From: Margaritifera margaritifera
Lineage: Eukaryota > Mollusca > Bivalvia > Unionida > Margaritiferidae
NCBI GenBank assembly: GCA_029931535.1
Contig: JAQPZY010001688.1
Span: 5,941,001-6,005,000, forward strand
Reading direction: 5' to 3'
DNA: 64,000 nt
This document shows positions 1-64,000 of the stretch, in pieces (within the stretch, counting starts at the first letter, position 1; each line of letters starts with the position of its first letter). Made by a program: the position numbers and the translations under genes. The notes beneath the pieces are model-generated. The model did not search any database and was not told where the DNA came from. It was given only the letters and a program-made list of their open reading frames with translations.

Positions 1-187
1 GCTCGCCCTTACAGATCACTAACATCTCACCTCTGTCCTCTTGGGTTCGAATCTCGGGCTCGGCCAATGTGGGTATGTGAGAAAACGTGCCCGTGGGTCG
101 GTTCCTCCACCAAATATACTGGCCACCATGGATAGCCTATCATGTGCTGAAAAATGGCGTTAAACCCATAACAACCAACCAACCATA
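1..187 (+). repeat. tRNA-derived SINE with molluscan Meta-type core, cut by window edge
   Basis: A pol III B-box-like motif, GGGTTCGAATC, lies at 43-53. It is followed by a stretch (about 65-165) with the conserved body of molluscan Meta-type SINEs: GTTCCTCCACCAAA, then ACTGGCCACCATGGATAGCC, then a GCTGAAAAATGGCGTTAAAC block. The tail is an (AACC)n run ending near 180. The A box would lie at or before the window edge, so the copy is incomplete here. The open reading frame on the opposite strand is only a shadow of the repeat. The family assignment rests on recalled motif patterns and no library search was possible. Confidence 0.75.
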
Positions 188-3100
188 TTATTGGTCTTGG
201 TAAAAATAGACTTAAAAAATGTAAGCTGTGGTTGTTTAACAAGACACTTTAAATTGCATATACTTTCTTAAAATAAATAATACCTACATTTTTATAATTT
301 GACAAATTTTATAAAATAGGCCTAGAAAATTGTACAATTATACATTGATCCTTGTATGGTTTTAATCCAATTTGTATAAATTTTTTGACTAATTAGCTTT
401 ATTTAAAAAGCTTGAAATAAGCATATAACTTAATAAACACTAAGTTACCAACATTAATATTTTATGTCTGTGTATAATATGAATTGGTCTGGAAGGAATA
501 TAATTTATTACTTGGCAAAAGTAGTCAGTCTGATATAAATAGTTTTATAACCGCTGTGTGCAAGCAGCGAGATCAGCTAAGACATTTTCTTTACATTTTC
601 ATAATTTCAGCTAAAGTATGTACATTGACCCTTGTATGGTCTTTTTCCAATTTGTTTAAGTAAGTCGTCAGATTCTTTATATCTCCTTTTCAAATATTCA
701 TTTGTATGATTCTCAATTTCGTTGCTTATATTCTCCGTGTTCTTTTTTCATATTTGGATTTACTTAGATTTTCAGATATTTGTTAAATAACATATATCAT
801 ATTTTCCAACCACACTTACATGTAAACCTTTCATGAATGACTCCCGATTTAAAATACTAAGTCAATCAACATCCACGATCAGTTTTATGCTTGCAGGTCC
901 AATGTTTACACTTGTTGTAAACAGTATTGCGTTTTTCCATCTTATCGATTCTCTTCTCTTTAAAGCAACTGTTTTTGTTGTTGACAGTTTCCATTTATTT
1001 ATTAAATAAAAGTTACATTAGCTGAAACCGGTGAAAAAGTGAGTTAGTGTTTTTCCCTCTTTAAAAGAAAATAATAACCGATATGGATATATGAACTGAC
1101 TAACTTTTTATTTGCTTGCTAACTTTGATATTTATCGAATCCAAAGTCGTCATCGAGAAAGTTGTCTTGTAGCTGATAAAAGTCATCCAGGAAATATATC
1201 CATCTAACTACTGTTGCCTCCTTTAGTCGCCTCTTACGACATTCAGGATGACCCTCTGAGCCTATTCTACATCTTGGATCCCGCAGGAAGAGTGAGGGAG
1301 CGTTAGGACAGGTTATGAAACTTAATCTGAAACCAAACTCTTATTTAAATTTGTTTTGGGAAATTTACTTTTTCCTTGTAGTTCGCATATCATCGCTTCC
1401 GAATCTTGAGACAGTACACGGTAGCCACTAAAGAATATTGATGCTTCAGCCTCAGGAATAGAACAAGTTTATTTTGAAAAAAAGTGACTGTAAAATTTAA
1501 ATGAGAATGAAAAAGTCTTAGGTCAGTTAATTAGGAAATGTAAAATATTATCGATAATAGAAACATTTATTCACTAAGTGACGGCAACAACTGAATGCTC
1601 TCCAGTAAAATTCATATTTTAAAGACAATTTTTAAACAGTTATAAAGTCATTCGACGGGTCTGTTGCAATACATATTCTGTTTTAATTTCATTATTTTGG
1701 GATGGAATAAACGGAGGAAGAAATGGTACTCTCCACATACATCATTTGCACATCTGATAACATTTTTTATAGAAATTAGAATCACTCACTGGCTTCCTGT
1801 TAATGTCATAGTTAGGGAAGACTTTAGAGACTATACAACTACAATGATTTAGATGCAAATTGACCACTTTCGCCCATAGGGGATCAATTAACCTAAAGTA
1901 GGCAGCATCTGAATCACGTGAAAAGCTCACCTTATTTTGTCACAAGAACATATAAGAAAAGGGCTCCCGTAGGAAGAAAGATTGCAAGTAGATACATGTA
2001 GCTAGGGGACTTAAAACTTCACAGTTCTAACCACAATTGTTCAGATGATAAATTGCACAGTTTTTATTCCATAAAGTCATAAATTGGAAAATTAGACCAT
2101 TTGGTTTAGTAAATATTCAATTAAATTTAAAGATCAGACTTTTGAATTGGCCTGCTCAAGAGGTGAAAATAGATTTAGTACAAAGAATTTTACCATAGGA
2201 CAAAATGTATGAACATAATGAACAAAGATGAAATGAATAATGTCATTGAACGTCTATTTGAATTTTACATTCCAAATTTGGACAGGAATCAACTTAAACT
2301 ACGAAATTGATGCTTGATAGGATTGAATATTAACATTGCATATACGTGGGTATCATGAGCTCATATATAGATTTCCTGAATAGGTTCACAAATTTTAAAA
2401 ACAAATTTTAACAAATAAAGGCATTAGCTGTTTTTTTATATGCCGCAGAATTGGCTAAATACAACAAGCAATCATGTAGATGGTCAATAAAATACAATCT
2501 GAACAATTACTCATGTATGTGAAAAATTGAAGACGTAAGTAAATTGGAAAAGAATTTGATAACGTTGTAAATATGTGTCAATTACTTGAAAGGATAGTGA
2601 GCGGTACACAAAGTCTCGGTGCTGCGCACTATAACAATGTAGTAGGGTATACGTCATCTATTTATCAAAACACTTGTAGAAGATAATCTTGATAAAGATG
2701 CATAAAAACGATAAGAAATATATTTTATTTAGGAAGGATGTCATAATTGATAGGATCATGAAGGATGATAAGGAAAACACCGAAAAGAACAATTTGATTT
2801 GTAATATATAGGTTTCGGTTCATAGCTTGATCTCCTGGGTAGTTGGTGACAAATTTTAATAATGACAATTTTGTCGAGACAATAAAATATTAGTCCAATG
2901 AAACTAACATTTTAGGAACGGGCATCTATCTATATGCGTATTTCGATAGTTTCAATAGATTCAAAGAAACATTATGTTGATAATGACAATGACAAAATCT
3001 TTATTACAGTCAGGTTGCAGTACGCAACATATGAGGTAAAATGTTATTATCTCACTTTACACGCGTGGACATCTGTACTGGACGATATAATGTTTTTCAC

Positions 3101-6100
3101 AGTAGAGGTAATTTAATTCCTATTGACAGCAATATCACAATTAATACTCCAATGGAATATCAGCAAGTACAAACTTATATACATCTCTTCACATTGCAAT
3201 ACATGTATGTTAATATAATTGGATAGAAAGGACATAAATTACAATAAATGGAACACAAATTCAAGTATAAAGGACTCAAATATATCCACGACAATTATGT
3301 GAAAAAGATACTTTAATGTTGTGGCATCATCGAAGATCCTAAGAATGTCTCTATGAAATATTACAAACTTAAAACAGCACATTATTATAGTGCAGCCGGG
3401 TTAGCTCATGATATTAGGTATTAAGTTGAAACTTTTGACAGATTATAACATGTTTCTGATAATTGAAAGTGAAATTCATAATGGAATTAGTGTGATATCC
3501 CTTACATAAGCAAAAAGCAAAGAGCGAATTTGATCCAAACGGAGATGGTCAGATAAAAAATGATAGTGGCTATGATGAGGACAAAAACAAAATCATTCGA
3601 TGTCATATAACTGTGGTAATTTATACGACTGGGCAATACGACTTTGCCGCTACAAAGACTTCAGATAAAATAAATTAGATGGATAGAAGAAAATGTGTTC
3701 CAAATACATGGCAATAGTGAATTTGGACTTTTCAATAAAAATATTCTTACCCTTACTTTGTAAGTAAGATATCTAACAGTTATTAAGTCACACCAAATAT
3801 AATAGGATATTTTGATACATTGAGTGGATCCCAAGTCCTCATTAGATTCTGGTGACTGTTTCTTTATTTTTAAATTTTTAAAGACCTGTGTGAACTTTTT
3901 AAACAGAAGCTTTTAAACAGGAATGAGCAACAAGTATTGGATGTAAAAAATGAAATTTGGTTGGCATGTTTATATTAATATGTAGATGACTTGATTTTCA
4001 GATCATTTTAGCAACTTTATAAATCTTTTGTACATATTCTTCTACGTTTTGGATATAAACCGGATTTTCAGGACATTACAGTTATTTTTTTCTCCCCTCT
4101 TTAAACACATTTGGAACGTTTTACACTTAGACTTGTACTGACAAAAGCTTGCTAGTACAATTTGGCAACAGCAACTTGAAGTAGATATATGAACTTTGGT
4201 CTGCATGCTAGTATGCATACGCAAATAACGTTTTTGGATTGTAAAGCCACTAAATCATTTTTTCAAATTTTTCAACATTTTTGAATTTAGAGTATATTTC
4301 CGTATCTTTAAAAACTTTGCCTAAGTTTTCGCAGATGGTGTGTAAGAATATATTTTCTGTTAAATAATTGTCTAAATGTGTCTGAAATTTACGTGCAGTA
4401 CTTACTGTCTCCACTCACTGTGTCTATAACAGAATTTCGAATTACAGCTAGAACGCAGTCAACAAATCAGTATTAATCAGTGTTATGCCATATTCTGGTG
4501 ACAGGTAATTGATCAACTCAGGCTATTATTTGGCATGGATATGGTAAAGCTTCTGCGAAATGATTATTTTATCCAAAATATTCGCTAATTTTAGTTAAAT
4601 ATATAATGGAAAGAGGGAAACATGCAGGTTCTTTGATTTGATACATCTACATTTTTAAAAATACTTTTTAGCTATTTTGAAAAATACTTTTTAGCTTTGA
4701 CCATGTAAAATACACGTGTACTATTCAAGAAATAATAAATATGCATTAAATGTGGGTGCATTTTATACATGATATGTACTGCTTATTTTTCATGAAAAAC
4801 AAATGTTACATATATAACGTCAAAATCTATAATAACTTTTCAATCTTATCTATTATGCTTATATTTAATCTATTAATTGCATCCATCTATAATTGCTTGT
4901 AAGCATTGCATGGAACATAGTCAACATGAAAAACATTTTTAACTGTATAAACTCTAATAAACACAAAAAATAATCAGCATGGTGATTTCTGGTGTTATTG
5001 ATCTGATCGAAGAAAATATACACACAATAGTTAGTTTTTAAAACCCACAAACTGTAGGAGATTCAGTGGGCACCTGGCATTGAATCCTAGCAATTGTGAA
5101 TTGTTGTTGGCTATGTACACTGTGTAATTGTTACTTAGAATTATTTGAATTTTTGAGTTGTGTGCCAAATATTCGATATCAATGCTTTTTTCACTGTCCT
5201 CATTTGCAGTGATATCCTTTTTGACATTCTTCATATACATTTCAAGGTCCAAATATATATTAGGGGTTAAGCAGTCATTGTTTCAAACTTGTCACTGATG
5301 TAGTAAATTATCCCGCTTTAGTTTATTGGAAATATTTCAATATACTTGAATTTAGTATATTCTCAGTAATGAAAGGGATAGTTTGCCATATCTATTATCA
5401 ATTCAATTTGTACAACATATTTTGTTTTAAGGTGGACCTTTTAATTCTAATATAGCTCTCTTGCTTTAGCGATAAATGTTGCCTAAAGACAAAAACATTT
5501 TGGTTTACTTTCGCTTATTTCACCATTTCTAATGGAAATGTTAGCGCAAAATAAGAGTTAATTGTTTCTTTTCAAGTTGCTTCCCTGTAAGTTTCTTAAA
5601 TAATTTTTCCTGGTTGCGTTTTTTTAAAAATGCCTTATTATCCGTTGTACTCGCTGATGATAAAAAACTCCTTCCTCTTGACTTTAATATTGAAGTTGTG
5701 CTTCATCTGAAAGAAATATCAGCCTGAACCGAATGTTGTTCAAAGGCATCTAAGACAAGTTCCGGTGCAAAAAGAGATGCAAGTGATATACACAAATGAA
5801 CCGATTAATGAACGGCTAAGAGAAACAGAGACTATAATTTACGATTGCCAAGGAAGACTTTAAAGCGGAAACCTTTAAGTACCGCCAGTGACTTGCAGTA
5901 AGTTTTAAATTTACTGAGTAAATAATCAAGTAAGAAAGATATAATTTTTTTAAACTGAGAAACGGATCCTTGAAGGAAACATTACTGTACCATAATACCG
6001 TGATATATTGACATTAATACAAATTATTAATATAAGGTCGCGATATTGATGTTCAACATTTACTGTGAACTTTGAGGTCTTAAAATAAAAACGGTCAATT

Positions 6101-7843
6101 TTTTTTCAAATTCGCACTGAGAAATCTATATTATACTAACTTTTCAAGCCAGCACATATTTTTGAATTCCATTCTCTGATATTTGGAGAGAACAAAATTT
6201 AGGGTTTTATCATGTTGTCAAAATTTAATGAAATTTAGATGAACAATTGTTGAGTTAAAAAGATTAGAAATTGCATATAGTCAACATAATTCAAACACTC
6301 AGTTGGATAAACTCTTGTCCGACCACCAAACCAAACCTGAACCAATGCAGTTTGGTAACCTTACATTAAATAATGACTATACTATAATAAGTATTGTACT
6401 AATTTTATCACTTTCTCCCTATCTGAGATTATTGTGATGATGCATATTTTAGAGCTGAAATATGCTATTACATTTATTTAATAACAGTTAAAACTGCCTG
6501 CCATCAATGTAATAAAGTTAATATTGTATGTACTCAATGGGCTTTTGGCTTATTACAATAATCTTTTTCATTTACCAGTATCCTTGGTTGACAACAGTAA
6601 ACACGCTGCCACAGATTTTCCTCATATATGAGTGATTTCATGAAACCGGTATTACTTTAATGTAGATTGAGTGCTGTTAATATTCTTTGTGAGCGACATC
6701 ACTTTTTATGCTTTTGAAATTATTCAATATGGCAGCGATTACCGAGGTCTTGCTTCCAGCTACGATCACGACAGCCATTATGGTAATGGGCATAATTGCA
6801 ATTAATTCATTTATTGACAGTTTTATAGCGCTATACTAGAATTGCGCGACTAATAGTTGTAGCGCTGCATCCATTAAACGGTTTTCATCTCCCACTTGAA
6901 GTAATTAACGATAATGTGTCGTTAGCATTCTGCAGTTATAGTTATGGGAATATGTGTCTAGAGGAAGTGGAGATCAAAGTAACGAAACTCTTCTGGAAAA
7001 GAACGATTTTTTTTATCTTGTGTATATAAATTTGGTATTTATAGATATATAAGACACATACTCTTTATTCAATGAATACATTAGGGAACAATCTTCGCAA
7101 GTATTACACCACATTTATTCCTGTATTAAAGCTTCGCAACAAAAGCGCATTGGGTTTTTGTTATCAAAAAAAATCTGGCGAAGGGTGGCCTCTGTTCTGA
7201 AATCGTTTTATTTTTCGGCTATTAATGTGTGATGCATTTAAATCATGTAAAGAGAAAATCAAATTTGCCAATATTTTTTTTATGGCAAGTGTTTTCAAGG
7301 GTTTACCTACATTTAGGAACCAAAATAATCAGCACATTGGTAACCTGATCATCCATCTTCACTTTCAGGCAGCTATTGTTTTAATCCAACATCAAGTTTT
7401 CGACCAATCGCCTGTTTAGTCAGCTACCCAAGCCGTCTGGCACATGACCTTTAATCCACTTTTTGCAAACCCACTTCATGTCCATCAGTCTATAGCTGGC
7501 ACTTCTACAACTGTTTGTTTACATTTACCTGGGTATCCACATTATGTTGTATGGATACTTAAAACTAATATATTCCTTTTTTTTTTTTTTTTTTTTTTTT
7601 GTTAATTTTTTTTCAATCAAGATTCCCCAAAACGAACCCGTTCTCCTAGGTCACTAATACAAGTTCAACATTGTGCAATATATCGTATCTTGTGCGTACC
7701 GTAATATACTTGTGTATTGACATCCCTTTGACATGTATCGTAACATTTGCTTTATAAACCAAGGTTAAACAAACTCTTCTTTATTCACTGATTTCATACT
7801 GATTTATCATTTTCTGTTCTGCTTTTTAACCCCCCCCCCCCCC
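188..7843. other. host intergenic DNA, no supported gene
   Basis: AT-rich sequence in which no open frame longer than about 75 codons looks coding. It contains a poly-T run at about 7578-7600 and a poly-C run at 7831-7844 that abuts the left end of the Polinton. A motif at about 1205-1320 (see separate entry) looks like a dispersed repeat. A short tandem duplication, AAATACTTTTTAGCT, lies at about 4661-4697. Nothing else was recognised. Confidence 0.6.
1205..1320. repeat. possible dispersed repeat with GTCGCCTCTTACGACA motif
   Basis: The block TTTAGTCGCCTCTTACGACA, followed by an AGCCTATTCT stretch and a CCCGCAGGAAG stretch, resembles a motif I recall in dispersed repeats of molluscs and other invertebrates. 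It is much more GC-rich than its surroundings. No terminal repeats were identified, so the extent is approximate. Confidence 0.3.
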
Positions 7844-7849
7844 CTTAGA
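7844..7849 (+). repeat. left target-site duplication CTTAGA
   Basis: The six bases CTTAGA sit directly before the first base of the left terminal inverted repeat. The same six bases follow the last base of the right one (23036-23041). A 6-bp duplication is the known hallmark of Polinton integration. Confidence 0.93.
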
Positions 7850-7958
7850 AGTAGTAGCTGGTGGGTATTGAGGCCCAAATGTTGGCACTTGAGACCCAAA
7901 CGGGAAATTAACATGGGTGGGCCTCTCTGGGCCCAAAACTGTCCTCCTATGGGAAATT
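7850..7958 (+). repeat. left terminal inverted repeat, 109 bp
   Basis: It begins AGTAGTAGCTGGTGGGTATT. All 109 bases are identical to the reverse complement of 22927-23035. Beyond base 7958 the two ends diverge after a few more partly matching bases. The inner half contains one complete 49-bp unit that is repeated further inside on this side only. Confidence 0.95.
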
Positions 7959-8185
7959 AACATGGGTGGGCCTCTCTGGGCCCCAAACTGTCCTCCTATG
8001 GGAAATTAACATGGGGGGGGGGCCTCTCTGGGCCCAAACTGTCCTCCTATGGGAAAATTAACATAGCGGGGCCTCTACAGACCCAAACGGGAATTTATCA
8101 TAGCGGGGTCACTTGAGAGCCATACGGGAGTTTAACGTGGCGGGGTCTCTCTGGGTACGTACGCGAGTTTAACATGGCGGGGGGT
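7902..8185 (+). repeat. degenerating 49-bp tandem array at the left end
   Basis: Units starting GGGAAATTAACATGGGTGGG begin at 7902, 7951, 8000 and 8051 (period 49-51). They are followed by progressively shorter and more divergent units at about 8089, 8126 and 8163 that keep a core like GTTTAACATGGCGGGG. The first unit lies inside the terminal inverted repeat. The right end has that unit and the first few bases of the next but no array, so expansion or loss happened on one side only. Confidence 0.85.
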
Positions 8186-8640
8186 TAATCTTTCTTGAAA
8201 AAGGGGTGGTCCTAATACGTCATCTACTATCCAAACACCCCACACTACACTATCCAACACGCCGTGTGTAGTGACCTTCTGCCTAGTGGCTATATCTATA
8301 TAGCCTAGAGTTGTATATAAAGCATTACCTATACCTCAGATCATGTTGGAGGTGTCAGTAAATTTGCATATATTGTACCTATGTTATAAATAGCTTTGAT
8401 CAAGGGAACTAACTTATAATAACACTAAAATGGACGTGACTAAATGTTGTATTAAACTTCGGGAACGGTCACGGACTTTAGCGTTGACTAGAAAAAATCC
8501 GGAACATTAGATTATAATGGCCTAGACTAAAAGTAACACTAAAATTCCGAAATCGTACCGGACGTTAGCGGAGACTGAAAATAATCCGAAAAAAAAATGG
8601 AAAAAATTGACGGAGACTAAAAAATAGTACTAAAATTTCG
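8186..8640. repeat. left subterminal non-coding DNA with degenerate repeats
   Basis: No gene is seen. From about 8417 to 8640 there are degenerate units built on TAACACTAAAATT, then a CGTACCGGACGTTAGCGGAGACT-like segment, then AAAATAATCCG. Three imperfect copies are recognisable. The area between them and the tandem array is unique sequence with TATATAAAG-like stretches near 8310. Any role in replication or transcription is unknown. Confidence 0.5.
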
Positions 8641-9000
8641 TAACTCATTTTAATTTTTTTTTGTTATTTTATATTTTTTTATATACAAACCCAAATAAAC
8701 CCAAAACCCAAACCCAAACCTAAGACACTATCCCAAATCTTTTTATTTTTTAAATTTTTTTTTATCAAAACACACACACACCACACAACCATTTTTTTTT
8801 ACTTTTTAAATTCTTTTATATATCAAACACAAAACTTACACACACTACACAAACTATTTTTTTATTTTTTAAATTTTGTTTATATCAAAACACACAACCA
8901 TTTTTTTTACTTTTTAAATTTTTATATCAAAACACACACCACAAATATACAATCCATTTTTTTTAAAAAAAATTTATTTGATGGACTGCAAAAATTGTTG
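8641..9000. repeat. left CA-rich/AT-rich subterminal array
   Basis: Imperfect repeats of about 60-70 bp alternate CAAAACACACACC-type blocks with A/T runs of the type TTTTTTATTTTTTAAATTTTT. The reverse complement of the same design occurs near the right end (22495-22862), so the element is symmetrical here beyond the perfect inverted repeats. No protein gene is supported. Confidence 0.6.
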
Positions 9001-9075
9001 TTGTTGTTGTCTTTGCTGCTGCTGCTGTTGGTGCTGTAGTCTATATCTTTCCTCCCAATTTTAGATCGATAGAAA
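8978..9075 (-). other. possible glutamine-rich coding remnant
   Basis: On the minus strand a CAG/CAA-rich tract would encode a short glutamine-rich tail (QQQQQ runs) ending in a stop near 8980, just downstream of the HNH gene on the same strand. No start codon or known domain can be assigned. It may be only a trinucleotide repeat. Confidence 0.2.
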
Positions 9076-9263
9076 GAGAGGGAAAGTGTTTTTTTGGTTT
9101 GGTGGGTAAAAAACAAACCACACAACACCATTCAGATATATACATCAATAATAATAATTATATTTTATTCAATGTATATGCATTATGTTACTCGTGGTAA
9201 TAAAACAATTTCATATAATTCCAATACAGTTCAATACACTTCCATATTTACCATTTCATTCTC

Positions 9264-10118
9264 TTATTGTTCTGACACTTCAGGAAGATTCTTGTCTACA
9301 ATTCTCTCATAACTTTCTTTTGGACTCTCATTGATAAACTCCAACTTAATAAAATGTCCATTATCATCTCGAATCCACCGCTCTTTTTTACAAATCTTGT
9401 AAACTTTACTATGATCTAATCCAAAACATCTTGCCACATCACAAATGGAATCCATCCGACTATATAATCCTGAATTCAAGTCAGTTAATTTCACAGGTCT
9501 CACAAATCCACTAGTTCCTTGACTCTTCTTCTCTGGCTCTTCCCATCTAGCTTGAAATCTTTTCTGGAACTTCTTCGAAAAGACCGACTTACAAATCCCA
9601 GTACAGCAATAGTAGACACTTCCTGTATGACAATCAAAATATTCAGCAGCCTTTTCCATACTTTCAAATCTTCTTTCCTGTGTCTCACCAACAAACTGGC
9701 ACAACACACTTCTATCACTTCCAAAATTAATTCTCCTTTTTTTTTTATCATTCTTCACATGTTTATGCAAACATGTTCGTTCACTAGCAGTCATCACTTG
9801 AAGATTTTCTATTCTATCATCATCAAGTACATCACTGAGATGTACCACTTCCCTCTGTCTTGGTAGATCCACTCCATTCACCGCTTCAAAGACAAATCTC
9901 CCTCGATTTGATTGTTTCTTCCTCTTTCCTTCCTTACCAGTAACCTTAATCTTTATCAATCCAAATGAATTCAAATTTCCTTTGACTTTCCTTCCATACT
10001 TCATATGATAGACATTACCAAGTATGTCAGCAGCATAATTATCATACACCTTATGAACATACTTATTCAATTCAATTCCAGTATCTTGACTTTTATCTCG
10101 AGCGCAGTACTTTTTCAT
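9264..10118 (-). CDS. HNH endonuclease with NUMOD1-type DNA-binding repeats (homing-endonuclease-like)
   Basis: The intact frame encodes 284 aa from the ATG at 10118; an upstream TTG is not needed. An HNH-type core lies at about residues 73-115: the block FVFEAVNG is followed by VVHLSDV with the candidate catalytic His, then DDRIENLQVMT with the conserved Asn. Two NUMOD1-like helix-turn-helix segments follow, at about 138-175 (ESMEKAAEYF) and 207-255 (SICDVARCFGL). This is the layout of phage and large-virus HNH homing endonucleases, which cut specific DNA sites and spread by repair. It is the only leftward gene in the element and is divergent from PolB with about 107 bp between the starts. 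It is one of the few uninterrupted frames. A copy of its last codons sits inverted at the right end (22863-22924). The family assignment is from motif order; the target site is unknown. Confidence 0.8.
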   Translation of the reverse strand: MKKYCARDKSQDTGIELNKYVHKVYDNYAADILGNVYHMKYGRKVKGNLNSFGLIKIKVTGKEGKRKKQSNRGRFVFEAVNGVDLPRQREVVHLSDVLDDDRIENLQVMTASERTCLHKHVKNDKKKRRINFGSDRSVLCQFVGETQERRFESMEKAAEYFDCHTGSVYYCCTGICKSVFSKKFQKRFQARWEEPEKKSQGTSGFVRPVKLTDLNSGLYSRMDSICDVARCFGLDHSKVYKICKKERWIRDDNGHFIKLEFINESPKESYERIVDKNLPEVSEQ

Positions 10119-10225
10119 CTTCACAGTTTGAACGTTCAATCACGACTAGTGATTCTGAGGGTAAGAAGGTCTATATGTATAGGTTCCCTGGGTGAAACTG
10201 AATCAGTTTCAAAGTAAACTTCAAG
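10119..10225. promoter_or_regulatory. divergent intergenic region between HNH gene and PolB
   Basis: These 107 bp separate the leftward nuclease gene from the rightward polymerase gene and must hold both start regions. A short imperfect palindrome, GTGAAACTGAATCAGTTTCAAAG, is seen at about 10192-10214 (GAAACTGAATCAGTTTC is a near-perfect dyad), which could be an operator-like or hairpin element. No clear TATA box is present. Function is inferred from position only. Confidence 0.4.
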
Positions 10226-11363
10226 ATGAAAAGATCACGCCGAAGCCATGAGAAACCAGAAGAAGACGAAGAAGAAGAAACAAAGAGGCCACGACGACGA
10301 AGACATTCCGTACCGCCTGAAACACCGCTAGATGAACTACTAGCTCAAGTCCATGCTAGTGACTTCGAAGAGGAGATGAGTGAACCTGAAACCCAAATTT
10401 CTAACCCACCCAAAACAAAATCCACCACCAGCACCACTACCAACACCATAACCCCTGATCAAAAAACACTACCTACTACCTTGGCTCCTCCTGAAAATTA
10501 CTATCGGATTCGAGAGACGGAAAAAATAACTTCTCGAAAATTTAAAACTACAGCTTACACTCACACTGTTCACTTTAAAGACTTCAAGTCCAAAGTACCT
10601 CCCGAGAAAGCGGCGGGGTTCATTAGCGATTTGTGGGATTCTGTCTTAATGAACTTGAAACGACAATGTGGAGCCAAAGAAGACGATCGATTGAGACTGG
10701 CTATTCATCATGACAATTTGAAGAGTCCTGTTTGGATCGAGTTCAGCACCCCGGCAGAATTAACGCCAGACAAAGTCATGTCCAAAATAGAACATGTTCA
10801 ACAATCGAACGACAAGTTTACCATCACCGATGGAAAGGCCACACTTTACTTGACTCACGTTTCCCCTCCTTGAGGAAGTGGACGAAGTAGGAAACCGTTA
10901 CTGGTGAACGATATTCGAAGTACCAAACGCAGTGTCGTCCAAATCGACAATACTCAAGACCAGATGTGCTTGGCTCGGGCTATTGTGGTGGGGCGAACGT
11001 ATGCCAACAAGAACGAGAGCAAAGAATGGAAAAGAGCCTGGAATAACATTCGACAGTCGGACAGAGCCAAACAACGAAACGAAGCAGAACTCCTGTTGCA
11101 ACAAGCAGGCATCCCTAACCAGCCAAGTGGTTAACTTTGAGGTTTTGAAAAATGCTTTACTGTCTGGACAAGTGGAAGACTTTCAAGTACCCACGTTAGA
11201 ACCTCACAAGATTGTACGACTACCTAATCATCAAATCGTGACTCGACCTGTTCAAAAAGTGTATCGTATTGTGTACCAAAAACGAGTGAGACTTCCAGAT
11301 CACACGACTTTACCTTACGGACACGTCAATTTGGAGGAGTATAAAAAAAGGAAACCGTCTTGA
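10226..11363 (+). pseudogene. PolB: protein-primed DNA polymerase B, catalytic core deleted
   Basis: Family role: protein-primed replication of the linear element DNA. The first frame (10226-10873, 215 aa) has an acidic/basic, Ser/Thr-rich N-terminus and then the conserved N-terminal block of Polinton PolB. An in-frame TGA at 10871-10873 interrupts it. The same frame continues to a stop at 11132-11134 and includes the family block with MCLARAIVVG. After about 11136 a different frame (to 11363) has a stretch with KVYRIVYQKRV and TLPYG that resembles the extreme C-terminus of such polymerases. Full-length relatives are about 1000 aa or more. Here the exonuclease and the polymerase motifs A, B and C (SLYP-, YG- and DTD-type) are absent from the whole element. 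So there is one nonsense codon plus a large internal deletion with its junction near 11115-11145. The N-terminal assignment is firm; the C-terminal one is moderate. Confidence 0.75.
11340..11349 (+). promoter_or_regulatory. candidate TATA box for IAP-like gene
   Basis: TATAAAAAAA lies 44 bp upstream of the ATG at 11384, inside the last codons of the polymerase remnant. Spacing fits a pol II TATA box with a short leader. Evidence is sequence and spacing only. Confidence 0.4.
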
Positions 11364-11383
11364 AGAGACACAACACCAAGAGG

Positions 11384-12482
11384 ATGACTTCAACATGGGC
11401 TTTACCTGACTATGGTGAGTGTGACAGTCGTTTGAAGACGTTCAAAAATTGGCCTAAGCACATGCCTGGCTATTGTTATTGTCCTCGTCGATGGAGCACA
11501 AAAAAACTTAGGAAAAAATGGATTACCTACTTCCTACTCTTTAGCCAGAGCAGGATTTGTTTACTTTGGACAGGGAACCAAAGTACAGTGTTTTAGTTGT
11601 GGTGCCACTATTCGTATGGATTGTAAGAAATCAGCTCTCCTGGAACATGTCAGATGGTTACCAAACTGTGCTTACCTTTCTTTAGCGTTTCCACGGATCA
11701 CATTACAATACTTTTCGGATGGTACAGTCGACAGGTATAAAAAAGGAACCCCTTCCAAGCCTAACCCTTCATTCTGACTTTCAACGTTAACCAAGCAAGA
11801 AGATGAGCATTTTGTCATCCTTCCACCAAACTTCAATAAGAGTACTCAAACTGCCACCCACCCACCACCATTACCAAGGGAGAAATCTAGTGGTAGTGTG
11901 AACTCCAAGGACTATCATCACGACTTGGAGTGTGATGCAGTATCATGCGATGAAACGGATTCTGTACGGTTTGGTATTCCCGATTCACACGTTCAAACGG
12001 ATTCCGTAGCTTGTAACATCTTGGATTCAGGACCCTCTCCAAGTCTCACCACCACCACCACTCATCGGCCACCCTCTAAAGAGGCAGTACGCCCTTTATG
12101 TTTTACTGGAAATACTAAAGGAACTGGTATTGACGTTAATGACAACAAGGTCAATGTTGGTCCATATTCGCATGTCAGAATACCTGTGAGTTTACTTGGT
12201 TATTCCAAGTATGAAAGTCGTCTGGAGTCATTCAAAGACAAGTGGCCAAAATATCTAGAAGGTCCTAAACCGGAAGGTTTAGCTAGATCTGAATTTAAAT
12301 ACGTGGGAGAAGGAGATAAAGTTCAATGTTTCAGTTGCGGTGTGAAACTTCACCAATGGGAGCCTACCGACTCAGCTTACATTGAACATGCCAGATGGTC
12401 TCCGCACTGTCAGTTTTTACCTTTAGTCGCCTTAGAACAGTACGGGTACGATGAGCCAGATGCCAAACAGAAGAAGAAGTAA
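11384..12482 (+). pseudogene. IAP-like protein with two BIR domains, frameshifted
   Basis: BIR-domain proteins bind or ubiquitinate apoptosis factors, and large DNA viruses and adintoviruses often carry them. BIR1 begins in the frame of the ATG at 11384 (SRLKTFKNWP), shifts frame at about 11465-11495 and continues with LARAGFVYFG, a CFSCG zinc pair and EHVRWLPNC. An in-frame TGA at 11775-11777 follows. The same frame then runs through a Ser/Pro/His-rich linker to BIR2 (about 12190-12430: SRLESFKDKWP, CFSCG, EHARWSPHC) and ends in a lysine tail at 12482. Both BIRs keep the C-x2-C ... H-x6-C zinc ligands. No RING domain follows BIR2. The gene has two lesions. Whether a two-BIR protein without a RING was the working form is inference. 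Confidence 0.8.
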
Positions 12483-12491
12483 AAAAATTCC

Positions 12492-12801
12492 ATGTCGGAG
12501 GAGAATACTTCTTCTTTAGAAGAATACGGAAACTTTACCAGAGTACATTCGTGGCTTGCATTTGGAAGTGCGCGAAAAGATTTACCAAGAGTTTGTCAAG
12601 ATCCAAGTGAAACGTAAACTCAAAGTCATTTCTCGAGCTGTACACTATACCCTCTTCCAAGGTCATAGTAGAATGATTATGGGAAACGTCTATCACAATA
12701 GCTACGTTCACGGAGACTTTCTCAAAAGGTACCAACCTTGGGAGCCTGGCTATAAAAAACATGCCACCCAAGATACCTACCTTTGCCATCGACCCCTATA
12801 A
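12492..12801 (+). pseudogene. unrecognised accessory gene, frameshifted
   Basis: An ATG at 12492 opens an acidic start (MSEENTSSLEEYG) that stops early. The coding-like remainder (about 12535-12801) is in the next frame: about 85 residues rich in basic and aromatic residues, including EVREKIYQEF and RYQPWEPGYKK. The shift lies at about 12520-12560. I do not recognise the family. Its position directly after the IAP gene and before a membrane-tailed gene puts it in the accessory block. It could be the N-terminal part of the following gene. Confidence 0.45.
12751..12760 (+). promoter_or_regulatory. candidate TATA box for the gene at 12811
   Basis: TATAAAAAAC lies about 60 bp upstream of the ATG at 12811, within the end of the preceding reading frame. 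A second TATAAAG at 12797-12803 is too close to the ATG to serve as its TATA box. Position-based call only. Confidence 0.3.
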
Positions 12802-12810
12802 AGAGTTGGC

Positions 12811-13742
12811 ATGCCTGCGCTGTACACGTCACTCGTGAAACGGATTCCGTGGAAGGAAGTCAACGATCATGTTCAGACCTTAGAGGATTATAAAAAAGTG
12901 ATACAAGAACTGTTTCCATTGAATTTTGGACGTTATGTGGTGTGTGTCTTAGTGACTGCTTATCTTGGAATTCGTTTTCCAGGACATTCGTTGTGGACTA
13001 TTTTTGAGGACAAGTGTTTGCCTTGGATTCTTTTGGAGGATCCGTGGTTGTTTTGGACTCAATTGTTGAGTTCCAAAAAACAATATGACCCTGTGTTCTT
13101 CTTCGGACTTAGTAGAAGAAAAAGACTATAAATATTTGATTTTATCAGTACAAGAAAGAAACATTGTACGTAAAGCGTTGAGAGTGGTCATGAAAATCAG
13201 TGAGGAACTTCCATGTGAAGAAGACATTTGTCACACTTTATCTGTTTATAAAACATTTCAAGAAGTGTGTTTTGCTAGTGAGTTACACCAACATCTTTTC
13301 AATTGGAAAGATGTACGTCCCTGGAGAAACCTTGGTTTCCAATATTGGCTACAACAAGTGGCTCAGTTTGCCAAAGATTTGGCAACATGTCCATAAGGGT
13401 CCAAAAGTGAAAAAATGGGAACCTCAATGGGAAACCCTGAAAGAAGAAAAAGAAGAAGAACCTGACACCACTGCTGTGGTTCAAATACCTCTTGAGGAAC
13501 ACAACCCTTCCTTGCCGCCGTCGTCAGAGGATTCTTCTACCAAAACAAAGAAGACCAGAAGAATACCACCACCCCAAACAGTGTCTGTGTCTTTCATTAC
13601 TAGGACACGAAAATATTGTTGTACATTGACTTGTTTAGAGATAACTTTAAATGTTTTAGTGGTAGTCTTCATTGTGTACGTGTTCATTTTAATTGCATAT
13701 TTTCTCACTAATTCACTTCTTCGTGTTCGTGTAAAGTTGTAA
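12811..13742 (+). pseudogene. tail-anchored accessory protein, possible Bcl-2-like, two frameshifts
   Basis: Three successive frames make a plausible single gene: 12811 to about 13090, about 13090-13396, and about 13390-13742. In the first frame LNFGRYVVCVLVTAYL followed about 20 residues later by LPWILLEDPWLFW resembles the BH1 (N-W/F-G-R) and BH2 (W-x-x-x-x-x-x-W) spacing of Bcl-2 proteins. The last frame has a Lys/Glu- and Pro/Ser-rich linker and a hydrophobic segment of about 25 residues (ITLNVLVVVFIVYVFILIAY) close to the C-terminus, as in tail-anchored Bcl-2 proteins. No BH3 motif is evident. Next to an IAP gene, an anti-apoptotic role is attractive but unproven. The alternative is an unrelated membrane protein. 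Two separate genes (12811-13131 and 13085-13742) are also possible. Confidence 0.4.
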
Positions 13743-13864
13743 AAAATATGTTTTTGTTGGTTGGTTGGTTGTTTTTTTTTTTTTTTAAAAAAAAAACGTG
13801 TATGAAAATGTATAAAATGTCTTGGGTTTTTTGTCTTCTTCTCAAAAATCTTCTTACCTCAGAC

Positions 13865-14608
13865 ATGGCTACATCATCTTCTTCTTCTACCTCGTCTACC
13901 TCCTCCTCTTCTGTGGTTAAAGTGATTGACGAAAAGTTAGATCGTCCCAGTTGGAACGCTTTGTATCTGTGCCATCCATTTAACATGTTGATTGCTGGAC
14001 CAAGTGGTTCAGGTAAAACCGAATTTGTCAAACGTTTGATCGAACACAAAGCTATTCTGTTCGATCGTCCACCTCAACGTATCGTGTGGTGTTACAAAGA
14101 GTGGCAAAAGTCTTACACGTTATTGAAAGAAAGTCAAGGAGAAACCATTTCGTTTATAGAAGGCATCCCTCACGAAGACGATGAAATTGTGTCTGACGTG
14201 AATCAAACCCATTTGGTTATTTTTGATGACATATTAGGAGAAGACGAAGAAGAAATTAAACTTTGGTTTACACGAAAAGGACACCATCGTAATGCTAGTA
14301 TTGTCTACATTACTCAAAATTTATTTCAACAAAGTAAAGCCCATCGAACCATCAGTCTGAATGCTCATTATGTGGTCTTGTTTAAAAGCCCCAGAGACAA
14401 ATCTCAAGTACAAGTGTTAGCCAAACAGTTAGGGGCTCCTTGGTTGAATTATGCGTACGACGATGCCACTCAAACCCCTCACGAGTATTTACTCATCGAC
14501 TTAAAACCCACCACTCCTGACTATTTGAGATTTCGTGCTCAATTGTTTCACCCTTGGGTTGAAGAAGGTGGTCCTGTCATTTACACGTCCCCTTCAGCCA
14601 ATTTTTGA
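13865..14608 (+). CDS. FtsK/HerA-type genome packaging ATPase
   Basis: This intact gene of 247 aa starts from the ATG at 13865 (context AGACATGG). The open frame extends upstream to 13748 through poly-F/poly-K coding of homopolymer runs, which is unlikely to be translated. After a Ser/Thr-rich leader, Walker A GPSGSGKT lies at residues 45-52 and Walker B LVIFDD at 117-122. A sensor-like TQN lies at 150-152. Family role: ATP-driven packaging of genome DNA into preformed capsids, as in Polintons, adintoviruses and other double-jelly-roll viruses. It stands first in the morphogenesis block, about 120 bp after the accessory gene. No missing key residue is evident, so among the core genes this one may still be functional. 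Confidence 0.88.
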   Translation: MATSSSSSTSSTSSSSVVKVIDEKLDRPSWNALYLCHPFNMLIAGPSGSGKTEFVKRLIEHKAILFDRPPQRIVWCYKEWQKSYTLLKESQGETISFIEGIPHEDDEIVSDVNQTHLVIFDDILGEDEEEIKLWFTRKGHHRNASIVYITQNLFQQSKAHRTISLNAHYVVLFKSPRDKSQVQVLAKQLGAPWLNYAYDDATQTPHEYLLIDLKPTTPDYLRFRAQLFHPWVEEGGPVIYTSPSANF

Positions 14609-14622
14609 AAGGAAAAAAAAAC

Positions 14623-14630
14623 TATAAAAA
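14623..14630 (+). promoter_or_regulatory. candidate TATA box for the gene at 14669
   Basis: TATAAAAA follows an A-run just after the ATPase stop codon and lies 46 bp before the ATG at 14669. This is one of the few true intergenic gaps in the right-hand gene block. Confidence 0.5.
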
Positions 14631-14668
14631 CAACCTACTACGTCATTTCTGTCTCACACTCTTTTGAG

Positions 14669-15525
14669 ATGGCTTCCTTTCAACCTCATCCTTCGGCTAA
14701 ATTGATTCGTGCCTTGTATGGTATCAGTCGTGAAAAAAATGCACAAGTCCGTGCTCATTTGTTAGAAGCGAGTCTTAAAGAAGTGTTAAGATGGTTTACT
14801 TTGACAGCACGTCAATTACTACAAGGCATCATTCACATCCCTCATCAAACTCAACTTTTGTTCAAAGACATAAAGCGGCATTGTCACAACTGGCTGATCC
14901 TAGAATCGATTCACGGACTAAAAAACAAATCATTTTAACTCCTGGTGGAAGTGGTTCTTTAGGAGGGGTTATGATTCGTTCCCTTTTGAAATGGGATCCT
15001 AATGCCCAAGCCAAAAAACCCAAATCACCCAAAAAGAAGAAAGCCACAAAGAAAAGTCGTGCCAAGAAGAAGAAAACAACACCTACCACTAGCACCCGCC
15101 GTAAGAGAGGAACTGCTGCAGCCAGGAAAACGTACACCCGCAAGACACCACGACAAACAACCGTGACGAGGTCTCCTTCTCCTTCGTCCCCATCATCTTC
15201 ACCACCCTTCACGATGATGCCTGCCAAAACAGACTTAAGTCCCGTGTTTCCTAATTTGATGCAAAAATGGAAACCTATTTCAAAAGTCACCCCGTCGGGA
15301 CCCTCGACGACATCGGCTGATTTGGCTATGGCAGCAGCCACCAACAAAGTACCTTCCCCTAAAACCAACGTCCAAGAAAGAACTGGTATCTTACAAAGTT
15401 TACTGGATTTATCCAAAGAAGAATTGAGACGATTTAATCCCTTGAAAACACCTCAACGTCGAGTGATGCCTGTCGTGAAGTTGGTACGTCGTGCAGACAA
15501 TCAGTGGAGACGTATTCCAGTGTAA
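14669..15525 (+). pseudogene. basic, DNA-binding-like virion protein, frameshifted (paralogue of next gene)
   Basis: The N-terminal part is in the frame of the ATG at 14669 (MASFQPHPSAKLIRAL ... ARQLLQGIIHIP). The rest is in another frame up to 15525 (from about 14860, RHKAALSQLADP, then LTPGGSGSLGGVMIRSLL, then a long Lys/Arg/Ser/Thr-rich tail). The shift is near 14850-14870. The order leucine-rich helix, QLLxGxIxIP, RHKxxL, Gly-rich hydrophobic segment parallels the next gene (VLKGTVPLS, KHRNVLRQ, QRGGFL), so the two look like diverged duplicates. The very basic tail with SPKK-like motifs suggests DNA condensation or a core protein. That role is inferred, as no enzyme motif is visible. Confidence 0.6.
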
Positions 15526-15575
15526 AATAGAAGGGTACCCTGCCAGAGACTTCAGACTTACTCCTCACCTCTAAG

Positions 15576-16010
15576 ATGGCTCCCAAACGTGCACACCACA
15601 ACTACCTCCACCAAAAAAAGAAGAAAAGTAAAACCACCAAAAAAGGACGACTTCCCCCTCGTCTAGCCAAACATTGGGATGTCTTGTCTGTCTTGACCAA
15701 ATCCAATCCTCCCATGCAAAAACAACTCATTCAAACAGCCCCTAATGAAATCAGCGATACCGTGTGTGAATGTTGTTTGAACGTGTTGAAAGGAACGGTA
15801 CCTTTGTCCAAGATACAAAAACAAAAATTAGGGAAACATCGGAATGTGCTTCGTCAAATGGTGAAAAAGAAAATACCTCTTCAACAAAAGAAAAAAATGT
15901 TGGTGCAACGAGGAGGATTTCTACCTATGCTGTTAGGACCGTTGTTAAAAATAGCAGCTCCTTTGTTAGGAACGATTGCTGGACCGCTTTTAGGAGGGGT
16001 CATGCGATAA
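15576..16010 (+). CDS. small basic protein with C-terminal hydrophobic Gly-rich segment (conserved Polinton-type hypothetical)
   Basis: This intact frame encodes 144 aa. A Lys-rich N-terminus (about residues 1-35) is followed by a helical stretch with a CECCLNVLKGTVPLS block (about 65-80), a basic segment (KHRNVLRQMVKKK) and QRGGFLPMLLGPLLKI. The hydrophobic end is LLGTIAGPLLGGVMR. I recognise the block order from uncharacterised proteins in invertebrate Polinton-like elements. A virion core or minor capsid (adenovirus pX/pVI-like) role is inferred from composition and position. It sits 50 bp after the previous gene and about 70 bp before the next. Confidence 0.65.
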   Translation: MAPKRAHHNYLHQKKKKSKTTKKGRLPPRLAKHWDVLSVLTKSNPPMQKQLIQTAPNEISDTVCECCLNVLKGTVPLSKIQKQKLGKHRNVLRQMVKKKIPLQQKKKMLVQRGGFLPMLLGPLLKIAAPLLGTIAGPLLGGVMR

Positions 16011-16081
16011 CCAAAAAAAAGAAGATAAAAAGGACCACCCTTCTCTGAAAAGACCACACCTTTTTGGTACCTTTGGATGAA

Positions 16082-16738
16082 ATGGAAGGACGAAAACTGA
16101 CTTTAGTACCTTACAAACGATGGATGGAATTTCATCGTTGGAACGAACAACGGATACCTCATTTACCACCCAATCCTAATCTCAACGAGATGTCCCAGTT
16201 ACAACAAGAATTACAAACCCTGATGGAACGAAGCGATTTGTCAGAAACAGAAAAATCGCAACGGTACGGTCAACTTTTACAACGTCTACAACTCTTTCAC
16301 CAAAAAGCTGTAGACGAAACAGCTCCACCCACTCTGAGAGATTTTAAGACGATGATGAAAAGCGAACCTAAAGTGACCACCACTAAAACAGACACCGGTA
16401 CGGGGACGACAGAAGACAACGAGCTTCGAGAAGTTTTTCAAACTCCGTCTGCTGGCATACCTAGTCAAATTGCAGCTTCCTTCTTGACACCCTCACCTAC
16501 TCCACATCGAGAAGCCATGAAAGCTTGGGTTCGTAAGAAGATGTCCACTCCTTCTTCAGCAGAAGAAAAAAAGAAAGACAGCAAGACTGAAGTGAAAAAA
16601 GACACCACCAAGAAGAAACCTACCATCATTACCCCTTCTTCACTACCCACTCCTGTGGCTCGTCGAACGCGTCAAGCCGCTTCGTCCAAACCTCACGACA
16701 CTCAAAGTAGTAGCATCGAACAGTGGGTAACTTATTGA
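16082..16738 (+). CDS. conserved Polinton-type hypothetical, Lys/Ser/Thr-rich C-terminus
   Basis: The ATG at 16082 gives 218 aa; a TTG at 16064 is in frame but is not the likely start. The N-terminus (EGRKLTLVPYKRW) precedes a helical region of about 45 residues with LQTLMERSDLSETEKSQRYG, matching an uncharacterised family I recall in these elements. The second half is low-complexity (Thr/Ser/Lys/Pro) and ends IEQWVTY. No enzymatic motif is seen. Its position between the basic proteins and the integrase suggests a virion or assembly accessory. The frame is intact, with no lesion seen. Confidence 0.55.
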   Translation: MEGRKLTLVPYKRWMEFHRWNEQRIPHLPPNPNLNEMSQLQQELQTLMERSDLSETEKSQRYGQLLQRLQLFHQKAVDETAPPTLRDFKTMMKSEPKVTTTKTDTGTGTTEDNELREVFQTPSAGIPSQIAASFLTPSPTPHREAMKAWVRKKMSTPSSAEEKKKDSKTEVKKDTTKKKPTIITPSSLPTPVARRTRQAASSKPHDTQSSSIEQWVTY

Positions 16739-16750
16739 GGAATCATTTAG

Positions 16751-17865
16751 AAACTTTTAGCTACCATTTATTACAATCCTGGTCATGCTGCTGGTTACGG
16801 AGGAGTTCAAAAATTATATCGAGCTGCTAAAAGTAAATTGAAAAGTGTACGTTTACCCGAAGTACGACGATGGTTACAAGAACAATCGACGTACACGTTA
16901 CACAAACCCATTCGACGTAAATTTTCTAGAAGTACCACTCAAGTGGAAGGCATCGATCATCAATGGGAAGCCGATTTAGCCGACGTCTCTCATTTAGCCA
17001 CTTACAATCGTGGTCACAAATATTTGTTTTGTGTCATCGATGTGTTTTCCAAATTTGCTTGGGTCGTGCCTTTGACCTCTAAAAGCAGTACCGAATTGGT
17101 ACGGGCCTTAAAATTGGTCTTGAAACAAAGTGGACGTCAACCTTTACGATGGCAAACTGACAAAGGCACCGAATTTCTAAACCAAGCTTTTCAAAAAGAA
17201 TTGAAACAAAGACAAATTCATTTTTTTACTACCGAAAATCCTGAAACCAAAGCCAGTATCGTGGAACGTTTTCAAAGAACTTTGAAAGAACGCATGTGGA
17301 AATATTTTACACATCAACATACTCTCAAGTACATCGACGTGTTACCTCGTTTGGTCAAAGCGTACAATCAATCGTACCATCGTAGCATCGGATGTGCCCC
17401 CGAAGAGGTCAGCCCTGAAAACGAAGTGTCCGTATTTGATAAATTATTTGGTTCACCCCAGAAAAAAAGAAGAAGAAGAAGACACCCTTGTTGGAGTTAA
17501 AGACAGGAGATTGGGTTCGCATCGGAAAAACCAAACGCACTTTTGACAAAGGTTATTTACCCAACTGGACTACCGAATTGTTTCGTGTCACTACCCCCGT
17601 CCGTGGACGTGATCCTCCCGTCTATAAATTGGAAGACATGCACGGTGAAGTACTCAAAGGAACATTTTACTTGCCTGAGTTACAACGAGTGACCAAAAAA
17701 GAAGACGTCTTGTACGACATCGAAAGCATTCTCGAACAAAGAACACGGAAAGTAGGTAAACGTCGAATAGAAGAAGTCAAAGTACGTTGGAAAGGATATC
17801 CCCCTAGTTTTGATTCTTGGATTGCTGCTTCTCAAGTCGTCGACTATAAAAAGAAAAAGAAGTAA
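16751..17865 (+). pseudogene. INT: rve-type integrase with C-terminal chromodomain, frameshifted, start lost
   Basis: The open frame begins after a stop at 16748 and has no ATG before the conserved beginning (TIYYNPGHAAGYGG); the likely start position holds ATT. The catalytic core holds the acidic triad in WEADLADVS, TDKGTEF and IVERFQ (34 residues between the last two). The first frame ends at 17500. Around 17460-17485, in an A/AG-rich purine run, the reading shifts. The second frame (to 17865) carries an SH3-like segment (LKTGDWVRIGK) and a chromodomain (YDIESILEQR, VRWKGYPPSFDSW) with a lysine end. Family role: strand transfer that yields 6-bp duplications, with the chromodomain probably biasing target chromatin. 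Two lesions are seen; the frameshift could be an assembly error because it lies in a low-complexity run. Confidence 0.9.
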
Positions 17866-17874
17866 ACTAACAAC

Positions 17875-18324
17875 ATGCCATTCAACACAGCAGCAACCCA
17901 GACTTCAACGACTCCTTCACAGAGTTCTTCTCTTCAAGAATTACAAAAACAACCACTTTGGGTGTGGTGTGGAGAACGTGTGCCTAAAAATCAAATCGTC
18001 TTTTTCTGCCAAATCTTTGTAGTGTATTGTGTCATCGGAGCAGCTATTACCAATTTGAGTTTACAACAAGGAGACAAACAATTGTGGACCATTTTACTTA
18101 GCAGTTGCATCGGTTATCTTTTACCTAATCCCTCTTTGAAATTTACGACGACGACAGACAACAGCAGCCATAGTAACAACCACGGTAGTTCAACCAACGC
18201 CAGTTCACCTTCTTCTTCGTCCAGTCACCACCACAATACCAGTCCTCTTTTGGAACCCTTTGAACATCATTCTTCTGTTCACTTGAGTGACTCCTCGGAC
18301 ACCAGAATCACCTTAGAACTATGA
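17875..18324 (+). CDS. two-helix membrane protein, conserved in Polinton-like elements
   Basis: This intact frame encodes 149 aa. After a Ser/Thr-rich leader and a WVWCGERVPKNQ block (about 29-40) come two hydrophobic segments at about 41-62 and 70-84. The second ends in SSCIGYLLPNP. The rest is Ser/His/Asn-rich and probably cytosolic or intravirion. I recognise the pattern from uncharacterised proteins of these elements, but the function is unknown. The stop overlaps the start of the penton gene (ATGA at 18321-18324), which suggests tight transcriptional coupling. A role in membrane passage or virion-membrane interaction is only a guess. Confidence 0.6.
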   Translation: MPFNTAATQTSTTPSQSSSLQELQKQPLWVWCGERVPKNQIVFFCQIFVVYCVIGAAITNLSLQQGDKQLWTILLSSCIGYLLPNPSLKFTTTTDNSSHSNNHGSSTNASSPSSSSSHHHNTSPLLEPFEHHSSVHLSDSSDTRITLEL

Positions 18325-19269
18325 ATGACCAATTTTATTTAACGTTACCCAGTGACAGTTCCATGGATGTGTTTCCCAACAACAAATTATGTTGTTTCAC
18401 GGCCAAATTACCTCAGGCCTTCCAATTGGATCACGACGCTCATTGGGAAGTGGCTTTGGTAGAAATCATTCATCCTACGCAAATCAAGAATGTGTCTGGA
18501 AATCAAACCATTTTTGACGTAGCAATCTATAACGAAAAAGTGCAAAAAGAGTTGGACGCTCATGATCCTGAAATTGGGAAAAAAATGAGTTCAAAAACTG
18601 ACTATACTCCCTACTCGACCTATCGCATGAGAATTCCTGAAGGGTATTATTTTAGTGCTCACGATTGCGGCCGTCTTCGAAGCCCAATTTGGCAAAGCCT
18701 TGGAAAAAAAAAAATGGGTAGAGATCAAATACCATCCTGTGGCACGCCGTTTCCTCTTGCAATTTTTGAAAGGGCATGAGGGAAAGCCATTCGACGAGAA
18801 AGAAGACAAACACTTACCCGCGCACGAAAGAAAATTCATGACCATCGGTTTTTCTGCTGGGTTGTTTGATATTTTGGGTGGAAATAAAACGTATCATGGT
18901 GAACGAACAATCCACACCAACACAGATTTCGGACAGGCTTTTCGCACCCCTATCGAATTGAACGTTGGACTGAATTTAATGTTTGTGTACTCCGATGTGG
19001 TGGAGTACAACGTGGTGGGCCACACAGCTGCTCCCTTACTGAGAGTCATTCCTTTCAAAGTGGATACTGCTGCTGGTGCGAACGAAGAAGGTGGAAACAC
19101 GTTTCACGTTCACCGTGAATTTGTACATCCTCATTATCTTCCAGTCAGTAAATCGTATTTTGACAGTGTCAACATTAGTATAAAAGGAGATTTGGGACAA
19201 GATGTACCATTCATTGACAAAGGAAAAGTCACGGTGAAACTACATTTTCGAAAAAAACAAGTTCTCTAA
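18321..19269 (+). pseudogene. penton-like minor capsid protein, frameshifted
   Basis: The first frame starts MNDQFYLTLPSDSSMDVFPN and contains HWEVALVEIIHP and EGYYFSAHD. The second frame (productive from about 18665) continues to 19269 with a block ending APLLRVIPF and with YDS/IDKGKVTVKLHF-type C-terminal features. This order is that of the single-jelly-roll minor capsid (penton-base-like) protein of Polintons and adintoviruses, which forms the capsid vertices. The shift of one reading frame lies near 18660-18670, not in a long homopolymer, so it is more likely a real mutation. The start overlaps the previous stop codon. Confidence 0.82.
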
Positions 19270-19296
19270 CGAATTGTAACTGACCCAAACAAAAAA

Positions 19297-19752
19297 ATGT
19301 ATCCAGTGCACCAAGGAGTGACTCGACAACGAGGACATGGTTTAGGAGATATGTTAAAATCAGCATTTCGGATGGTAGCTCCTATTTTGAAACCGATGGT
19401 GACTCGAGGATTTCATGCCTTAAAAGATGCTGCTTTGGCACAAGGAAAAGAATTTTTGCAAAATGTCCTCATCGACAAACAAAATCCAAAAGAAGTCTTT
19501 ATGAGAGCAGGCAAAAATGTGTTGATGACCACTGGTAAAGATCTTTTAGGTCTCCAAGAAAATCCTATAAATACGCTTCACGCTTCAGACCCTGGCATTA
19601 CTTCTTCCTCCACTTCACAGCAAGGACAAGGTAGAAAGAGACGACGACATCGAAATCCCTTCAAAGTTCATAAAAGAACACACGGCAGTAGTTCCAGAAA
19701 GAATAAGAAGAGAAGAAGAACCGTCAGAGAATTAGACGTGTTTGATTATTAA
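19297..19752 (+). CDS. basic core or pX/pVI-like virion protein
   Basis: The intact frame encodes 151 aa, and its ATG directly follows a run of A. The N-terminus contains GHGLGDMLKSAFRMVAPIL, a glycine/hydrophobic amphipathic helix as seen in adenovirus-type membrane-lytic or cement peptides. The C-terminal 50 residues are Arg/Lys-rich (RKRRRHRNPF, KNKKRRRTVRE) and suit DNA binding. It sits between the penton and major capsid genes, the usual place for a processed core or minor capsid protein. A cleavage site for the element's protease is likely but not identified. Confidence 0.6.
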   Translation: MYPVHQGVTRQRGHGLGDMLKSAFRMVAPILKPMVTRGFHALKDAALAQGKEFLQNVLIDKQNPKEVFMRAGKNVLMTTGKDLLGLQENPINTLHASDPGITSSSTSQQGQGRKRRRHRNPFKVHKRTHGSSSRKNKKRRRTVRELDVFDY

Positions 19753-19765
19753 CTGTGAAAAAAAA

Positions 19766-21116
19766 ATGATGCACCGAGATTCTTGCGAATGTACCAAGTC
19801 AGAACTGGAACTGTTTTCTATGCCTCCTACCATGATGACGATGCAAGAATCCCAATGGGTGGAATTTCATCCTGTATCGTCTTTGACGGAATCAGCTCCT
19901 ATCGAATTTGAAATCAAAGGACAAACCGAAGATTACATCGATCTGAATAACAGTTACTTGTACCTGAAACTTCAAGTACAAAAAAATGACAACACCCTTC
20001 CTGGGGAAGCTGCCCGAGTGGCACCCGTCAATAATTTCATGCATTCCTTGTTCAGCGGAGTAGATTTGTACTTGAATAACAAACTGGTCAGCAGCAGTTT
20101 GGATACTTACCCTTACCGTGCTTATTTGGAAAATCTCTTGACGTACGGAAAAGAAGCCAAGAACACTCATCTGGATGCTTCGGTGGTCTGGAAACCTGAC
20201 ACCTCGGAAAAGTTCAACGACACAGAGCCGTCAATACCGGCGAAGACTTCTGCTAATGATGGTGATCCTATAATTCCAGCAGTCCCGCACAATGTGGGAT
20301 TTAACGACCGTCGAAAGAAAATCAGGCAAAGTTTAGAACTGATGGATCGTTTGCATTTGGACATGTGGTTGCAAGACAAGTATTTGCTCAATGGAGTCTA
20401 TGTACGCCTGAGACTGAATCGCAGTAGTGCCGCCTTCCATTTGATGGCTCATGCTAACGAGTGGAAAACCAAAATCCAAGAAGCCAAACTTTTACTTGCG
20501 ACGTGTAGAAATCTTACCAAAAGTAGCCAATGACATCAGTCAATCCTTGAGCGGAACCACTGCCAAGTATCCTGTGCGACGTGTGGAAGTGAAAACCTTT
20601 ACCATAGCCGCTGGACTCCGATCCAAAGTCGAAGATCACATCTTCCAAGGACATCTCCCCAAACGTTTGCTGATTGGCATCGTCAGTAATGCAGCCCTCA
20701 ACGGAGTCCACGATCAGAATCCGTTCGAGTTTAAACACTACAACGTCTCCAAGATAGAAGTCAGTCGAGATGGCAAGACCTTGTGTACCAGACCTTTTGA
20801 ACCTAACTTTGGTGTCCAGAAAAATTACTTACGATCTTACCTGAGCCTGTTTGAAGCCACGGGACAGTTAGGTCGCGACACCAGCCACGGCATTTCGTAC
20901 GAGGATTATGCAGGAGGGTATGCCTTGTGGGGATTTGATTTCACTCCTGACCAAGGCAGCGATGAAGGACATTTCCACCCTATAAAATCAGGCCCACTTC
21001 GTGTGGAACTTCAGTTTGCAGATCCTCTACCTGACACAGTGAACGTCGTCTTGTATGCAGAATTTGATAACACTCTAGAAATCAACAGTTTGAGAGAAGT
21101 GATTCTAGACTATTAG
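19766..21116 (+). pseudogene. MCP: double-jelly-roll major capsid protein, frameshifted
   Basis: The ATG at 19766 follows an A8 run; the in-frame TTG at 19742 is an unlikely start. The first frame carries the family blocks WVEFHPVSSLTESAPIEFEI, YIDLNNSYLYLKL, HSLFSGVDLYLNNKLVSS and YPYRAYLENLL, plus LDMWLQDKYLLNGV, that is, the first jelly roll and linker. Near 20490, at a TTTT run, the reading moves to another frame. That frame holds YPVRRVEVKTF, LPKRLLIGIV, FNFK-like HYNVSKIEV, a YEDYAGGYALWGFDFTPD block and the end VVLYAEFDNTLEIN, that is, the second jelly roll, through 21116. Family role: hexon-like capsomers of an icosahedral shell. Only one break is seen and it is at a short homopolymer. 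Confidence 0.9.
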
Positions 21117-21155
21117 AAGAAGAAAAAAAAGATGTAACACGTAGAAGAAGAACCT

Positions 21156-21662
21156 ATGGAGATAGATGAGGGATTTTGTGAGAAGTCACAAACTACCACA
21201 AATGATGATGATGACGAAGTCATTCATTCAGAACCTAAAACCGAGTTTACTGGATTTATTTCTCGATGGCCAGAACAAGAAAAACAGTTAGTGACCTGTT
21301 ATGCTCAGGAATTGAGTGACATCATTTACAGTCTGAGTGAAAAACAATGTCATGGATGTCAAATCGATCATCCCAGTCAGATACAACACGACCAATGTAT
21401 GATGTTGACAGGTGAAGAACAATTGGACAACTATTTGGAAACGGCTTGGTCCCAGAACTCGGACGAAAAAGTGTTGAAACAGTGGTATAAAGTCTTGGTG
21501 AATTCTTCCTTTCCTCCACTCACTCCTCTGGAGATCAGACGCATCGAAGGGTTCATTCAGCAGAGTACAGAAACTATCCGCCGTGAATATTCGTGGAATT
21601 ACAAGACAGATCAATTCAAGTTTAAAGTCAGGTGTGAATTGGTGACTCATTATTTCCATTGA
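21156..21662 (+). CDS. hypothetical protein with Cys/His cluster
   Basis: This intact frame encodes 168 aa. The acidic leader (TTNDDDDEV) is followed by a conserved-looking middle with QCHGCQIDHPSQIQHDQC, a C-x2-C-x3-H-x6-H-x2-C arrangement that could bind zinc. A helical C-terminal half follows. I recall proteins with this cluster next to capsid and protease genes in related elements but know no function. It lies 40 bp after the capsid gene and 34 bp before the protease gene. Confidence 0.55.
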   Translation: MEIDEGFCEKSQTTTNDDDDEVIHSEPKTEFTGFISRWPEQEKQLVTCYAQELSDIIYSLSEKQCHGCQIDHPSQIQHDQCMMLTGEEQLDNYLETAWSQNSDEKVLKQWYKVLVNSSFPPLTPLEIRRIEGFIQQSTETIRREYSWNYKTDQFKFKVRCELVTHYFH

Positions 21663-21695
21663 AGACAAAAAAAAAAAAGAAGAAGAAAGAAAAAA

Positions 21696-22270
21696 ATGGA
21701 TACTAGAGAACTTTATTACCTATTGACTCGTAGTTCCTACACTTCTTCTTGGAATCCTGTGGTATGTGCTAAAGATGAACTACCTCATCGTAAACCGAAA
21801 AACGTTCATGCCTATATCATCAATACCGACGACAGTCATCTACCAGGAACCCATTGGGTTGCCGTGTACTTTCCCAACGATCACAATGGTGGAAGTGTGA
21901 ATTTTTTTATTCTTATGGATTACCTCCTTTGGAAGACGACATCATCGAGTTTATGAGAAGAAATGCCGTCTCGACTCGATTCAATAATGTTAGATTACAA
22001 GGATCGGATTCCATGGTGTGTGGACAATATTGTGTTCATTATCTTCATCAACGCAGTCTTGGATATTCCTTAGAACATTTACTGACTTGGTTTGATAGAA
22101 ACTATGCTCGAAACGATGCTAAAGTACAACGATGGTTTTGTGAACATTTTGGTTATCTCTTGTCTTTAGCTCAGAAGCGTAATGTTAATCAGAATGATGT
22201 AGATGTAGAAAGGTGGAGGTTTAGTTTACCACCCCAACGTTGTCAACCTTGTAAATATGTTCCTGTTTAA
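21696..22270 (+). pseudogene. PRO: adenain-type cysteine protease, frameshifted
   Basis: The first frame starts at the ATG at 21696, directly after an A-run, and holds the catalytic-His block GTHWVAVYF (His53). At a T7 run near 21900-21907 the reading shifts. The second frame has FFYSYG (region of the acidic residue), then LQGSDSMVCGQYC with the oxyanion Gln and catalytic Cys, and continues to 22270. The order His, Asp/Glu, Gln, Cys is that of the adenovirus-type (C5/Ulp1-like) protease that matures virion proteins. It is the last gene before the right terminal DNA. The break is in a homopolymer, so an assembly error is a real alternative. Confidence 0.88.
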
Positions 22271-22494
22271 TATCTTGTTCATTGTTAGTTTTTATGTTAG
22301 AATGGTTATTGTTGATTTTAAAAAAATGGTTATTGTTGAAAAAAAATATGGTGTTGTGTGGTTTTTTATTGAATTTGAAATAATAATGATTATGTTCTAT
22401 CTCTCTCTTTCTATCGAACTGAAGTCACCCCCCCCCCCCTCTATCTATTATCTCACTGTCGATCTGAACCCTATTTTTAGGTCTGCGCAATAGA
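22271..22494. other. non-coding DNA after protease gene
   Basis: No gene is seen. The stretch TGGTTATTGTTGA is repeated twice around 22302-22340, and a C10 run lies at about 22429-22438. A polyadenylation signal is not obvious immediately downstream of the protease stop. The short frame here is AT-rich noise. Confidence 0.5.
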
Positions 22495-22862
22495 TGGTGT
22501 GGTGTATGTGTTAGGATAAAAAATAAAAAATTTAAAATAAAAAATGGGCGTGTGGAGTGTGTTTGTATAGAGTGTGTTTGTGTTTTTTTTTTTTTTAAAT
22601 AAAAATATAAAAAAATTAAAATTAAAAAGGTGTTGTGTGTGTGTGTGTGTGTTTGTGTTTGATTTAAAAATAAAAAATAAAAATGGTTGTGTGGAGTGTG
22701 TTTGTATAGAGTGTGTTTGTGTTTTTTTATAAAAAAAAATAAAAAATAAAAAATTTTAAAATGGTTGTGTGGTGTGTGTTTGTATAGAGTGTGTTTGTGT
22801 TTTGTTTTTTTTTTTTTTTTTTTTTTAAAAAAAATTAAATAAAAAATAAAAAAAAGGACTTG
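22495..22862. repeat. right GT-rich/AT-rich subterminal array
   Basis: Four imperfect units of about 80-90 bp share GTGTGTTTGTATAGAGTGTGTTTGTGTTTT-like cores separated by A/T runs (AAATAAAAAATAAAAA). This is the reverse-complement design of the array at 8641-9000, so both element ends have matching subterminal composition. Confidence 0.65.
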
Positions 22863-22924
22863 TCAAAAAAGGAAGTGGATTAGAGATGATAATGGACATT
22901 TTATTAAGTTGGAGTTTATCAATG
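22863..22924 (+). pseudogene. inverted copy of the HNH gene tail
   Basis: Bases 22883-22924 are identical (42 of 42) to the reverse complement of 9329-9370, the part of the HNH gene encoding DDNGHFIKLEFIN. The match weakens but continues to about 22863. The reading frame is preserved for about 20 codons and then runs into the terminal repeat. It is a remnant of a longer duplicated element end. Confidence 0.85.
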
Positions 22925-22926
22925 TC

Positions 22927-23035
22927 AATTTCCCATAGGAGGACAGTTTTGGGCCCAGAGAGGCCCACCCATGTTAATTTCCCGTTTGGGTCTCAAGTGC
23001 CAACATTTGGGCCTCAATACCCACCAGCTACTACT
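22927..23035 (-). repeat. right terminal inverted repeat, 109 bp
   Basis: The reverse complement is identical to 7850-7958 at every position. It ends ...CCAGCTACTACT at 23035. Confidence 0.95.
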
Positions 23036-23041
23036 CTTAGA
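23036..23041 (+). repeat. right target-site duplication CTTAGA
   Basis: It repeats the six bases at 7844-7849 that precede the left end. Confidence 0.93.
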
Positions 23042-23274
23042 ACTTCAAGTTGTTCCGTTTGACCTAAAGACTGCCATTATTTATCTACAAGGCAACACCC
23101 TTAATCAGCTAAAAATTTGAAAATGCTGACATTATCGATTGATTGATGAAAACGGTTATCTTAGACAGTTAAGAAATAAGGACTTCAAAGAGATATCTGT
23201 TTCTATAGATAAATGCCTGTTTTTAATGTTATACTTCAATGAAACAAGATTTTTGTTTTTTCTGTTCTTCTTGT

Positions 23275-23279
<5 letters not shown>

Positions 23280-23366
<87 letters not shown>
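23280..23366. repeat. (AT)n microsatellite
   Basis: An uninterrupted AT dinucleotide tract of about 87 bp. Confidence 0.98.
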
Positions 23367-23369
<3 letters not shown>

Positions 23370-24542
23370 TCTTTTCCACAGTATAGAAACGACTGTATGT
23401 TTTCCGGAAGCTGCGATTTTTAAGTATGAATTCGGCACCTACGATTATTTTTACAGAGTAAAATATGCTAGGTTTATATTGAAAACCTTAGATAAGTTTA
23501 GGAATCTAAATTTCTTGGTAAGTTATTCCTGTATAAACACGGATTCAAAAGTGATGCACAAAAAGGGGTCTGAAGGGTTATTTGAGCGACGCTGTATTGG
23601 ATTTACGATTCTCTTAGGATTGGTCATAGCAATAAGACAACTTCGCGCAAGAAATCACAATTTCCGGAAGAAAAAAAAATACAGTAGCGTTACTACACTT
23701 TTTTTCAAGAAATTAATTTCATTGTAACATGATAAACATGTCAAATGCGGTCTTTTTTTTACACTGATTGCACTCTGTAGATGTACTATTACACAGTACT
23801 CAAGCGTCTCGCTCAACCATTGGATGCATACTCCTGTGATTACGTAGCAATGTTACACCATTCTGAGCATTTCTATATGTGAAACATGCTTTCAAAGTGG
23901 TATATATTGTCCTACATAAATACCTCTTTCTCTGCCTGCATTGTAAAGATAGATGAAGCGAGATCATGTTAGAATATCAAATATTACCTTTCTTAAATTC
24001 GCTTGTAAACAAAGAAAACTAGGTTTGGGTCCTTTACCAAGAGTTTTAGTGCGGAATCAGTAAATTATTAGGGTGTACTTTCACTTTGAACAGCTTCCGT
24101 CGTTTTTCTTTCATTATTTTTTAATAATAAATGTTTGTGTCACCAGTTTTATTTGTAATACATGATTGACGTAAGTTTTCATATGGTCACTACTATCTCA
24201 TATTCATAAATGGCGCCTGGATGTGTAGTATGTAGGCCGCAGACAGAAGTGTCCGGCCCCTGGGCAGACCAGTCATGGGCCCCAAAGCTAGCTTAATTAG
24301 TAATCTATAATTATTTTAGAAACTTGCAAGATTTTGTTTTAAAATATTTACTGTAAAAGATTAATTAATGTTTTTATAACTGAGTTGACGGCGGGCCCTT
24401 AGAAACGTCCGGACCCCTGGGCAATGCCCCCCCCCCCCACACACCTCTTTGCGGCTCTGGTAGTGTGTGATGTCATGTAATCTTGTTTGATAACAGCCGT
24501 CCAAAATTAAAAGGTCCTATGCATTGTGAATTTAATTTCAAA

Positions 24543-24602
24543 TAGTATCTTTCCTTTCATAATGTAAACGATCTCAGGAATAATATATGGGGAATATTAC
24601 AG
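24543..24602 (+). repeat. 60-bp direct repeat, copy 1
   Basis: It begins TAGTATCTTTCCTTTCATAA and ends GGGGAATATTACAG. It matches 25095-25154 with only two differences. Confidence 0.9.
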
Positions 24603-25094
24603 GAAACCTAATTTTGGATTAGATGTACCTTCCAAGTTGAATCATTTATATTTTTGGCAAGCTTGACGCAAGTTGTTGAAATCATTCAACAAGTGTAATT
24701 CATTTTATAATACAGGACCAAAAAGGTTAGGTTCTATTTGTCCCAATACGTAAATTACTGATTTAATTCAATAAACAGGAGAATAATGACAATGAAATAG
24801 ATCTTAATGCCTCTGAAATTGTGACTGTCTTCTCTGCCCTTATGACGTGTCTAGCGTCAAAAATGTAAAACTGGTAAGTAACATTTCATATCTTATTCGA
24901 AACATCCTGATCTCTTTCTGAAATTGACACAAAGAGAGTACCTTGTCTCTTGACAATCAGATGATTCCTTTTATAAGTTGTTAAAATATACTTTTGTTTC
25001 TTATTTTAATGTACATAATAGATTTGTATTTCTTGTGTATAATAAAATTGATTTTTTTCATCATCCATTTCAGTATTTTGCACTATAAACGAAT

Positions 25095-25154
25095 TAGTAT
25101 CTTTCCTTTCATAATGTAAACGATATCACGAATAATATATGGGGAATATTACAG
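25095..25154 (+). repeat. 60-bp direct repeat, copy 2
   Basis: Second copy of the sequence at 24543-24602, in the same orientation, about 550 bp away. The pair could mark the terminal direct repeats of a small element or a segmental duplication. Confidence 0.9.
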
Positions 25155-25327
25155 CAAGGACACTACAAGAACTTTTCTGCTTGGTAATTTTCTACTAATT
25201 ATTTTCCTGTCATAAATATCGAACAAAAAGAAAAAAATAATCAAACTTACTTACTGAGATTCACGAGAAGATGTAAATTGATGATTCAAACATTGCAAAA
25301 CATTTCAGTTTCACGAAATACCCTTGA

Positions 25328-25428
<101 letters not shown>

Positions 25429-27017
25429 AGAGAGAATAAATAGTCTTGATAGCGATCTCGGTACAAATGGTTTTAAATCAAACTCTGCCATTTTGTACCG
25501 GTAACCTAAGGGGGAAGATTTTAATGGTGTTGTTCACAAAAGAAAGCAGGAACAAATTATGACTGTACGCAATCTAGCCTCAAGTTCATACTCTGTGACT
25601 TAGGTAGCACATAACAGTTTCGTAGAATTAGCCTGGTCAAATTTTAAAACTTAATAGCTAACTCGGATTAGGATGCATGTAGATGTGTAGGAAATCAAGA
25701 TTGAAATATATCTCTGTGGTGAATGTGTTGTTGTCGAAATTTATATCGGCCATACAGAACCGGGTAATGCAACCAAAAAGCTACTTCAATCTAAAGCTCA
25801 TAAGGAAGGTTTGCACTGTTTAAATTTGTGCAAAATTTAGATGGATGGCACATATTTAGTTCCTATTCAAAAGCATCTATATAGGATATAAATTACTGAT
25901 TCCTCCATGTGTATAAGAGTAATTTGAAAATGTATTAATAGTTTCATGTACATCAGTTTAGGACTGCCGCCCCTTTTCTTTTTTTTTATACTTGTCAATT
26001 AGGGCTTATTTTTTAAAAGAAAAACTGTTGTGCTACCTAGAAGCCCAAGCAAAATTTTTCCTTGGTACAATTGTGCTACAAGTTTGACTATTTTCAAACT
26101 GTATATGAATATTAAATGTAAAGGTCATAGGCCCTTTCAGAAAAATATAAATTCCATGTGCAGTGCCACTCATTCAGGGTATTGAAGTGTAAGGGAGGTA
26201 ACTCACTCTCTGTACCTTGTACTATCTTGTACTACTGTTTGGCATTGCTCAGTCTGATTTCACGATAGCAAACCTTGACTTGACTGACAATGTGTTTTTT
26301 TTCTAATTCATAGTTATTTGCTTTTAACTGATTATCTTGCACTTCTTGTCTTTGAGTAAGAAAATTACCTATTAGTCGGTGATGTTCATGCTTAGCTGTC
26401 ACAGATCATAGCAGCTCAATTTTTACAGTCTAATTTAATATCACCGTAGTAATTCCTCCGTCATATTCTTATCATTTTTCGCAAGTGTCAAACCACTAGA
26501 CACATCATATAAATTACTGATACTTTCACAAGCCTCCACATTGAGATAAATCCTAGCTAAAGAGACTTAATTGGTGAAGTTGGTGTTTTTCTACCAAGGA
26601 CATGTATTGGATATTGCCAGTGAGTTTGGAGCAGTGTTCTGAATTGTAGAATGATCCTGTATTAATAGACTTCAGTGGCGCTTTAGTAATGACTAGAATA
26701 TGTGCAAATCACAGAGAAATATGTGCGTTCCATGGTATTCTTTTCATGTTTCGTTGTAGAGGAATGATTAATGCTTGACAAATTGGACCACAAAGTCTGA
26801 TCACTGTACTTTTGACCCATTATTTTTGTAGTACTTAATTTAGTATGAGAATGCCCGATTCTTATTATAAACATTAGCTAAATACTTTTGAAAGTATCTT
26901 CAAAGATTATGAATTTGATGTAGCCCATTTCATGTAATACAGACACACGCAGGAAAGAAGGAGTTTCTTACAGGATCTCGAGTAATACTCGAAAGACATT
27001 TACTATGATTGCAAAAC

Positions 27018-27023
27018 TTTATT
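27018..27023 (-). promoter_or_regulatory. candidate polyadenylation signal of the allatotropin gene
   Basis: On the minus strand AATAAA lies about 350 bp downstream of the allatotropin stop codon. Distance and hexamer only; other AT-rich hexamers could serve. Confidence 0.3.
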
Positions 27024-27370
27024 TACGTATAACGAACTGAAACAAAATTCTGGATCTATAGGTTAAATTTAACAATATATACTAAACTAGAAATAATTGC
27101 TGAAGAAAAGAAAGAGGTAGACTTAAAGTAAAGATGTAAAAGAGGCTTGACATGCATAAAAGACACATTCGGAATTTGCAAACAGCGGTATGAAACTTCC
27201 GTCAAGACCGTACTAAACTCCAATCAAGAAAAGTATACTTGACATATATCTTTTTTTTTTTTTTACCAGTCATTAAATGTCAAACTGAATAATAAAATTC
27301 GTTAGATGTGTATTATGTTTTGCACCGCCATGAACATGCGGAATCTTTTGCGCTACCTAGAGCGCCAACT

Positions 27371-27429
27371 TCAGATGCGTGGAACGTAGTCGTCTCTGAA
27401 TAATTCCTCCTCTGTGATAATACCATCAC
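27371..27429 (-). CDS. AT: allatotropin precursor, coding exon 3 (C-terminus)
   Basis: The exon starts after a good acceptor (TTAATTTTACAG) and completes the split codon left by exon 2 (phase 1). It encodes 18 residues, DGIITEEELFRDDYVPRI, followed by TGA at 27373-27371. The acidic tail matches the usual C-terminal spacer of the precursor, with no further dibasic peptide. It was found by phase-consistent splicing and is too short to stand out as an open frame. The intron before it is 2,634 bp. Confidence 0.75.
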
Positions 27430-30063
27430 CTGTAAAATTAATAATTATTATAATGATAATGGCAGTAGTAGTAGTAGCAAATAAAGGAAGATGTTAAAAT
27501 AAATTAGCAAAACCGAAACACGGTTAAAAGATTGTTATCGTACTTTTTTATCCATCTACACTGGTGGAAAAGGTAATTTGGTCAAAGGATTTATTTTTGT
27601 AAAGATCTATTTGTCTTAGCATAAAGGAAATATTGGTTTATTGGCTTCTTAATGTTTACCCTTTTCCACCAGTCAAAAGCTTGACTTTTCTCACTGAGTT
27701 CATTACTTTTGCAGGTTTATTTGGAGTTAAGGTAACATTTCTGGGCAAGGTAGAGAGTTTAGCCAATTCGAGAAAGTCTAAGCAAAGCATCAAGATGAAA
27801 CTAAATCACTTTAGCGAAAACATTGAGACATTATCGTCTTATAGAGGTTATTATTTGCATATTTGTTTCTTTGCTTGTTCGTCCGCTGTTGTAAAAAAAC
27901 ATGAAACATTACAACTACGAAATAGTGTCTTTGTAAGTATGATATCCTTTTTTAATCCAAGCCATTGTAGGATACTATTAAGGTTTCCTGCACGTACAAA
28001 CTCGTTGTTTAATTTGTTAAAATAAGTTTCTACTTTTTCTTGGTGATAAGTTTTAAATTGCAATTAATCGGAAAAGTTCCCACAGCAATGTTTGATTTTC
28101 GACAACTACCACCAACTTTTCTGAAGAAAGAGCCTGTAGTATATTGTTAGAATCTAAAATTGACGCTGATCGGATACAAGCTTCAAACAATTTGAGAGAT
28201 CACGGGGAAAGATCTGTAAACCACTCTCAATACCAGCTTCGTTTCAAATAAAGAAATATAAATTATGTATGCCTCGTATTCGTACTCGTACGCATGTTAA
28301 TTTTTGTTGAGTAAGGCTTCCTTCATTAAGGTTATCCAAGAATAGAATTCATTTATACTCACGGTATTTGTTTCACCCCATAATGTTGCCTTAATCTGAC
28401 CATTTCATGCTTTGTGTCCCTCACTGTTAAAACAAATAACAACAACAACAACAACATTGTATCCATTTTTATTCCATCAGATCAATACAATCAGCGAAGA
28501 CAAAATATCATTGGAAATTCCAACAGGCAAAGTCTCTTGCTTCAGAATGCTTCTAATTGTTATGAAGCTTGTGTCCGATCAGCGTCTATATTACATTCTA
28601 ACAATATACTACCAGTAAAGAATTTGAATGGGCGTTTTATACCATTACAAATAATGTTGGTATTTGATGCTGTGTACTTGCGGTTTTACAGCCAAACTGT
28701 CAACATGCAAAACCTTTGGTCAGCGAGGTTCTTTTTAAATATATATTACCAAGGTTGTATCCTTTTTTGACGTTTTTTGGAAGTTGTCCATAAAAACTAT
28801 GTCAGAGAAATGAACCTATTCGATGGAAAAAAGCTATCGCCGATATACGAGTAAAACAGCTGGATTCGAACGGATTTTAATATCAAAACGTAGGTGCACA
28901 TCAAGTGCATTTTTTTTGTATATATATATAATGAGTATGTGTCGATTCAAATGGCTAGATATTTCAAACAACATTACTAATATATAATTTCTCCTTCTCG
29001 CATAATATCTAATTTCATGTAATTTGAATGTACAAAATGTATTAGATTTGTACTGTTTTATTACTGAATCATATATAACATTGATGAAAAAGTATATTTT
29101 CTGATATGAGGTGAAGTAAAACATCCTACTATTATCCCATCCCATGTACATCCAGAATATTGTAAATTTCTGCACATGTTTTTAAGAAAAGTAAATTTAC
29201 ATGATTATAAAGGTGTGTTCAATGTGATTCCCGTGCAGTGCCGAGGTGGCAGCTATGGCGGAGGCAGGGATGACGAAGGGCAAAGGTATTGATGGGTGGG
29301 GGTGGGCGACTGTTGTCCATAATAGAGGCACTGTAGTCCTCGTTCTGGTGAAGGCTGTCATTTATGTGCATTCCTATTGCGAGAACAATAATCAAACACT
29401 CCTATTATTCGTCAGGGTATTTCTTTGTTTTTGAGTTGTGGGCTTAATGCTTCTGCGTTATGATATACGTTATGAATCTATGAGACGGGATGTAAATCTT
29501 GTATGTGGAGTTATGGTCTGTACAGCAAACATATAACTGAAAAACTCTTTTGATGTTGCATAGTTGCCAAATTGAGCTGACTTCCTTCGACAAATGTAAT
29601 AGACGATGGTCGTCGTGTAAACTACTTCCCCTCTCTCTGATCTAATTCCAGGCGGTTGGATTAAATTCTCAAAATGTAGTAATAATCAGCTATACCCATA
29701 AACGTTATGGTCGAGCGTGTTTTTTTTTTTTTTTGTTTTTTGTTTTTTTTAAAGGTGCCATGAAAAAAAATTCTTGAGGTACGTATTTCAGATGACTCTA
29801 AGGCAGCTCTTTCCACGACATAATGTATGCACAGTCGGACTATTATTACCAGTTTAAAACCAAGCAGTGTTATTCGATACTTGCGGAAGCTTGGACTCAA
29901 CTTCAGTTTTTTATATGCCATATTGTATATACTGTCCTTTGTGACATCTTAATGCTGGGAGGCTCCAACATTTTTTTCTCGATATTTCATTTTTAATGGA
30001 TCGTTACATATGTTATTGCTGTCTCGAACAAAAAGAACCGTTACGCTAAACTATAGCTCTTAC
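27430..30063 (-). other. allatotropin intron 2
   Basis: The GT donor adjoins exon 2 at 30063-30062 and the AG acceptor lies at 27431-27430. No independent gene is seen inside. The two open frames of 113-130 codons (27633-28025 and 28834-29175) show no recognisable domain or coding-like composition. A (CAA)n tract lies near 28437 and a poly-T run near 29720. Confidence 0.65.
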
Positions 30064-30140
30064 CGTTTCTATCTATCACGTTCTGTAAAAACTCCACTAA
30101 GGAATTGCTATTCCTGTCTGCCATATCAACAACAGGTAGC
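30064..30140 (-). CDS. AT: allatotropin precursor, coding exon 2
   Basis: This exon of 77 bp lies between an acceptor (CATTTTCAG) and a donor (GGTAAGAG). With the two bases left over from exon 1 it reads on as 25 open codons (LPVVDMADRNSNSLVEFLQN then VIDRN) and leaves one base for exon 3. Both splice sites and both phases agree, which is strong evidence for the gene model. The part encoded is the acidic/hydrophobic spacer after the mature peptide. Confidence 0.78.
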
Positions 30141-30515
30141 CTGAAAATGTGATAGTAGAGAGGCGATTAATGATATAAAAAACGATGTTCCGCCAAAGTT
30201 TGGGTTTCCATTTTTAAATCAGATGAGTGACTATAAGAAAACAGACAAAAATGCAACGGTAACTTTTTTTTATCGACATCTGCATGGTATCGTTGCAGAT
30301 GTTAACAGAAGGATAAGAGACACCAGATTCTCTCTCTCATAGTGAGCAAAAAATGGGTTTACTTTCTTCTCAGAGACTCTTTGTTTTTCGTTTTCCTCTA
30401 TTTCTATATTATATGTGCATTTTAAGACAAAAGATATTTCTCTGGGGATAAAGTCTTGGAATGTTTCTTATGGGAATGAGCTTGAGATATTCAACTACAA
30501 GAGTACGATTCTTAC

Positions 30516-30736
30516 CCAATAATCCTATTATCATCTAATCCAAATCCGTTCGTCCTCAAACTGGAAAAATCATCAGAATTGTAAACAGTTTGTGTCCGCT
30601 TTCCGAATCCGTGTGCAATTCTATCTGCCACTGCAGCACGGAACCCACGTTTGTGCCTGGATTTAATGTCTGTGGGTAATGACAGGACCAATCCGCAGCA
30701 CACAATACAAATTGTTACACTCCACACAGTATTCAT
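30516..30736 (-). CDS. AT: allatotropin precursor, coding exon 1 (signal and mature peptide)
   Basis: Allatotropins are amidated neuropeptides that act on a GPCR to drive muscle, gut and reproductive functions in protostomes. From the ATG at 30736 a hydrophobic signal peptide (residues 1-20, SVTICIVCCGLVLSL core) leads to a short spacer ending in KR (29-30). The peptide GFRAAVADRIAHGF (31-44) follows, with amidation Gly45 and the dibasic KR (46-47). The GFR start, the RIxHGF end and the 14-residue length are typical of lophotrochozoan allatotropins. The exon closes at a GTAAG donor (30515-30511) in phase 2. Upstream, an acceptor TTGTCCAG suggests a 5'-UTR exon boundary at about 30757. The open frame extends upstream through an (AAT)n tract, but that part is not translated. 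The full protein is predicted at 118 aa. Confidence 0.9.
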
Positions 30737-30764
30737 TTTTTCTCTTTTTCCTGTTTCCTGGACA

Positions 30765-30765
<1 letters not shown>

Positions 30766-30823
<58 letters not shown>
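30766..30823. repeat. (AAT)n microsatellite at splice acceptor
   Basis: About 19 AAT units. On the minus strand these are T-rich and lie directly upstream of the TTGTCCAG acceptor, so they take the place of the polypyrimidine tract of the allatotropin exon. Confidence 0.95.
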
Positions 30824-30824
<1 letters not shown>

Positions 30825-31783
30825 TGAATTTGTCGTACAACTATAAAGCAACAATAACAAATGCTACATATACTAATATTAAAACAAAACAATCGAAAAT
30901 AAGAAGAAATGTCCAATGTAGAGAACTGTCTTCCATATATCTTTATAATGCTTGTTTCACGTAGGACCAAAAGTCCATGTCTCCAAGAACAAATATTCAT
31001 AGAAAAAAGTTGCGAACCTTCTGATGCAGTCAAAGTGATCAGTCATTTTGTTGGTCCGCATTTCATGCAATATTAATGATACATGAGGACAAAACATTTT
31101 ATCGTGATATCGCCGGAACGACCGAATACCTAATGCTAAGTCTTTTCAACATTTGGGTTTTAAAGATGAGAAGAAGAAGAAGAAGAAAAAGAAGGAAAGT
31201 CATGAAAAGCTCGGTACTCCTTAACGAGTATCGTAAACAAAATGTGTTTTGTCTTGGGTCATCGTCACTTCGTTTTTAAAACTTTATTTATTGTTCTACC
31301 TTGCACCTCGCACATCCCTATAAAAAAAAAAGAAGTAATATGCTGTACACGCATGTGCTTTTGAATGATTTTGCGAAGTATATCTCGGAAAACAAAACGA
31401 AATTATTTTTTTTTATTTCAATAATTAAATTAAAATTAAAATCCTATCTCGTTATGCAAAATGCACTTTTTAAGTGCTGGACATTTTTATGGATCAATGC
31501 ATCCCCACCATTGCATTAGAGACGAAACATCAAACGGGTGTCCTCTAACGATCATTTTTTTCTTGTTCTGATTATATTTGGAGATTTGTTACCTAGCGAC
31601 TAAAGTCATTTATGTTGAAATGAAAGCAGCATAAAAGTCTATACAGAAAATAAAATGTATTTTGAGTTCAGCCTCTTGGTTTTTGCGTAGAACGACAAAA
31701 CAAACATGTGTGATTAGGGCTGTTCGAAAATGATCATTTGTACTAACAATTTCCAGTCATTTAATTCAGATGTTGCATCTATT

Positions 31784-31885
31784 GTTAAAAATTCAACACA
31801 ATGTATGCTGATTTGTTTTATATGTCGTGTCCAGGTTAAAAATTCAACACAATTTATGCTGATTTGCTTTATATGTCGTGTTCAG
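31784..31885 (+). repeat. 51-bp tandem duplication
   Basis: Two adjacent units starting GTTAAAAATTCAACACAAT (31784 and 31835) differ at only a few positions. Confidence 0.92.
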
Positions 31886-33506
31886 GTGTGTGGTTAACGA
31901 AAGTAATATAGTCTTAATCCATTTTAAATTACAACCAATACACTGGATTTAATAAAATATGTAGAAAAAAGAACGAAATATACAAGGATATTAATGTGTA
32001 TTAAAGGGATCTAATTCTCAAAGACCACGACATTATAATTGAAATTATTTTAAAATGTAGACTACATGCCAGGCAACAGTTAACATCTGCCCTAAGTATT
32101 GATTTCTAATTCATGCGGCATTCACTTGGTCATATAAAAAACAACGATTAATATGGGGTAATCTGAGACGAAAGAAAGCTATTATGTGAAAGTAAGGAAC
32201 TAAATTTGTCACGCACGCTGGGTAAAAAGTCATTTTTTCATTCCACATAACTGTGGACATAGAAAATCCTCTTAGTAATTGAAAAGTCCGACAGTAAACA
32301 ATGATAATATACACAGTTGATTTACCTTCATTTAACTACATTATTTCTTTTTCTTCTTCAAGAAATATTCTGTTGAAAAGGAATTTCACATACTTATATA
32401 TTCTTTACCGAAAATACAATGAACACGTTTTCAAGCATCCTTACGATCTCTCCTAGAATATTCATTTCGGTCCGCTCCATTTACGTAAGTCATCATCTCC
32501 GCACTATGTAGTGTGACCTGGGGCTCTTCACCACACAAGTAATATGGCGGAATATGTTGACCTAAATACTGTTATTTTACACCCCGGTATAATACAAGTT
32601 GTTAATTAAATAGTTATCCATAAATATATTTAAATTTTTTAAAATTAATAGTTCCACCATATCAGTCAGCCTCCTAATCTTTTTACGACTAATAGCCAGC
32701 AATTACCTGCCGTGAGTGATTCCAGTGTTACATAACACAGACAAGATACAGTATCATTGAGCATGGATAACTCAAAAAGCATTGATTTGATTTAGTTCAA
32801 ATTTAAAAGTTACCTTACTTAGATTTACATAATACGTATGTAAAATGTTAAAATTTGTATGAAATTAATTTTTTAAAATCCATGTAAATGTGGGTGAGTG
32901 TGGCTTGGAGTAAAAATTGGAACTATTGATTATACTTATAATACAAAGCTGTCACTGAGAAGGATTAAATAAATAAGAACTGTAAATACCGAGACTTTGA
33001 CAGAATTAACTGCAACATAGAAAAACGAACTCGTGGAGTGAATGTATCCAATAAACTACAGGCGGCTCAATTGTTGAAACTACTTCTTTTTCAATATATC
33101 TTTACATTAAATTTTAAAAAAAATTCTTTCCTGACAAAAAGGAGGGAACAGTAACCTTGTACAATTTTGTCATGATAGCACGTGTCGCGTTCTCTTCGGC
33201 GCAAAGGAGTATTAGAGTAAGGGCATATTTTGTTTAATTTATTTATTTATTTACGTACAGTTGAACATATCGAAATATAATTTCTTAAATTCAAGATTTT
33301 TTTTTATAATTAAAATTCAGAAAAATTCTTTGGGCGTGTATCCCTTGCAGAGCGGAGGCATTCTTCGGATAAGTCGGAACACCGCTTGCCCTTTTCCATC
33401 AGTGTTACGACTTTTTGTTCATCGGATGATATAATGGTCCTCACTTAGCGGAATTAAAGTCACTTTGTGGGACGAAGAAAACAACTTTAAAGTCTCCCTG
33501 TGGAAA

Positions 33507-33698
33507 TTTTTATCAATCCTATTAACCGTATTAAGCTTTAAATCAACCCAGTTTTTATCAATCCTATTAACCGTTTTAAGCTTTAAATCAACTCACTTTT
33601 TATCCATCCTATTAACCCGTATACACATTTTTAAATCGTACAAATTTTAATCAATCCTATTAACCGTATTAAGCTTTAAATCGTACAAATTTTTATCT
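33507..33698 (+). repeat. tandem array of about 47-bp units
   Basis: Four degenerate copies of TTTTTATCAATCCTATTAAC followed by CGTATTAAGCTTTAAATC. The third has diverged most. Confidence 0.9.
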
Positions 33699-35766
33699 AG
33701 CCCTGTTTGATTTGGCGTGGATGCACACAGTGGAAAAGTATAACACAGGAGTGTATTTTTTCAGGAAACTGTCACTTCACCTATGGCGCACTCCTCAAAT
33801 GTTTCGTTGCAAGTTGTGCTATCGGATCAGATCTGTGGCAGAGAGACAAAGTATATCAACATGCTAAGAGGGCAAAAAGTCCATTAGCTTGGTTAGGCTC
33901 CCCTCTCCACCCACTAGGGCTAATCAGGAATTATTGCTTAAGTCCGGCTTGATTTATATTGATCATTATTGAAAGTGAATTTGAATAGAACAGCACAAAA
34001 CGTTATTTAGCATTAAACTGCAGAAGTAATGTATGCAGTGTAGTGTAAAGTAATGTAGACGTAAGGATGCAAATATACGTAATTCTGCAGAGGATAAGTA
34101 ACATAAAATAGCATTTAATCAAGAAAGAAAAAAAACACCGTTAATTTGATATAAAAAGTCGAGACTCAATTATAATTAGATCTAGTAGTCTGAGAATACA
34201 ATTTAATCATTAATTACTAATACATGTATAACAAGGGGCTGCATATCTGGGGCAGATGAGCCAAAGTAGAATAGTTCAATTCATGTTTAAAAGCTTGTTT
34301 ATGAAGTAAAAGCTGCGTGTGATAAATTTTTTTTCTTTACATTTTCAAGTTGTTTATACATTTGTTCAGCTTAATAAATAGTAAATACGCTTGGTGGTAC
34401 TGTGAACGGTTATCCGGTTAATCGTAACAGCCCTATCTTCATTATTTTTTTTTCTACCTTTATCTTGTAATTTCTTTCTCGTTTTCTCATTACAAATTCG
34501 CAAAATCGACCTTACGATAGTGATAAATACTTTCGTATGATTGGCCATAGGGTAAAGTTTTGACTGAAGAGACATCCATACTTTATCCCCATGTTTCTGT
34601 TTATTTATTTACAGTGGTTTCGAGAATGTATGATTTCTTGCTGTATGCAAAAGGGAACGATTTCTAGAGCAGAAACATATTTGCTCTAACCGGGTTCGAG
34701 ATTTAGTGTCTGTCCATTTCCTTCTAACTTTGTTTCTACTTGTTTACCGTAATTTTCATAGCTATTGATTTATGGAAAACGGATCTGTTCATGGTCCACT
34801 TTCCTCTTAATTAAAGTAATATCTGGAATGCAATTGTCACCGCCTTATATATGAAATATCTCAGATTTTGTTCAGTATAGGTTCTTTATGCACTTAAAAA
34901 TCGCGAGTTCTGGGGTTTTTTGGACATTGCGGAAAGGGGAGTTGGGGTTGGGGATTGGTGTTAGACTTAAGCTGGAAATGATCATCTTTGTCCTGCCTCT
35001 CTTTTTACTGATTGAATTTCTCCATTCTCTGACGAAACTGAAAATGTATATATGGTGATGGCTATAGAGCTTTATTTAAACAGCGGCCCACTTCATAGGT
35101 GAATGGGTACATTCTCTACCACGGCCGTAGCCGAAACTTATTCAGTGTTACTAACAACATTTTGGTTTTAACCGATTGTGGAGCAGACAAGCCTATTACT
35201 ATCTTAATTTTCATAAAAATAGTAAATTGATTGAAGATAAGGTACACATTTGATCAAGCTTTGTACATTTTTTCACATATCTGTTCTCTTTTTTGAACAT
35301 AAAATATTGTTCATTAAAAACATCTTGTTATGAATCTTTGCTTTCATGTGTTTGTAGAACGATGTGTAATCTATTTCTGATCCACAAAGAAAAATACCTC
35401 TATAGCAAGAAAATAAGTACCCCAACGAGTTTCGAGTATTGACTTTTTAGTAAAATCCTCATCTTTTGTACAATTATTTCGTTTTTCCGTTTCGTATTTC
35501 TCTTACCTGAAAACATTACTCTTCATGTATTTTTTTTAAAGCATTTGTAAATTGTTTTATAAACATTTATTATATCAATCCGGTTACAACAGGTTTAAAA
35601 ACCGGCTGTGGTCCAGAAAAGTCTATCACCATACTACTTATTTTCATAAGTGGCAAAACCGTTCCATACAGGTGACTTTCTCTTGCCGATGCAGCAGGCA
35701 CGATTAAATGCAAAATTAATTACAAATTTCACAATACCTACTGAACAAAAGAGACCAAAAAATTAC

Positions 35767-35954
35767 CTAGCAAGTACGACAGTATTATCATTCAGACCAG
35801 TAAAATCATCAAAGTCGTATTTGTATTCGTCAATGAAATAAACATTGAATGTCCTATCCTAATTGCAACTCCTTTTCTTTGTCTTAATTGAAGGCCTTGC
35901 TCTCGTTTTAAGAAAATTTAGTCTTGCTATAATGGTTGTTGTCCGATGGATCAT
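35767..35954 (-). pseudogene. possible decayed second allatotropin first coding exon
   Basis: On the minus strand, in the same direction as the allatotropin gene and about 5 kb upstream, an ATG at 35954 opens 31 codons ending RPSIKTKKRSCN, parallel to the LPTDIKSRHKR before the mature peptide. In another frame the next bases give GVAIRIGHSMF, resembling AVADRIAHGF. Back in the first frame come FIDEYKYDFDDFTGLNDNTV and a GTAAT donor, parallel to YNSDDF...GLDDNRII before the real exon's GTAAG. The amidation GKR is lost and the frame is interrupted by TAG, so no active peptide is expected. The alternative is chance resemblance, or an exon of another gene. No copies of exons 2 and 3 were found nearby. 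Confidence 0.45.
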
Positions 35955-37059
35955 GTGACGTTGTCGTTTGTTTCGACAATTCCAATATTGTGACTGATTC
36001 GGATGTTAGAAGTGAAGATAACAGAACACCAGTTTTTTTACACCGATTTTTTAAAATGTGCAAATATATCCAAATTGTAAATGACTGTGTTTAAACAGGG
36101 ACAATATTTGACTGTATATTATACCTCTGCTACCATACTACGCAGTACCATCTTATATTACATGTGTGACCCCACAAATACCTCTGCTAATTGAATGAGT
36201 CTGTGCTAGTGCTTATAGATCACTTAAACTGGTTCAAGAAGAAAGGATAAAAAAAGGAAAACGAATATAAAAAAAGTGAATCAGACACTGCTAACGAAAC
36301 TGAGGATAATAGGAACCATTTTTTAGGTTGCTTAATGTTTTATATATATGTGTGTGTATGTATGTATGTATGTATGTATGTATGTATGTATGTATGTATG
36401 TATGTATGTATGTATGTATGTATGTATGTATGTATGTATGTATGTATGTATGTATGTATGTATGACATTAAAATTGTTCTCAATCACATCATGTAGCTGA
36501 TAATCCAACAATTGTACCAAGCAGCTTTTTGCATGCTTTACTGATTTTGGACCGATGTTGAGCTGTAGCGAAAAATTTACATTAGGCTTGAGAGATAAAG
36601 TTAGCGACGGGTTTACATGCATTCATGTATGTAATATTGACACAGGCATACGCAAACACACTGACAATCCGGAGTAAACTCTAAACCCTTGCCATCACTG
36701 TCCTTCCTTTGACGGATGATAATATTACCGACGAAACAATTGCCAGAACACCATGCAGATTTTGCATGTGTGCTGGACTAAAAATCGAAAGTATATCATA
36801 ATTGATTGTTTCAGTAGCTGCCATTCTTTTCCATGTGGTCTCACTTCATAATGCTTCTGGTGATAACGTTGTCATGAACAGAACACGTTGCATGTTTTCA
36901 TATTTATTTCTACGACAAGTAGTACCTCAAACGATTGCTAATCGAAACTGCTCAGAACACGATAATTTAGGGTCAAAGAAGCTTAATAACAAGAAAGTAC
37001 TCAAATGTGAGATTCGTATGGCAAGCCAAATTATTATTCATTCCAGAAACCAGATATCT
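35955..37059. other. host intergenic DNA
   Basis: It holds an (ATGT)n tract at 36352-36464 and nothing else recognised. The 87-codon frame at 36802-37065 has no known domain. Confidence 0.5.
36352..36464. repeat. (TATG)n microsatellite
   Basis: About 28 TATG units, preceded by short TA and TG tracts. Confidence 0.97.
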
Positions 37060-37990
37060 CACTAACTATATGCGATGTCTTATAAACTTTAGTAGATACC
37101 CTATATACTTTATGAGATACTAGTACCTCGTCTTCTTTATAATATATCTTATATCCAATTTTAATGAAGATATCATATAAAGTTTATAAAATAACTAATA
37201 TAATTTATGATTTTTATTTATTTATTTTATAAGATGTCTTTTAAATAGTATACGATATCTTATAAATCTTATAAGATATTTTATACATTTTATAAGATAT
37301 GTTATAAAGTTTTCATGATACTTTTATACATTTTATAAGATATGTTATAAAGTTTTCATTATACTTTTATACATTTTATAAGATATGTTATAAAGTTTTC
37401 ATGATACTTTTATACATTTTATAAGATATGTTATAAAGTTTTCATGATACTTTTATACATTTTATAAGATATTTTATAAAGTTTTCATGATACTTTTATA
37501 CATTTTATAAGATATGTTATAAAGTTTTCGTGATACTTTTATACAGTTTATAAGATATCATATATTTTATGAATTATCTTACATGAAAAATGTCTTCTAC
37601 TTAATTTAGTTCTTTCATAAATTTGTATAAGATATCTCAAACTTATCGTATAAACTTTATAAGATATCTTAACTAAAATTGTACATTAGATATCTTCTAA
37701 AGTATATAAGATATCTTCTAAAGTTGATAAGATATCTGATATAGTTTGTAAGATATCTCATACAATTTATAATATATACGATATCTTATATAAAGAACGA
37801 TGTTATAAGATCTCTTCTTAAATTTGTAAAAATATCGAATACTGTTGAAATCTTATTTAGTTCATCAGATATCTAGTTTTTTTAGACTGAATATCAATTA
37901 CAAACCTTTTAAGATATCTCATAAATTATATGAGATATTTCTGAAGTTTATACGATATCTTACGTATTTTATAAGATTATTTTACGCGGA
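37060..37990. repeat. AT-rich satellite-like block with TATAAGATATCTTATA motifs and a 43-bp array
   Basis: The whole block is built from TTATAAGATATC-type palindromic words. Between about 37278 and 37560 these form a clean 43-bp tandem array (CTTTTATACATTTTATAAGA then TATGTTATAAAGTTTTCATGATA) with unit starts near 37321, 37364, 37407, 37450, 37493 and 37536. Similar words recur at 48842-49170. No coding sequence. Confidence 0.9.
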
Positions 37991-40900
37991 GTCTTGTAGT
38001 GACACTGTCAGTCGTTTCCATCCATTGCCGATAAACAGAACAATGCAGAAATACTGTTTCCTTTATTTTAATAGGAAGTGTCCTTTAAGTTAAAAATAAT
38101 AAAGGGATCGACGGTTCATAAATAAGGCAACAAATTGCACTGAAACAGGAACATATTCATGCCCTAAAATTAGAAGCAGTTTTCAGTATATACACGCAAA
38201 AACATAAAAATCAAACACTACGTCAACATTTACTAGCCTATACTGGGGTATTTGCCCAGAAGAGGGAAGATCGTGCCCCCTCCCACTGCCAAAAAAAAAA
38301 AAAAAAAATACCTAACGACAAAGAACGGTGCCCAGTTAGGCCAACGTACGAGAGTAATTTTAAATTCCCATACCTCTTCATTTAATAGTCATTTGCTACC
38401 TATCGATAACAGCACTGGACGAACCTTTCTGACCATAATGTGTTTAAATAGTTGGTTGGTTCGTTATTAATGTTACTTTCAGCGCTGTATTTGACTAGGC
38501 CATGCTGAGGAAATGTTAGCAATGTATCTTTCCAAAGAACACACTGATGCAACCGACTTTCAGAACAGAACATAAACTTTACTGTATATACATATTCTCA
38601 GGGCCCTCGTAAAGAGGCACATGTGTAGCAATAAAATAACTTCTAGGGTGACATATTGTTAAAAAAAGCTGCTAATTCAGAATTATATATTCATTTTTTA
38701 AAGAAATGAGAGAGAACGAAAAACAAGATGAAAAGGCGTGGATTAGAAGGATGTTAACATCAACATTTGACATTTTTAAAAGTCATTGAAATAAATTACA
38801 TAGCTGTTCGGAATTACATGCATATTGTTCATTTTGAAAGAAGCGAAGTTCAAAGAAAATTTATTACAAAAAGCAAATTATACATAGTTACACTTAAAGA
38901 AATATTTTCTTCTTCGAAGCAACATCTCTAAATTAGGTACTATAAAAAAAAACGTGTAGCAGTTCCAAACTTTATCCATGCTACTAATACAAAACATACA
39001 AACAAACAAGCAAAGAAACAAACTAAGTAACTTACTACATGTAATTAATAACTAACTACAAGTAACTAACTACATGTAATTAATAACTAACTAACTAACT
39101 AGCTAACTAACTGAATAATTAACATACTGTTGATAGAACAGAATGTCAAACAAATAAACTCCATATGTGAATTGTCATTTATCTTATAGTAAGTTAAGAA
39201 CATGTATCGAAAAATTAAATAGAAATGGATTGTTAATGATCTTTAGGATCGCTTGCACAAAATGATTTGTGATTCGGGAATGTTTCGGCTAGTGGAGGAA
39301 AAAGAGTTGTGTACGCAATTCAAGAATAGCAATATATTTTCAAGTAAGTTTAGTAGTAAACATATCGCAATTCCTGGCATAGCCCGGCCCTGGGATACTC
39401 TTTTAGATTAAAAATATCAATAAAATTTTTATAAAGAACGAAATTTAAGATTAAAGAAGTAAATATAAATTAAAAAAATCACCTAACGTATTCAGATTCT
39501 ATCGACTTTGTATAAGAGAATCTCAAAAAGGGCTTGTATGTTTTTAAATAAATTTGAGCTAAAAAAAAGATCTACGTATTTAGATGAATTACATACCATT
39601 GAAAAATTAGCGCTGACTAGAAGACAATATCAGGAACTGCAAATAATAAGGTGTGGGAATGCATGGTGGTCTGAAATATTGGCCACCTGTCGGATTTAAA
39701 TAGCTCTTGATTGGCAAAAATCGGCAAGCAGTTAAGAGGTACGGTCCAACAACCGTTGTGGACATGGTTTGAAAAAGCTCCCTAAACCGTTAAGACTTGG
39801 AACTGCGTGCAAAACTGGTGTTTGCGATGCTGCCGATGTTCCTTTATTGTTTTGGGTCGAAATATACACGTTGCCAGGATGGGATTTTGATATATTCCTT
39901 TTTAAATCTATATAATTTATTTTTATTTATTACACAATATAAATAATATCACAAATTACTTTTATTGAATTCAGTAGTTTTTAGACAGGTGATCGAACTA
40001 TTTAATGAGTATAATATGAAAGTAACAATATCATCGTCAAGAGATAATCTATACACAAGTTTGGACAGGATAATAGTTTGATCAAAACTAATGGTGTTTA
40101 TGAATAACATCCAAGAGAATAAAAGTGTTAATTTGATGATTTCAAACGGAAAAATATATGCTCCAATGTTTTAAAAAAAAGATGCAGGTTTATAGATTAC
40201 ACTTAATAATGATAACATGGAAATAAACAGCATCAGCCCTACTAGCAAGATGGTTAAAACAGCGTTAACGTTATGAGAAGGAATTTCATGTATGTAAATA
40301 AGAAATTGGAATTAGGCTAATTTCAAAGTACACCTCCGAGAACTTAAAACTTTACAAGGTCAATCTACTCATATTAAAAAGTAAAAAAAGCAGATATAGA
40401 ATTCATGGTGAACAAAGTTAGATTTAAAAACAACATATAGTGTCTCAGTGTATGAAGTAGTTGTTTTAGAGTCAACCATATGAATGGCACAATTTGGTAT
40501 AAATCTGAAATAATTTCTTAGGCGGTCTTGCTGTTGGGTTGTTGATAACACCGAAAGACACTTCATCAAGCATAGGGATGCTTATTACAGTTTTAAATGA
40601 TGTACAAAAAGTACACCTCTCCACTGGGGTCGACTGATAAGGAACAATATTTAAGACATCTGAAAGACCAGTTCTTACACAAATATCCGTCAACTGTGAG
40701 ACCAAATTAAACGGGAGAAAAACTAAATAAATACGCTAAATTGAAATAATGGTTAATAGAACAATCTACTACCAATTAAATAAGGAAGCGAGAAAAATAT
40801 TTCCATACAAAAGAGTTTATGTAAATCAGGAGTGATAGGAAGGATGACACAAGCCAGCCAAATACAAGAATCGCTAACATTTTAGAGAAGCTTACAATAA

Positions 40901-42585
40901 GTAAGAAATCGATATTTTTCTTTACAACAGTCTAAAAAAGGAAGTAAGTGTGAATCACGGTAAAAGAAACAATTTGAAAAGAAAAGATTTAACTCTCGGC
41001 TATATCAATTTATCTTATACAAATTGAAAGCTATATTAGCACAGAAGGATCACCGGATAAAGAAATCTATTTTACCAAACCGATTGGCAACATAAATGGC
41101 AAACTTTCCATTTCAATACAGATAATAGATTTTGTTGTTGGTTATCACATTATTTCCAATAAACTGAAGAAAAAACAAAATATTCTATTAATTATTGTCA
41201 TAAATGGAACAAGAATTATTTAAATTTTTGATGGGTTTTATAAACTTGAAATGTACATTGCAAACTCAAATAAAGTATTACAGCGAAATACGACAGTGAC
41301 TAATGTATTAATATTGATTGCTTGAAACACATAAAGAGTTTTATTCACGTTAGGCAATAATTACACCGTGTACATAACCAACTGCAACTCTAAATTGTAT
41401 ACAGATATCTACTCTGTCAGACACAGTTTGCAATTTTTGAAACCTAAAAGTTTTTATATTTTCATTAAATGTTAGTGGTCATCACAAGCAATTACAAAGC
41501 CATAAGCAGATTATGTGTCAGCATTAAAAATGAAGAGGGAGTCGTAAATAGAGATTTAGGGTATGCTTGTAAACATGTGTTTTTCACCTTAAGTAATGGG
41601 AGAGAATTTTAAAGAGGCCCTAGTTATCTTATTTTTAAATCCATAGAAAGAAAGGGAAAGGAATACACTGGTACACTAAGTAAAGCAATAAACAATGACG
41701 TTAACTGGAGCATATTACAAATTTAGGTGAACCAGTAAAGTCAACTGATAATAATTTGAATTGTGTTAAAACAATAAATTAACATCTATTGGACAGAGTT
41801 TTGCGAAATAGGTAACATAATACAACAGTTTAAAAAACAAAGAGAGTTAATAATTTATCTAATGATATAATTACATTGCAAATATTAGAAAAAGAGTAGT
41901 ATAATTACAACAATACTTACAACTTATTGAACAAAGAATAAACACTGATTTAGATGGAGAAAATAAAGAAATCTCGGGAAGACTATAACACTGTATAATC
42001 CCAACTGGAGCTATTAAATAAATACTTAAATAATGAAAACAACAAAACTATCAAGAGATTTCAAACTAATTTAATGATTTTGAAGTTGTTATAATAAAAC
42101 TGGCAGATAAAATAACTGCTAACACTAATACTTTGTCTGTTTCAAAAGAAGAAGAATTAAACAGAAATAGCCCCAACAAGATAGAGGATAACAATGAACA
42201 AAATAAATATAAATGAAAGCATTGACAGAATAATAAAAACGAATCACTGGTTTAAAGGACAAAATAAAAATTCTTAGGGATCAGTTCTTTTCAACTCTAA
42301 AAATAACAAGCTTACTGCTGAAATAGGATGTTCTAAACAGGTAGAAAAGAATATGTTGATCGAAAACTAGTTAATAATATTGGTGACGTACAAGGTAGTA
42401 TTGATGCTGTAAATTGATAAAATGAAACAGAAAAGATTTAAAACTTAACAACAGAAAAAACAGATGCATTCAAAAGGAAGTAGATAAAACAACTGCCGCA
42501 TTTAGTGCAATGATTTGCATTGTTAATAAAACTGGAAAACCACGGACATTCAAAACTCAGTTAAATACAGATAGTTGAAATAACT
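37991..42585. other. host intergenic DNA, no supported gene
   Basis: AT-rich sequence with short tandem words (ACTAACTA-type at about 39025-39120) and a poly-A run at 38290. The part at 40700-42560 is strikingly A-rich on the plus strand and could be an old retroelement remnant, but no conserved reverse transcriptase motif was found. Confidence 0.45.
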
Positions 42586-42893
42586 ATGGAGTTTGATCAC
42601 AAAACCAAACTAATAACTGCATGCATTGTGCATTTTGCATTTAATATTGTTTCGAGCGAGGAATGCCACGATATTAAAATAATCGATTGTGATTGCAATG
42701 GAATTCCAGTTTCGTACAAAAAAATAAAATATATTAGTGGTGTTGATTCTGCGACCACAAATACTTATTATGTAGCGACGAGAGGGTTATTGTCTATTTT
42801 TACACCTCAAATTGTATCACCAGCCATAGCTACTGCTTACAGATTCAACTATGCTCCATCAACTTTTGCTGAATACAAGTTAGACACAAATAG
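42586..42893 (+). CDS. candidate secreted-protein exon, unrecognised
   Basis: The frame from the ATG at 42586 has a hydrophobic segment at about residues 9-22 (LITACIVHFAFNIVSS), then a Cys-containing stretch (EECHDIKIIDCDCNGIPVSY) and a region with TYYVATRGLLSIFTPQIVSP. It has no low-complexity bias, unlike most frames here. It closes at AATAG|GTAATT, a plausible donor, with a stop a few codons later. It could be the first coding exon of a secreted or membrane protein. No downstream exon could be placed, and a chance frame remains possible. Confidence 0.3.
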
Positions 42894-43298
42894 GTAATTT
42901 ACAGTAATCTTCATACAAATAAAAAGAATCAGGACAAATTGACATAACAGAATTATTACATATTAAAAATCAAATTATTTTTCAAATTGTATTACATCCT
43001 AACAATCATCGTGCTGCTTAAACTATATACTTAACAAAAAGCAATATTTACAACCCAAAAGAATCACCTGCATACTATGTAGAAGTCAAATTTTTATATT
43101 TGGATTAAAGTGTAAAAAAAAATTTCCCCTTAGATTGTAAGATATTATCTCGAAGCAGTATTCTATACAGGCTACGTATTCTGGCGCCTTGTAAAGAGGT
43201 TCATGAAAGAAAAGTAAGGCCTACCTAAAATCAAATTTTTTGTTGAGTTGACATCAGAGAGGAGTCTAATTGGTATTATAAAGATTAAATGGTCATTG

Positions 43299-43411
43299 TT
43301 GGGTATTTAAAGAAGTGAAAATTTTACCTAATCACACACAAAGTAAATAAACTTTAGAACCCTATGTTAACTCCGTGAGTGATTAGGTAAACTTTACACT
43401 TCGTTAAATAC
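43299..43411. repeat. 113-bp hairpin, MITE-like inverted repeat
   Basis: The left arm GGGTATTTAAAGAAGTGAAA...TTTTACCTAATCAC and the right arm GTGATTAGGTAAACTTTACA...CGTTAAATACCC are about 35 bp each and nearly complementary, with a 44-bp loop. Such a unit could be a MITE or a hairpin-forming RNA. Confidence 0.8.
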
Positions 43412-44392
43412 CCAGCCATGATCATCATATTTATTCGTAGGGTTCAATGTCTTTACTATTGAGACTACATATTTGTAAAATATTTCAATGTTTCTTTGAA
43501 CTTTTCATCACTTACATATTTAGACTACCGTTCTATAGACTGTCCATGATTTTAAGACTATCTATAATCCAGATGATCCATTTTACTGCTATTTATGTTA
43601 TTCTTTCATGTTCCTGTAAACTATGAAATTCTCGCTGAATGATATGTAATTCTTGTCGTTGTTTGGTATGATTTTTCCCTCTGCATTATTTATAACTAAA
43701 TGAACAGTCTGCTGTCATCACAGGACAAGTTATGATTAGACAAAAGAATGCATTTTTTGTATTTATAATTAAAATTTCATTCGTTATGTGTTTGACCTCT
43801 ATATTACTTACCTCTTAGTTTGTCATAATCTCTTAAACAAAAAATAATTTTTTTCTTGTTTGTTGAATTAAAATGTATTTAGTCTTCCCCTGTGAATACC
43901 ATAGATTTAGTTTATTTTTCGGTCTCTTTGCTTATAACTTTAATCGACGCATCGTTAAATACCCTAATATAATCTGTTCCTTATCAAACTATTAATTAGG
44001 GAATAATGAATATATTTAGCTTATTTTATTGTCCAAAATATGTCAGATAATTAAGTAAAAGTTTTAAAAGTTTATGCCTGTGATACGATGATACTTTCGA
44101 AATCACAATAAATAACATACAGAACTGTTAATTGATGTCGATAGTTTCAAAATTTTAATTTTAAATTCAGGCATTATATCTATCGAGCTATGTACATGGT
44201 AATATTGTCTATTCTGTTCAGATAATTTTACTGGTGCATTAAGACAAATTGATCATCCTTTACAAAAGTATTGTTTATGTTTGTTTATATCTAATTACAA
44301 CAATTTTGAAAAATATTTTATTCCAACATAGTGGAACTTTCCATCAATATAGTCATTAGACCCACCATTTTGAGAAATTATAGACGTTGTCA

Positions 44393-44398
<6 letters not shown>

Positions 44399-44451
<53 letters not shown>
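44399..44451. repeat. (CT)n microsatellite
   Basis: About 53 bp of CT repeats. Confidence 0.97.
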
Positions 44452-44454
<3 letters not shown>

Positions 44455-45057
44455 AGTTATTCTTACATAATTTATACAGTTTATCTCAGCTGCACCTCTT
44501 GTGTCTTTCCTATTTCATTTACACATTTACAGATATATCAAATTCATTTTCACGTTTTTAAATAGCCTATCTATCAGAATTTTTTTAATACAATGCTTGT
44601 ATCTGCAGATTTGTAGTTTGATGACCTATGCGGGTCTTTTTTTTTTGTAAGTATTTCAAATTGATTCCACAGCATAAGTGAAACATGTATCATTTTTATT
44701 TAGAGTGATACAAAAGTATTTGTTTTTAACACAATCAGGCAAATATATAAATTAGCTTCTTCTGAGCGGTTGATACCAATCTATATGCAGTATTAAATAT
44801 TCAATCCTGTCAAACAGTCATTCTAAACTTTCGCCTAATTTGGTATGAAAAATATCACCTAAGCTATTTATTCATTTTACGTCTAGTATTTAGAAACTTT
44901 TTACTGTGGCAAAACAAAAATATACTGACATATTCTTCCTTCAGATTGGGTTGTTTTATAAGTCTTAATCGTTAAGTCTAGTTCCTCTTTAACAGAAGCA
45001 AACTGTTAAAATTTGCAAACGATGATCTTCTGCAAAGATAGCTAAATGCCAAAAAGA

Positions 45058-45115
45058 TAAATAAATAAATAAATAAGTAAATAAATAAATAAGTAAATAA
45101 AATAAAATAATAATA
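45058..45115. repeat. (AAAT)n microsatellite
   Basis: About 13 AAAT/AAGT units. Confidence 0.93.
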
Positions 45116-45249
45116 CAACTTTTGGTTATTGCGGCGGTAAAATAGAGCATGGCTTACATTTCTGTTACATGAATATTTATATGGTTTGTTTGTTTTCTGT
45201 TGTTGTTGTTTTGTTTGGTTTTTTTGGGGGGCGGGGGAGGGGACTATTT

Positions 45250-45254
<5 letters not shown>

Positions 45255-45292
<38 letters not shown>
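45255..45292. repeat. (AT)n microsatellite
   Basis: About 19 AT units. Confidence 0.97.
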
Positions 45293-45295
<3 letters not shown>

Positions 45296-45691
45296 TTAGT
45301 TCTTTTATTTTTTCTAAAACGTATTAAAGGTGGTTGTAATTGTTCTGGTATTGATGCATCAAGTATCAAATGTGATTATCTTTATTTATTGACGTGGAGA
45401 TGTTTCAATACACACCCCAAGTCACCATAACCCTAACTCGAGCATACTTTTAAAGAAAACACTAGCTCACTTCTTTTTAATAGACAGAGAAACAGCATCT
45501 CACTTCTTTCTGTTATTTCGACTATTGCGTTTTACAGACCGAGAAACACTAGCACAGAATAATATCCAACATATAATTTATAGCAACCCAATATTCAACA
45601 GACAATATCCAACAAATATTACCTTGAAGATAATATACAACATAGATAATATCCAGAAGATAATATCCAATATTAGTGAAAATAATGAAAT

Positions 45692-45755
45692 ACTAGAACT
45701 ACAAGGTGCTGTGCAACATATTTGGGCAAAGCGAAATAATAATTAAAAAAAAGAA
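45692..45755 (+). repeat. 64-bp direct repeat inside foldback, copy 1
   Basis: AGAACTACAAGGTGCTGTGC... then TTTGGGCAAAGCGAAATAAT. A near-identical copy lies at about 46074-46137. Confidence 0.85.
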
Positions 45756-46073
45756 TAAACTTACAAACCAGGCAGTCATTGTTTAAATATTTCTAAGTTA
45801 ATTTTACCATTACTCTCAATTAACTTGGAAGTAAATATAAATGTAACCTTTACAACCACTGCTGCCTTCTTCCTAATTGTCTAAATTTGACTATTTAAAT
45901 ATGAAGTCTGCCATAAAGTGTCCACATTGCATGTATTCGGCCAGTGATAATTTTAACATATAGAACCAAAGTATATGAAACAAATTCAGTAATTGTATGA
46001 CCAGCAGGAATGGTTTGCTGCTTTGCCTGCTAGTTTGCCTTCTGTGGAAAATAGAAACAAAAATAATGAAATA

Positions 46074-46137
46074 CTAGAACAACAAGGTGCTGTGCAACAT
46101 ATTTGGGCAAAGCGAAATAGTAATAAAAAAAAGAATA
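46074..46137 (+). repeat. 64-bp direct repeat inside foldback, copy 2
   Basis: Second copy of the 45692-45755 repeat, same orientation, differing at a few bases. Confidence 0.85.
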
Positions 46138-47485
46138 AGCTTAAAAACTTCAGGCTAAGGAATGTCAAATCCCAACAGTAAGATAGATATGCTGGACACA
46201 CAAAGATGACTAAGTCAGACGGATAAAATTATTTAAAATGCCGCAATACAAAAGAAAAATGAAAAGAGAAAGACCTGAAAGAAATAACAATCTAGAAAAA
46301 GTGCAAGAAAATCTTTAGATAGTTAAAATACAGATAGTTATACACCAAATTCTTTCCCTGCTATAAATTTGAAATATAAAAAAGGAGATTAAAGAAGTTA
46401 AGTATACCTCGAAGACGACAAACAAGTAAAATAAAAATTAAAAAAAAACGTATTCAGATTTAAAAAGAATTCTTTGTTTATTTCCGATACCCAAAAAGTT
46501 TAAATTATGTAGTCGTTCGCCCAAAAGTCTAAATTATATCTTCTGGATATTATCTGTTAGATATTATCTGCTAGTTATTATCTGTGAGATATTATCTGTT
46601 GGATATTATTATCAGATGGATATTATCTGCTATTTTTTTATCGGTTGCATATTATCTTCTAGGATTTATCTTCTAGACACTATCTAATAGATATTATCTG
46701 TTGAATACATGAACATCTGCAGGAATATTTTCCAAATATTATCTGTTGGAGATTATCTTCTGAGCTGGTGTCTCTCTGTCTATAAAAAGAAATAGACGAA
46801 ATACCTGATACAGCCGAAAAAGATGGGCTAGTGTTTTTCCAAAAAATTGAAAGATTGTTGGTGGCCCATTTTTTAAAAGATAAAGATTTATCGGTTAGGG
46901 TATTAGATGGATGTGTGCGGAACATTATTAATAGCTGAAAGCAGTGACCTGGCATTTCTCTGTCTGTAAAAAGCAACAGCCGATATTAGCTAAAATAGCG
47001 AGACAAAGTGAACTAGTGTTTATCATCAGAAAGTATGTTTGGGTACGGGCCATGGCGGCATAGTGATTTTTTTTATCGTGTTAGGGAGTAGGGTGGTTGG
47101 AGGATCTGTGCGGAAAATTCTTTAAAACCAAAAGCTGTTAACCAGGACATATATCCATGTAACTTCTATTATTGTTTAGAGAATTAAGTTTCATTACAAC
47201 AAGTATTTTCTTCTTTTTTTCTTTTTTTTTTTTCTTTTTTTGCTGTTGTTGTCCCACTTAATAATAGACTGACAAAATAAACCATTAAATTCCGATAAAT
47301 CCTTTAACTATGAAAAGCTTTAATGATGGACGAAAGAGGGCGATATCAGCTGTTATGGTAAGAACTTTGTCCAATCGGATAAATTAGTCTGGAATAAAAT
47401 AGATGAGTAATTAAATGAGTATGATATTATTGTTTTTCTAATTTAGCATTTTTACATAAACGAGAAGCTTATATAATCCTTAAAG

Positions 47486-47760
47486 ATGATCACACCTTTA
47501 AAAATCTATAAAATTGTATTCCGCTCGAAAAATAAAAATAAAAAATTTAATTCGTTGTGTTCAGAGCTGGGTCTCATCGATATAAAACGTAGAAAGGTTA
47601 CAAAAAAAGAGAGAAAGAATAAAACCTGTTATCTTTGTACTTCAAATCAAGTCGAAGATAAGTATCATTTTTTCGTTTGTAGACCGTTCACCAAGGCCTG
47701 ACAGATTCTTTTCATTCTTTATTTCCCAGAGAGGAAGATACCACAAATGTACCACAAAAT
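47486..47760 (+). mobile_element. LINE 3' fragment (C-terminal zinc-knuckle-like remnant)
   Basis: The frame encodes KTCYLCTSNQVEDKYHFFVC, matching the C-x2-C ... VEDxxHFxxxC pattern found at the C-terminus of many animal LINE ORF2 proteins. The frame then breaks. There is no reverse transcriptase core nearby, so this is a 5'-truncated, decayed copy. Confidence 0.5.
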
Positions 47761-48077
47761 CTCGAAGAAACAAAAAGAAAAAAAAAAACTTTAACGCAAA
47801 CAACATGATAACATTTGACATCTGGTATGTTTAGAGAGAGAGAGAGATGGTTAACAGATGCGTTTACAATGTGGAATGATTACGAAAGAAAAATGAATAT
47901 TGAATGTCTATGTGTGATTGGCTAGGACACTGTAAAAGGCCCCCTTTTATACTTTATTTTTGTTTTAAATATCTTATAATTTTTCATTTTGAAAGCGATT
48001 TTGCTTGGATTCTATAGATTTGATCATTTTGTGTTTGTGTCTGCGTGTGTGTGAAATCGACCGTGGCCGAAATTCTG

Positions 48078-48193
<116 letters not shown>

Positions 48194-48744
48194 AACTGTA
48201 TCCGAAATATTTCAGGTCTGACAAGAAAATTGTTTTGCTTTCATTAGTTTTTTTTTTCTCCGTTAATTTTATATTATTGCACTGGTCGAGACTTGAGGTC
48301 ATAAAACAAAATTCGTGATTTTGATAAGTGTCCAAGATAAAGAATTTAATGCAAAACATAATTCTGTAGGTATTGTTGTGTATGTGAAAGAACAAGTAAT
48401 GTATGTTTTCAACATTTATTAACTTGAGAGCGAATAACAAAAAAAGTGTTGCCTGGCTGAAATTTTTCTCTCAACAAGACGTAATTTTTTTATGTATCTC
48501 TCCTGAATATTGGTTTATATATACAGAAAAAGACTTGCTTACCATTATTGAAAACATATCGGCATATATACAGATTTATTATTTGTGGAGACTTAATGCT
48601 TACACCGCCATAGAACATGGCTTGAGTATATATAATGATAATACTATCATTGATAAGGATATAGTCTATGTCAAGGACGTAGATACAGGAGTCACGACTA
48701 CATTGGAAAGCAAAGAATTAAATCACTATTTGTATATCCTACAG

Positions 48745-48747
<3 letters not shown>

Positions 48748-48838
<91 letters not shown>
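48748..48838. repeat. compound (AT)n(GT)n microsatellite
   Basis: About 27 AT units followed by about 18 GT units. Confidence 0.98.
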
Positions 48839-48840
<2 letters not shown>

Positions 48841-48841
48841 G

Positions 48842-49170
48842 GTCTCATAGATTATAAAAGATACATTATATACATATTATAGAAGATATCTTATTACTCA
48901 GTGAGATGTATCACACAATGTAAAAGATAATCCAGGCAGTATGCGATTTATATTACAGAGAGAATATCAAATTTGTGTAAGATATCTACCCTAATGCAGG
49001 ATCCCATACATTCAAAAAGAAGTTTAAAATTGTAATAACTCTAATAGTACTGAATATATCTACTTTTAATTCATAAAATATCTTATTTGATAAATTTGTC
49101 TGGAATATTACATGAGATATATAATATTTATTATATGCGCTATCTGATGTATTTAAGAAGGAATAATATC
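48842..49170. repeat. AT-rich block related to the 37-kb satellite words
   Basis: AAAAGATA, AGATATCTTAT and TCATAAAATATCTTAT words recur irregularly, as in the block at 37060-37990. The tandem order is lost here. Confidence 0.4.
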
Positions 49171-50279
49171 TATTAAAAAGATAACGCTAAAGCTGATATT
49201 TGACCTGTTTAAAATAAATCAATGATTCAAATCTTTTGAAACAATATTGCCTTAATGTATGGGGTATAAGTATTCCAGTGTATTAAATGAAACGTAGATA
49301 AGATCAATTGTATGCGGTAAACTCTCTCTGTCTCTCTCTCTCTTTTCTGGCGACAGGTAATAAAACATTGTCTCCGCAACAGAGTATTCAATCAATACTC
49401 GGGAACACGAAACTGAATATAATATGTCTGAATGTGGCCAGGGCAACCGTCTGTGTAAAGGAAATATCCGCCCATCTATGTCGAGAACGTAAAATCATGT
49501 CAGAAACAGCATTCATGTTTTAAGTCACGAATGCAGTCCATCTAATACAACTGAACGCTGCGCTGCTCACGCGTATTAGCATAACAAAAAGTACTACTTT
49601 CCGAAGATACAGCAATTGATAATTCAGCATTAGCTGTCATGAAAGATTTCACACATATCGAATCAAAAAAAGGATTTAAAGTAGTCAGTAATGGTTCGCT
49701 ATTGAGCTGTGTTTTTATGTGATCATAACTATGATAGTATGAGATATTAAAAAGAACATCCACTTCATTTTTTAAATAGGGAATTGTTGCGTACAAGCTA
49801 TTGTCTCCACGTGTTGCTTTGCTTAAGATTAATTCGATAAGTGTAGAGATCATGATCTGAAGATGCAACCCGTAAATATTCACTTATCACTTGAAAATGA
49901 AGTCTACATCTACAAAGTTCATTCTATTGTAATCGTAGCCATACATTTATGCTTTCACATTTGAATGTCATTACCAAAAATTATCCCCTAATTCTCACAA
50001 TTTATGACACAACTAGAATGACTTCAAACCATTCTCCTCCGATTTAAACACGAGCAGTTTCAGAAGATTTATGGCTTTACAAACACAAGTCGTTGACCCA
50101 GTCAACGTTAATGATGTCAGTGTGGAATCGATCGCTGGTTGCAGGTGCATATTATAGATATTCCGTGCCGCCCTCAAACTTACTACATGCTAAATACTAC
50201 CCTCATGAGACCTTTTGAATGTGAAAAATTACAAATGACAAGCGAACGCAGCGATTTGTTACCTTTTGTCCCCGAAAGT
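49171..50279. other. host intergenic DNA
   Basis: No supported gene. The minus-strand frame at 49542-49883 (113 codons) has no recognisable domain and no splice context I could support. Confidence 0.45.
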
Positions 50280-51290
50280 GTTCTGTAATGAAATCTGATT
50301 GTGACCTTTGTGGCAGAGTTTTAAAGTACTGTGCAGAAATAGAATGTTAACAAGTATCGTGGTTTTAGCTCAAATGGCATGAGCATAAAGATGCATACAA
50401 GCGGGAACATTTATCAGTGACCTTGACCTTGAAGATATACGCTTGACTGATACATGAGATGCCATCAAAGGGGAGCAACATGAGTGCACATGGATTCTGC
50501 CTGTATCAAACATCTTTTAATATATAAAGTAGAAACAAAAGAAACATTGAAATATTGACCCGTGACCTCGATTTTAAAAAAAGGATCTCAAATACGGAAT
50601 GCACATCTTCTACTTGCAATGTATACGTATATAAAGTTTCAGACCTTAATTTCAAACGGCTCTTAAGTTATAGAGCAGATAGGAAAGTGTGATGGAAAAC
50701 TTAAAATACGGACCAGTGACCTTGACCTTGAGGATAGGACCCACACTATGTCGCACACGACACACATTCTAATGCTAAGGCATAAGAAGACCAAAGTTCA
50801 TCCCTTTATATCAAACGGCTTTAAATTTGTAGAGGAGTGGAAACCCCGATCTGTCAAGTTACACACATTATAGTGAGAATATATAAGTATACCAAGTTTC
50901 ATCCCCTAATCTCGAACAGATTTAAATTACACAGCAGAAAGGAAAGGTATCGACTATTAAAATAATAATTCGTGATCGCACCCCGTCAGGTATGCTACAA
51001 ACGTTCTAATTAAGTAAACAAAGCTTCATCCCTTAATATTAAATGGCTTGAAAGTTATAAAGCGGAAAGTAATGTGTGTTAGAAACTTAAAATATTGACC
51101 CGTGATATTGACCTTGAAGATAGGACCCCAAAATGTGGTACGCAACACACCAACCAATGATGATGTATACCAAGTTCATCATTTAACCTCATACGTCTTG
51201 AAATTGAAAGAGCAGAAACGAAAGTATTACTGATGGACGGACGGAAACATGACAAGACAGGGGACAAAAATAAGGCTAGACAAAAATAGG
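50280..51290. repeat. degenerate repeat region with TGACCTTGACCTTGA motifs
   Basis: Imperfect monomers (roughly 120-190 bp apart) carry TGACCTTGACCTTGAAGATA, then AGGACCC, then ACACGACACACATTCTAATG, then CCAAGTTTCATCCCTTAAT and AAATTACAAAGCAGAAAGG-type blocks. They recur at about 50402, 50561, 50714 and 51099. The right end, GATGGACGGACGGAAACATG, resembles the end of repeats common in bivalve genomes. The family name is not assigned. Confidence 0.6.
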
Positions 51291-51887
51291 AGAAATTTAA
51301 ACTTTTATTGTGAATCTCCAGGGTATGGAATAAATTTATGGTCAGGAAACTGAATGGGTTTGGCTTTCAGTAATGATACAAATTATTTATGCACTTAATT
51401 AAGCCTATTCGATGAAGAGGAAACAAAAGAATGGAACTATGTCATTATTAATGATGCTTCCATGTATCTATCTAAGTGCAGATCAAAGATGAGAAGGAAA
51501 CTTACACCAAAAAGGATAATTAATTAAAAAGGTATTATTTTATAAGCTCAGGGAGTTTTTCAAACAGAACGATAGAAACAGAATCAGGTTGCTGGAGGAA
51601 TGGTTTGCTGAATGTCATATTTGTACATCTTAGACAAACAGGAAATATCGACCCAAATCGGGTTGGCAGTGAAATTGACCTTTGTTGTGCAGTAGGCTGG
51701 TCAAGGAAACAGACGGGAAATATTTGTTAGATAATTCAACTACTTCAATTCTAGAACCCCAACAAATAATTAAGAAAACTGTCCAGCAGTAATGAACCGA
51801 TTTTCAATAATGAAAAAGGGACTTTCAGAAAATGAGATTGAGTTGTAGATCAAGGCTTCCATGAAAATTCAGGATACAAACAGAAAG

Positions 51888-51889
<2 letters not shown>

Positions 51890-51958
<69 letters not shown>
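51890..51958. repeat. (CT)n microsatellite
   Basis: About 69 bp of CT repeats. Confidence 0.97.
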
Positions 51959-51961
<3 letters not shown>

Positions 51962-52407
51962 GACAATGTTGGTGAAGAATTTTTTTGTGATAACAATTGT
52001 TTTAAGATTACATTCCTCCTGTGTGCAAATAAATGCTTTCAGTAAGAATCTTTGTCCATCAACACATTTTAAAATATCTGCTTATATTTGACAATTCTTC
52101 TGCAGTGCATTTAGCACACTTTGTATAATTCAGAGGAAGCTCTCTGATAACAGACTTAGAATGATGGCCCACTTCGACATTACACTACTACAGATCCCTT
52201 CCATGTAGATTAATATATCTAACTGCTCATAATAAATACTCCATCACAAAGTACTGAGATCATTCAAGTGAGTGTAATTATTTTAGCTATTTTTAATCAT
52301 GAGCAACAAGCTTATACGTTATGTTCTTCTACGTATTTTTTTAAACATAGACTACGTACCTTTATGTCGTATACACTGTATATTCAATATTACTGTAGCA
52401 GCCGTAC

Positions 52408-52409
<2 letters not shown>

Positions 52410-52463
<54 letters not shown>
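52410..52463. repeat. (AAT)n microsatellite
   Basis: About 18 AAT units. Confidence 0.97.
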
Positions 52464-52467
<4 letters not shown>

Positions 52468-54909
52468 TAATGCATGTAACCAGCTTGTCACATAAGATGG
52501 AGAAAATGTAAAGATGATAAATAAATAACTATTAACCATGATTGTCTTCATGACTAATCCTAGCGCTTATTGAGGTGAAAATACTTGGCCTTGTATAAGT
52601 TATGCATGATACTATATATTGTGTTGTTTTACGAATATATGCACGTATTGCAGTTTTTAAAATTAACGTTTTTATATTTGCCAATTATTTTTTTCATTAT
52701 TCTGTTTTTAGAACGGTTAGATGACTATGACACTGACGTTTCTGTCCCAATACGGGTAGAAACATATACTCATTAAAATTGTTTAGTGAATTTCGTCATT
52801 AGGCATACTGTTGTGTACTATAGTGAACCGAAAGTTAACTGTATGACGTGTTACTCTTAAAAATACGTACTTTGCATTGTGATAGAACAATTAAGCATCA
52901 GTTCTATGCAGAACCCTTATTTTAAGCATCATTTTCTGTCATTAAGAGCAGATTTTGTAATGGGTTCGAGAAACACAATATTTCGCCCCTGGGATTTTTC
53001 GTAAAGCATAAAACCGTTATAATGGAAACATCATCCTTGTGTAAGTGTGTTATGACATGAGGAATGGTTAATACAATATTAAAATCATAACGCGATTCCT
53101 GAAATAGGAGATGTGCTAAGTGATATTACCTGTGCTTCAAGCGTGCTTACATGCTGGAATAATCGATAAAACATTTCATTCGATGTAAGTTATCCTGCAA
53201 GTACTCCCATTGCTTTTAATGGATTGTCATACGCTTATAAAATAAAGGAGAGGGACGTTAAATGTGCGAGTAAATATTTGATATAATGGATTGTGTACAG
53301 ACACTTTTTGTTGGTCGAAGTATCCTCTATCATCTGGGTTCAATATCAGTTTCACAAACATATTGATGGCATATTGTTGATCTTCGGCGATCTAAGTTTT
53401 ATCGAAAGACTCTTGTTTGTTCTATAATGTATTTTGATGTAATTTGTCTGTTTGGGACATATAAAATAAATATTCACTGCAAAAGGGACAAGGTTTGTTT
53501 ATTTTCAGAATAACTTGGACTATTTTGAACCATGACAATTTTCTCACGCTAGGAAAAGTGCCCTCTGCGGAAAAAAACAAAAAACAACGAAACAAAACAT
53601 CTATCTATACTCATCTCGTCCTTCTAGTCCTCCTCGGTACTTCAAGAATACACTCGTCTGTCCACACCAGCAGTAATATACGATGGAGACGGAGGAAGAG
53701 ATTAGCTAAAGGTCTCTTTCAAGTTTTCAGACTTTATGCATGACATTTATTTATGTGAAGATTTCTTGCAGTTTAGCCATGTTAGAAATGTAATCGAAAG
53801 TTAGTACTTTCATCTGGAAATAAAAGGGGGGTCTTACAAAAGTGTAGTATAATTTACCCTGTAGTTAAATATTGCTAAGAGTATGCACTTTTCTTTTTAA
53901 AACTTTGCATAATATTTATTCACAAACCAATAGATGCAATCGGAGAGCAGAGTTGGAAAGCAAAATCTTTGCATCATACTGGTACAAAGTGCTGCCATCT
54001 GATTGAGCCTACTATTGAAAGACATTTGTTTTAAAGAAAGGTAAACAATCTAATAATGATTAACAGAAAACAAAGGAACATGAAATTCCCGTAAGCAATG
54101 ACATAATCCACGTAAAAGATGTATATTTAGCAACAAAAAAAAAAAACAGTTACTACACGGATTGGCAGAGTATTACCATCAGGAAGCATGCACTTGCTGT
54201 CCACATCGTTACATGGTTTGTATATGTGCTATTTACAGGACACACGACCTCAGAAATTCATACTCGGTCAGTTATAGATAGGAATTTAGGAAAGTAACAT
54301 TTTTCCCATGGTATTGTATGCCATCAATTTTCTTAGAATCTGTCATTCAACGGAGACTTTTCTCCTAACGATGAGCGAACACCTGGAATGGGCAATACAG
54401 CGTTATACAACGGCTCATTAGATACGACTTCGTATAGAGTGGCCACAGGAGTTTTTAAATATGCCACCTCCTCACAGGATGAGAAAGTCGACCTGTTGAG
54501 TAGTTGAGATCTGACTCATGTTATTTTTTTATTTTTTTTTTGAGGGGGGGGGGGGGAGGGGCGTGTTTGCAATCATAGGCATTACGGAAATCATTTCAGT
54601 AGATTTTAAATGACCGTGTTCATGACCTAAAATTTCCCAAAATAATTTCATATTGCAAAGAAAAAACAAGGGAGTTCTTCATGCATAGCATTGGACAGGA
54701 TAACATATTTATATATATAGATGTCACACCACCAAAGTACTATTGAATCATACATTCTTGCGGGGGTTAAAAATTTCCTTGATTTGCGTTTAAGACGTGG
54801 ATGGAGACTTGATTACCTGCCCCAAAACACTATAAAAATTATTTTCCTGATTAATAAAAATCACAAAATAAACAAAATTAAATCATAAAACGAAATGTGT
54901 GATTCTGCA

Positions 54910-55014
<105 letters not shown>

Positions 55015-55323
55015 ACTTACATCTCAGTAATAGGGATAGGTTTCTGCCATATTTATGACCAAAATTTTAAAATTTGCACAACCGTCGATAAATTTATGCA
55101 TTTGATGCATGGATTGTAAGAATTTTATCATTTAAAAAATCATTAAACAGTTGAGCACTATTAATAATAATAATAGAAACTTTTTGTAATTTTATGACAT
55201 CATATTCATATAAAATATTAATTGTACTATTAAATAAACGAGATTGGTGATATTTATGTCCATAAATATAAAGAATAAAGACAGTGAAGATGTCAACGAA
55301 AAGTTGAATGAAGGAAAGATATA

Positions 55324-55498
55324 GGTAAGACAAAAGTAACTCATGTGTGGTAAGACAAAAGTAACTCATGTGTGGTAAGACAAAAGTAACTCATGTGTGG
55401 TAAGACAAAAGTAACTCATGTGTGGTAAGACAAAAGTAACTCATGTGTGGTAAGACAAAAGTAACTCATGTGCCTAAACAAAAGTAACTCATGTGCCA
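55324..55498 (+). repeat. 25-bp minisatellite
   Basis: Six nearly identical units GGTAAGACAAAAGTAACTCA+TGTGT start at 55324, 55349, 55374, 55399, 55424 and 55449. One degenerate unit follows. Confidence 0.95.
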
Positions 55499-55639
55499 CC
55501 AAACCTGTACAATCCACATTAAACCGGTTAACCGGTTTTCCAGGTTGTTTTTTTTTAGCTTACATGTGAGCATCCACCATTTATATTTTTGAACAATCGT
55601 CTGCCACCCACTTCATATCCTCCAACTTTTTATATGATT

Positions 55640-57125
55640 ACCCTAGGCCACTGGCATTCAAAAAATTTTGAACAACCCTTGGACACTGGCCGTAAAAATT
55701 CAATTAAAAAACCCTAGAACAGCAACATTCAAATTTTATGAAAAACCTTAGACCAGTGATTTTCAAATTTTATGAAAAAACCTAGAGCAGAGATATTTAA
55801 ATTTAATAAAAAATCCTAGGCCAGTGACATTCAATGTTATGAAATACCAAAGACTCCATATACCTATTATACACACAAATACACGATATAAAGCCAGCCC
55901 ATATCTCCCAATTTTACTATTTTTAAATTATGTGAATCCAAACAACTATGAAAACTTTAATAAACCATAAACTTAAGATTTGAAAAAAAATAAACTAACA
56001 CGCATCTAAATGTCCAAGGTGGAGAAATTAATTTCCATGCGCTTGAGTGGTATCACCCCAGTCTTAACCTGTCATGCTGGGTTCAAAATTGAAAGTCTAT
56101 ACCACCACGCCACTATCTCCAGTTATAATCCAAATGTATGCAAATATAATTAAAATCATATAAAATAACTTCTTTATTTTATGAATGACAAATGTTATCG
56201 TTAACAATTTATATAATTTATTTTTCTTAGCTAAAGATGCTAATAAAACAAAACTATAAACATTCTTACAGTACACGTACTAACGTTCTGTCTGTAATAG
56301 TTAGGTCCCATGTATATATTATCGCCATGAAATGACGCAGCGTACTTTGTGACAGAATTTTTACATAATATTGAATTAGTGTTTTTGGGAAGTGGTAGGT
56401 TGCGTGTATTTTATGGTAAATGTATTGTCTTTGTGTTAGTTTTATGTCGGGTAATATCACTAGTAATGTACTTTTTTCAAAGCAAATATTAACTGCTACA
56501 CTGTGTGTACGCATTCAGACTTTAATGCCTTCATAAACTTCAATCTTGTATTGATTTTCTCTAAAATGCATCATTCATTAATTGTCTATTTAAAACGCTA
56601 AACTACAAATTTAAATGTTTTTTTTTTCTTTTCAAGAATATATCCTTGTATAAATTGTTAAAGCATAACTGCCTAAAAGGCATTTTATTAGAAACTTCAA
56701 GTTTGTGTTGATTTTCTCTGGTATGTTCCCACTTGTATGGTTTTCCACCAAAATATATCCATATATGGTTATTTATAACAAAACTACCGACATATTTTTA
56801 TTACAAAACGTAGTATTTATATGGTTTTTCTCTGGAATATATCTTTATATCAATATTTAAATAGTCTGTAGTTCGTTTTTCCACCCAAACGGAACATTTT
56901 CCGCCTTTTTCATAAAACCCAGATAGAAACCTTAGACGTAATGTTACTGGCCTAGGGTTTTTCATAAAAATGTTGAAGTCAGTAGCCTAGGGTGCAGGAT
57001 AGTAGCCTAGAGTTTTTCATAAAATTTAAAAATCACTGGCCTAGGATTTTTCATAAAAAAAAATTACAAGTCAGTGGCCTAGGGTTTTTCATAAAATTTG
57101 AGTGTCGCTAGCTTAGGGTTGTTGT
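55640..57125. mobile_element. foldback-type element with CCTAGGCCAGTGAC-repeat arms
   Basis: The left arm (about 55640-55855) is a tandem series of CCTAGGCCAGTGACATTCAA + ATTTTATGAAAAA-like units of about 38 bp. The right arm (about 56930-57121) is the same series inverted (TTTTTCATAAAATTT...CACTGGCCTAGG). The 1.1 kb between is non-coding. There is no transposase. A 16-bp palindrome AACCGGTTAACCGGTT at about 55523 lies just outside the left arm. Target duplications were not identified. Confidence 0.7.
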
Positions 57126-58813
57126 GCATATAAATAAATAAATAAATAAATAAATAAGAGGTTAAAGAGTTAAAATATTATTTGACGATATAAAGTTAGT
57201 CAAAACTTTCAAATAGGAAGAAGTGCGTCATGGATTTTTTATTTTAAGGAAGCGACATTTTGAATTAAGACATGTATTGAGTTTCACATAGAAAAGTAAA
57301 GATGTTTTAAATTAAAAAATAAACAAAATATTCTAATAAATGTTTTCCAAATAACAAAGAATGATTAAAGACAAGGAGGTTATATTTTAAATTTTTAACA
57401 ATTTTCCCTATCATTTCAAACGACAAGGATTTCATTTAGCAGAATATGATAGTAAAAACCGATCGCGGAAGAATGAAACCGACAGCATACAAAATTTAAG
57501 TAAGTACACAGCGGCCGATTGTTATTAATCCAAATCAATTTACTCATTGTAACATAATACGGAGACAAAAGATTGTGCTCTGACATGCAGGCTGACACTC
57601 TGCCAACTATGTACACACATCTGTGTATATTTTGTATTAGTTTCTTTTTCAGTAAAATAATCCACGTTTAAAAAAATAAGTATGCAAAGAGAAATTAAAC
57701 ATTTCCAACGTCAAAAACTGATAATGGTTTCAAAATGTGAAAAAAAGTGCGATTTTATGGCACTGATTATATATGACGATGGCGTTTTAATATATAATAC
57801 ATCAATATATTTGTGTATATTATCCTAATTGAAAAGACAATAACACAAGCCAATGAGTCAATACTGAGACAATAACATTGTCAATAAGCCAATACTGAGA
57901 CAGCAAGTTCAGTCAGGTTAAAATAAAACTTTTGCAAAACAGACTGTTTAAATGGCTTCCTATTGTACTTGAAACAGATCTGGGGCGATCTTCAAACTAA
58001 TGAAAAATAGATAGTAATAACAGAAATTGCCTGTTCGTGTGCTTCTGTGATGTGTGGAGGCCTAAAACACAGTCTATACGAAATAACCAGAGTTGTATCA
58101 TATAGTAAATAGGTCGTGCTCTTGTATCTAAATAAAGTCAAATATTTTATGTTAGGATTGCTTTAAAATAATGGTTTCTGGAATGAAACCTGATTTATAA
58201 AGAATTCTATGTGACCAGACAATATGTTCAGAAAGTGTAAACATGATCATAACAAACTTATTGGACTTATAGAGGAAGTTTGGTGCTAACTATAGCGTTT
58301 TTGTTTGACAGGATTCATATATTAGCCACATGATACCTACGAACGTGTGGTTTCGTTAACCACGTCAACATGATAGCTTAGTTGCACAGTTGCCGAACTC
58401 GTCTTTTACTTTCGTACCATGTATTGTAGTAGTAGTAGTAGTACTGGCAGATTGCCGAAAAATGAACTTATTAATTTTTTTTATTCAGTTCTTCAACTAC
58501 ACGTACATGTTTGCCTGAAAGAATAAAGAAACATAATGGATATACTCTTTTAAACCTCCAGGCCATAACAATATCGATGTTTTCTTTGTATAATGATGTT
58601 AGTGACCAGTTGTGTACGGATCTTATTTGAAAACAAAATCAAAGTAAATAACGTACATTCTAGCATAGACCTTTTTTTATTTCAATAATAGTATTTTATT
58701 CTTTTTAGAATAAAAATATTGTGAGAGATGTAACTTTGTTTGTATCATGATCTAAACAAAAACTTCCAATTTTACTTGTGACTTTGAGTTGTGTGAATCT
58801 TACCGTTATACCA

Positions 58814-58924
58814 AATGACGTTAAACATAAATGTATCTTACTTATATGACGTTAAACATAAATGGATCTTACTTATATGACGTTAAACATAAATAGATCT
58901 TACTTATATGACGTTAAACATAAT
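58814..58924 (+). repeat. 34-bp minisatellite
   Basis: Four units of ATGACGTTAAACATAAATGG + ATCTTACTTAT. The last is truncated. Confidence 0.93.
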
Positions 58925-60904
58925 CGACATATCCTCAAAAAGGCTTTTGACTTCGGAGTTCCGTTCCAGTTTTGGGTTATTTATTGTATTTTAGTTTGGT
59001 TTAGTTTAAATACAGTTCTTTGCTCTAAATAGTAATGTATTGCAAAAGGATAAGAAGCAATTTCATTAAGATTCATACAAGATTTTTCCCACATTGCATT
59101 GCAAATAGAACGCAAGTGGAAAATAACATATCAAAGTTTATAAAGAAGATGAAAGAAAGGGTAGAAAATAAATAAATAAATAAATAATTAAATAAAGAAA
59201 TATACATACAATCTTCAACAGATAAGTGTAATACAGTATTAAATATTTGTAAATTGTTATATTTGTTAAATTACAACAACAAATGACATCCGACACATGC
59301 ACATGAGTAATATATTTTGTTAGTAAGTAAATCAAGTAATTACTTGAATAGGTGTATGAAGCTTTCTACATAAACACATGCATTAGTCAGAAAAGAAGGT
59401 AAAGATGGAACATCACAGGTGTATATGTGAATTGAAAAGCTAACTTACCCGAAATCTGCACAATTGCTCTTGAATACTCCAGGTGATATATAAAGCCGAT
59501 TCGGTAAATTTTGCAACTTAATAACAATTAGATGAAAAATTAATTTTGTTGAAACAATTCTTGAAGATGTATATTGCTCCAATAATTTTCCCCTTAATAT
59601 AATAGTATTTTCGAAAAGTTCCGTTTCAAAATTATGAAAACGTTCCAAAGGTTTTGTTTACCGCGTGCATGCCAGCTGATATAGCGTCACTGGTTGAACG
59701 TGGGAGTCAGGACAATCCCGCACTTAATGGAGAAACACGCAGGCTGCACTTAAATGCCGGGCCTAGGGTATGACGTCACAGTGCTCTGTCAAATGGGGAT
59801 GTTATACTAAACTTTTCATACGAATGAATCAAGATTGATTTTAGGTAGAACTGACAAGCTTCACACTATTGCTAATGCGCAGTGATATTCATTTACATGC
59901 TCAATGGCCATTTTACGGGATTATCGAACGCCAACCAGCTTATTTAATATTTCCCATTTAGTGAATAAATAAAGCATCCCAAGTTGTATTTGTCTACATC
60001 TTAGTCATGGTGACGTGATTTTGTAATGATCGGCTTGACAAAATTACGCCTGCACCTGTTACAGTCAATAAGTATAGGAGTGAGTTCTGACGGGCGATTG
60101 TTCAAATGAGGCTCTATACTATAATAGGGACATTGAATACTAATACAAAGGCAAATACTGCAAGCATCTTATTGAGTAACTTGTCAATACCATATCAATC
60201 AAATTCAAAGTCAGAGACAGTGTTGACAGTTTTAAACACAATTAAAAATTACGATTGTGGTATGTTTGCACTATTTGGGGCAAAATCTACCATGTATTCA
60301 CTTTGGTGGTATCTTGTTCAGTAGCTGGTTTCAAAACAGCTCTAAAAGCAATGCTGAAGATGAACATGGAGAATATAGATTTCTGAGGAGCAAATCGGAA
60401 GGCAAGAACAGAAACGATCGACAAGCAGTATGGCGTCATCCAACGAAGAAAAAAAATTCATATGTTTGTCCATACTATATCACCTACTGTGTGAACAATG
60501 TAAAGCATCCTTAATACACAGATTCCACGCGTATTTTTCATTCTTACATGATCATGTCGGTTCCATCTGCTTTGACGCGTGATATTTTGCATCGGATTTA
60601 CACGTGCTGCTTGGGTTTTGTGTGCAAAAGAGAAAAAAAACACCTTTTTATGTATTTTGGTGCACGATTTATGTACTTAGTAACTGATCCTGTAAACATA
60701 ACGATCATTAAGTGGTTGGCTAGTGTGCAAAATTTGCCGGAGCACTAAGGAGAGACTTTGAACCCTCAGGCCCCAACTCTTCCCTCGTGTCCGGTAAACG
60801 TTTGAACACATCAAACCGTGTAGGATCTTAGTGAATACCATCCTCTAGACCCCGTTTCACTAAATTTCTACAGACTTTTTCTCAAATTGATATTTTACAT
60901 TGTC

Positions 60905-60908
60905 TTGC
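60905..60908 (+). repeat. TSD TTGC left of solo LTR
   Basis: Matches TTGC at 61719-61722. Confidence 0.6.
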
Positions 60909-61718
60909 TGTTATGTATGAAGTTTATATAATATTATAAATATTTTAGGAAATTGTAAATGTTTCTTGACTTTAATATTTGCTCAAACCTTAATGCTAAG
61001 TATAATGTTGACATGTTTAGCTATTGTCCTTGAATTAGGTTGTTTACTTAATATTTGAGTTCAAGGACGTTTTTGGTAAACAAGTTGTTTATTCCATTTG
61101 AGGTCAGGGTTGATTTTGTTTACAGATAAAACCAGAATTTCCTTAGAGTTTTGTGTTAACAGTCACACACACATCATTCTAGAACATTGTAATGTGACCT
61201 ATCTTTATATATACCATGTTTAGTGGACAGTTTTTCAGTTTCGACCTTAACATTAGTCTTTTAAAGAGTTATTACATTTGTGAAAAATCATTCCACATTC
61301 AGAGAGAGGAATTATTTAAAATATTCATTGGATTATAAAAGTGCTCATAGACTTTTGGATTTTGGATTTTTAACTGATGATTTTGGGATTTATGTGAATT
61401 TATTCAAAGATGTTCTGGAGTACTTCATTTTGGCACATCGGCAAACTAAAGACTACTTGGCACACCAGGACATTAAAGACTATTGGCACATCAACACATT
61501 CAAGGATACAGTAATTCATTCATAACATTCTATATTTATAACTTGTGACTAGGACACTTAGGATTATTGGATTATTTGGATTTTAATTCACATTACTGTA
61601 AGTGTCTTTTGAATTTTCACTTTAATTGTCTATAAATAAATTGCTTGTTGCATTTTACTTTATTTGTTGGTTTCACTTTCTTTCTATTACATTTTTGTTA
61701 CACCACAGAGTCGTAACA
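60909..61718 (+). mobile_element. solo LTR, 810 bp
   Basis: The unit begins TGTTATGTATG and ends GAGTCGTAACA, so it has TG...CA ends within a 5-bp inverted repeat (TGTTA/TAACA). It is flanked by TTGC on both sides. An AATAAA lies near 61636 followed by a T-rich downstream region, as expected for the R/polyadenylation part, which supports plus orientation. The 81-codon frame at 61280-61525 lies inside the LTR and is probably not a gene. No internal retrotransposon sequence is adjacent, so this is the product of LTR-LTR recombination. The family (Gypsy-like or other) is unknown. Confidence 0.65.
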
Positions 61719-62721
61719 TTGCTTATGATACATTTGATAGTTTTCCTATTTTAGTCGGAGGTAGAGTTAGTATAATGATGAAAAATAACTTATCAGTTTT
61801 AAATTGATACATTCACGAATTGTTTTTATTATTGAAAAAGACGCTGAGACATTCCTTTATTTCAAGGAAGTCCTCAAATGTTCATCATTAGAAAACAATA
61901 CTCTTTTGAGATAGACATAAGGTATTATCACTGGTTTTTTACCCCGACACGTGGTTGAATTATGATTTGTTTTCGTTGCCTTGATACATAGTGAATATTC
62001 GGTGAAAAATTAATTGTTGCAATAAATTAATAAGAAAGATCAAATAAGGAAATTTAGAACAGTTATTTAAATTGGGACCATTTATCCCTGAATCATAAGA
62101 CCTTTCTATCATCGCCTGCAACTGTGGGACTTCTCGCCACAAACAATTGACCTTAAACGAGATAATAGATCGCTCCGCGTACCGAATCACCTGATATGAC
62201 GACCCGTGAAGCCTCTGACAAACATTCAGTATTTGGCAAAGAAATATGTTTCAGTTTCAGTGAGAGGTTTATTAAAAATGATTCTTATTAGTCTTAAAAA
62301 TGTAAATTTACTAAGTTGCATAAATTATACTGCAGTAGACAATATTTATATTTCATTTTCTGTTTTCTTCTTCTTATTTTAATTCTTCAAATTATTTATT
62401 GACGGGACATGCTTTTCGACGTATTTTTGTGCAAACAAACATATGGTAACTGCAATCTCTTTTATCCACGTTCAGCTGCTGATCGTGCGTGCGACCACAA
62501 GCGTTTATCTATCCAAGTTTCGCCTGTTTCGGGAAAGAATAAATAATAACATTGGCCTAAAATCAATAGTTTTATTTATTGATTTATTTATTTATTTTTT
62601 GTACATTTATTACTTTTTGTAGTTGCACATTTTCCCCATCTTGAAATAAGTTTGAACCACAGACGATGCATTTTACTTCAAACAGTTATAAAGTTCTATT
62701 ATTATTATTATTATTATTATT

Positions 62722-62754
<33 letters not shown>

Positions 62755-64000
62755 CGAATACCTAGCGACGTGAAATCTTTTTGATTTATTGTTGACTGTG
62801 TTAACAGCTTTTCCTCAAATGGCACGTCCAAACCTTCTCCCGACATGTTGACAAGAATGAAACAAAAAAAGTGCATTTTGATTTGTATAATCTAATGGAA
62901 TACAACTAGAACCTTGCGTATCGGAAGTAATATGTTACGCATTGTCGTAAATAATTAGTGTATACAAGAGTTATTGAAGGGATTTTTTAAAAAAAAAGAA
63001 GCGAAGAGGGTAATTAAATGACAATGACCTTCTCCGCCTACGTTTTCCTTGGTAATGTAACATTTTAAATGTTGTGAACATTTTAGCAATAAAACCTTTC
63101 ATGTTTATTAAAATCTTAATTATATTTTTAGCTAAAATTGAATATCTGCCTTTGTTATGCTGTATGATAAAACATGTATTAATCCTAACACTGACAATGA
63201 ATTATTTATATTGTTCATTTAAAAAAAAAAGATACCTAACATTAAGATAATAAACTGTTCGAATTTTTCAGTTCCTTTGAGTGTTATTTTCCTTATTAAA
63301 ATTATTTCCATGTTCTTAGAGGTATACTATATTTAAATACTACATAATTTATGTCTTTTTGTTTTATCACAAATAATAGAATAATCAGTGTTGGAACAAG
63401 TCTTCGAATTGTAATCTTTTTAAAAATATACAATGTGTCTAAATCCTGGAACTTTGAATCCATACGGGGAAAAAAAACGTATTCTTCTTAAATAGCTTTC
63501 TGTGTTTCAAGTTTTATAGGTTTTATCATGTCACAGGTTTTAAAGCATAGGCCAAATTATGGAAAGTGTAATAGAAAGGATGCCGATGCTTCCTTCGTCC
63601 TTTGGTCAGTACCTACTTCAAATAACGATGACGTTATGTTTTCGTGTCAGACCTATTTTACTATTTTATAAACCAACACATTAATTTTAGCTTTAACACC
63701 AGTGAGTTAGTGTTGTGTTTTGACCATTGCGCAGCAAATGTAACACGGCAATATAATCACACACACACATACACGTTAATAATAGAGGTGAGAAAAATAA
63801 GTTTTTGGAGAAAAATAGTTATTCCTGATCAACTGAAATTTGTAGTGTTTGCTGGAGAGTTTGTTCCTAATACTGACCAGAATTACCTAATTTCGCCTTA
63901 AACTTAAATATAATTTGATTACACGCAGAACAAATGGTCTTTTTCTGAAATGCTTTTGGTGATATATGCATTTAAATTATTAATTTCTACGCATCTGTAA
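61719..64000. other. host intergenic DNA to window end
   Basis: It contains an (ATT)n(GTT)n compound microsatellite at 62697-62754 and short AT-rich runs. The 85-codon frame at 63644-63901 was not recognised. No gene is supported. Confidence 0.5.
62697..62754. repeat. compound (ATT)n(GTT)n microsatellite
   Basis: About 9 ATT units followed by about 10 GTT units. Confidence 0.96.

What the first reader, a model, noticed from the sequence alone, without database searches (positions are those of the whole stretch)
7844..23041. Complete Polinton/adintovirus-like element with exact ends in a mollusc-like genome
The sequence shows a 6-bp duplication (CTTAGA), AG...CT ends, 109-bp inverted repeats with no mismatch and a full set of Polinton core genes. 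Exact boundaries are seldom resolvable by eye and give a well-defined reference copy for this lineage.
Basis: partly seen in the sequence, partly recalled or inferred. Interest (0 to 1): 0.85.

Follow-up and report, generated by a model that had tools for sequence, protein, structure and literature searches.

The report
Polymerase-less Polinton that multiplied
The element is one of several hundred copies of a virus-like mobile element that lost most of its own DNA polymerase gene yet kept spreading through an animal genome, probably by borrowing the polymerase of full-length relatives.

Summary
The ends are real: a 15,186-bp insertion (7850-23035) with AGTAGT/ACTACT termini, a 6-bp CTTAGA duplication and a 114-bp inverted repeat with one mismatch. 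It is not a complete Polinton. About 3.0 kb of the PolB gene is missing at window 11117/11118, judged against three longer relatives in the same genome. That exact junction occurs at 393 places in the 2.45-Gb host assembly. Ten of 13 sampled junction copies have matching 6-bp duplications, all different, so the deleted form itself transposed. Capsid-gene changes shared between deleted copies show purifying selection (N:S 8:17); changes private to one copy look near neutral (109:44). Three terminal-repeat types each occur on both 15-17-kb and 20-24-kb elements, although deleted copies are otherwise nearly alike. I read this as a capsid-encoding, polymerase-less satellite lineage copied in trans by PolB-bearing relatives, with which it exchanges ends. 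Trans-replication and end exchange are inferred, not shown. The window copy is dead: integrase, capsid and protease-like genes each lie in two frames, and its right end seems about 1 kb short. A mollusc host is plausible, not proven.

The parts
7844..7849 (.). left 6-bp target-site duplication CTTAGA
7850..7963 (+). left terminal inverted repeat (114 nt, pairs with 22922-23035)
7902..8076 (+). about 3.5 tandem units of 49 bp beginning inside the left terminal repeat
9264..10118 (-). HNH endonuclease-like ORF, 284 aa; seen in deleted copies, not found in the 5' part of three long relatives
   Evidence: (PF13392, 3.4e-06)
10226..10873 (+). N-terminal piece of PolB, 215 aa, ended by an in-frame stop
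   Evidence: aligns with the start of the long relatives' PolB
11117..11118 (.). deletion junction: 2,987-3,032 bp of PolB missing compared with L002, L005, L008; 2-bp microhomology
11118..11363 (+). remnant of the PolB C-terminal end
11436..12482 (+). two BIR (inhibitor-of-apoptosis) domain frames
   Evidence: PF00653, 4.2e-11 and 4e-21
13748..14608 (+). A32-type packaging ATPase, 286 aa
   Evidence: (PF04665, 1.8e-07)
16751..17865 (+). rve integrase (16751-17497) and chromodomain (17443-17862) in two different frames
   Evidence: (PF00665 2.1e-13; PF00385 1.1e-07)
18321..19269 (+). unassigned conserved gene in two frames (position suggests a minor capsid protein; no family match)
19766..21116 (+). 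major capsid protein gene in two frames
   Evidence: fold of a homologue
21696..22270 (+). protease-like gene in two frames; assignment from a recalled motif only
   Evidence: no Pfam match to the piece scanned, no PDB match
22857..22924 (+). fragment of the HNH gene's 3' part next to the right terminal repeat
22922..23035 (-). right terminal inverted repeat
23036..23041 (.). right 6-bp target-site duplication CTTAGA

Best explanation
The window holds one dead copy of a non-autonomous Polinton lineage. One ancestral deletion of about 3.0 kb removed the exonuclease and polymerase part of PolB from a full-length element, and the deleted form then multiplied to several hundred copies by ordinary insertion with 6-bp duplications. 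Shown: the deletion, the same junction at 393 places, separate insertion of the sampled copies, PolB-bearing relatives in the same genome, selection on the capsid gene within the deleted lineage, and terminal-repeat types common to both size classes. Inferred: PolB of full-length relatives copies the deleted genomes in trans from compatible terminal repeats; the lineage keeps its own capsid, packaging and integration genes for its own spread; ends are exchanged with helpers while both replicate in one cell.
For: Junction against three long relatives, gap 3030/2987/3032 bp. Junction at 214+179=393 places, 0 in the reversed-pattern control; 40 of 40 scored junction places printed as 100% identical. 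Ten of 13 sampled copies with matching and mutually different 6-bp duplications, sizes 16,078-16,597 bp. PolB loci in the genome: 75 scored of 5572 candidates, 150 matches all over the Pfam cut-off, open frames 576-1470 aa; PolB seen inside relatives of this family in L002, L005, L008 and C79. Capsid changes shared 8N:17S against private 109N:44S, Fisher p=4e-4; BIR2 shared 13:14 against private 71:17, p=0.002; PolB remnant 17:6, as expected without selection. Capsid tree: 22 junction copies plus L010 apart from six long copies. Three terminal-repeat types on both size classes: 4/9, 7/5, 7/6.
Against: No direct observation of replication, transcription or particles. With only the ten complete copies plus the window the shared/private contrast in the capsid gene weakens to 4:8 against 50:30, Fisher p=0.07. 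In 17 of 25 shared capsid variants the minority codon also occurs in a long copy, so some may be ancestral or recombined rather than new. Clade support is moderate, 0.775. PolB presence was seen in only 4 long elements; the rest are called long by size. PolB-intact copies were never counted (search not answered). Only 11 of 20 sampled copies have a single full capsid frame.
Confidence: 0.75

Rival explanations
1. The deleted lineage no longer needs Polinton PolB: a host or other polymerase copies it, perhaps with the kept 215-aa N-terminal piece as primer protein or the HNH enzyme as a nicking factor.
For: The N-terminal piece is complete in 14 of 20 sampled copies; the HNH ORF is present in the deleted class and was not found in the 5' part of three long copies.
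Against: HNH changes look neutral (14:4 shared, 66:22 private) and the N-terminal piece shows no significant selection (8:6, 48:25); HNH is 284 aa in only 10 of 20; terminal-repeat types are common to long relatives.
Confidence: 0.12
2. The deletion spread from element to element by recombination or gene conversion among autonomous copies, or arose several times, rather than in one multiplying lineage.
For: Ends clearly recombine or turn over quickly; 17 of 25 shared capsid variants have the minority codon in a long copy.
Against: Same breakpoint at base level in 393 places; capsid genes of 22 junction copies fall in one group apart from six long copies.
Confidence: 0.07
3. Copies were spread by duplication of chromosome segments, not by transposition.
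For: High copy number with high identity at the junction.
Against: Ten different, matching 6-bp duplications directly at the element ends.
Confidence: 0.02
4. One reading: a complete, potentially autonomous Polinton/adintovirus.
For: Exact ends, integrase, ATPase, capsid gene.
Against: PolB catalytic part deleted and several genes in two frames.
Confidence: 0.02

Closest known systems
Polintons/Mavericks of animals (Barreat and Katzourakis 2021, PMC8097293; passages seen)
   Same: AGT-type ends, 6-bp duplications, integrase, packaging ATPase, capsid gene; the paper also reports hundreds of PolB-broken copies in axolotl and tuatara and calls them perplexing
   Different: There PolB is described as broken by stops and frameshifts and the amplification is left open; here one exact deletion precedes hundreds of insertions
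Adintoviruses (definition seen in passages of PMC11071296; original paper not held)
   Same: integrase with C-terminal chromodomain, adenovirus-like virion gene set, long relatives with a PolB
   Different: PolB, part of the definition, is deleted; alpha or beta class was not tested
Non-autonomous DNA transposons in general (recalled)
   Same: works like a deletion derivative moved in trans by an autonomous relative
   Different: keeps most coding capacity, including a capsid gene under selection, and lacks chiefly the replicase
Polintons without capsid genes (Krupovic et al. 2014, PMC4028283; passages seen)
   Same: gene loss within Polintons
   Different: the reverse case: capsid, ATPase and protease lost there, polymerase lost here

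Membership tests
Polinton/Maverick | terminal inverted repeats with AG...CT ends and 6-bp target duplication | tested here: met
   ten of 13 sampled copies
Polinton/Maverick | rve integrase | tested here: met
   PF00665 2.1e-13, PDB retroviral integrases; gene lies in two frames in this copy
Polinton/Maverick | protein-primed PolB | tested here: not met
   catalytic part deleted in the window copy; met in long relative L002 (PF03175 7.3e-37)
Polinton/Maverick | double jelly-roll major capsid protein | tested here: met
   window piece 78% identical to P0121, whose model (pLDDT 87.4) matches PBCV-1, Sputnik and mavirus capsid proteins; the window gene itself lies in two frames
Polinton/Maverick | A32/FtsK-type packaging ATPase | tested here: met
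   PF04665 1.8e-07
Polinton/Maverick | adenain-like cysteine protease | tested here: inconclusive
   no Pfam match or PDB match to the piece tested; motif recalled only
Adintovirus | PolB with N-terminal OTU-like domain | tested here: not met
   deleted in the window copy
Adintovirus | integrase with C-terminal chromodomain | tested here: met
   PF00385 1.1e-07, in a different frame from the integrase core in this copy
Adintovirus | hexon recognisable by BLASTP against adintovirus references | not tested
   no reference adintovirus hexon was fetched
Non-autonomous (satellite-like) element | defective form itself inserted at several sites | tested here: met
   ten different matching 6-bp duplications
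Non-autonomous (satellite-like) element | mobilised by a helper's polymerase | not testable with these tools
   only indirect signs: PolB-bearing relatives and terminal-repeat types in common

The most novel reading that the evidence does not exclude
A virion-encoding satellite of Polintons: a lineage that gave up its polymerase because relatives resident in the same animal genome supply it, keeps its own capsid and anti-apoptosis genes under selection, and stays compatible by swapping terminal repeats with whichever helper is active.
Probability: 0.4. Interest if true: 0.8.

Novelty: new variant of a known kind. Interest (0 to 1): 0.62.

Why it matters
PolB-defective Mavericks occur by the hundred in some animal genomes, and the cause was called unclear in print (PMC8097293, passages). 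Here the defect is one exact event followed by hundreds of insertions, so the question whether defective Polintons multiply in trans becomes directly testable. Selection on the capsid gene of a lineage without a replicase would be evidence that particles, not only transposition, matter for these elements.

Tried and rejected
Rejected: complete Polinton (PolB deleted); passive duplication (different 6-bp duplications). Led nowhere: viral-contig scans with the ATPase and an integrase piece found no relative (2 of 8 scans used); Rfam found nothing in the window at gathering thresholds; no tRNA; no paralogous empty site; PDB search with the first capsid piece gave one weak match of no meaning, E 0.031; HNH search gave one remote relative, E 8.6e-5. 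Selection on the 215-aa N-terminal piece was not significant. PolB-intact copies were not counted and the host species was not identified.

That no lineage of this sort is described rests on the listings (the last: six phrases for non-autonomous or defective Polintons/Mavericks, 0 papers) in an open-access library. Repbase may name non-autonomous Polintons (recalled, not checked).
Full report
Observation. The insertion is real and its ends are exact: inverted repeat 7850-7963 / 22922-23035, 114 nt, 99% complementary; AGTAGT...ACTACT ends and CTTAGA on both sides. The element is 15,186 bp, 40% G+C in a window of 34%.

Gene content. Thirty stop-to-stop frames (29 in the element, one just outside) were scanned against Pfam one by one. 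Main matches: HNH endonuclease, two BIR domains, A32-type ATPase, rve integrase, chromodomain. There was no PolB match. The first capsid piece has 294 homologues at E up to 0.001 (120 listed), a few named F54H12.2-like. A homologue, 78% identical to that piece, was modelled with mean pLDDT 87.4 and matches double jelly-roll capsid proteins of PBCV-1, Sputnik and mavirus. Integrase/chromodomain, an unassigned gene at 18.3-19.3 kb, the capsid gene and a protease-like gene each lie in two frames, so this copy is dead.

The deletion. The host assembly has 2.45 Gb in 1696 contigs. For the window's terminal-repeat type 13 inverted pairs were found among the scored places, the window's own included: 4 of 15.2-16.7 kb and 9 of 20.8-23.7 kb. 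Left halves of the 12 other pairs were fetched. Three long ones were oriented with PolB in the stretch (L002, L005, L008): the two window pieces that meet at 11117/11118 are 3030, 2987 and 3032 bp apart there. L002 has an open PolB frame with PF03175 at 7.3e-37; in L005 and L008 the PolB region is split over frames. C625 (L009) carries the window's junction, 98.6% over 1405 bp. The N-terminal piece ends at an in-frame stop in the window and in L009.

Copy number and separate insertion. A 200-base probe over the junction gave 40 places, all printed as 100% identical and spanning the junction; only 40 of 4113 first-look candidates were scored. A 41-base pattern with up to three mismatches gave 214 + 179 = 393 places and none for the reversed control (100 places listed). 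Twenty junction copies were sampled on the 5' side, 19 of these plus C350 in the capsid gene and 13 at the right end. Ten of 13 show the same 6-mer on both sides, ten different 6-mers. C1635, C989 and C509 did not show a right end in the stretch fetched; C509 was later seen as a 16,782-bp pair whose right end lies just outside that stretch. The ten measure 16,078-16,597 bp. So the deleted form itself transposed.

State of genes in sampled junction copies. Capsid: one frame of 443-450 aa in 11 of 20. N-terminal PolB piece: whole in 14 of 20, ending at the same place in 16 of 20. HNH: 284 aa in 10 of 20. A frame of 113-188 aa across the junction is open in 17 of 20.

Selection. Changes found in one copy only should be mostly post-insertion; changes shared by copies arose while the lineage was active. 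Capsid, 22 junction copies: shared 8 N: 17 S (omega 0.16, p=7e-6), private 109:44 (0.82), Fisher p=4e-4; with a higher transition weight 0.19 against 0.97. With the ten complete copies plus the window only: 4:8 against 50:30, Fisher p=0.07. BIR2, 22 copies: 13:14 against 71:17, Fisher p=0.002. HNH (14:4 against 66:22) and the PolB remnant (17:6 in all) look neutral; the N-terminal PolB piece (8:6 against 48:25) is inconclusive. Codons with more than one difference were left out. In 17 of 25 shared capsid variants the minority codon also occurs in a long copy, which fits ancestral variation as well as recombination.

Phylogeny. In a capsid tree 22 junction copies and L010 (16.7 kb, junction not tested) group apart from six long copies, support 0.775. 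Measured to L033 and to the window, deleted copies differ by 1.1-3.8% and long copies by 8.6-12.3%.

Terminal repeats. In 17 deleted copies the first 120 bases match at a median of 68% (136 pairs), whereas window 10226-11500 matches at a median of 97.8%. Each copy tends to repeat its own short core motif in successive units (by eye). L007 (23.4-kb pair) and L009 (16.2 kb, deleted) have their first 103 bases in common at 97%; the PolB of L007 was not seen. Three types searched genome-wide occur on both size classes, shorter/longer pairs: 4/9; 7/5 plus one of 29.5 kb; 7/6 plus one of 18.5 kb (capped lists). A junction is known in 11 of the 18 shorter pairs and listed in none of the 20 longer ones, but one search lists only 100 of 393 places (zero mismatches, contigs up to C421); two shorter pairs (C79, C297) lie on listed contigs without a zero-mismatch junction. 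The simplest account is exchange of ends between classes; fast turnover of the repeat arrays is not excluded.

PolB in the genome. PF03175 gave 150 matches at 75 scored candidates of 5572, all over the cut-off, with open frames of 576-1470 aa. One lies inside the C79 element of this family; the others may belong to other Polinton families.

Mechanism. PolB copying from terminal repeats, capsid genes and rve insertion are established for the family (PMC4028283, PMC11071308, PMC8097293; passages only). A genome with intact ends can be a template for a relative's PolB. I therefore think that deleted genomes are copied by PolB of full-length residents, packaged with their own or common capsid proteins, and integrated. 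Copying in trans and packaging are inferred.

The window copy. It groups with C1635 and C509, is about 1 kb shorter than the ten complete copies, and has an HNH fragment directly beside its right repeat; five of 13 other right-end stretches also hold an HNH fragment.

Relation to print. Barreat and Katzourakis report hundreds of PolB-broken Mavericks in axolotl and tuatara and call their amplification perplexing (passages). Krupovic et al. report Polintons without capsid genes (passages). Six phrases for non-autonomous or defective Polintons/Mavericks gave no paper in the held open-access library.

Noticed in passing
L002:3576-8195 (+): The PolB frame of this long copy runs on without a stop into a BIR domain (1540 aa; PF03175 and PF00653). 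In L008 PolB end and BIR lie in different frames, so the fusion may be a lost stop.
   Followed up: partly
window 9264-10118 (-); L002:2964-3479 (-); L008:3009-3320 (-): Where deleted copies have the HNH ORF, L002 has a zinc-knuckle ORF (PF00098). The first dozen residues of the window's HNH ORF resemble those of the L008 ORF by eye, as if the HNH gene had been inserted into it.
   Followed up: partly
G000:C79:540267-560669: Five terminal-repeat hits on the + strand spaced about 5.1 kb apart beside a 21.6-kb element, perhaps a tandem array of one element end.
   Followed up: no
L013-L032, across the deletion junction: The deletion creates a frame of 113-188 aa open in 17 of 20 copies, ending in the PolB C-terminal residues.
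   Followed up: no
G000:C512:966879-996356 and C1229:285956-304435: Terminal-repeat pairs of 29.5 and 18.5 kb that fit neither size class.
   Followed up: no
window 37236-37622 and 55299-55497: Tandem arrays of 43-bp and 25-bp units outside the element.
   Followed up: no
window 30515-31042 (-): Weak LMBR1-like match below Pfam's cut-off, perhaps a host exon.
   Followed up: no
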